DNA of 35,684 nucleotides from Desulfobulbaceae bacterium. GTDB taxonomy: Bacteria > Desulfobacterota > Desulfobulbia > Desulfobulbales > Desulfocapsaceae. Position 1 is the first letter of the stretch, and the number at the start of each line of letters is the position of its first letter. Made by a program: the position numbers and the translations under genes. The notes below the pieces were generated by a model, which was given only the letters and a program-made list of their open reading frames with translations, was not told where the DNA came from and searched no databases. Shown in pieces: positions 1-35,684 of this stretch. The stretch covers positions 1-35,684 of the forward strand of contig WBUQ01000034.1 of assembly GCA_008933635.1 (NCBI GenBank). The letters run 5' to 3'.

Positions 1-1443
1 GTTCAGCGCCAGCGCCTCCTTGATGGTCGTTTCCGTATACGGTTTCCAGGCCACCCCCGGGCCTCGCAGCGCCATGCTCGCCAGCAGGAAGGCGGCGACA
101 ACCAGGCCGGCAATGCCGACCCCGCCCTTTACCAGCGGAAATGCCCGGAAGCTGGCCTGGTTCCTGTCGATCCAGCCAAGATGCAGGCCGGCAGCCAGTG
201 CAACCGCGGCCAGCAGGATGGTCCCGCCGTCCCCGGGCAGAACCGGCCTGACGAAATGGGCCGCCATCCCGACCAGAACCCATCCCATCAGCTTTCTCAC
301 CCAGATCATCCAGCCGCCTGAACGGGGGAGTTTTTCCAGCTGTCCTGAGAACATTGCCAGGACAAAGAGCGGCAGGCCGAGTCCCAGGCTCAGGGTGAAA
401 AAGACCACGAAGCCGATCCACGGGCTGCCCATGCCGGCCACCCAGGTCAGCAGGCCGAGGACAAACGGGCCGATGCAGGGGGCGGCAACCACTCCGAGGG
501 TTATTCCCATGAACAGGCTGCCGAAATAGCCGGTGTACGATCTGGCCGCCGCCTGGGTGAGGCCGCTTGGCAGGCGCATCTCCCACAGTCCCAGCAGGCT
601 GGTGGCAAAAAAGACCAGAACCCCGGCGACAACGAGAAGAACGACCGGGTTCTGGAGCATCGCCCCCAAGAGGCCGCCGGTCAGCGATGCCGCCACTCCG
701 AGCAGCGAGTTGGTGAAGGCGAGACCAAGCAGGTAGCACAGGCCATGCACCGTCAGCCTGCCGCGTGCCTCGCCGCCCCTGGTGGCCTGACCGCCGAAGT
801 AGGAAACGGTGATGGGGATCATCGGGTAGACGCAGGGGGTGAGGTTGAGCGCCATGCCTCCGGCAAAAATCCCGACAAGCGTCAAGATCATCGCCCAGCC
901 ATGGAGCGGCCCCGGAGCGCTGGTTTCTCCCGCAGTCGCGGCCAGACCCGCCGGGACACTGGCAACGGGCAGACCGCGCGCCTGCCATTCGGGATACCCG
1001 TAAGGGTCGCGATAGACGTTGCTGTAACCGAGTCTGACGGCCACCCGGGCCGCCGAGTCACTGCGGACTCAGGTAAGGCCGGCTCAGTAGAAGACCAGGG
1101 TCCGGTTCTTGTCCGACCCGAGGAATTTCTCCAGTTCCGGGGCCTTGCGCCATCTCGCCCAGGCGGTCGGCTCCATCGGGAAATTGACCGCACCCTCGAG
1201 ATGGCCGGTCCTGAACTCCCACTCCTGGCGGGTATCGACCAGCAGGAGGCTGCCGGCGTCGTTGAGGTAGCGGCTGGCCAGTTCATCGGTGGTGATGATC
1301 TTGTAGTTCCCGTTTTTCCCTTCGGCAACGACATCATCCCAGGTCGCCTGTCTGGGAGCAACCGCCCGGTTGGTGAACCAGAGGGCGCCAATTGTCAGCA
1401 GTACCGCGATGAAGGCGAGAAACGTCGTTGTTCTGTCATGCAT
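1..1443 (-). CDS. Rhodanese-DsbD fusion selenoprotein with two in-frame UGA codons (partial, runs off window start)
   Basis: ATG at 1443 begins an N-terminal membrane anchor (about residues 5-22), then a rhodanese domain (VDTRQEWEFRTGHLEGAVNFP). The reading frame meets UGA at 1084-1086 (residue 120) and 1069-1071 (residue 125), giving FY-U-AGLT-U-VRSDSAARVAVRLGY. It then stays open to base 1 through the rhodanese C-terminus (GYPEW) and a DsbD/CcdA membrane domain (NLTPCVYPMIPITVSYFGG, later VVAAPCIGPFVLGLL), ending at what looks like the start of the C-terminal thioredoxin domain (KEALALN). The first UGA lies exactly where rhodanese has its catalytic Cys and the second at the sixth residue of the same loop; some rhodaneses have C-x4-C there. 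SECIS-like hairpins follow both. Role inferred: periplasmic sulfur or disulfide chemistry supplied with electrons across the membrane. A decayed gene is less likely because the frame is intact on both sides. Third gene of an ArsR-led operon. Confidence 0.85.
1036..1054 (-). promoter_or_regulatory. Candidate bacterial SECIS element for UGA 1069-1071
   Basis: On the minus strand GGCGGCC pairs with GGCCGTC (seven pairs, one G-U) around the loop CGGGT. The loop starts 21 nt after the second UGA and has G at its second position. The 5' arm shares bases with the 3' arm of the hairpin serving the first UGA, so the two hairpins cannot both be fully formed on one mRNA. Confidence 0.55.
1048..1080 (-). 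promoter_or_regulatory. Candidate bacterial SECIS element for UGA 1084-1086
   Basis: Reading the minus strand downstream of the UGA, CTGAGTC pairs with GACTCGG (seven pairs, one G-U) around the six-base loop CGCAGT. An outer GGCC/GGCC helix lies below a small internal loop. The apical loop starts 18 nt after the UGA and has G at its second position. This fits the known bacterial SECIS pattern: a short apical loop with an early G, roughly 16-37 nt past the UGA. Folding was done by eye. Confidence 0.6.
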
Positions 1444-1483
1444 GACGATACCTGTCCCGGGGACGGTTGCATTGAGCCGATGG

Positions 1484-1933
1484 CTACAGTTTTCCGCCGC
1501 GTTCCAGCTTTGACAGCAGGAACGTCGCGCCTCGCAGGGAGAGCCCGATTCTTCTGGCCAGTTCAGCCGCATCGAATGGCCCATATCTATCGTTCAGGGC
1601 GATGACCTCGTCCTCGAGCTCCTCGAACCAGTCCTCGAACAGCACCAGCAGCTCGGGATCGGTAATGGCCTTGAGCTGTTCGGACTGGGCAACCTTGTCC
1701 ACCAGGGTCTGGCACATCTGCGTCGGGTCGACACCTTCGCCCATGCACTCGGCCAGTCAGAGATGCACCATGCTGGAGATCTTGTCCTCCCCGGTTTCGC
1801 CGAGGAGATTCATGATGAAGCGGGTCCGGCCTTCCTCGCCGAGCAGCGGCAGCAGCTGTTTCAGGGCGATCGCGGCCTGATCTGCCGCGTCCTGCGGGTC
1901 CAGCCCGCTGAGTACCTTTTCTATTTCGCTCAT
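1484..1933 (-). CDS. Small selenoprotein of unknown function (149 aa, Sec at residue 59)
   Basis: ATG at 1933 opens a frame beginning MSEIEKVLSGLDPQDAADQ. It meets one in-frame UGA at 1757-1759, giving KISSMVHL-U-LAECMGEG, and then continues without interruption to TAG at 1484. The halves before and after the UGA look like one protein: both are acidic, helical and of similar codon use, and no ribosome-binding site is evident for a restart at the internal ATG (1744). A SECIS-like hairpin follows the UGA. Other cysteines are in LAEC and MCQTL. The C-terminal part (AAELARRIGLSLRGATFLLSKLERGGKL) resembles a helix-turn-helix-like bundle, but I do not recognise the family. It sits 29 bp after arsR and 40 bp before the Sec rhodanese-DsbD gene, so co-expression and a related redox role are likely. 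Split-gene calling would miss residues 1-58. Confidence 0.75.
1719..1747 (-). promoter_or_regulatory. Candidate bacterial SECIS element for UGA 1757-1759
   Basis: On the minus strand GGGCGA pairs with TCG-A-CCC (one bulged A) around the five-base loop AGGTG, which begins 20 nt after the UGA. A lower TGC/GCA helix extends the stem. The loop begins AGGU, as in the E. coli fdhF SECIS (recalled, not looked up). Of the three hairpins this is the closest to that classic element. Confidence 0.6.
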
Positions 1934-1962
1934 GCGCCGTCAGTCGCCTCCTGCAGAATCGG

Positions 1963-2337
1963 TTAAAAGGTTTTCCGGGTTGCCAGCAGATTCTGTGCCA
2001 CCGCGTTCAGATCCCGTACCGTCGCGAGAATGGCCGGATCGGACAGCTGGTAATAAATGAAGGGGCCGCTGCGCTCGATTGTCACCAGCAGGGTGCGCTT
2101 CAGCTCCTTGAGATGGTGCGAGACGAGCGGCTGTGAGAGGCCGAGTTCCTCGACGATGCTGCCCACCGCCTTCTTCCCCCGGCCGAGGCACAGCAGGATC
2201 CGCAGCCTGTTCTCGTCGGACAGGCTTTTTGCGAGAAAGGCAACCGATTGGAGTTCACCGTCGTGCAGGCCGGTCGTGCCGTCGGTGAGGGCTGAAGGGG
2301 GACTTTCGCCATCGTGCATCGCAATTTCTTCTGCCAT
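1963..2337 (-). CDS. ArsR/SmtB-family transcriptional repressor
   Basis: A 124-residue winged-helix protein. The core runs from about residue 32 (VAFLAKSLSDENRLRILLCL) through the recognition helix region (VEELGLSQPLVSHHLKELKR) to the wing (ERSGPFIYYQLSDP), the usual ArsR layout. Family members repress an operon until a metal(loid), thiol-reactive or redox signal releases them. No Cys pair of the CVC type found in arsenic sensors precedes the recognition helix; the only Cys is in LLCLGRG, so the signal cannot be named. The start at 2337 has AAGGGA about 5 nt upstream. It is the first gene of the selenoprotein operon, faces an AT-rich operator-like tract and a divergent nitroreductase, and probably represses itself and one or both flanks. 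Confidence 0.9.
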   Translation of the reverse strand: MAEEIAMHDGESPPSALTDGTTGLHDGELQSVAFLAKSLSDENRLRILLCLGRGKKAVGSIVEELGLSQPLVSHHLKELKRTLLVTIERSGPFIYYQLSDPAILATVRDLNAVAQNLLATRKTF

Positions 2338-2375
2338 GTGGTCCCTTCGTCAGGTGGGGTGAGCGTCAAGGATTA

Positions 2376-2429
2376 ACATATCAATAGATATTTATATGTC
2401 AATATATTGCCACGGCTTCCATATGTCAA
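2376..2429. promoter_or_regulatory. AT-rich operator/promoter region between arsR-type gene and nitroreductase
   Basis: In GC-rich surroundings this tract is strikingly AT-rich. ACATAT (2376-2381) and ATATGT (2394-2399) form an inverted repeat 24 bp long. ATATGTCAA occurs at 2394-2402 and again at 2421-2429. ArsR proteins bind imperfect AT-rich palindromes of this size, and the position just upstream of arsR fits autoregulation. The exact boxes are a guess. Confidence 0.5.
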
Positions 2430-2534
2430 GCGGGATGTCGACGAAAACGGTTCCGCAGAGCCGCTGCGATATCGTATAGTATGCTATCGGGCGGTTATGA
2501 TGCACCAACACCATCAATGCAGGGAGGAGTCTAC

Positions 2535-3113
2535 ATGTTCAGGGATCTCGTCCAGTCCAATCGAAGCTATCGCAGGTTTGATCACAGTGTGCCCGTTGCC
2601 ATGCACACCCTCGAAGAGCTGGTGGAGCTCGCCAGGCTGTGCCCGTCGGCGGCCAACAGGCAGCCACTGCGGTTCATCCTGAGCACCGCCGCGGCCGACA
2701 ACGAGGCGATCTTCGCCTGTCTGAAATGGGCAGCCTATCTCACGGACTGGGACGGCCCCGCGCCGGCGGAGCGGCCCTCGGCCTACATCGTCATGGTCAA
2801 TACGGCAAGAGACTGGGAGTACGCCAGGTTCGACCTGGGCATCATGGCCCAGACCATGCTGCTGGGTGCGGTGGAGAAGGGGCTGGGCGGCTGCATGATC
2901 GGGGCGCTGGACAGGGACGGACTGCGAGCCCATTTTTCCCTGGAGCCGCACATGGATATCAGCCTGGTCCTGGCCCTGGGCAAGCCGGTGGAGGAGGTGC
3001 GGATCGTGGATGTGCCCGGCGACGGATCGATCAGGTATTACCGGGATGACGCCGGGGTCCACCACGTACCGAAGAGGAGCGTGACCGAACTCATCCTGGA
3101 GAAGCGTCAGTAA
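2535..3113 (+). CDS. Nitroreductase-family FMN oxidoreductase
   Basis: A 192-residue protein with the nitroreductase fold: the N-terminal FMN-phosphate motif (VQSNRSYRRFD), the CPSAANRQP segment after helix 2, FDLGIMAQTMLLGAVEKGLGGCMIGALD in the middle, and a C-terminal VLALGKPVEE strand. Such enzymes form FMN homodimers and use NAD(P)H to reduce nitro compounds, quinones or flavins; the real substrate cannot be told. The ATG at 2535 is chosen because AGGGAGGAG lies just upstream; an earlier in-frame start at 2481 lacks such a site and would add 18 residues unlike the family. It is divergent from the ArsR/selenoprotein operon and 101 bp upstream of the SDR gene in the same direction, so the two may be co-transcribed. 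Confidence 0.88.
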   Translation: MFRDLVQSNRSYRRFDHSVPVAMHTLEELVELARLCPSAANRQPLRFILSTAAADNEAIFACLKWAAYLTDWDGPAPAERPSAYIVMVNTARDWEYARFDLGIMAQTMLLGAVEKGLGGCMIGALDRDGLRAHFSLEPHMDISLVLALGKPVEEVRIVDVPGDGSIRYYRDDAGVHHVPKRSVTELILEKRQ

Positions 3114-3214
3114 GTCCAGAAAGCAACTGTAAAGCGTACCGGCATGCCCGCGCCGGCTCGGTCTGCGGGTCGAATACGGCGCTTCACGCGGCGGCAGACA
3201 GGGGAGGTCGGATC

Positions 3215-3919
3215 ATGGACAGGCGGAAAGTGGCGGTGGTGACGGGCGGGGCAGGGGGCATCGGCAAGGCGATCTGCGACGCCTTCGCGGCGGGCGGCGT
3301 CTCGGTCTGCACCATCGACGTGCAGGACAACGACTACTTTGTCGGGGACATCGCCGACGAAGCCGTGCTCCGGGAATTTGCCGCCAGGGTCATCGCTGAT
3401 TACGGCGCCGTCGACTTCCTGATCAACAACGCCTGCCTCTCCCGGGGCGGTCTCCGCACCTGCTCCTATGACGATTTCAACTACGTGCTGCGGGTCGGGG
3501 TCGCCGCCCCGTTCCTGCTGACCCAGCTGTTCATGGAGTATTTCAGCGCAGAGGCGAGCATCGTCAACATCTCCTCCACCCGCCATCTGATGAGCCAGGC
3601 CGATACCGAAAGCTATACCGCGGCCAAGGGCGGCATCACCGCGCTGACCCATGCGATGGCCATCTCCCTCGCCGGCAAGGCGCGGGTGAATGCTATCTCC
3701 CCCGGCTGGATCGATACCGCCGCCAGCAGCTTCGATACATCGGATATGCGGCAGCACCCGGTGGGCCGGGTCGGCGAACCGGCCGACATCGTCCATGCCG
3801 TCATGTTCCTCTGCGATGAAAATAGCAGTTTCATCACCGGGCAGAACATCACCGTCGATGGTGGCATGACGAAACTGATGGTGTACCACAACGACTGCGG
3901 CTGGACGTATTCAGGATAA
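3215..3919 (+). CDS. Short-chain dehydrogenase/reductase (SDR) family oxidoreductase
   Basis: A 234-residue classical SDR. It has the dinucleotide-binding TGGAGGIG at residues 10-17, NNA at 71-73, catalytic Ser in NISST (about 120), and the YTAAK pair Tyr134/Lys138. PGWIDT follows, and the C-terminal ITGQNITVDGGM is typical of the family. The acidic residue after strand 2 (CTIDVQD) suggests NAD(H) preference. Substrate unknown. GGGGAGG lies 5-10 nt before the ATG. It sits behind the nitroreductase and is followed by 31 bp and then the strong katG terminator hairpin. Confidence 0.9.
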   Translation: MDRRKVAVVTGGAGGIGKAICDAFAAGGVSVCTIDVQDNDYFVGDIADEAVLREFAARVIADYGAVDFLINNACLSRGGLRTCSYDDFNYVLRVGVAAPFLLTQLFMEYFSAEASIVNISSTRHLMSQADTESYTAAKGGITALTHAMAISLAGKARVNAISPGWIDTAASSFDTSDMRQHPVGRVGEPADIVHAVMFLCDENSSFITGQNITVDGGMTKLMVYHNDCGWTYSG

Positions 3920-3950
3920 AAGCGGTCCCGCGACCGGCAGCCTGCGTCTT

Positions 3951-3993
3951 AAAAAAGGGGCGGCGTTTCAGATGGCTCTGAAACGCCGCCCCT
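3951..3993 (-). terminator. Rho-independent terminator of katG
   Basis: A perfect 17-bp stem (3956-3972 with 3977-3993) closes a TGGC loop. On the minus strand it is followed by a run of Ts (A-run 3951-3956 on plus). It lies 63 bp past the katG stop. On the plus strand there is no T-run, but the hairpin could still slow readthrough from the SDR gene. Confidence 0.9.
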
Positions 3994-4055
3994 GCCGGTT
4001 GGCCGGTTTGCCGTCCGGGAAGCGCCCCTGTAAGCAGCGAAGAGGGTAATGCTCC

Positions 4056-6365
<2,310 letters not shown>

Positions 6366-6441
6366 CTACCGTCGCCTCCGGATGCCGGCCGCTGTGCGAT
6401 GCTGTGAACCGGCTCCATTCATGCAACCGTCTTCTCGTGAT

Positions 6442-6897
6442 TCATCGTTTTTCCATGCCGGCGCATTCCCGGCAGATCCCCCGCACCTCGACATGGGTGG
6501 CCTCGATCTCGCCGAAGGTGCCCACCGTTTCGGGGAGCGCGATATTGTCGAGGTCGTTGCTGTAGAAGTCGCGGGTGAGGCCGCATTGCCTGCAGACAAA
6601 ATGGTGGTGGATGTCCAGGTTGGCGTCGAAGCGGGTCCGTTCCCGGCTCGCCCCGAGGGTTGCGATCAGCCCGAGATCGTTCAGCAGCCAGAGCGTCCGG
6701 TAGACGGTGTCGAGCGAGACTGTCGGGATGCGCTCCCTGACAAGCCGGAAGACCTGATCGGCATCCGGATGATCCCCCGACTGGGCGACCTCGCGGAATA
6801 TCTCTATCCGCTGATGCGTCAGCTTGATCCCTTCGTCACGGCAGACCTGCTCGAAGTGCTGCATCCGATGTTCGACTTCTTTTTTTCTGATTTTCAT
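6442..6897 (-). CDS. Fur-family transcriptional regulator, PerR-like
   Basis: A 151-residue Fur-family repressor. The N-terminal winged helix includes KLTHQRIEIFREVAQSGDHPDADQVF and the DNA-contact segment TVSLDTVYRTLWLL. The C-terminal metal domain has HHHF (97-100) and two structural-zinc pairs, Cys102/Cys105 (CRQC) and Cys142/Cys145 (CREC). RFDANLDIHHHF is the sensing-metal region. PerR proteins sense peroxide by metal-catalysed oxidation of His residues and derepress katG-type genes. Assignment to PerR rather than Fur or Zur rests mainly on katG directly downstream on the same strand; residue patterns alone do not settle it. Confidence 0.85.
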   Translation of the reverse strand: MKIRKKEVEHRMQHFEQVCRDEGIKLTHQRIEIFREVAQSGDHPDADQVFRLVRERIPTVSLDTVYRTLWLLNDLGLIATLGASRERTRFDANLDIHHHFVCRQCGLTRDFYSNDLDNIALPETVGTFGEIEATHVEVRGICRECAGMEKR

Positions 6898-6907
6898 GAT
6901 CGCGTCT

Positions 6908-6925
6908 TTGTTAAGAATTCATTCC
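6908..6925. promoter_or_regulatory. Candidate PerR/Fur box upstream of the regulator gene
   Basis: TTGTTAAGAATTCATTCC lies 11 bp before the regulator's start and shares TAAGAATTC with the site upstream of katG. The position over the promoter or leader would fit autoregulation. A related CTAAGAATTA occurs near 7545. Confidence 0.35.
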
Positions 6926-7667
6926 TACCTGCATGCTAACCACCATCTGCAGAGTGGTCAATAGCTGCTCTGTCGATTTATTGTTCAGCTTTGTGCAGAT
7001 CATCACATTGATATTTGGTCGTAAAATTCGCCGCAGACGCCTTTCGTCGAAAGCGGTACATGCCGTAAGCCAAAGGAATATTTCGCCAAAGATAACGCAA
7101 TTCCTGTGACAGGCGTGGAGAGGTTTTAAAAGTATTGGTGATCGATAAGGAGAAGAGGTTGCCCATCTTCTCCAAGATGGAGAACCTTCCGCGCCAACAA
7201 CCCAATCCCTGAAGGTCCTTTTTGTCTGCCGTATTCGTATAAATTTTCCTGCTGGCTTTGGGCCTTAGCCAGACTATTGCCGCAGAGAAAATTAGATTGA
7301 GAAATTTTCCTGTATGTGACCAAATACATAATTATGCTTACCTCCAGGTTTCAGCCAGCGGGTATGGGACAGCTGCACAGGGCAGCAACCCGCGCAAACC
7401 GGCCGGTCCTGCACATTCAGGGTGATGGGTGCGGCCTGCACGGCAATCGTCAACACATGCTGATCCCGTCAGTTGCGCGCCGGTGCGAGTCCACATCCGG
7501 GGGTGCCCTGGGCGCCCTCCTTCGCGGAAATGCCGGCAGGCACTAAGAATTACCTGATGTAGTGCAGGTATCTCGCCGTTTCAGGCCGTCTCTGGTCCGG
7601 ATTGTCGACGGGCTGGGATCTGAAGCAAGCGGAAAATCAACAATCGCGGAAAACTGCCGGCTCCTCG
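6926..7667. other. Intergenic stretch with no convincing gene
   Basis: The part up to about 7330 is AT-richer than its surroundings. It holds a hairpin at 7157-7186 (GGTT, then CCATCTT/AAGATGG around CTCC, then AACC) and two short overlapping minus-strand frames (6978-7205 and 7126-7329) whose products resemble nothing I know. The part from 7340 to 7545 is GC-rich with many short complementary segments, as in a structured RNA, but I cannot fit it to a known class. It ends at the presumed start region of the downstream phospholipid synthase gene. Confidence 0.4.
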
Positions 7668-8831
7668 ATGCGCACAGTCCTCTTTACAGCTCACAACCGC
7701 CTGTCCATTCTCCACAGTGGCGGCGAATATTTTCCCGCACTGATCGAAGCGATCGACGCCGCGCGGGTCGAAATCTATCTGGAGACCTACATCTTTTCCC
7801 TCGACGACGTGGGTACGGTCGTCCGGGACGCCTTGAAACGGGCCGCTTCCCGCGGGATCTCCGTGCACGTCATCACCGACTGGCTCGGTACGGGGCACGT
7901 GCGCGGGAAGATGCTCGCAGACGATCTGGTCTCGGCAGGGGTTGAGCATCACAGCTTCAACCCATGGTTCCGGCACGGGATCGCGCGGACCCACAGGAAA
8001 ATCTGCGTCGTCGACGGCACAGTCGCTTTCGTTGGCGGCATCAATATCATCAGCGACTATCGCAACGACGACCCAGACCATGACGAACTGATCGCGCCGC
8101 GCTGGGATTTCGCCGTACGCGCGGAGGGGCCGCTGGTCGCGCATGTTCAGCGCATCATGCAGCTGCAGTGGCTGCGTACCGGCAGACTCGGACTGATATC
8201 GCGCATTCAGCGTCTGCGTGAAGGCCGCATCAGGCCCGGACGGGTGGTCGAAAATTCCGGGATGGCGGGTTTTGTGGTGCGCGACAACCTGCGCAACCGC
8301 CGCACGATTCAGCGCTCATATCAGCGCGCGCTGGGTTTATCACGGCACAGCGTCTATATCGCCAATCCCTATTTTGCGCCGGCGCTCAGATTCTGCAGGG
8401 CTCTCGCCCACGCGGTCGAGCGGGGTGTGGACGTGTCCATTCTGATCGGGGTCGGGGAATTCCGGGTGCAGGACGCTGTGGCGCAATCCTTCTACCGCCG
8501 GTTGCTCTCAAAAGGAATCAGGCTGTACGAGTACCGCAAGACGCAGCTGCATGCGAAGGTCGCCGTCATCGACGATGACTGGGCGACCATTGGCTCGAGC
8601 AATGTCGACGGCATCAGCCTCTTTATCAATCAGGAGGCCAATGTGGTGGTGCGCGACGCCGCTTTTGCCAGAGACCTGCGGACGTCTATAGAAGCGGCCA
8701 TCGCGGAGAGCGTGGAAATCCGCCTGGAGGACTTTGCCAGCCGACCCTGGTACAAACGCTGGCTGTATGACGCCGTCTTCGTCGTGTACAGAGGGCTGAT
8801 GCGGATAGTGACTTTAGGCGATTACACATGA
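7668..8831 (+). CDS. clsB: Cardiolipin synthase ClsB-type phospholipase D family protein
   Basis: A 387-residue enzyme with two PLD (HKD) motifs: THRKICVVDGTVAFVGGIN and LHAKVAVIDDDWATIGSSNVD. Each supplies the His, Lys and Asp of the phosphatidyl-transfer site. The N-terminus (RLSILHSGGEYFPALIEAIDAARVEIYLETYIF) and overall size match ClsB rather than ClsA, which carries N-terminal membrane helices. ClsB makes cardiolipin from phosphatidylglycerol at the inner membrane and can also make phosphatidylglycerol. ATG 7668 is chosen because homologs start about here; an in-frame TTG at 7602 would add 22 unrelated residues. Neither start has a strong ribosome-binding site. A terminator hairpin follows the gene. 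Confidence 0.85.
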   Translation: MRTVLFTAHNRLSILHSGGEYFPALIEAIDAARVEIYLETYIFSLDDVGTVVRDALKRAASRGISVHVITDWLGTGHVRGKMLADDLVSAGVEHHSFNPWFRHGIARTHRKICVVDGTVAFVGGINIISDYRNDDPDHDELIAPRWDFAVRAEGPLVAHVQRIMQLQWLRTGRLGLISRIQRLREGRIRPGRVVENSGMAGFVVRDNLRNRRTIQRSYQRALGLSRHSVYIANPYFAPALRFCRALAHAVERGVDVSILIGVGEFRVQDAVAQSFYRRLLSKGIRLYEYRKTQLHAKVAVIDDDWATIGSSNVDGISLFINQEANVVVRDAAFARDLRTSIEAAIAESVEIRLEDFASRPWYKRWLYDAVFVVYRGLMRIVTLGDYT

Positions 8832-8853
8832 TCCGCCTCGCATTGACGCCAAA

Positions 8854-8900
8854 AAGTCACGCCCAGGCCGGATCGCAGGGGCTGGGTGTGACTTCCCCTT
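8854..8900 (+). terminator. Terminator-like hairpin after the clsB-type gene
   Basis: AAGTCACGCCCAG (8854-8866) pairs with CTGGGTGTGACTT (8882-8894), 13 pairs with one G-U. CCCCTTT follows on the plus strand, and a run of five As precedes it, giving Ts on the minus strand. It lies 23 bp past the stop codon. Confidence 0.7.
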
Positions 8901-9133
8901 TCGATTTGGCTGGAATTTTTTGATTCTCCCATCTTGTCGCGGTCTCGAGCTTAATCAATTCTTCATATTCATCCGTTAGCGTATCGGGAATATCCTCTCA
9001 AGGGCCATCCGATTGCCGCCAGGTTTCGGCCAGCGTGCAAGGCGATGCGAGAATGCCGGTAATTTCAGCAGATTGACGGATAGCAGAAATACACGGTCTT
9101 GATGCAATCAATAGCGATCGGCCGGGGGCAGTG
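8901..9133. other. Gap between clsB-type gene and orphan gene
   Basis: No complete gene is seen. On the minus strand, codons from about 8995 down to 8866 read as a plausible acidic peptide (DTLTDEYEELIKLE) but lack a start codon and follow an in-frame TGA. It may be the tail of a decayed gene. Nothing else stands out. Confidence 0.35.
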
Positions 9134-9865
9134 ATGCAAAACGATACGAGATACAGATTGGGCAGGTACATCCTCACGGACTGCAGCAACGTTGTGCTGA
9201 TGTGGGCGACCAATACAGCTTTTGGAGGTCAGCGCACCGGGCATTGTCTGATTGTCGACAACATCCTCGTGCTATTACCTTGGGAACAGAAGGAAACAGG
9301 GTACCTGAGATTGGAGTTCCACATCAATCAAGCAAGATTGTCCGCATGGAAAAAGACGCGTTATTATTGTTTCTCTTCGGATATACGACAGACAGGCGTG
9401 CACCAAAGCCTTGCAAGGCATGAATTGGAGCAACTCTCCCCCAGCGGCAGATCTCGTCCTGTCAGTCTTGAAGGAGCATGCGCATACAGACTCGGCAGGT
9501 ACAAAATTACCGCCGATGAAAACAAGGGGATTGCCTGGCGGACAGCAGGAGAATGTGACAGGATAATCGGTGGTGATTGCATGATCGAGTCAGGGATCCT
9601 CTTTCTCGGTCCGAAAGAGCACGAATTTGAACAAGGACAACGCAGATTGTTTTATAACGAGCTGAAATTGCTGCCAGAGTGGAATGCGACACGCGCATGG
9701 GGGCACCAGGAATCGCTCTTGATGTGTGAGAATCCCGAACGTGAGGGTTCGGCATTCGATATCTGGGACGGAGATCGGCTGAAGGCGTGTATGGCCAGAT
9801 ACATACCATTTCTCAACGGACCGGAGGCACAGGCAAAGAGGGGTACGAGATCAACAGTCAGGTGA
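9134..9865 (+). CDS. Hypothetical protein with an internal domain duplication
   Basis: A 243-residue protein I do not recognise. Two related segments of about 72 residues are visible, roughly 7-78 and 118-189. Both open with YRLGRY, have Thr shortly after, a central G-x-C-hydrophobic-I pattern (GHCLI and GDCMI), an IL-rich strand and a charged C-terminal part with a conserved Trp (LSAW, LPEW). This looks like an ancient tandem duplication of a small beta-rich domain. There is no signal peptide or membrane segment. Base composition is visibly lower in GC than the flanking operons. ATG 9134 is preceded by GGGGGC; a GTG at 9131 is also possible. The cytochrome b561 gene starts 47 bp downstream in the same direction, so the two may be co-transcribed. 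Confidence 0.7.
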   Translation: MQNDTRYRLGRYILTDCSNVVLMWATNTAFGGQRTGHCLIVDNILVLLPWEQKETGYLRLEFHINQARLSAWKKTRYYCFSSDIRQTGVHQSLARHELEQLSPSGRSRPVSLEGACAYRLGRYKITADENKGIAWRTAGECDRIIGGDCMIESGILFLGPKEHEFEQGQRRLFYNELKLLPEWNATRAWGHQESLLMCENPEREGSAFDIWDGDRLKACMARYIPFLNGPEAQAKRGTRSTVR

Positions 9866-9912
9866 AGGCATTCACCGACGTGCAGGACATCACCAAATGG
9901 AGAATCAGACTG

Positions 9913-10590
9913 ATGAACGACAGGAATCAGATACAGGTGTGGGATCTTTTTGTGCGGTTTTTTCACTGGTCGTTGGTGCTGTTGTTTCTTGTGGCATACG
10001 CGACGGGCGACGATGACAGTTCACTGCACCGGTATGTCGGTTATGCTGTTCTGGGACTTGTTGCCGTGCGAATTGTTTGGGGTGTTGTCGGCTCAAAATA
10101 TGCACGATTCAGTGAGTTTCTGTGTTCTCCTGGCAAGGCCCTGAACTATGTGAAGGATCTTGTTGCCGGGAAACCGGCATATTACACAGGCCACAATCCT
10201 GCAGCCGCCTGGATGATACTGTTTTTTCTGATTGGAATTCCGGTTGTGTGCCTGAGTGGCTATGCCGCATACGCGGTTAAGGACATGAGACCTGTCCAGG
10301 GTTTCGGCACAGGGCTGCTGTCGATCGGCAACGCCTATGCGGATGAAGAGGAAAAAGCACATCATGAATACCCAAAGAAAAGCCGCCATGCCGAACGAGA
10401 CGGCGAACATGAAGCGGCTGATGAGGAGGGCGACAGCATATGGAGTGATATTCATGAAATCTCGGCCCAGGGCATGTGGTTATTCATTTTCCTGCATATA
10501 CTCGGGGTTACGGTTTCAAGTAAAATACATGATGAAAACCTCTTGCGGGGGATGGTAACAGGGAAGAAGGCGTTGAAAAGCTGCGCGTGA
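9913..10590 (+). CDS. Cytochrome b561 family membrane protein
   Basis: A 225-residue di-heme b-type cytochrome of the prokaryotic b561/HydC group. Four membrane segments are visible: WSLVLLFLVAYATGD, YVGYAVLGLVAVRIVWGVVG, WMILFFLIGIPVVCLSGYAAY and MWLFIFLHILGVTVS. Candidate heme ligands are the His of FFHW, the His of LHRYVGY and the His residues of HEISAQG and FLHILG. Between segments 3 and 4 is an unusual hydrophilic loop rich in His, Glu and Lys (AHHEYPKKSRHAERDGEHE), possibly metal-binding or a contact for a partner. Such proteins pass electrons between the quinone pool and soluble cytochromes or reductases; no partner is encoded next to it. ATG 9913 with GGAGA upstream is preferred over an earlier ATG (9787) that overlaps the preceding gene. 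Confidence 0.85.
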   Translation: MNDRNQIQVWDLFVRFFHWSLVLLFLVAYATGDDDSSLHRYVGYAVLGLVAVRIVWGVVGSKYARFSEFLCSPGKALNYVKDLVAGKPAYYTGHNPAAAWMILFFLIGIPVVCLSGYAAYAVKDMRPVQGFGTGLLSIGNAYADEEEKAHHEYPKKSRHAERDGEHEAADEEGDSIWSDIHEISAQGMWLFIFLHILGVTVSSKIHDENLLRGMVTGKKALKSCA

Positions 10591-10683
10591 CGAAATCAGA
10601 CATTCTCAAAGATACCGTCATCATTTCAAAGCGTATAACCCGATTGTCCTCCTTTCACCCGAACATCACCGGCAAGACCTTGC

Positions 10684-13236
10684 ATGGAAATCGACAAAAA
10701 CTCTGACCTCCTCCAGGGATTAAGCGACTCGGAAGCACTCGAAAAAATCCAACATGATGGCCCGAACGAGCTCCCTGCCTCGAAGCCGAAAAATATTCTG
10801 GCCATTGCCCTCGGAGTAGCCAGGGAACCCATGTTCCTGCTGCTGGTGGCCTGCGGGACACTGTATCTGGTTCTCGGCGATGTACACGAAGGCCTGATGC
10901 TGCTTGGTTTTGTCTTTGTGATAATGGGAATCGAGCTGTATCAGGAAAAAAAGACCGAGAAGGCGCTTGACGCCCTGAAGGATCTTGCGAGTCCCCGTGC
11001 CCTTGTTCTCCGCGATGGCAGGGAAAGAAGGATCGCTGGCCTAGATGTGGTGAAGGAAGACATCATCATACTCCAGGAAGGAGACAGGGTGCCCGCCGAT
11101 GCCACCGTGCTGAGATCCGCCAATCTCCTTGCCGATGAATCTCTGCTGACCGGGGAACCAGTGCCGGTGCGGAAAACAGAATGGGATGGACTTGCAGAGA
11201 GAGCGCATCCGGGGGGCGACGATTTACCGTATGTCTACTCCGGATCTCTGATCGTACAGGGCAATGGCCTTGCCAGGGTCACGGCAACCGGCATGAATAC
11301 AGAGATTGGCAAGATCGGCAAGGCCCTTGAGTCAGTGACCGAAGAGGAGACCAAACTCAAACGGGAGATGGGCAGGCTCATTCAAAGACTGGCAGTCATC
11401 GGTCTTGCCCTGTGCCTGCTGGTGATCGTGGTGTTCACCTTTTCCCGGGGGGATCTGCTCAAGGGCATTCTCGCTGGTATCACCCTGGCCATGGCCATGC
11501 TTCCGGAGGAATTCCCGGTTGTCCTGACTGTCTTTCTGGCGCTCGGGGCCTGGCGCATGTCGAAACGAAACGTCCTGACCAGGAAGCCGGCGACCATTGA
11601 GACCCTTGGTTCCGCCACTGTTCTGTGTTCCGATAAGACCGGCACTCTCACCCAGAATAAGATGACTGTCGCCTGGCTCTCCAACGGCTCCGACTTTTTC
11701 TCCTTGGCTGGTGCTCGGAGTTTCCCGGAGGAGTTCCACGAGATTATCGAATACGGCATGCTGTCGAGCCAGACCAACCCCTTTGACCCCATGGAAAAAG
11801 CGATACTGCAGATGAGTGAGCTGTATCTGCACGACACCGAGCATATCCACACTGATTGGGAGATGCTGAAGGAATATCCGTTGTCGAAGGATCTACTGGC
11901 CATGTCCAGGGTTTTCAGGCAGGTCGGGACCGAAGAAAAAACCATTGCCGCCAAAGGTGCGCCCGAAGCGATCTTCGACCTGTGCCACCTGGATGCAGAG
12001 AAACAGAGGGAACTCGCGGCGGCGGTTGAGTACCTGGCAGCCAAGGGCCTGCGGGTTCTGGGGGTAGGAAAGGCCCGGATCGATGCCTCGGATCTGCCGG
12101 AGATACAGCATGATTTCGATTTTGCGTTTGTCGGCCTGATCGGCCTGGCCGACCCTGTCAGGGAAAATGTGCCGGAGGCGGTGCAGGAATGCTATCGTGC
12201 CGGTATCCGGGTTATCATGATAACCGGCGATTACCCCGTGACGGCGATGAATATCGCCGGTGAGATCGGTCTCCGCAACCATGACGCCTGTATTACCGGC
12301 CAGGAATTGCAGGTAATGTCTGAAGTCGAGCTCTGTGAACGGATTAAAAAGGTGAACGTCTTTGCCAGGGTGGTGCCGGAGCAGAAGCTGAAAATTGTCA
12401 ATGCCCTGAAAAAGAACAATGAAATCGTGGCAATGACCGGTGACGGGGTAAACGATGCGCCAGCCCTGAAGGCTGCCCACATCGGTATCGCCATGGGTGA
12501 GAAAGGGACCGATGTCGCCAGGGAGGCCTCTTCCCTGGTGCTTCTGGACGACAACTTCGCCTCCATCGTCGGTGCGATACGGATGGGGAGGAGGATTTTC
12601 GACAACCTCCAGAAAGCCCTGGGATACATCTTCGCAATTCATGTTCCCATTGCCGGTCTCTCTCTCATCCCGATTTTTTTCGCCAAGCTGCCTCTTATCC
12701 TGTGGCCTGTCCACATTGTCTTTATGGAATTGATCATTGACCCGGCATGTTCGATCATTTTCGAGGCAGAAAAGGCGGAGGGCAACGTGATGTCAAGGCC
12801 TCCGGCCAGCATTGATCAACCTTTCTTCGGCGGGGGGAAGATCCTTGTCAGCTGTCTCCAGGGAGTGAGTGTGCTGGTCATTGCCCTGTCCCTGTACGGG
12901 GCCGGTCTGTATCTGGGCTATTCGGAGAAAGAAGTCAGGGCTTTCTCCTTCATAGCTCTTATCTCTTCGAATATAGCGGTGATATTGTCCAACCGTTCCT
13001 GGGAGAAAAATATTCTGCAGATTCTCGCCACCCCCAATGCGACGGTAAAATGGGTGGTGGGCGGCGCCATTCTTTTTCTCACCCTCGTGTTGAAGGTCCC
13101 TTTCTTGACGAACGTTTTTCAGTTTGAAAAGGTCGATGCGCTGGAGATTGCCGTCTGCTCGCTCGCTGGCGTACTGAGCATCGCTGGATTTGAGATGTAT
13201 AAACTGATGACGCGCCGGCGTGTGAAAAATTCATGA
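10684..13236 (+). CDS. P-type cation-transporting ATPase (P2-like)
   Basis: An 850-residue P-type ATPase. It has an N-terminal cation-ATPase domain (GLSDSEALEKIQHDGPNEL), the actuator loop with TGEP (156-159), the phosphorylation site DKTGTLT (Asp317), KGAPE in the nucleotide domain, and TGDGVNDAPALKAA in the hinge. The C-terminal membrane segments are those of the Ca/Na/H branch. Segment M4 reads MLPEEFPVV, where calcium pumps have PEGLP. M5 (GYIFAIHVPIAGLSLIP) and M6 (FMELIIDPACSIIFEAE) lack several calcium-site residues of SERCA, keeping only the Asp-Pro of M6. The transported ion is therefore uncertain, despite likely annotation as calcium-translocating. No metal-binding N-terminal CxxC is present, which argues against a heavy-metal pump. 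It follows the b561 gene by 93 bp. Confidence 0.92.
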   Translation: MEIDKNSDLLQGLSDSEALEKIQHDGPNELPASKPKNILAIALGVAREPMFLLLVACGTLYLVLGDVHEGLMLLGFVFVIMGIELYQEKKTEKALDALKDLASPRALVLRDGRERRIAGLDVVKEDIIILQEGDRVPADATVLRSANLLADESLLTGEPVPVRKTEWDGLAERAHPGGDDLPYVYSGSLIVQGNGLARVTATGMNTEIGKIGKALESVTEEETKLKREMGRLIQRLAVIGLALCLLVIVVFTFSRGDLLKGILAGITLAMAMLPEEFPVVLTVFLALGAWRMSKRNVLTRKPATIETLGSATVLCSDKTGTLTQNKMTVAWLSNGSDFFSLAGARSFPEEFHEIIEYGMLSSQTNPFDPMEKAILQMSELYLHDTEHIHTDWEMLKEYPLSKDLLAMSRVFRQVGTEEKTIAAKGAPEAIFDLCHLDAEKQRELAAAVEYLAAKGLRVLGVGKARIDASDLPEIQHDFDFAFVGLIGLADPVRENVPEAVQECYRAGIRVIMITGDYPVTAMNIAGEIGLRNHDACITGQELQVMSEVELCERIKKVNVFARVVPEQKLKIVNALKKNNEIVAMTGDGVNDAPALKAAHIGIAMGEKGTDVAREASSLVLLDDNFASIVGAIRMGRRIFDNLQKALGYIFAIHVPIAGLSLIPIFFAKLPLILWPVHIVFMELIIDPACSIIFEAEKAEGNVMSRPPASIDQPFFGGGKILVSCLQGVSVLVIALSLYGAGLYLGYSEKEVRAFSFIALISSNIAVILSNRSWEKNILQILATPNATVKWVVGGAILFLTLVLKVPFLTNVFQFEKVDALEIAVCSLAGVLSIAGFEMYKLMTRRRVKNS

Positions 13237-13795
13237 GGGTGTTTCGAACCACACCTGAGTAGGGTTTCGGCCGCGGTATAACCTTCAAGTTTGACCATCG
13301 AAACGATGTCGGACATTGGCAAGGCGGGCCAGCATATCGCATTGCTTATCTTCTCGGCCGGTGCCACTTTGCCCTGCAGACCACGCTGCCTGGCCGGATG
13401 CGTCCGGCTTTCCCGTGCATCTGCCGTCCAGAGGGCGGCATGGGATTCAAAAGGTTGTGTGCCTGCGAATGCAACTCAGCCATTGCATCACTGGGCTCCC
13501 GCCTGCACGGGAGTGACGGTGGCCATATTCACGTCATTGCCGCCCAGGCGGGAATCCAGGTACGTGTGGCAACGCGCAGTCTGATGGCTGAGTTTTCTAT
13601 AGAGTAACGAAAGGTTATTGACTGGAACGCCGGTTTTATATACCAATTCATCATAAGCCGTCGACTGCGGCCGTAAGGTTGAGCTGGTTGCATGACATGG
13701 CGGGGGGATGAAAGGGGAGCTGCCGGCTCCGCAACGATTTCCTGCAGCGTCCGGCCTCGGCTTCGGGTTGTCAAACTACTCCGGGGGGAACGAGT
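13237..13795. other. Intergenic stretch before the GH1 operon
   Basis: No gene is convincing here. The stretch contains a REP-like inverted repeat pair (13491-13560). Beyond it, TTGACT at 13618 followed by TATATA about 13 bp later is a poorly spaced promoter-like pair that might serve the downstream glycosidase operon. Confidence 0.4.
13491..13560. repeat. REP-like palindromic repeat pair
   Basis: Two units face each other. CTCCCGCCTGCACGGGAG (13496-13513, followed by TGACGG) and GCCGCCCAGGCGGGAAT (13539-13554 region, preceded by GTCATT and followed by CCAGG) are variants of the common dispersed element with the shape GTCATTCCCGC...GCGGGAATCCAGG. Such pairs occur in many copies per genome between genes. 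A decayed single copy may lie near 28925 (CTCACGCCCGGACGGGAGTG). Confidence 0.6.
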
Positions 13796-15121
13796 ATGTA
13801 CGATGTCTTCAGTCTGCCGTTCATCCGTTTCCCCGACGGTTTCCTCTGGGGCAGCGCCACCGCCGGCCATCAGATCGAGGGCGACAACATCCACTCCCAG
13901 GCGTGGCGCAAGGAGCAGGCGCCCGAATTCTGCGAGGGAGACCCGGAGCGCACTCGCCGCGCCCCCTCCGGCAAGGCCTGTGACCACTACCGGCTCTATC
14001 GGGAGGATGTGGACCTGATCGCCGCGCTGGGCCACCGGGCCTATCGGATGTCCATCGAATGGAGCCGGATCGAACCCCTGGAAGGGCAGTGGGACCTCGA
14101 CGCGGCGGCCCATTACCTGGATCTCCTGGAACGTCTGGTTCAGAAGGGCATCCGGGTCTTCGTCACCCTGCACCACTTCACCCATCCTCTCTGGTTCGAC
14201 CAGCTGGGGGGCTTCGGCAAGGCCGGCAACCGCCGCTATTTCGAGCGCTATCTCACCTTCCTCCTGCCCCGCATCAGTCCCTTCGTCAGCGGGTGGAACG
14301 TCATCAACGAGTTCAATCAGTGGGGCGGGCTCACGGCCGGGCCGGCGATCGCGCCCCTCAAGTTCAACATGCTGCGCGTGCATGCCCTGGGCTACCACCT
14401 GATCAAGCAGTACTCGACCGCCCCGGTGAGCAGCGCCCATGCCTTTATCCACTGGTTCCCGCGCCGGTACCACGACACCCTGGACCGGCGCATGACCGAA
14501 TTCGCGGATTTCACCACCAACGAGTTCTTCTTCCATGCCCTGCGCACCGGGGAGCTGGTCTACCCGGGCGTCGATGCCGAATACGACCCAGAGGTCAAAG
14601 GCGCCCTCGATTTCTGGGCAATCAACTACTATACCCGCCACATGGTCGACGCCCGCCTGGCCAGGCTGGATGGTCGCCGGTTCCGCCACAAGGAGTTGCG
14701 GATGATCCCGATGCAGTTCTACCTGGAGGAGATGTATCCCGAGGGGCTGATCGCCAACCTGGAACGGTTGCGCGACTACCCGGTCTACGTCACAGAGAAC
14801 GGCTGCGCCGCCGACGATGACCGCTTCCGCATCGTCTACCTGGCGCTGCATCTCTCGGCGCTGCGGGAGGCTATGGAGCGCGGGGCGGATGTGCGCGGCT
14901 ACTTCCACTGGTCGCTGATGGACAACTACGAGTGGACCTCCTTCACCCCCCGTTTCGGCCTGGTGGCGGTCGACTTCCGGACCTTTGGCCGCACGCCGAA
15001 GCCCAGCGCCTTCTTCTACCGGGAAGTCATAGAAAACAACGGATTCAGCGGAGAGACGGTCCGGCGGTATCTGGATGCCTTGCCCACGCTGCCGCAGCAT
15101 AACGAGGCAACCCGCCGTTGA
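13796..15121 (+). CDS. Glycoside hydrolase family 1 (beta-glucosidase-like)
   Basis: A 441-residue GH1 enzyme. The N-terminus FPDGFLWGSATAGHQIEG is the family signature. The acid/base Glu sits in NVINEFNQW, where the usual NEP is NEF, and the nucleophile Glu in YVTENG. Further family segments are YRMSIEWSRIEP, LHHFTHPLWF and the late HWSLMDNYEW. Both catalytic residues are present, so it should be active. GH1 enzymes release beta-linked glucose or similar sugars. There is no signal peptide, so it acts in the cytoplasm. GGGGGGAACG precedes the ATG. It is the first gene of a tightly packed operon with an SbmA-like protein, a GH5 glucanase and an EEP-family enzyme, pointing to processing of beta-glucan or glucoside. 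Confidence 0.93.
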   Translation: MYDVFSLPFIRFPDGFLWGSATAGHQIEGDNIHSQAWRKEQAPEFCEGDPERTRRAPSGKACDHYRLYREDVDLIAALGHRAYRMSIEWSRIEPLEGQWDLDAAAHYLDLLERLVQKGIRVFVTLHHFTHPLWFDQLGGFGKAGNRRYFERYLTFLLPRISPFVSGWNVINEFNQWGGLTAGPAIAPLKFNMLRVHALGYHLIKQYSTAPVSSAHAFIHWFPRRYHDTLDRRMTEFADFTTNEFFFHALRTGELVYPGVDAEYDPEVKGALDFWAINYYTRHMVDARLARLDGRRFRHKELRMIPMQFYLEEMYPEGLIANLERLRDYPVYVTENGCAADDDRFRIVYLALHLSALREAMERGADVRGYFHWSLMDNYEWTSFTPRFGLVAVDFRTFGRTPKPSAFFYREVIENNGFSGETVRRYLDALPTLPQHNEATRR

Positions 15122-15156
15122 CCGGCGCTATTTCAATTTAGAGAGCGTGATCCCCC

Positions 15157-16845
15157 ATGCCTGACTCCCGCCATTTTCTCGTCGAATTCCTGCGGTTGGC
15201 AAAGCAGTTCTGGTGTTCGGAGCAGAAGCGGACGATCCGGGTCGCCGCACTCCTCCTGGCGGCGTTGACCATGCTGCAGATGGTTATGGCGGTGCTGCTC
15301 AACAGGTGGAGCGCCGGGCTGTTCGACGCCCTGGAACAGCACTCCATGGCCGACCTGATGACCCAGATCGGCAAACTGGCGGTTCTCTTCGTCTGCGGCA
15401 TGGCCCTGACCGGGTCGCATCTGTTCGTCAAGCGCAACCTGATGATCTACTGGCGCGACTGGATGACCGAGTATGTCTTCACCCGCTGGATGAAGGACGG
15501 CGCCCACTATCTGATCTCACGGCTGCCGGGCGAGCACGACAACCCGGACGGCCGCATCGCCGAGGACTGCCGTATCGCCACCGAGTCGGCGGTCACCATG
15601 GCCCACTCGCTGTTTCTCAGCATCCTGATGCTGGTCGGCTTCACCAAGGTGCTGTGGTCGCTCTCGGGGGTGGTAACGCTCGATCTGGGGTTTGCCCGGC
15701 TTCCCGTCCATGGGCATCTGGTCTGGATTGCGATCGTGTACGCGGCGACGGCCTCCTGGCTCGGCTGGCAGGTGAGCCGGCCCCTGACCACCGCCACCAA
15801 CGAGCGGCAGTCGGCGGAGGCCAATTTCCGCGCCAGCCTGCTGGAGGCGCGGGAAAACAGCCAGGCCATCGCCCTGATCCGCGGCGAGCCCTACGAGCGG
15901 AGCCAGTTCCGCGAGCTTTTCCATAAGATACGGCTGAACTGGAACAACCAGACTGCGACATGGCGCAACATCCTGATGTTCACCACCGGCTATTCGGTGT
16001 TTTCGATGGCCTTTCCGATCCTGGTCTCCTCCCCGCGCTATATCCTGGAAAAAATCACCCTGGGCACGCTGATGCAATCCGCCCAGGCCTTCCAGCACAT
16101 GGCCTCCTCCCTCTCCTGGCCTGTCAACAACGCCGGCGGGATCGCCGAGTGGCGCGCCTCGGTGGAGCGCATTCTGAACCTGCTGAAGGTGCTGGATGAT
16201 CTCGATGCGGAGCTTGCCAGGCCGGATCACCTGATCGAGGTGCGGCGCGGCGACCGGCCGGTGCTGGCCTTTCGCGATCTCAGCATCGTCAAGTACGACG
16301 GGACGGTCGTGGCGAAAGGGATCAACATGGAGATCGGCAAGGGCGAGCATGTCCTGATCGGCGGCAACACCTTTACCGGGGCTAAGCTGTTCCGCGCCAT
16401 CGCCGGGATCCGGCCCTGGGGCAGCGGCGTTATCGAGCTCCCCGCGGAGGGCCGCCTCTTTTTCATGCCGCCCTGGCCGCATCTGCCAGCCGGCACCCTG
16501 CGCGATGCCATCTGCTATCCGTCTTCCCGACGGGTTCAGTCCGAGGAGGAGATCGTCGAGGCGATGCGGCTGGCGGGTTTGCCCAACCTGATCGACAAGC
16601 TCGACAAAAGCGACAAGTGGGCGCACACCCTCTCACGGCAGGAGATGCAGCGACTGGGCATGGTCCGCCTCCTGCTCAACCGGCCCCAGTGGATCTTCCT
16701 GCATGAGGCCTTCGACTCTCTGGAGCCCGAGGACGAGGAGCAGATGATGCGCCTGATCTGCGTCCAGTTTCCCGATGCCACCCTGCTGACGATATCCCAT
16801 ATGCCCGACAGCGCTGCGTTTCACACGCGCAGCCTGGAACTCTAG
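15157..16845 (+). CDS. SbmA/YddA-like ABC membrane protein with degenerate ATPase domain
   Basis: A 562-residue fused membrane/nucleotide-binding protein of the SbmA-BacA/YddA group. About six membrane helices lie in residues 25-320 (for example VAALLLAALTMLQMVMAVLL and MAHSLFLSILMLVGF), with the family motif YWRDWMTEYVFTRWM. The C-terminal ABC domain keeps its length and order, but key residues are gone. The Walker A region reads GGNTFTGAKLF, so Gly-Lys-Ser/Thr is lost; the Q-loop reads MPPWPHLPAGTLR without Gln; the signature reads LSRQEMQRL, where Gly is replaced; Walker B reads WIFLHEA, with Asp replaced by His. The switch His (ISHMP) remains. It probably cannot hydrolyse ATP normally. 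YddA relatives export or import substrates across the inner membrane; in this operon the cargo could be an oligosaccharide or glycolipid, which is inference. Confidence 0.88.
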   Translation: MPDSRHFLVEFLRLAKQFWCSEQKRTIRVAALLLAALTMLQMVMAVLLNRWSAGLFDALEQHSMADLMTQIGKLAVLFVCGMALTGSHLFVKRNLMIYWRDWMTEYVFTRWMKDGAHYLISRLPGEHDNPDGRIAEDCRIATESAVTMAHSLFLSILMLVGFTKVLWSLSGVVTLDLGFARLPVHGHLVWIAIVYAATASWLGWQVSRPLTTATNERQSAEANFRASLLEARENSQAIALIRGEPYERSQFRELFHKIRLNWNNQTATWRNILMFTTGYSVFSMAFPILVSSPRYILEKITLGTLMQSAQAFQHMASSLSWPVNNAGGIAEWRASVERILNLLKVLDDLDAELARPDHLIEVRRGDRPVLAFRDLSIVKYDGTVVAKGINMEIGKGEHVLIGGNTFTGAKLFRAIAGIRPWGSGVIELPAEGRLFFMPPWPHLPAGTLRDAICYPSSRRVQSEEEIVEAMRLAGLPNLIDKLDKSDKWAHTLSRQEMQRLGMVRLLLNRPQWIFLHEAFDSLEPEDEEQMMRLICVQFPDATLLTISHMPDSAAFHTRSLEL

Positions 16846-16899
16846 GCAAGCCTGGATGACCCGGGGCTGCCTGCACCTCATTTTCCGGAGACCCTCGAT

Positions 16900-18096
16900 A
16901 TGGAGACCAGAGCGAAGGATGAAGGCGACAACAGGCCCCAATACTGCAAGCTGCGCGGCGTCAATCTCGGCGGCTGGCTGGTGCTGGAGAAATGGATAAC
17001 CCCCAGCCTGTTCGAGGGGCTGAAGGCCACCGATGAAACCTCCTATTGCGTCGAGCTGGGCGAGGCCGAGGCGACCCGGCGTCTCCACCGTCACTGGAAC
17101 ACCTTCATCACCCGCGACGACTTCGCCTGGCTGGCCCGCGCCGGAATCAACGCGGTACGCCTGCCGGTCGGGCACTGGCTGTTCGGCAAGGACTACCCTT
17201 ACCACCGCCGCTACCAGGAGGTGCGGTATCCCTTCGTGGAAGGAGGACTTGCAATCGTCGATCAGGTCTTCCGCTGGGCCGGGGAATCAGGCCTGGTGGT
17301 GGTCCTTGACCTCCATGCCGCCCCGGGCTGCCAGAACGGTTTCGACAACGGCGGCCTGCTGGGGATCTGCGAGTGGCATACCAGCGAGGAGTACATCAAC
17401 CACACCCTGGATGTCCTGGAGCGGCTGGCGCAGCGCTATGCCGGACATCCGGCGCTGCACGGCATCGAGGTGCTCAATGAGCCGCGCTGGGATCTTCCCA
17501 TCGATCTGCTGAAGCGCTTTACGACTGACGCCTATCACCGCATCCGCCACCACTGCCCGCCCGAGCGGGTGACGGTGGTGTTCCATGACGGCTTCCGGCC
17601 CGTCCGGGAGTATGCCGGCTTTCTCCAGGAGCCGGAGTTCCGCAATGTGGCCATCGATATCCACCGCTATCAATGCTTTGTCCGGGAAGACATCGACCTG
17701 GATATTTTCGGCCATATCCGCAAGGCCGCCGTGGACTGGCGCGCCGAGGCGGACAGGAATATCCGCGAATCCAGTCACCGGATCTATTGCGGCGAATGGA
17801 GCCTGGGCATGAACCTCAGGGTGGTCTCCCTCTGGGCTGAAGGGCCCTTCAACCATGCCCTGGAGGCGATGGACGAGTTTCAGATGTCGGCGGCCTACCG
17901 CGGCTATGCCTCGGCCCAGCTGCTGACCTTCGAGAAATACGCCGGCTGGTTCTTCTGGACCTATCGCACCGAGACCACCCCGGAGTGGAGTTATCGGGAC
18001 TGCGTGGAGCAGGGGTTCTTCCCCGACCTGGGCCGGCCGGAGCAGTTCGCGGGGATACGCGGGGCCCTGGAACGGGCCGCCCGCCTTGCGGTATGA
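16900..18096 (+). CDS. Glycoside hydrolase family 5, exo-beta-1,3-glucanase-like
   Basis: A 398-residue cellulase-fold enzyme. It opens with RGVNLGGWLVLEKWITPSLF, characteristic of the fungal-type exo-1,3-beta-glucanase branch of GH5. The acid/base Glu is in GIEVLNEPRWD and the nucleophile Glu in IYCGEWSLGM. The conserved Arg (INAVRLPVGHW) and the His pairs (DLHAAPGCQNGFDNGG, IDIHRYQCF) are also present. It is predicted to trim beta-1,3-glucan or a glucan-lipid from the non-reducing end. No signal peptide is visible, so either it is cytoplasmic or export is unusual. GGAG lies about 10 nt before the ATG. It lies 54 bp behind the ABC-like gene and 20 bp before the EEP gene. Confidence 0.92.
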   Translation: METRAKDEGDNRPQYCKLRGVNLGGWLVLEKWITPSLFEGLKATDETSYCVELGEAEATRRLHRHWNTFITRDDFAWLARAGINAVRLPVGHWLFGKDYPYHRRYQEVRYPFVEGGLAIVDQVFRWAGESGLVVVLDLHAAPGCQNGFDNGGLLGICEWHTSEEYINHTLDVLERLAQRYAGHPALHGIEVLNEPRWDLPIDLLKRFTTDAYHRIRHHCPPERVTVVFHDGFRPVREYAGFLQEPEFRNVAIDIHRYQCFVREDIDLDIFGHIRKAAVDWRAEADRNIRESSHRIYCGEWSLGMNLRVVSLWAEGPFNHALEAMDEFQMSAAYRGYASAQLLTFEKYAGWFFWTYRTETTPEWSYRDCVEQGFFPDLGRPEQFAGIRGALERAARLAV

Positions 18097-18116
18097 TTGG
18101 AGGCGAGGGAGCTGCC

Positions 18117-18905
18117 ATGATCAGGGTGATGAGCTTCAACATCCGCTACGGTCTCGCTGGTGACGGCGAAAATCACTGGCACAACCGCAGGCATCTCGCC
18201 CTGGCCAGGATTCATGCCTTTGCCCCCGACCTGCTCGGTCTCCAGGAGTGCCGCGACGACGCCCAGGCCGATTTCGTCCGGTCGAACCTGCCGGACTACC
18301 GGTTCTTCGGCGTCCATCGGCAAGGTCCGGGAGACACGGCCCTGGAGATGGCCCCGCTGCTGTTTCGCCGGGATGCCTTCGAGCTGCTCGACAGCGGCTG
18401 CTTCTGGCTGAGCGAGACGCCGGAGGTGGCCGGCAGCAGGAGCTGGGACAGCGCCTATCCGCGAACCGTGAGCTGGGCCAGGCTTGCCAGCCGCTCTTCA
18501 GGCGCAGGGCTGACCTATATCAACACCCATTTCGATTACGTGCCGGCGGCCATCGACGGCAACGCCCGCTGCCTGCGGCGCTGGCTCGAGTCGCTCCCTC
18601 GGCATACCCCGCTCATCGTCACCGGCGACTTCAATGCCGGCAAGGAGTCGGAGGTCTACCGCCTCCTGACCGGCGACGGCAGGCTGATCGATACCTTCCG
18701 GCAGGTGCATCCGCATGGGGGGGATGAGGCGACCTTCCACGCCTTCGGCCGGCAGGGGGAGAGGGCGGCCATCGACTGGATCCTGGTCTCCAGCCATTTC
18801 CGGGTGGTGAAAGCAGGCATCGACCGTTTCCACGCAGGGAGGCTGTTCCCGTCGGACCACTATCCGATAACCGCCGTGCTCGATTGGCAGGCCGGCCGCG
18901 ATTGA
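18117..18905 (+). CDS. Endonuclease/exonuclease/phosphatase (EEP) family protein
   Basis: A 262-residue metal-dependent hydrolase of the EEP fold. Motifs in order are MSFNIRYG (Asn), LGLQECR (metal-binding Glu), INTHFDYV (His), VTGDFNAG (Asp/Asn), IDWILVS and PSDHYPI (catalytic His). EEP proteins cut phosphodiester or phosphomonoester bonds in nucleic acids, inositol phosphates or sphingomyelin. Stand-alone proteins beginning MRVMSFNIRYG are commonly of unknown substrate. GGAGGCGAGGGA sits directly upstream of ATG 18117, which is preferred over an earlier in-frame start inside the GH5 gene. As last gene of the glycosidase operon it may act on a phosphodiester-linked substituent of the same glycan, an inference from position only. 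Confidence 0.9.
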   Translation: MIRVMSFNIRYGLAGDGENHWHNRRHLALARIHAFAPDLLGLQECRDDAQADFVRSNLPDYRFFGVHRQGPGDTALEMAPLLFRRDAFELLDSGCFWLSETPEVAGSRSWDSAYPRTVSWARLASRSSGAGLTYINTHFDYVPAAIDGNARCLRRWLESLPRHTPLIVTGDFNAGKESEVYRLLTGDGRLIDTFRQVHPHGGDEATFHAFGRQGERAAIDWILVSSHFRVVKAGIDRFHAGRLFPSDHYPITAVLDWQAGRD

Positions 18906-18937
18906 GGTCGAAGCGGACGCAGACCGTTTGCGGGAGC

Positions 18938-19195
18938 TTACTCCGTGCCGGCCTGACCGACCCTGTCGATCATCTGCATGATGCTGGCCACCGAATCGAA
19001 ATCATTCTGGTCGAAGCCCTGGTCGGACAGGTCGAGCCCGAACTCCTGTTCGAGGAAGACCACGATGCGCAATATCGCCAGGGAATCCAACATCCCGCTG
19101 ATCACGAGTGAGGTGTCGTCGCTGAATCCGGCTGTCTCGCCGTATTCGGCGAGCAGCTCCTGCAAAAAATTCCGTACGGTTTCTCTGGGGGGCAT
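18938..19195 (-). CDS. Acyl/peptidyl carrier protein (DltC-like)
   Basis: An 85-residue four-helix carrier protein. GMLDSLAIL at residues 34-42 contains the Asp-Ser-Leu site, with Ser38 carrying the phosphopantetheine arm. The acidic helix 2 region (LEQEFGLDLSD) is typical. It is the last gene of a minus-strand set whose first two genes encode an amino-acid adenylation enzyme and an MBOAT membrane protein. This is the dltA-dltB-dltC order of D-alanylation operons, so it likely holds the activated aminoacyl group as a thioester for transfer across the membrane. It starts 19 bp after the MBOAT stop. It is convergent with the GH operon, with only 32 bp between the stop codons. Confidence 0.9.
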   Translation of the reverse strand: MPPRETVRNFLQELLAEYGETAGFSDDTSLVISGMLDSLAILRIVVFLEQEFGLDLSDQGFDQNDFDSVASIMQMIDRVGQAGTE

Positions 19196-19214
19196 GGCAC
19201 AGTCCGGTTGAAGA

Positions 19215-20651
19215 TTAAAAGAGGCGCAGCAGAAAGGCGAAGTTGTCCACGATGGTCAGATTGCGGTCCGGATCGTCGAAGACCGAGAGGACACAATAAA
19301 AGAGCATGACGCAGAATGGGTTGACAATATTCCGCTTGAACCACGGCATATCCTGACGTTGTTTTTTCTCGAACAGCTGGGAAAGGCCGATGGCCGCCCC
19401 CAGCACCATCCCGTAAAACATATAGACATGAAACGACACGAGGGCGTCCCACGGCCCGCGCTGGATGATCTCATGGATATCGCGGAGATAATGGTACAGC
19501 ACGTTGCCAAATCCGGCAGCGGACATGGTCGCGAAAAACAGGCGCAGCCGCGGCCGCTTTTTCCAGTAGCGGAGAAAGGCCGGGTAGAAAAAGTTGTCGA
19601 CCAGCAACTCTTTGAAATAATAGTAATATCTGTTCCAGAACTCGGCGATGGTGGCGGAACGCAGGGGGTTGCAGGTGTTGCGGAGGGCGTTGTAGCCGGC
19701 CATCCGGCAGACGGCGACAATGCCGTGCCCCCACACCGAAAAGGCCACCAGTTTGTAGAAAAAGTTGGCCACCAGGGCCAGCCAGTTGGTGTACCACGGA
19801 TAGGGATCGCCCGGCCTGCCATGCAGTACCTCGCTCAAGGACGGGATCGCCAGTGAAAGGTCGATCCCGAGAAACGAGTCGCCGGGTTGACCGTACAATA
19901 TCTGTCTCAGCACGCGCTGCAGCAGCATCAGGAGCAGGGCCCAGTAGAGCAGCTTGATGCCTTTCAGCTGGCTGACGGCAAGTTGCGCCGGCGTTTTGGC
20001 CTCGATCTTGCGCAGGTAGGCGGCGCCTTTGGGGAAAGGGGTGTTGTATCCGCCCCAGAAGGGGAGGAAATGGCCGGTCTGCAGGGCCAGCGGCGCAGTA
20101 TCTTTGGCGTTGCGGTCCAAGAGCGCGTAGTTGAAAAACCACAGATACTTGCCGAAAACGATGGCAAAGGACCACACGATCACCGCAGCCGGACCGGCAG
20201 GAGGCAGCTGGGCGGCGAGGACGATCAGGGCGCAGTACCCCCCCAGCAGATTCCTCACCGGCCGCCGACCGAGCCAATCGTCCTTCCATTGCCTCACTGC
20301 ATGGTAATACAGGGCGAAGGCGCCCAGGACCGCCGCGACGAGTAACGGCTTGAACAGCACCCCGCCCGGAAGTCCCTGTCCGCCTCCCGGCCAGACAGGA
20401 AAATTGGACCATCCGCCCAGCGCAAAGGTGCCGAAAGTGGCGGCAACCAGCAGCATGCCCCGGTATTGCGGCAGCAGGGTCATAGCCAGCAGGATCGCCG
20501 AGGTATGAAGCCAGCTGTCGGTAGAGAGGGACAGCCCGAAGGAGAAGACGACCAGCAGCGCCATCTTGCCGGCAATAGTCTGGGCAAAGTCGACGATGGC
20601 GGGGCAGGTGTCGATGGGCGGGATGATTTTGAACGAGGCCGGCCTAGACAT
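19215..20651 (-). CDS. MBOAT-family membrane acyltransferase (DltB-like, divergent)
   Basis: A 478-residue polytopic membrane protein. Many hydrophobic helices are visible, beginning with FAQTIAGKMALLVVFSFGLSL. The segment EFWNRYYYYFKELLVDNFFYPAFLRYW corresponds to the MBOAT motif with DFW and an amphipathic re-entrant helix. The likely catalytic His is about residue 387 in GNVLYHYLRD. The usual WHG form is absent, so this is a distant subgroup. MBOATs move acyl groups from a carrier to an extracytoplasmic polymer; DltB does so from the alanyl carrier protein. ATG 20651 overlaps the end of the adenylation gene by 8 bp, showing tight co-translation. No DltD homolog is adjacent. Confidence 0.85.
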   Translation of the reverse strand: MSRPASFKIIPPIDTCPAIVDFAQTIAGKMALLVVFSFGLSLSTDSWLHTSAILLAMTLLPQYRGMLLVAATFGTFALGGWSNFPVWPGGGQGLPGGVLFKPLLVAAVLGAFALYYHAVRQWKDDWLGRRPVRNLLGGYCALIVLAAQLPPAGPAAVIVWSFAIVFGKYLWFFNYALLDRNAKDTAPLALQTGHFLPFWGGYNTPFPKGAAYLRKIEAKTPAQLAVSQLKGIKLLYWALLLMLLQRVLRQILYGQPGDSFLGIDLSLAIPSLSEVLHGRPGDPYPWYTNWLALVANFFYKLVAFSVWGHGIVAVCRMAGYNALRNTCNPLRSATIAEFWNRYYYYFKELLVDNFFYPAFLRYWKKRPRLRLFFATMSAAGFGNVLYHYLRDIHEIIQRGPWDALVSFHVYMFYGMVLGAAIGLSQLFEKKQRQDMPWFKRNIVNPFCVMLFYCVLSVFDDPDRNLTIVDNFAFLLRLF

Positions 20652-22224
20652 GCGGCTGCTTCTCTGCCTCAAGGACGGCGGCCAGGGCCTTGCGGTCCAC
20701 TTTGCCGTTCAGGTTGAGGGGCAGCTGCTCCAGGCAGACGATCCGGCGCGGGATCATATAGGCCTGGAGACGCTGCCTGAGCCCATCCTTGACGGCCTTC
20801 TGCTCCAGGGTGCTGTCGGTGACGAAGGCGACCAGCCCCTGGGCGGTTCCGTGCAGGACCGGCCAGGCGATCACCGCGACGGCATCGCTGCCGCAGACGG
20901 CGCGGAGATGAAACTCCACATCCTCCAGCTCGACCCGCTGGCCCAGCACCTTGACCTGATTGTCGACCCGGCCGAGATAGTGGAATATCCCGTCCTCATC
21001 CTGGTATGACAGGTCGCCGGTGAGGTACCAGGTGGTCTCCCCGAGCTCGGGGTGCACCAGCCGCGGATAGCGCCGGGCGGTGAGTTCCGGATTGCGCCAG
21101 TATCCGGCCGAGACCTGGGGGCCGGCCACGGCAAGCTCCCCGATCTCCCCGTTGGCAAGAAAATTGTTCCCGCTGTCGACAATGGCGGCATGCATGCCGG
21201 GATAGGGTCTGCCGATGGCGACAACGCCCCTGTTCGGGGTGATGGCATGCGGCGCACGGTATGGCTGCCACAGGCAATCCACCGTCACCTCGGTGGGGCC
21301 GTACAGGTTGTCGATGCGGCTGTTGGGCGCAGCCTCCTGCCAGGCGTCGGCCGAGTCTCTGGGCAGGGGCTCGCCGGCAAACAACGAAATCCGCAGCGAG
21401 GGGAAGATGCCGGGCCTGAGCAGCCGCATCCCCTTGAGAAACGAGATCACCGATGGCACGGCAAACCACACGGTCAGCTCCTGCTTTCTGATGAATTCGG
21501 CCGGCGCCATGGCCATGTTCTCCGGCACCACATGGACCGAGGCCCCCGCCCCCCAGGCCATGAACAGGTCGAAGACGATGTGGTCGAAGGTGAGCTCGGA
21601 CTGCTGGGACAGCCGGTCATCCGCCGTCAGCCGGTAGCGCTCCTGGGACACCGACAGGAAATGGGCGACGTTGGCAACGGTGACCATCACCCCCTTCGGC
21701 TCGCCGGTGGTGCCGGAGGTGAACAGGATGTAGGCGATCTCCTCGCGCGGCGTCTGCGCCGGGGGGATCGGGGCATACCCGGCCAGGGTCTGACGGCCGC
21801 GGATCGCCAACGTGCCGGCCGTATGATCGTCCAGGCAGGGGGCGATCAGCAGCGGCGGGCAGCAGGCCAGGACGGTATCGGTCAGGGCCCTGCAGCCGGC
21901 GCTGTCCAGAATGATGGCGCTCAGCTGCGAATTCCTGATGATGGTCGCCAGCCGGCCTTCAGGGTATTTCGGATTCAACGGCACAAAGGTGACGCCGGCC
22001 CAGCAGGCGGAGAGTATCCCGGCCATTGCCTCCACGGAGCGGCTGGCCAGGATCCCGACACGCTCGACCGGGCCGTTGCCGGGATCCACGAGCAGGGAGG
22101 CGATGGTCGCAGCCAGATCGCCAAGTTCCTGATACGAATGATATGTACCAGCGACAACGAGCGCCGGCAGGGTGGGGTTGTGCAGATAATGCCCGTAGAA
22201 GGGCAGGGCTAGACCTTGGCGCAT
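20644..22224 (-). CDS. Stand-alone amino-acid adenylation enzyme (DltA-like)
   Basis: A 526-residue ANL-superfamily ligase with the NRPS adenylation-domain motifs in order: YILFTSGTTGEPKG (A3), LTFDHIVFD (A4), NLYGPTEVTVD (A5), GRPYPGM, YLTGDLSYQDEDG (A7), GRVDNQVKVLGQRVELEDVE (A8) and NLNGKVDRKAL with the catalytic Lys (A10). The Asp in FDHIVFD matches the position that binds the alpha-amino group in amino-acid-activating domains, so an amino acid is the likely substrate; which one is unknown. There are no condensation or carrier domains. It would charge the 85-residue carrier protein two genes downstream. ATG 22224 is used; an upstream TTG (22242) is possible and neither has a clear ribosome-binding site. 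Confidence 0.88.
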   Translation of the reverse strand: MRQGLALPFYGHYLHNPTLPALVVAGTYHSYQELGDLAATIASLLVDPGNGPVERVGILASRSVEAMAGILSACWAGVTFVPLNPKYPEGRLATIIRNSQLSAIILDSAGCRALTDTVLACCPPLLIAPCLDDHTAGTLAIRGRQTLAGYAPIPPAQTPREEIAYILFTSGTTGEPKGVMVTVANVAHFLSVSQERYRLTADDRLSQQSELTFDHIVFDLFMAWGAGASVHVVPENMAMAPAEFIRKQELTVWFAVPSVISFLKGMRLLRPGIFPSLRISLFAGEPLPRDSADAWQEAAPNSRIDNLYGPTEVTVDCLWQPYRAPHAITPNRGVVAIGRPYPGMHAAIVDSGNNFLANGEIGELAVAGPQVSAGYWRNPELTARRYPRLVHPELGETTWYLTGDLSYQDEDGIFHYLGRVDNQVKVLGQRVELEDVEFHLRAVCGSDAVAVIAWPVLHGTAQGLVAFVTDSTLEQKAVKDGLRQRLQAYMIPRRIVCLEQLPLNLNGKVDRKALAAVLEAEKQPHV

Positions 22225-22579
22225 AGAGGTGTTCTCGTGCAAGATGGCTGTTCAGCGCGAACGGCTGGAGGTATCCTGGGTATGGACGTACCTGCTCAGG
22301 TTGCGCAGCCTGTCAGCCTGCGGGCTGCCAGGGGATGAGGCGCAGCATGTGCCGGGCTCGGCATGTCTGCTGCGGCGGTCCCGACAAACCGGCTGCTGCC
22401 GGGGCCGTGCCAGGAACGCTCCAAGATGTATCTTCTCGGGGGCGATCTTGCAATAATTTATTCGTTCAGCCGCAATGGATGCCCTGGCCTCACAAGCACC
22501 CTGAATCCGGTGCCGGTTGTGCTTCGTGGCTGCTGCTTGCTGAATCGAATTGCAGAGCCTGGCGGACACAACTAACTCA
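22225..22579. other. Non-coding stretch upstream of the adenylation gene
   Basis: No believable gene is seen; a 142-codon minus-strand frame across it has an amino-acid composition unlike a real protein. It should hold the promoter of the adenylation/MBOAT/carrier operon near 22230-22300, but I cannot point to clear hexamers. It ends at a transposase remnant. Confidence 0.4.
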
Positions 22580-22657
22580 TTAGAAGAACAGCTCGATTTT
22601 CCAGCGTTTTTTATACAGCTCGGCAATGACGTTGGTTCTGGGGAAACGTATCGGCAA
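22580..22657 (-). pseudogene. IS4-type transposase remnant
   Basis: On the minus strand, just behind the DUF1566 stop, one frame reads TNVIAELYKKRWKIELFF and then stops. This matches the conserved IS4-superfamily segment around the catalytic Glu (IAELY-x-x-RW-x-IELFFKWIK), but everything before and after is missing. It marks an old insertion that was later deleted. Only about 26 codons are recognisable. Confidence 0.55.
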
Positions 22658-22680
22658 GAAACCGGCAGGCCGGCTGTCAA

Positions 22681-23709
22681 TCACGCCAGATCCGCATCGC
22701 AAACCGCCCAGACGGCGAAGGTCTTCCCGGCCTTATGGCCGACCCCGCACGCCCCTTTCTCCAGATACAGGACCCAGGCCCACTCGGTTTCGAAATAACT
22801 GGTCGTAGCCGACCAATACCCTTCCTGGAGACCGGTGAAGGGGTGATCCGACGGCAGGGCCGGGCGTGACTCGGCACAGTCGACCAAGGATTCCAGCTCG
22901 TTGATGTTCGGCAGCCGCCAGCTGCTGCTTCCGGCAAAGCAGATTCGATTCAATTCCCGGACCGCGGAGAGCGCCTCTCCCCAGCTGACAGGGCCTGATG
23001 CAAGGTCGGCCCGGCGAGTCCAGCAGAGGCTGGTCAGCCGATCCTTCACCGTCGATTCCCCGCTTTCAAACCTTGGTTCGGGCCATGGCCGTCCCAACTC
23101 GTACTCGCCGTCCTGGCCGCTTCCAGCACAAGGGATGATCTCTCCCCCGCCATCGTAGCACACAGTCTGGCCGGTTCGTGGCAACAGGCCATTCTGTTCT
23201 CCCCGCACCGGCCAGAACAGGCAATCCTGATCCTTGCGTCCGTAAAACATCCGCGCCCCTTCCAGGTGGACGTACCAGGCATAGGCCGGATCGATGGCCG
23301 CCGAGGTGGAAGTCCAGTACCAGCCGAGAAAGGGATTGATGAACGGATGCCCGCCAGGCAAAGCGGGATTTTTCGCCTGATAGTTCATCAGGCTGCGCAT
23401 CTCGGCACGGTTGGGCAGTCGCCAGTCGCTCCACCCAGCGAAGCGGTCGCGATTCAACGACGAGATTGCGGCAAGGGCCTCCGGCCAGGTGACCGGGAAC
23501 TCGTTGATGTTGGCGTCTCGGCTCCAGACCAGGCCGGTGAGCCGGTCAAGCACCGTCTCGTTTCGAACGATCAGGCGAGGCTCCGGCCAGGGGGCCCCCA
23601 AACGGTATTCGCCGTCCTGACAGCTGCCGGCGCAGGGAATCTCTCTCCCTGTTCCGTCGTAGCATCGATTCTGCCCGGTCGCCGGTATCATGTCATGCCG
23701 TCCGTACAT
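22681..23709 (-). CDS. DUF1566 (Lcl C-terminal domain) protein with two tandem repeats
   Basis: A 342-residue protein made of two copies of one unit, about residues 8-170 and 172-342. Each opens with TGQ-x-x-CYD...IPCAG-x-x-QDGEY-x-LG and PWPEPRF, followed by DRLT-x-L-W, WPEAL or WGEAL, FAG-x-S-x-WRLPN-x-x-E, a YW-(T/S)-(S/A)-T segment and an LE-G strand. This is the DUF1566/Lcl_C beta-rich fold, common in deltaproteobacteria and usually extracellular or periplasmic. Here no signal peptide or lipobox is visible at the chosen start (ATG 23709, AAGGGG about 12 nt upstream), so the N-terminus or location is doubtful. Paired Cys in each copy could form disulfides. Function unknown. Confidence 0.85.
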   Translation of the reverse strand: MYGRHDMIPATGQNRCYDGTGREIPCAGSCQDGEYRLGAPWPEPRLIVRNETVLDRLTGLVWSRDANINEFPVTWPEALAAISSLNRDRFAGWSDWRLPNRAEMRSLMNYQAKNPALPGGHPFINPFLGWYWTSTSAAIDPAYAWYVHLEGARMFYGRKDQDCLFWPVRGEQNGLLPRTGQTVCYDGGGEIIPCAGSGQDGEYELGRPWPEPRFESGESTVKDRLTSLCWTRRADLASGPVSWGEALSAVRELNRICFAGSSSWRLPNINELESLVDCAESRPALPSDHPFTGLQEGYWSATTSYFETEWAWVLYLEKGACGVGHKAGKTFAVWAVCDADLA

Positions 23710-23966
23710 GCTATGCCCCTTGTATACAACGAGAGCGTGCCAGGTCTGTATTGACTTTGCAGAGAAGTGGTTCCAGGATTTTGAACAGGCAGGTACGCGG
23801 AAACATTGCTTTCAGCAGCGGTCAGGCAACTGACAGCGGATGGGAAAGGGAACTGGACCGGTAGCGTGTGATTCCCGGAGGCGTCCACACTCTCGCTCAA
23901 CGGCCGCTGGCATGAGGAGGGGCCGTCGCTGAAAGGCGACCGCACCACTTCATGCCAGGTCGTGGT
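23710..23966. other. Gap between DUF1566 gene and nrfD-like gene
   Basis: Both neighbours are on the minus strand. There is no gene. A small hairpin (GTCGC/GCGAC around 23925-23940) lies close behind the nrfD-like stop and may act as its 3' end, but it has no T-run. Confidence 0.35.
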
Positions 23967-25154
23967 TTATTTCCTGCGCATTTTCTCGAGGCTCAGCGAA
24001 TTGAAGATCAGCTCGCCAGCGAGAAAGGCCATCAGGAAAAAGCTGACCGAACCGACGATCATCATGTACTCGTGCAGACTGGGGCTGTAGGAGTAGAGTT
24101 CTGGGTAGCCGTAGAGATTGTACTGGTGAAAATGGGGGATGAGCTGGCCGACGATGATCAGGTCGTAAAAGGTGACCGCTATCCCGACCAGGGTGCTGAA
24201 GCTGGCGAGGGCCAGGAGGCCGATTTTCCTTCCGCCGCCGCTGAATGCCAGCAGTGCGAGAGGCAGGAGGATTGCCAGCACAATCTCACCCAGCCAGAAA
24301 TTCATGGCGAAATCGCCGCGAACCAGGAGCCGCATCGCTTCCGGGTTGTCGGCGAACTTGCTGGAGAAGCCACCCAGGGCTTTCATCGCCGCGAAGCAGC
24401 CGATCCCGATCAGCAGCACCACGGTCAGTTTGAACAGCGGGTTCATGGCATTCAGGGATTCTGCGTCGAGGCGCCGGTTCTGCAGCCAGCTGCTGAGCCA
24501 GGTGAACAGGATTATGCCGCAGCAGGCGGAGAGGGTGGAGACGGTGAGGAAGAAGACCGGCATGTAGTTTTCCGCCCAGAAACCACGCGATCCGAGCAGG
24601 GCCATGTCCGAGTTCATGTTCAGGTTGCCACAGGTGATCGCAATCAGGGCTCCCAGCGCAAATCCCCGGGCAGTGCGGTTCCTGCCCATGAGCAGGAACA
24701 TGAAGTTGAAGGCCATCAGCAGCAGAAAGAGGGTGTAGATAGAACTCTTCCACCAGATATTTGACAGCGGATTGGGAGAGAGAAAGCTGTAAATCGCCAT
24801 GTTCCAGGGATTTTCAATTTCAAGGCCGATGGACATCAACCCCGCGGCCATGGCGATGATGGCCAGGAAGACCGTGCGGTTGACGAGCGGCGCAAGGGTC
24901 GTGATGCCAAACACCTGCCCGAGGGAGGAGATGATGCATATTCCGGTGGAGAGACAGGCAAAAAAGACATACGGGGTGATGAGGATGCCCCACGGTACTT
25001 CCCGCGTGGTGCCGAAAACGTGATCGTGCCCGACGAAGAGCGCGTGAATGGCAAAAGATATGCCGATACCGGTGAAAAGGGCGAGCAGCGCTATCGGCAC
25101 AAAGAGGTTTTTGCCTGGAATGTCCTGGTCACTTGCTTTGCTGAAGAATATCAT
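23967..25154 (-). CDS. NrfD/PsrC-family quinone-interacting membrane protein (orphan)
   Basis: A 395-residue polytopic protein. Hydrophobic helices include LFVPIALLALFTGIGISFAI, YVFFACLSTGICIISSLG, IYTLFLLLMAFNFMFLLMG and a C-terminal MMIVGSVSFFLMAFLAGELIF. The pattern PWGILITPYVFFACLSTGICII is typical of NrfD-type subunits, which hold the quinol site of polysulfide, nitrite or Hmc-type complexes but bind no heme. These normally travel with an iron-sulfur subunit and a catalytic subunit; none is next to it here. ATG 25154 with AGGA upstream is preferred over an upstream start at 25223 that adds a charged segment. Its partner must be encoded elsewhere, or it is a leftover of a complex. Confidence 0.88.
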   Translation of the reverse strand: MIFFSKASDQDIPGKNLFVPIALLALFTGIGISFAIHALFVGHDHVFGTTREVPWGILITPYVFFACLSTGICIISSLGQVFGITTLAPLVNRTVFLAIIAMAAGLMSIGLEIENPWNMAIYSFLSPNPLSNIWWKSSIYTLFLLLMAFNFMFLLMGRNRTARGFALGALIAITCGNLNMNSDMALLGSRGFWAENYMPVFFLTVSTLSACCGIILFTWLSSWLQNRRLDAESLNAMNPLFKLTVVLLIGIGCFAAMKALGGFSSKFADNPEAMRLLVRGDFAMNFWLGEIVLAILLPLALLAFSGGGRKIGLLALASFSTLVGIAVTFYDLIIVGQLIPHFHQYNLYGYPELYSYSPSLHEYMMIVGSVSFFLMAFLAGELIFNSLSLEKMRRK

Positions 25155-25524
25155 ACGCGCAGTCCTGTTGTTTTTCTCGGTTAACCAACTAGACGACAAT
25201 CCTGTTTTCCATATAGATGTCAAAGGGCTGTATACGACGGTGTCATAGTATCTGCTGCTGCGCGCAAAATCAATGAAACTCTAAAGCAATTGTGACGAAA
25301 ATTCGCTACGCTCGTCAGGAGAGGCGGATGGCGTACAAATGATGCCGAGGCTCGGAATACAGTATGAGGACGTGCTGCTGCTGGTGTATGCAGGGGATGA
25401 GTTGTTTGATGGTAACTGAAAAAAAACCTCTGGTTCTCAGCCTCTGCCCGGGATCAGAGGCAGCTCGGCCAGGGGCATGCACCCGGAGCCGGGATTTCAC
25501 CTTCACAGAGGCAAGAGCAATGCG
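25155..25524. other. Divergent intergenic region between nrfD-like and LOG-family genes
   Basis: No gene is seen. It must hold promoters for both directions. The feature that stands out is the repeated CCTCTG/CAGAGG hairpin beside an A8 run at 25419-25461. Confidence 0.4.
25419..25461 (-). terminator. Possible leader terminator/attenuator ahead of the nrfD-like gene
   Basis: On the minus strand GCCTCTG pairs with CAGAGGC (loop ATCCCGGG). A second CAGAGG copy (25427-25432 on plus as CCTCTG) directly precedes eight Ts (25419-25426). The first arm can pair with either copy, giving two exclusive structures. No minus-strand gene lies upstream to be terminated, so it would act in the leader of the nrfD-like transcript. 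Confidence 0.35.
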
Positions 25525-26079
25525 ATGAAATCGATCTGCGTGTTCCTGGGATCAAGCGCCGGTACGGATCCGGCCCACATGGAAGCCGCCGCCGCTCTCG
25601 GCCGCGAACTGGCGGAACGGGGCATGATCTGCGTCTATGGCGGTTCCCGCACCGGCCTGATGAACCGGCTTGCCGAGTGCGCCCTCGCGGCGGGAGGGGA
25701 GGTTGTCGGGGTGACCGTCCAGGTCCTGAAGGACAAGGAAGAATTCCACAGGGGACTGACCCGGCTTCATGTTGTGCCGACCATGCATCAACGCAAGACC
25801 ATGATGATCGACCTGGCGGACGGGTTTGTCGCTCTGCCGGGCGGCATCGGCACCTGGGACGAGTTCTTCGAGGTCATCACCCTCAGGCAGCTCGGATTCC
25901 ACGCCAAGCCCTGCGGCCTGCTGGATGTGAACGGTTTCTATCAGCCCCTGCTGCAGATGCTGGACAAGGCCGAGAAGGAAGGGCTCATGAAGCGGTCGGC
26001 ACGGAAGGCGATAGTCGTCTCTTCCGACCCGGCGGAGATGCTCGATCTGTTGATCGCAGCAGAAAAGCGGGCGCCTTAG
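25525..26079 (+). CDS. LOG-family protein (TIGR00730-type, cytokinin riboside phosphoribohydrolase-like)
   Basis: A 184-residue Rossmann-fold protein. KSICVFLGSSAGTDP at the start, ICVYGGSRTGLMNRLA, and FVALPGGIGTWDEFFEVIT with the PGG-x-GT-x-x-E signature identify the LOG family. LOG enzymes hydrolyse N-glycosidic bonds of nucleoside 5'-monophosphates; in bacteria the physiological substrate is often a damaged or ordinary NMP rather than a cytokinin. ATG 25525 is chosen since the family begins with this strand; an earlier in-frame ATG (25477) adds residues unrelated to it. It stands alone between the divergent nrfD-like gene and a convergent O-acetylation pair. Confidence 0.9.
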   Translation: MKSICVFLGSSAGTDPAHMEAAAALGRELAERGMICVYGGSRTGLMNRLAECALAAGGEVVGVTVQVLKDKEEFHRGLTRLHVVPTMHQRKTMMIDLADGFVALPGGIGTWDEFFEVITLRQLGFHAKPCGLLDVNGFYQPLLQMLDKAEKEGLMKRSARKAIVVSSDPAEMLDLLIAAEKRAP

Positions 26080-26170
26080 GAAGGGCCTCGTTTCAGCGGT
26101 CCGGCGGGGCCGGTTGCGGATGTGTGCGAAGCGGCCCGTTTCTGCGCCCTGCCTGTCGCTTCCCTCGCGG

Positions 26171-27373
26171 CTATCGGGCCATGTTGGTGGTTTCGCGGGG
26201 GTGGCTTGCGATGTAGGCCGAACGCCGTGCGCGGAAGTCGCCGAGATGGCGTTCGATGGTCGCGCCGGTCAGTTCAACGCCGAAGTCGTCTCCTTCCTCC
26301 TGCCGGCCGGTGGCGAAGAGGTGCCCGAGGATCAGCTCGCCGACCTCGCTGCGATAGTGGGAATGCTCCCAGTAATACCGCATGTTTTCGCGTCCCGTCG
26401 TCTGGGGGATGTCCTCGCCGGTGATCCGGTTGAAGCCGGAAAAGTCGACGAGGCGGATATCGCAGCCCTGGCTCCTGCGGGCATCGGCCACTGCCGTCAG
26501 CGACCGTTTCCAGTCGTCGAGGGCGTCCCATTTCCCCGCCCAGTAGGACAGCTCGGCCAGGGCGTGGACCGGCTGGAGGTACAGCCGGAATGCGGTGCCT
26601 TCCCGGCAGTACTCGTCCGTCACCTTGTCCAGCAGCCCGAGGGTCGCCTCGACATCCGGCGGGTCGGCCAGCGGCTTGTTTTTCTGCATCACCTTGCCAA
26701 ACGCTGCGGCCGTCCCGCCATTCTCGCGCATGACGTACTCCATGCACTGCGAGGAACGCTGGCCGTAGGTGGCCAGCAGCGGTCTGCACTCCTGTTCGGC
26801 AGAACCGGAGAGAATCTTCAGGGAATCCCAGAGCATGTCCATGGACGCCGAACGCTTGAGGTTCAGCAGCGTCCGCCGGAAGGGGTAGGACCGGTCCTGC
26901 GCCACCAGCGCCGGGATCAGGTCGGTATTGCCGGTCTCTTCCCTGAACTGATCGCCGTAGTCCAGCCCCCAGACGACGATCTCGGGACGCTGGAAGACGC
27001 TCGTGTGGCGAAGCATCCTGACCGCGTCGCCGAGCGATGCCCCCTGGATGGCGAGATTGAAGACGCGCTTGCCGGCAAACACCGGCACGTCCGCCGGCAG
27101 GCCGATCTCCGTCCGCGAGCTGCCAAGGTAGACCACCTCGGGACGGTAGCGGTACGCCGCATAGGTTTTTCCCCACGGCATGATCTTCTGGTGGGCGGAG
27201 CGCAGCCGCTGAAGATGTTTCGTGTCCCACTGATGGATGAGATACGGGTCGACCAGGTAGTTGAGCGTCACCGTGACGACCAGCACGACGAGGACGGTCA
27301 GGCCGGCTGCCCGGAAATACCTGTTCGGGCCGTCATGGGCGGATGGGGCGGTCATGTGGTCAGAACTGGGCAT
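26171..27373 (-). CDS. AlgJ/DltD-like SGNH-fold protein, partner of an MBOAT O-acetyltransferase
   Basis: A 400-residue protein with one N-terminal membrane anchor (AAGLTVLVVLVVTVTLNYLVDP) and an extracytoplasmic domain. VVYLGSSRTEIGL carries the nucleophile Ser of block I in this fold; NLAIQGASLGD, VVWGLDYGDQF and the C-terminal YYWEHSHYRSEVG (acid plus His) follow. Such proteins accept acetyl groups from, or assist, an AlgI-type MBOAT and modify a secreted polysaccharide. ATG 27373 overlaps the end of the AlgI-like gene by 14 bp; a second ATG at 27355 lies just past that stop and is also possible. The gene is second in a two-gene operon and convergent with the LOG gene. Confidence 0.82.
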   Translation of the reverse strand: MPSSDHMTAPSAHDGPNRYFRAAGLTVLVVLVVTVTLNYLVDPYLIHQWDTKHLQRLRSAHQKIMPWGKTYAAYRYRPEVVYLGSSRTEIGLPADVPVFAGKRVFNLAIQGASLGDAVRMLRHTSVFQRPEIVVWGLDYGDQFREETGNTDLIPALVAQDRSYPFRRTLLNLKRSASMDMLWDSLKILSGSAEQECRPLLATYGQRSSQCMEYVMRENGGTAAAFGKVMQKNKPLADPPDVEATLGLLDKVTDEYCREGTAFRLYLQPVHALAELSYWAGKWDALDDWKRSLTAVADARRSQGCDIRLVDFSGFNRITGEDIPQTTGRENMRYYWEHSHYRSEVGELILGHLFATGRQEEGDDFGVELTGATIERHLGDFRARRSAYIASHPRETTNMAR

Positions 27374-28811
27374 AGATGAAGTCTCTGGCGGTGTCGATGT
27401 TCAGCAGGCAGAGCGCGAAGACCAGGCCGACGGCCAGCCCCCAGCGCAGCCCCGGTGCCCAGCCTGCACGCACAGGTGGAGATGGCGTCAGACCTTTTTC
27501 CGTCTTCTGGTCGGCGGCAAGAAAGATCTCGTTGGTGTTGGGCATCCAGAAGGCGATGACGGCGCCGGCGAAGAGGAGGCACCAGCCCTGCCATTCAAGC
27601 GAAGTGACCGGGGAAACGCCATTCTGGCCGGCCATCCCGGCCAGGACCGCCATCGCGGAGTCCAGGTCCGGCGCCCTGAAAAAAACCCAGGCGACCATGA
27701 CGGCCAGAAACGTCAGGACCCGGCCTGCCGCAAGCGATGCCGTCGAGGGCTGGGTGCTGCGGGTTTTTCTGAGAGACCTCCAGCCATGCTGGATGCAGAG
27801 GTAGAGGCCGTGCAGTCCACCCCAGACGACGAAGGTCCAGCTGGCCCCATGCCACAGGCCGCCCAGCAGCATCGTCAGCATCAGGTTGCGGTACCGCGCC
27901 AGCTGCCCCTTGCGGTTGCCGCCAAGGGATACGTAGAGGTAGTTTCTGAGAAACTGCGACAGGGAGATATGCCATCTCTGCCAGAAGTCGCTGACGTTGA
28001 CGGCTTTGTAGGGGGAGTTGAAGTTGATGGGTATCATGAAGCCCAGCAGGCGGGAGACGCCGATCGCCATATCCGAGTAGCCGGAGAAATCGAAATACAG
28101 CCGCAGGGTGTAGGCCAGCATGCCCAGCCAGGCCTGCAGGAGTTTCGGATTGTCCGGCGCCAGCAGGGGCCAGGTCGTGGCCCCGAGGGGATCGGCGATC
28201 AGCAGCTTTTTCCCCAGGCCGAATATGAAGATGGACAGTCCCAGGGCAGCGTTTCCGGCGGTGAGGCGGAATCCCCTGCTGTCGGCGAACTGCGGCAGCA
28301 GTTCCTGATGCCGCAGGATCGGTCCGGCAACGATATAGGGGAAGTAGGAGGCGAAGAGGCAGAAATGGGAGAAGCGTATGGTCTCGATCCTGCCGTGACA
28401 GGCGTCGACCAGCACCGCAATCTGGGTGAAGGTGAAAAATGAGATGCCGATGGGGAGCAGAATGTCGACCAGGGGGAAGGTGCTGCCGGTGGCGTCGTTG
28501 AGCGAGACGATGAAAAAGTTCGCGTACTTGAAAAAACCGAGCAGGAGAAGATTGAAGGTTATCGCGACCGCCAGCCGCCATGACCGCGGGAACCGGCTGC
28601 TGGCGAGTATCCAGCGGCACGCCAGATAATTGACGAAAATGGACGAGAGCAGGACAGGGAGGTAGCGGTAATCCCAGGAACCGTAGAAGGCAAGCGATGC
28701 CAGGAGAAGCCAGGCCAGGGCCCACTGGGAGCTGCGGCGGGCCAGCAGGAAAAAGCCGGCGCAGACGATGGGCAGGAAGACGAAGATGAAGGGGAGCGAG
28801 TGAAAGACCAT
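27360..28811 (-). CDS. AlgI-like MBOAT membrane O-acyltransferase
   Basis: A 483-residue MBOAT protein of the AlgI/PatA type. The N-terminus FHSLPFIFVFLPIV and AFYGSWDYRYLPVLL are family hallmarks. LRLYFDFSGYSDMAIG, NFNSPYKAVNVSDFWQRWHISLSQFLRNYLY and LGGLWHGASWTFVVWGGLHG contain the conserved membrane-active-site residues, with His of LWHG as the catalytic base. It moves acetyl groups from a cytoplasmic donor to the AlgJ-like partner or directly to polysaccharide outside. The C-terminal helices end in LNIDTARDFIYAQF. No alginate, cellulose or other polymer synthase is encoded nearby, so the acceptor is unknown. This is a different MBOAT branch from the DltB-like one at 19215-20651. Confidence 0.93.
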   Translation of the reverse strand: MVFHSLPFIFVFLPIVCAGFFLLARRSSQWALAWLLLASLAFYGSWDYRYLPVLLSSIFVNYLACRWILASSRFPRSWRLAVAITFNLLLLGFFKYANFFIVSLNDATGSTFPLVDILLPIGISFFTFTQIAVLVDACHGRIETIRFSHFCLFASYFPYIVAGPILRHQELLPQFADSRGFRLTAGNAALGLSIFIFGLGKKLLIADPLGATTWPLLAPDNPKLLQAWLGMLAYTLRLYFDFSGYSDMAIGVSRLLGFMIPINFNSPYKAVNVSDFWQRWHISLSQFLRNYLYVSLGGNRKGQLARYRNLMLTMLLGGLWHGASWTFVVWGGLHGLYLCIQHGWRSLRKTRSTQPSTASLAAGRVLTFLAVMVAWVFFRAPDLDSAMAVLAGMAGQNGVSPVTSLEWQGWCLLFAGAVIAFWMPNTNEIFLAADQKTEKGLTPSPPVRAGWAPGLRWGLAVGLVFALCLLNIDTARDFIYAQF

Positions 28812-29077
28812 ACAGACCCTGTTCTGGATGAAGATGACCGGTACGGTTCCGCGGCGAAGGGCGGCAATCGCTGTCCCCGGGCCTTGAGCATGCAGTGGAA
28901 ATCGAGTGGACCGGCCTTGCTGGTCTCACGCCCGGACGGGAGTGGCGAAACCCGGAACACTCAACGTTGCCCTGCGACGTTACGCTGAGGCATCATCGCG
29001 TTTACGAAAGATCGTCGCGTCTGTAAAGATTTTTCTTGGCATGCGCCGGCTGCCGGAGACCGGGAAGCGTGCCGGCG
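28812..29077. other. Gap between AlgI-like gene and norR
   Basis: No gene is seen. Both neighbours are on the minus strand, so it should contain the norR 3' end and the AlgI promoter. A decayed REP-like stretch lies near 28925-28945. I see no clear terminator. Confidence 0.35.
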
Positions 29078-30649
29078 TCATTGTCCCCTGTCCCTGATGC
29101 CGAGCCGGGTGGCGAGGTTGTGCAGGTTGCTCCGGTTCATGCCGAGGGCACGGGCCGCGGCCGCCCAGTTGCCCCCGTGCTTTGCCAGCGCGGAGCGGAT
29201 CAGCTCTGTCTGGAAGCGCTTGACCTCCTCGCGCAGCGACATCCTCTCCGGGGCGGATCGGGTCGCGACCGTCATTTCCGCGGGTTGGACGTACATCGCC
29301 GAGCCGATATCGCCGGCGAGGTGGCCGGGCTCGATCTGCAGTCCCCCAGGCTGGCCGGCTCCCTGCGATGCCTTCAGGACCGCGCGGGAGATGATGTTCT
29401 CCAGTTCGCGGACATTGCCCGGCCAGCTGTAGCGGGCCAGCAGCTGCAGGGCGGCCGGGCTGATCCGCGCCTCCCCGAGGCCGAGCCTTCTCCTCGTGCG
29501 GTCGAGGAAAAAGCCCGCCAGCAGGGGGATGTCGTCTTTGCGCTCGCGCAGCGGCGGGACGCGGATCGGGTAGACATTGAGCCGGTGGTACAGGTCCGAG
29601 CGGAATCGGCCGGCCCGCACTTCCGCCTCCAGGTCGCGGTTGGTTGCGGCCAGCAGCCGCACGTTGACGTGGCCGGTCTTCTCCGACCCGATGCGCTGGA
29701 TCTCCCCCTCCTGGATGGTCCTCAGGATCTTCGCCTGGACCGGCAGCGACAGCTCGCCGATTTCATCGAGGAAGAGCGTTCCCTCGTCGGCGAGCTCGAA
29801 CTTGCCGGCCCGGTCCTGGGTCGCCCCGGTGAAGGCGCCCTTCGTATGGCCGAACAGCTCGCTTTCGGCGAGGGATTCGGGGAGGGCGGCGCAGTTGAGG
29901 TACAGCATCGCCCGGTCGCGACGCCTCGAATGCCGGTGGATAGCCCTCGCCACCAGTTCCTTGCCCACCCCGGTCTCGCCCAGGATCAGGATGGTGAAGT
30001 CCGACTTCGCGCAGAGCTCGATCTCCCGGCGCAGGTTGCCTGTCGCCGCGCTCTGGCCGACGATTTCCGAACCGCGCTGAGTGGACAGATCCTGCATCAG
30101 GTCGGAGACGATCAGCCCCTGGCGCTCGGCCTTGTCCTCCAGCGCCTTCAGCAGGGTGGCCAGGTGCATCTGCGCCGCGGCAATGGCACTGACGGCCTTC
30201 AGATACTCTCCGGGCAGGTTGTCGAACGCCCCGGCATCGAGCGCGTCGGCGGTCAGCACCCCGATCAGCGAGTCGTTGATATACAGCGGGCAGCCGAGAC
30301 AGGCGTGGATATGGTGCAGGCGGTGAGGGTCCTCGGCCAGCATGCCGTCGAAGGGGTCGGGCAGAGGGCTGTCCCTGGAGAACAGCACAGGTTCATTGGA
30401 ATTGCAGATTATATCGAGCCGCGGATGTTCCTTGCGGAAGTAGGTGCGGCCCATGGCATCCGGCGTCAACCCCCTGGCGGCGATCGGGATCAGTTTATCC
30501 TTCTCGGCCTGCAGCAGCGTCGCGGCGTCGTAAGGGATGGCGCGATGCAGGGCAGCCAGCAGACGTTCGTACCGGTCTTCGGCCCGCATCTCGGCGGTCA
30601 GGTCGAGGGCGATCGCGGCGAGGGTGTTGAGCATGTCCATGGTTGTCAT
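29078..30649 (-). CDS. norR: NorR, nitric-oxide-sensing sigma-54 transcriptional activator
   Basis: A 523-residue enhancer-binding protein in three parts. The N-terminal GAF domain (MDMLNTLAAIALDLTAEM onward) keeps the residues proposed as ligands of the NO-sensing iron in E. coli NorR: Arg in EHPRLD, Asp in LPDPFDG, Cys in HACLG and Asp in LTADALD. The AAA+ domain has Walker A GETGVGKE, the sigma-54 contact loop GAFTGA, and Walker B LFLDEIGE. The C-terminal Fis-type helix-turn-helix is GNWAAAARALGMNRSNLHNLATRLGI. It is divergent from the cupin-ferredoxin-flavodiiron operon and should activate it when NO binds. The start MTTMDML at 30649 matches homologs; an upstream in-frame ATG (30730) would run over the promoter region. 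Confidence 0.95.
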   Translation of the reverse strand: MTTMDMLNTLAAIALDLTAEMRAEDRYERLLAALHRAIPYDAATLLQAEKDKLIPIAARGLTPDAMGRTYFRKEHPRLDIICNSNEPVLFSRDSPLPDPFDGMLAEDPHRLHHIHACLGCPLYINDSLIGVLTADALDAGAFDNLPGEYLKAVSAIAAAQMHLATLLKALEDKAERQGLIVSDLMQDLSTQRGSEIVGQSAATGNLRREIELCAKSDFTILILGETGVGKELVARAIHRHSRRRDRAMLYLNCAALPESLAESELFGHTKGAFTGATQDRAGKFELADEGTLFLDEIGELSLPVQAKILRTIQEGEIQRIGSEKTGHVNVRLLAATNRDLEAEVRAGRFRSDLYHRLNVYPIRVPPLRERKDDIPLLAGFFLDRTRRRLGLGEARISPAALQLLARYSWPGNVRELENIISRAVLKASQGAGQPGGLQIEPGHLAGDIGSAMYVQPAEMTVATRSAPERMSLREEVKRFQTELIRSALAKHGGNWAAAARALGMNRSNLHNLATRLGIRDRGQ

Positions 30650-30653
30650 ATGT

Positions 30654-30698
30654 ACAACAATGTTGTGAGAATGAAAACAGAAATTTGTTGTCAGAATG
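30654..30698 (+). promoter_or_regulatory. Candidate NorR enhancer sites
   Basis: ACAACAATGTTGT (30654-30666) is a palindrome. TGTTGT-x-AGAATG occurs at 30661-30673 and again at 30686-30698, a direct repeat 25 bp apart. These lie 43-87 bp before the -24 element, a normal place for activator sites. They do not match the GT-N7-AC core of E. coli NorR boxes, so assignment rests on repetition and position. Confidence 0.4.
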
Positions 30699-30740
30699 GA
30701 TACGCTGAATTGATGTATCTGAAAATGCATGAAAAAATAT

Positions 30741-30756
30741 TGGCACGCCAGTTGCT
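30741..30756 (+). promoter_or_regulatory. Sigma-54 (-24/-12) promoter of the NO-detoxification operon
   Basis: TGGCACGCCAGTTGCT matches the RpoN consensus TGGCAC-N5-TTGC exactly, with the GG and GC dinucleotides at the required spacing. Transcription should begin near 30767, leaving a leader of about 180 nt before the cupin gene. Confidence 0.88.
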
Positions 30757-30949
30757 ATAGGAGGACTGAGAGGACAGATTCTTCCAGGGGGCAAATCCGG
30801 GGGGGAGGTCATCACCCGGAAGATTCGGCTGCTGTCGTCATGGCTGGCCGAACTCCTGGGATGCTTCGCTGCGGACAAGGCGATCCTCTGGCATCACGGA
30901 AGGCTTCGATACCAGGCCCGGGAGGGCCGCACATCAACAAGGAGGGAGT

Positions 30950-31270
30950 ATGAAAATCCTGAAACTGACAGAGACCAACGAATATACCCCGGGGGCGATG
31001 AAACGCTTTTTCCTGGTGGAGGATTCGGAAAATTTCAAGATCATCAATTTCAATCTCGACGAAGGGGTGACCTTCCCGGTGCATGCCCATGACCTGGACG
31101 GCGACCTTTCCATCCAGGTGCTGGAAGGCGAAGGATGGTTCCTCGGGGAGAATGGCAGCGAGACGCCGGCGGCAACGGGCGACATCCTCATTTCGCAGAT
31201 CCGGGAGCCGCACGGGGTGCGGGCAAAGACCAAGATGCGGATACTGGTGACGATCGCGCCGCCGATCTGA
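30950..31270 (+). CDS. Small cupin-domain protein
   Basis: A 106-residue single cupin barrel. VTFPVHAHDLDGDLSIQVLEGEGWFLGENG is cupin motif 1 with metal-binding His residues in HAH. The second motif, around ATGDILISQIREPHGVRAKTKM, supplies another His. Such proteins bind iron or another metal; no enzyme function can be assigned. GGAGGGAG sits immediately before the ATG. As first gene of the NorR-controlled operon it may protect, deliver or sense iron for the diiron enzyme, or quench a reactive nitrogen by-product; this is inference from position. A ferredoxin follows 66 bp downstream. Confidence 0.88.
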   Translation: MKILKLTETNEYTPGAMKRFFLVEDSENFKIINFNLDEGVTFPVHAHDLDGDLSIQVLEGEGWFLGENGSETPAATGDILISQIREPHGVRAKTKMRILVTIAPPI

Positions 31271-31336
31271 TTTGCAGGGGATGCGGTTGCGCCGGCCCCG
31301 CCGACCGGGGCCAATTTCAGAACAAGGAGATGTGAA

Positions 31337-31528
31337 ATGGCTGAAAAAGTATGTATAGATCAGGATGAATGTATCGGTTGCGAGACCTGCGTGGAGCTCT
31401 GTCCGGCGGTCTTCCGATTCAACGACGAGACGGGGAAGGCCGAGGTGATCGACGGTGTCGACGGCGATGCTGAATGCGTCGATGAGGCGATCGCCTCCTG
31501 TCCGGTGAACTGTATCACCAAGGAGTAG
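31337..31528 (+). CDS. [4Fe-4S] ferredoxin
   Basis: A 63-residue ferredoxin with one [4Fe-4S] cluster. CIGCETCVELCP gives three ligands and CPVNC near the C-terminus gives the fourth. The second cluster motif of bacterial 2x[4Fe-4S] ferredoxins is absent, as in Desulfovibrio ferredoxin I-type proteins. The protein is acidic and soluble. AAGGAG precedes the ATG by 6 nt. It lies between the cupin and the flavodiiron gene, which itself lacks the rubredoxin domain found in NorV, so this ferredoxin is the obvious candidate electron donor for NO reduction. Confidence 0.95.
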   Translation: MAEKVCIDQDECIGCETCVELCPAVFRFNDETGKAEVIDGVDGDAECVDEAIASCPVNCITKE

Positions 31529-31537
31529 CCTGAGGCG

Positions 31538-31568
31538 GGAGCGCGCCGGCCCGGTTCCGGTGCGCTCC
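31538..31568 (+). other. Intra-operon mRNA hairpin between ferredoxin and norV-like genes
   Basis: GGAGCGCGCCGG (31538-31549) pairs with CCGGTGCGCTCC (31557-31568), twelve pairs with one G-U, around a 7-nt loop. No T-run follows, so it is not a standard terminator. It could stabilise the 3' end of the upstream mRNA part, raising cupin and ferredoxin levels relative to the large enzyme. Confidence 0.5.
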
Positions 31569-31650
31569 TGCGCTGTGGGGTCTGCAAAGGAAGAGGGTCG
31601 CTGCAGGAGTGCGGGTCCGGCGGGGGCAGGGGTAAAAATAAGGAGGAAAT

Positions 31651-32841
31651 ATGGCATTCACCGTAAAGAACAATATCAGCTGGGTGGGCAAGATCGACTG
31701 GGAGTTGCGGAAATTTCACGGGGACGAGTATTCGACCCATCGCGGCTCTTCATACAATTCCTACCTGATCCGCGAAGAAAAGGTGGCCCTGATCGATACG
31801 GTCTGGGGGCCGTTTGCCGGGGAATTCGTGGAGAACCTGGCCAGGGAGATCGATCTGCGGCAGATCGACTACGTCATCGCCAACCATGCGGAAAGCGACC
31901 ACAGCGGTGCGCTCCCGCTGCTGTTGCGCGAGATCCCCGATGTCCCGGTGTATTGCACCAAGAACGGCGTGAAATCGCTGCAGGGCCTCTACCACCGGGA
32001 CTGGAATTTTCAGGTGGTGAAAACGGGGGACCGGCTCAGCCTCGGGGACAAGGAACTCATCTTTGTCGAGGCGCCGATGCTGCACTGGCCGGACAGCATG
32101 TTCTCCTATCTCACCGGTGACGAGGTGCTCTTCAGCAACGATGCCTTCGGTCAGCATTATGCCTCGGAATTCATGTTCAACGACCGGGTGGACCAGGCCG
32201 AACTCCTCGCCGAATGCATCAAGTATTACGCCAACATCCTCACCCCCTTCAGCCCGATGGTGCTCCGCAAGATCGGGGAGGTGCTCGACCTGAAGCTGCC
32301 GCTCGACATGATCTGCACCAGCCATGGTATCATCTGGCGGGACAATCCGGCCCAGATCGTCGAGAAATACCTGCAATGGGCCGACAATTACCAGGAGAAT
32401 CAGATCACCCTGCTCTACGACACGATGTGGGAAAGCACCCGGGTCATGGCGGAGCAGATCGCCCAGGGAATCCGTCAGGCCGATGCCCAGGTGACCGTAA
32501 AGCTTTACAATCTCGCCAAGACCGACAAGAACGACGCCATTACCGAAATCTTCAGGTCGAAGGCCATACTGCTCGGTTCCCCGACCGTCAACAACGGGAT
32601 TCTGGTCTCCGTGGCCGCCCTGCTGGAAGAGATGAAGGGCCTGAAGTTCAGGATGAAGAAGGCGGGTGCCTTCGGCAGCTACGGCTGGAGCGGCGAGGCG
32701 GTGAAAAACCTCTCGGACCGGCTTGCCGACTGCGGTTTTGCGGTTGTCGACCAGGGCCTGCGCCTGACCTGGGCGCCGGACGAGGACGGGATGCAGCTGT
32801 GCCGCACGTACGGGGCGGAATTCGCCGAACGGGTGCGGTGA
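31651..32841 (+). CDS. norV: Flavodiiron nitric oxide reductase, NorV-like without rubredoxin domain
   Basis: A 396-residue A-type flavoprotein. The metallo-beta-lactamase-like half carries the diiron ligands HAESDH (His79, Glu81, Asp83, His84), His145 in MLHWPDSM, Asp164 in FSNDAFGQH and His225 in [11 protein letters not shown]. The flavodoxin half begins near residue 255 ([21 protein letters not shown]), with SPTVNN and GSYGWSGEA as FMN-binding loops. The N-terminus ([20 protein letters not shown]) is strikingly like E. coli NorV, but the C-terminal rubredoxin domain is missing. The enzyme reduces NO to nitrous oxide in the anaerobic cytoplasm, and may also reduce oxygen. GGAGGAAAT precedes the ATG. 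The NorR context supports the NO role. Confidence 0.95.
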
Positions 32842-32882
32842 CCTGTCGCGTCCATGACCCCAGCACAACGGATCGAGATGCC

Positions 32883-34709
32883 ATGAAAAAGAGAAAAGGC
32901 GCGGGTCAGGAGACCGTCGGCCCGCAGGCCGCCGGCGCTGATCCTCAGCCCATCCCTAGGCCCCTGCCGGTGTCGACGGCCCCCAATGCCCTGACCGAAA
33001 GGGTGAAGGAGCTGAACTGCCTGTATGGCATTTCCAACCTGGTGGAGATCCAGGATGTCTCCCTGCCGTGGATCCTGACCCGGGCCGTCGAACTGATCCC
33101 GGCGGCCCTGCAGTATCCCGAGAAGGCCTGTGCCCGGATCAGGCTCGACAACCACGAATACCGCTCCGCCAATTTCAAGCGGACGCGCTGGGGCCGGAAC
33201 ACGAAGATCATGCTTGACGGCCGCCATGTCGGCGACCTCGACGTCTTCTACGTCGAGGCCGTCTGTCCCGACGAAGGCGGCCTGTTTCTCGAGGAGGAGT
33301 CTCAGTTGCTCCGCGCGATCAGCGAGCGTTTGAGCAGGGTCCTGTGGATGAAATTGTCCGAGGAGGCCCTGAAGGAAAGCGAGGAGCGCTACCGCGTGCT
33401 GATGGAACAGGTCACGGACGGCGTCTGCCTCGTGCAGAACCTGATGTTTTGCTATGTCAACCCGGCCTTCTGCAGGATGTTCAGCATCCCCTCCCCCGAG
33501 GCGATGATCAATCAGTCCGTTCGCAACGTGACGGCCGGCGACGGCGAAGACATCATGCGGATGTACCACAGCTGCACCGATACAGGGTGTGAGCAGAAGC
33601 TGGAAAATGTCTTCCGGCTGACCCGTCCGGAAAAAAACGTCTGGATCCAGGCCTCCCACACCCCCATTAGCTTCAAGGGGAAGCCGGCCCTGCTGTCGAC
33701 GTTCAATGACGTCACGGAGATCAAGGAGCAGCAGGTGGTGGCCCAGCATCTGGCCGCCCAGCTCAACGACGAAAACCGCCTGCTCCGCTCTTCGCTGAAG
33801 GACCGCTACCGGTTCGGCGACATTATCGGCCGTTCGCCGCTGATGCAGGAGGTGTTCGAACTCATCCTGAAGGCGGCCGTGAGCGATGCCAGTGTGGCCG
33901 TGTTCGGCGAATCGGGTTCCGGCAAAGAGCTGGTTGCCCAGTCCATCCATGAGCACAGCCCGAGGAAGAACCGGAACTTCGTTGCGGTCAATTGCGGGGC
34001 GGTGCAGGAATCCCTGTTCGAGCGCGAGTTCTTCGGGCACCGCAAGGGGGCGTTTTCCGGGGCCCATGCCGATTCTGCCGGCTATCTCGACCTGGCCGAC
34101 CATGGAACGCTGTTTCTCGACGAGGTCAGCGAACTGACGGTCGGCATGCAGGCAAAACTGCTGCGGGCCATCGAAGGCGGCGGCTTCAGGCCGCTGGGCA
34201 GCACGGAAACGAGGTATCCCGATCTGCGCATCATCTCGGCGTCAAACGTTTCGCTGAGCGAAAAGGTCAGCCGCGGCCAGATGCGCAACGATTTCTTCTA
34301 CCGTCTCCAGGTCATCCAGATCCAGTTGCCGCCTTTGCGCCGGAGAAAGCAGGATATCCCGCTGCTGGTGGATCATTTCATCGACAGCATCTCGCCATCG
34401 GCGGGCAAGATTCCCGGGCATGTCATGGACAGATTGCTGGAATACGACTGGCCGGGCAACGTGCGGGAGCTGAAAAACGTCATCCAGCGCTATCTCACGC
34501 TGGGCAGGCTGGAGTTCCTTGCCCCCGGCACGAATGGCTCTGCGATACCGGCAGAATCCGATCTCCGCCTCGACAGGGCCCTCCGGCAGCTCGAGGAAAG
34601 CCTCATCACCCAGGCGCTGCAGCAGGCAGAGGGCAATCGCACTCGGGCCGCTGCCCTGCTCGGCATATCCCGAAGGGCGCTATTCCGCAAGAAACCATCA
34701 GGCGTGTGA
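32883..34709 (+). CDS. PAS-domain sigma-54-dependent transcriptional activator
   Basis: A 608-residue enhancer-binding protein. After a Pro-rich start comes a sensor region (LNCLYGISNLVEIQDVSLPWIL...QYPEKACARI) seen at the head of many PAS sensor kinases. A PAS domain follows (about 165-290: ERYRVLMEQVTDGVCLVQN to STFNDVTEIKEQQ). The AAA+ core has GESGSGKE, LFLDEVSE and the sigma-54 contact loop GAFSGA, where GAFTGA is usual. The C-terminal Fis-type helix-turn-helix (GNRTRAAALLGISRRALFRK) ends abruptly in KPSGV. ATG 32883 is chosen because the frame upstream lies inside the norV-like gene. It follows norV by 41 bp and precedes two palindromes and a sigma-54 promoter, so it probably controls the downstream small protein and transhydrogenase genes. 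Confidence 0.92.
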   Translation: MKKRKGAGQETVGPQAAGADPQPIPRPLPVSTAPNALTERVKELNCLYGISNLVEIQDVSLPWILTRAVELIPAALQYPEKACARIRLDNHEYRSANFKRTRWGRNTKIMLDGRHVGDLDVFYVEAVCPDEGGLFLEEESQLLRAISERLSRVLWMKLSEEALKESEERYRVLMEQVTDGVCLVQNLMFCYVNPAFCRMFSIPSPEAMINQSVRNVTAGDGEDIMRMYHSCTDTGCEQKLENVFRLTRPEKNVWIQASHTPISFKGKPALLSTFNDVTEIKEQQVVAQHLAAQLNDENRLLRSSLKDRYRFGDIIGRSPLMQEVFELILKAAVSDASVAVFGESGSGKELVAQSIHEHSPRKNRNFVAVNCGAVQESLFEREFFGHRKGAFSGAHADSAGYLDLADHGTLFLDEVSELTVGMQAKLLRAIEGGGFRPLGSTETRYPDLRIISASNVSLSEKVSRGQMRNDFFYRLQVIQIQLPPLRRRKQDIPLLVDHFIDSISPSAGKIPGHVMDRLLEYDWPGNVRELKNVIQRYLTLGRLEFLAPGTNGSAIPAESDLRLDRALRQLEESLITQALQQAEGNRTRAAALLGISRRALFRKKPSGV

Positions 34710-34723
34710 CAACGCCGCCCGTA

Positions 34724-34740
34724 TCGGGCGAAATCGCCCA
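34724..34740. promoter_or_regulatory. Palindromic activator site 1
   Basis: TCGGGCGAAATCGCCCA, a near-perfect palindrome, is repeated in almost the same form 70 bp downstream. It lies just behind the activator gene and about 155 bp before the -24 element, as expected for an upstream enhancer site. Confidence 0.7.
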
Positions 34741-34793
34741 TGCATCCTAATATTCAGATATAACAACGTAAATACCGTTATGCCGATTGGCAT

Positions 34794-34811
34794 TCGGGCG
34801 ATATCGCCCGA
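34794..34811. promoter_or_regulatory. Palindromic activator site 2
   Basis: TCGGGCGATATCGCCCGA is a perfect 18-bp palindrome and matches site 1 in all but the centre and edge. Its centre lies about 83 bp before the -24 element. The pair is the best candidate binding site for the PAS-type activator encoded directly upstream. Confidence 0.75.
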
Positions 34812-34885
34812 CATGACAACGCGCCTCTCCGCAGTATTCAGTATATATTTCAATAATTCAGCTACATAGATCATTGTTGGCAAAC

Positions 34886-34901
34886 TGGCATCCTCTTTGC
34901 C
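34886..34901 (+). promoter_or_regulatory. Sigma-54 (-24/-12) promoter upstream of the helical protein/pntA genes
   Basis: TGGCATCCTCTTTGCC matches TGGCA-N6-TTGC with the exact GG-to-GC spacing of RpoN promoters. The start would be near 34912, giving a leader of about 150 nt with no obvious gene. Two palindromes lie at normal enhancer distance upstream. Confidence 0.82.
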
Positions 34902-35061
34902 TTAGTCAACCGCAAGTCAACACCTGCGGGACCGGGGCACGGAGGCCATGGGCGGAACATGCCCCGCCCCATGGCCCTGCCGGACGTGGCCGGGCCTTTC
35001 CGGCTGCACGATCACGGACAACGGCCTGCTGGAATCAATCCGCCATGCGAAGGAGAAAACA

Positions 35062-35502
35062 ATGCAACCTGACCCATTTGGAAATCTGCAAGACTGGGGG
35101 CACGCGATGGAACTGCTGACCACGTTGTCGGACAACGGGAAGCTGAATGAATGTCAGCCCGGCCTGGCCCGGATCCTGGCCTTCCAGGGAAACTGGAGGA
35201 TTCGCGAGGAAACGCTGAAACGGATGAGATACATCCAGAATCCAAGCAACGACCTGATCCGGCAGGTCATCAACATCATTGCCGACGCCAATCTCTACTA
35301 CGAGATGCGGATCATCGCCTGTCAGGCGATCGAAGAGCTCCTCAACAGAAACCACCACCCGTACTACGCCTCGATGCAGACCGTGCTGCTGCAGACCCTG
35401 TCAGCCCAGATGTCCGTTCCCCAGCCGCCGATCTTCCAGCAGGCCCTGGAGAGCCTCCATTCCCTGGCGTGCGCCAAGTTCTGCGTGGCGTCCAACCAGT
35501 AA
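35062..35502 (+). CDS. Small helical (HEAT-like) protein of unknown function
   Basis: A 146-residue soluble, mostly alpha-helical protein. Segments such as GLARILAFQGNWRIREETLKRM, NDLIRQVINIIADANLYYEMRIIACQAIEELL and QQALESLHSLACAKF look like repeated helix pairs of the HEAT type, but I do not recognise a named family. It has no catalytic motif, signal peptide or membrane segment. AGGAGA lies 5 nt before ATG 35062, which is preferred over an in-frame start at 34948 with a Cys/Pro-rich, unlikely N-terminus. It is the first gene behind the sigma-54 promoter and is followed 87 bp later by the transhydrogenase gene. A role as protein-binding partner or regulator of that enzyme is a guess. Confidence 0.75.
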   Translation: MQPDPFGNLQDWGHAMELLTTLSDNGKLNECQPGLARILAFQGNWRIREETLKRMRYIQNPSNDLIRQVINIIADANLYYEMRIIACQAIEELLNRNHHPYYASMQTVLLQTLSAQMSVPQPPIFQQALESLHSLACAKFCVASNQ

Positions 35503-35589
35503 ACGGCGGCGTCGCCGTTCAGCAGCAAGGAGAGAGCCAGGGGCGGGTTTTCCCGTTCATCGATCCCATCTTCAATCAACGAGGCAGTC

Positions 35590-35684
35590 ATGCTGATTTT
35601 CATTCCAAAGGAAATTCTCGCAGGGGAGAAGCGGGTCGCCGCCACTCCCGAAACCGTAAAGAAATATCTCGACCTTGGTTGCAC
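35590..35684 (+). CDS. pntA: NAD(P) transhydrogenase subunit alpha, N-terminal part (partial, runs off window end)
   Basis: Thirty-one codons are visible, starting MLIFIPKEILAGEKRVAATP and continuing ETVKKYLDLGC. This is the start of the alanine dehydrogenase/PntA N-terminal domain; the form EKRVAATPETV fits the transhydrogenase alpha subunit better than alanine dehydrogenase. PntA binds NAD(H) and works with PntB to exchange hydride between NADH and NADP using the proton gradient. GAGG lies 6 nt before ATG 35590. It is second in the presumed sigma-54-controlled operon. Confidence 0.8.
   Translation, partial: MLIFIPKEILAGEKRVAATPETVKKYLDLGC

Follow-up and report, generated by a model that had tools for sequence, protein, structure and literature searches.

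The window, by which we mean the whole stretch of DNA analysed here (35,684 nt from a Desulfobulbaceae bacterium), opens with a reverse-strand reading frame that is interrupted by two UGA codons, both in the active-site loop of a rhodanese domain fused to a DsbD-type membrane domain. Do these UGAs encode selenocysteine (Sec), and is a rhodanese loop with Sec at both ends a new design? Translated with TGA read as Sec (U), positions 1-1443 yield 481 residues with two recoded codons and no further stop, so that the frame indeed crosses both UGAs and stays open to base 1, as the first-pass annotation had described. The recoded residues are U120 (UGA at 1086-1084) and U125 (UGA at 1071-1069) in the context FYUAGLTUVRSDSAARVAV; we take U120 to occupy the first, catalytic position in the rhodanese loop. 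The features concerned are as follows.

1..1443, reverse strand: tsoB, truncated by the contig end (TGA=U translation; NF045694; Pfam domains)
1084..1086, reverse strand: first in-frame UGA (UGA1, residue U120), TGA in 102 of 103 sequences
1069..1071, reverse strand: second in-frame UGA (UGA2, residue U125, sixth residue of the loop), TGA in 102 of 103 sequences

The encoded protein starts with a membrane helix, followed by the rhodanese domain that bears U120 and U125 and then by the membrane domain of DsbD type; the C-terminal thioredoxin domain is absent. Both halves of the proposed rhodanese-DsbD fusion are recognized by Pfam, Rhodanese (PF00581) with 52.5 bits (cut-off 22.2) and DsbD_TM (PF02683) with 136.5 bits (cut-off 27.1). 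Since base 1 of the window is the terminus of contig C195, tsoB is truncated at residue 481. The NCBIfam profile NF045694 (‘rhodanese/DsbD fusion-like selenoprotein TsoB’) matches the window copy over profile positions 2-471 of 572 with 800.3 bits; we attribute the shortfall from the cut-off of 805 to the absence of the last 101 profile positions. The genome has a complete sibling TsoB of 585 aa on another contig, C158, which reaches 1018.9 bits and carries a C-terminal thioredoxin-like domain (PF13899, 59.8 bits). When the genome was searched for the C-terminal part that the window gene lacks, only weak matches (33.6 and 22 bits) turned up besides the sibling. The best overall explanation, which we hold with high confidence, is that the window gene belongs to a tso locus (from ‘three selenoprotein operon’) and is its tsoB, truncated at the contig end and with Sec at both loop positions.

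The double-Sec rhodanese/DsbD protein thus appears to be genuine, and it is not new, as the family has already been named TsoB. The annotators had known of no such design in the literature; yet a 2026 review (PMC13188914) tabulates TsoB as UxxxxU with 2 Sec, a feature present in the window copy as U120 and U125. It also lists TsoA, TsoC, TsoX and TsoY beside TsoB, describes the Tso operon and credits it to Haft and Tolstoy 2025, mSystems. Our literature search on TsoB produced only this review, and no function for TsoB was found in the searchable literature.

How well the two UGAs are conserved was assessed in two genome collections. A scan of genome contigs provided 108 confirmed loci, of which the best 80 were taken; one of them (L095) starts past the loop and was left out, and the remaining 79, together with the sibling locus (L111) and the window, made a set of 81 sequences, 80 with TGA/TGA and one (L109) with TGC/TGT. 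In a phylum-wide search of 395 genomes, 58 had a match with E no higher than 1e-60 and 22 had one above the cut-off; among the 23 matches above the cut-off, 22 have two TGAs and one (in G278), which is the same place as L109 judging from its coordinates and the length of its contig, has no stop. Weaker phylum-wide matches cover mostly the DsbD part alone and are uninformative on the loop. With the 22 phylum-wide loci (L114-L135) added, the loop codons in 103 sequences, window and sibling included, are TGA/TGA in 102, TGC/TGT in one and mixed in none; the two collections overlap, so that the 103 are not independent and comprise 92 distinct 121-nt stretches, and the searches were seeded with a UGA/UGA query or the TsoB profile, so distant Cys forms are possibly under-counted. 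At the level of these sequences, the UGAs at the first and sixth rhodanese positions appear as jointly conserved codons. Two chance nonsense mutations, which the first-pass annotation had judged an implausible coincidence, are accordingly an unlikely origin, and the homologues to which it had looked for corroboration have UGA at both positions or, in one case, Cys at both. In 55 aligned TsoB proteins both loop residues are invariant (Sec; Cys in L109), and so are C204 and C323 of the DsbD membrane domain and C493 and C496 (CxxC) of the thioredoxin domain.

The L109 gene (5001-6734) is the sole TsoB found with Cys at both positions, and its genome holds a UGA/UGA copy as well. A search to about 5 kb from it revealed no tso neighbours; a gene at 7540-8151 (reverse strand) of the same locus resembles, by eye and unscanned, an ArsM-type methyltransferase.

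A second and independent line of evidence for recoding comes from the RNA level. In 155 conserved fourfold-degenerate codon columns, wobble entropy is lowest at codons 132, 134 and 126 (0.21, 0.21 and 0.40 bits; median 1.63), so that the three most constrained columns all lie directly 3′ of the UGAs. Codon 133 (Arg, CGN codons) ends in G or T only, 50 and 37 times. Two hairpins are predicted here.

1037..1053, reverse strand: hairpin B, putative bSECIS, 6-bp stem and loop CGGGU, with compensatory changes; predicted by RNAalifold as well
1055..1070, reverse strand: hairpin A, possibly a second element, with a 6-nt loop closed by a 5-bp stem in which two bases of UGA2 take part

The loop of hairpin B starts 21 nt past UGA2 and 36 nt past UGA1, and its stem takes in the third positions of codons 132 and 134, the two most constrained of the 155 columns. 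Its pairs are formed in 99.4% of cells (90 distinct 57-nt stretches), and two of them change in a compensatory and synonymous manner: pair 36-48, which joins two Ala-codon wobbles, occurs as GC 64, AU 13, CG 6, GU 3, UA 1, UG 1 and other 2 times, and pair 39-45 as CG 87 and UA 3 times. Of 91 distinct stretches, 86 have the loop sequence CGGGU or CGUGU. RNAalifold, when unaided, predicts hairpin B alone, with six pairs and a consensus energy of −10.35 kcal/mol. In the published bSECIS model (PMC13188914), a stem of 4-16 bp carries a loop of 3-9 nt that begins 16-37 nt away from the UGA and has G within its first two positions (pattern G then G/U), and the energy is −7.5 kcal/mol or lower. Hairpin B agrees with this model in spacing (21/36 nt), loop, stem and energy (that of the RNAalifold consensus), yet it is present in only 27 of 91 single-sequence 75-nt folds.

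Shuffled controls were used to judge the covariation. Hairpins A and B together have 24 double-change cells versus 3.3 in shuffles, a value reached in 0 of 500, where cells are sequences rather than events and the shuffles ignore relatedness. The covariation score and the percentage paired were likewise reached by 0 of 500 shuffles and the further pair types by 5 of 500, while the number of double-change pairs (2) was reached in 43 of 500; sliding the partner strand gave 0 to 9 double-change cells. When synonymous codons were drawn at random from each gene, hairpin B kept 4.73 of its 6 pairs versus 5.97 in the natural sequences, and the stretch as a whole folds more stably than its random-codon versions, by a modest margin (mean z −1.6). 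Minimum-energy 75-nt folds of the 91 distinct sequences contain hairpin A in 52 cases, a rival stem C in 42 and hairpin B in the 27 mentioned; with folding restricted to the sequence 3′ of UGA2, hairpin B appears in 48 of 91. Paired cells number 543/546 in hairpin B, 441/455 in hairpin A and 583/637 in stem C, and double-change cells 25 in hairpin B and none in hairpin A or stem C. We conclude that the RNA just behind the UGAs is constrained and is predicted to pair like a bSECIS.

In the literature searched we found nothing on how a bSECIS is shared or divided between two UGAs that lie fifteen bases from each other; Haft and Tolstoy 2025 may discuss it. One bSECIS could serve both codons, with SelB delivering Sec twice from the same hairpin and with the two sites gained or lost together. 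The joint pattern (UGA/UGA in 102 of 103 sequences, Cys/Cys in the remaining one, mixed pairs in none) is consistent with this arrangement, which we consider plausible but somewhat doubtful. The arrangement that competes with it, and with it only, gives each UGA its own bSECIS, hairpin A acting on UGA1 and hairpin B on UGA2; we put its chances at about even. The hairpin-to-UGA spacings would then be alike, as the loop of hairpin A starts 18 nt past UGA1 and that of hairpin B 21 nt past UGA2. Hairpin A is paired in 96.9% of cells, the codon 126 wobble ranks third of 155 in constraint, 4.85 of 5 pairs are kept versus 3.59 with random synonymous codons, the hairpin is the one found in 52 of 91 75-nt folds, and its second loop position is G, as the published model asks. 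On the other hand, no compensatory change was found in hairpin A in the same stretches that show them in hairpin B, RNAalifold omits it, and its third loop position is not limited to G or U. The close spacing of the UGAs makes the gene a convenient natural test of the reach of a bacterial SECIS and of whether one is able to act twice. Raw sequence alone thus supports a conserved protein with Sec at both ends of the rhodanese loop.

The neighbourhood of tsoB adds further support to Sec at both positions, since the adjacent gene encodes TsoA, another named selenoprotein family. Upstream of tsoB, and on the same strand, tsoA and tsoR adjoin it, both above their cut-offs.

1484..1933, reverse strand: tsoA, LULAxC-motif selenoprotein of 149 aa (one-TGA translation; NF045695, 215.5 bits, cut-off 170)
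1757..1759, reverse strand: in-frame UGA of tsoA (U59 of LULAEC), TGA in 67 of 68 sequences with tsoA found
1724..1743, reverse strand: putative tsoA bSECIS with the consensus loop AGGUG some 20 nt past the UGA
1963..2337, reverse strand: tsoR, regulator of ArsR/SmtB type (NF045707, 156.8 bits, cut-off 115)
2373..2402, no strand assigned: AT-rich inverted repeat ahead of tsoR, seen in the window, candidate TsoR operator

The tsoA hairpin is predicted by RNAalifold with a consensus energy of −7.35 kcal/mol (58 distinct sequences). Two wobbles in this gene are nearly invariant, that of Gly codon +8 (T in 56 of 58) and that of Val codon +9 (C in 58 of 58). The one exception at the tsoA Sec codon is AGA (Arg) in L049 (2446-2898), from a MAG that holds another tso locus (L041); in L096 (4043-4492) the Cys of LULAEC is replaced by Phe (TTC) and the UGA is kept. 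A structure model of TsoA (mean pLDDT 73.6, pTM 0.39) had no match in the PDB with E ≤ 0.001. Many of its weak top matches are winged-helix DNA-binding proteins, with about 45 aligned columns in an unspecified part of TsoA, and we claim no function from them. AT-rich repeats comparable to the candidate operator precede many, not all, of 67 tsoR genes.

Among the 79 loop-covering loci of the first scan (from the best 80 of 108), 60 have at least 2500 bases upstream, with TsoA in 37/60 and TsoR in 40/60; at the thresholds used, then, some TsoB genes lack a recognisable TsoA or TsoR neighbour. At least 700 bases downstream are available in 68 loci, 52 of which have TsoC, and the order R-A-B-C is seen in 28 of the 54 loci with both flanks. 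The sibling locus (contig C158 of the same genome, G000, 20000-26500) encodes TsoR and TsoA, assigned by similarity to the proteins of the window, then TsoB, two TsoC, a thioredoxin reductase (TIGR01292, 361.3 bits, cut-off 343.45) and TsoX (NF045809, 128.3 bits, cut-off 52). In the 103 sequences, whose flanks are in many cases short, a TrxB-like match lies close to 7 and a TsoX-like match close to 6. The TsoB proteins of window and sibling are 84.6% identical; the two loci may be paralogues, or a contig of a close relative may have strayed into the assembly.

Some other frames of the window were named by eye and are unscanned: on the reverse strand a KatG-like catalase-peroxidase (4056-6251) with a Fur/PerR-like regulator beside it (6442-6897), a NorR-type sigma-54 regulator (29078-30730), also on the reverse strand, and near the latter a flavodiiron-protein-like frame on the forward strand (31651-32841).

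What might such a protein do? DsbD draws electrons from a cytoplasmic protein of thioredoxin type and conducts them through its membrane domain to a thioredoxin domain. A structure model of TsoB (mean pLDDT 74.9, pTM 0.52) matches DsbD gamma and rhodanese structures, a profile search matches solved chains of DsbD gamma, CcdA and rhodanese, and hydropathy of the TsoB of Desulfoprunum benzoelyticum, a cultured relative (L033), places the first membrane helix at about residues 6-24. Most likely, TsoB would relay electrons of cytoplasmic thiols to a periplasmic diselenide centre. The membrane anchor would place the rhodanese domain in the periplasm, where it would stand in for the domain that DsbD normally has at its N-terminus; the membrane domain would take electrons from a cytoplasmic thioredoxin-like partner, perhaps from the thioredoxin reductase and TsoX of the sibling locus, and pass them to the periplasmic thioredoxin domain (WCxxC), which would reduce a U120/U125 diselenide. 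The reduced Sec pair could in turn reduce a periplasmic substrate of the sulfane-sulfur, selenium or metalloid kind, and TsoR would switch the operon on upon that substrate or stress. The details of this scheme (periplasmic rhodanese, electron relay, reduction by the Sec pair and response of TsoR) are tentative, with topology and substrate drawn from DsbD and the neighbouring genes.

As to the substrate, our first guess is sulfane sulfur, because the domain is a rhodanese, and the second a metalloid, because TsoR is of the ArsR type. That the Tso pathway handles a metalloid or metal (e.g. arsenic) instead of sulfane sulfur seems rather unlikely to us. Besides the ArsR/SmtB type of TsoR, the ArsM-like gene (by eye, unscanned) near the only Cys/Cys homologue would fit a metalloid. 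However, in an alignment of 67 TsoR sequences, which may lack N-terminal extensions, no conserved Cys pair was seen, a single column exceeds 20% Cys (25 of 67), and the usual substrate of rhodanese domains is sulfane sulfur, the one we prefer.

A rival reading takes the UGAs as true stops, the locus being either a pseudogene or a pair of genes for a short rhodanese protein and a separate DsbD protein made from an internal start. Under the standard code the frame does split accordingly, into a 166-aa frame ending at 1084 and a 348-aa frame starting at 1044. We regard this as very improbable and reject the pseudogene, because both UGAs are present in 102 of 103 sequences, the loop is conserved on either side of them and the sole change is to Cys/Cys; moreover, synonymous constraint and compensatory pairs directly 3′ of the UGAs are not expected of a decaying gene. 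Reassignment of UGA to tryptophan or another residue throughout the genome, under which the frame would equally stay open on read-through, can be dismissed as having almost no chance, given that UGA terminates 36 of the 99 tsoB frames whose end is reached (duplicates between the collections included), that the Cys homologue has Cys and not Trp at both positions, and that the genome has a tRNA-Sec with anticodon TCA.

Judged by profile scores, the genome encodes the genes for Sec synthesis and insertion, as the first-pass annotation had proposed to check: selA (538.7 bits, cut-off 22.8), selB (360.2 bits, cut-off 242.25), selD (370.1 bits, cut-off 125) and tRNA-Sec, the selC product (69 bits, gathering score 47), the last confirmed with its anticodon by ARAGORN. 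The selD gene (L112; G000 contig C131, 142559-143506) itself carries one in-frame TGA, in which it presumably resembles Sec-containing selenophosphate synthetases.

Among known systems, TsoB (NF045694) shares with the window gene the rhodanese/DsbD fusion, the UxxxxU loop with two Sec and the TsoA and TsoR neighbours, and the window copy differs from it in the lack of the last 101 profile positions at the contig end. With DsbD of the E. coli type (NF001419), TsoB has in common the membrane domain with two conserved Cys and, in complete copies, the CxxC thioredoxin domain, whereas at the N-terminus it carries a rhodanese domain with two Sec; the NF001419 cut-off of 330 is reached neither by the window protein (144 bits, residues 185-438) nor by the complete sibling (249 bits). 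The rhodanese-related selenoproteins (NF041203; forms 1-4 of the review) likewise have a rhodanese domain with Sec, and the window protein scores 32.3 bits against NF041203 (cut-off 115). In the table of the review, forms 1-4 have one Sec each and appear with no mention of DsbD (PMC13188914), whereas TsoB combines two Sec with DsbD.
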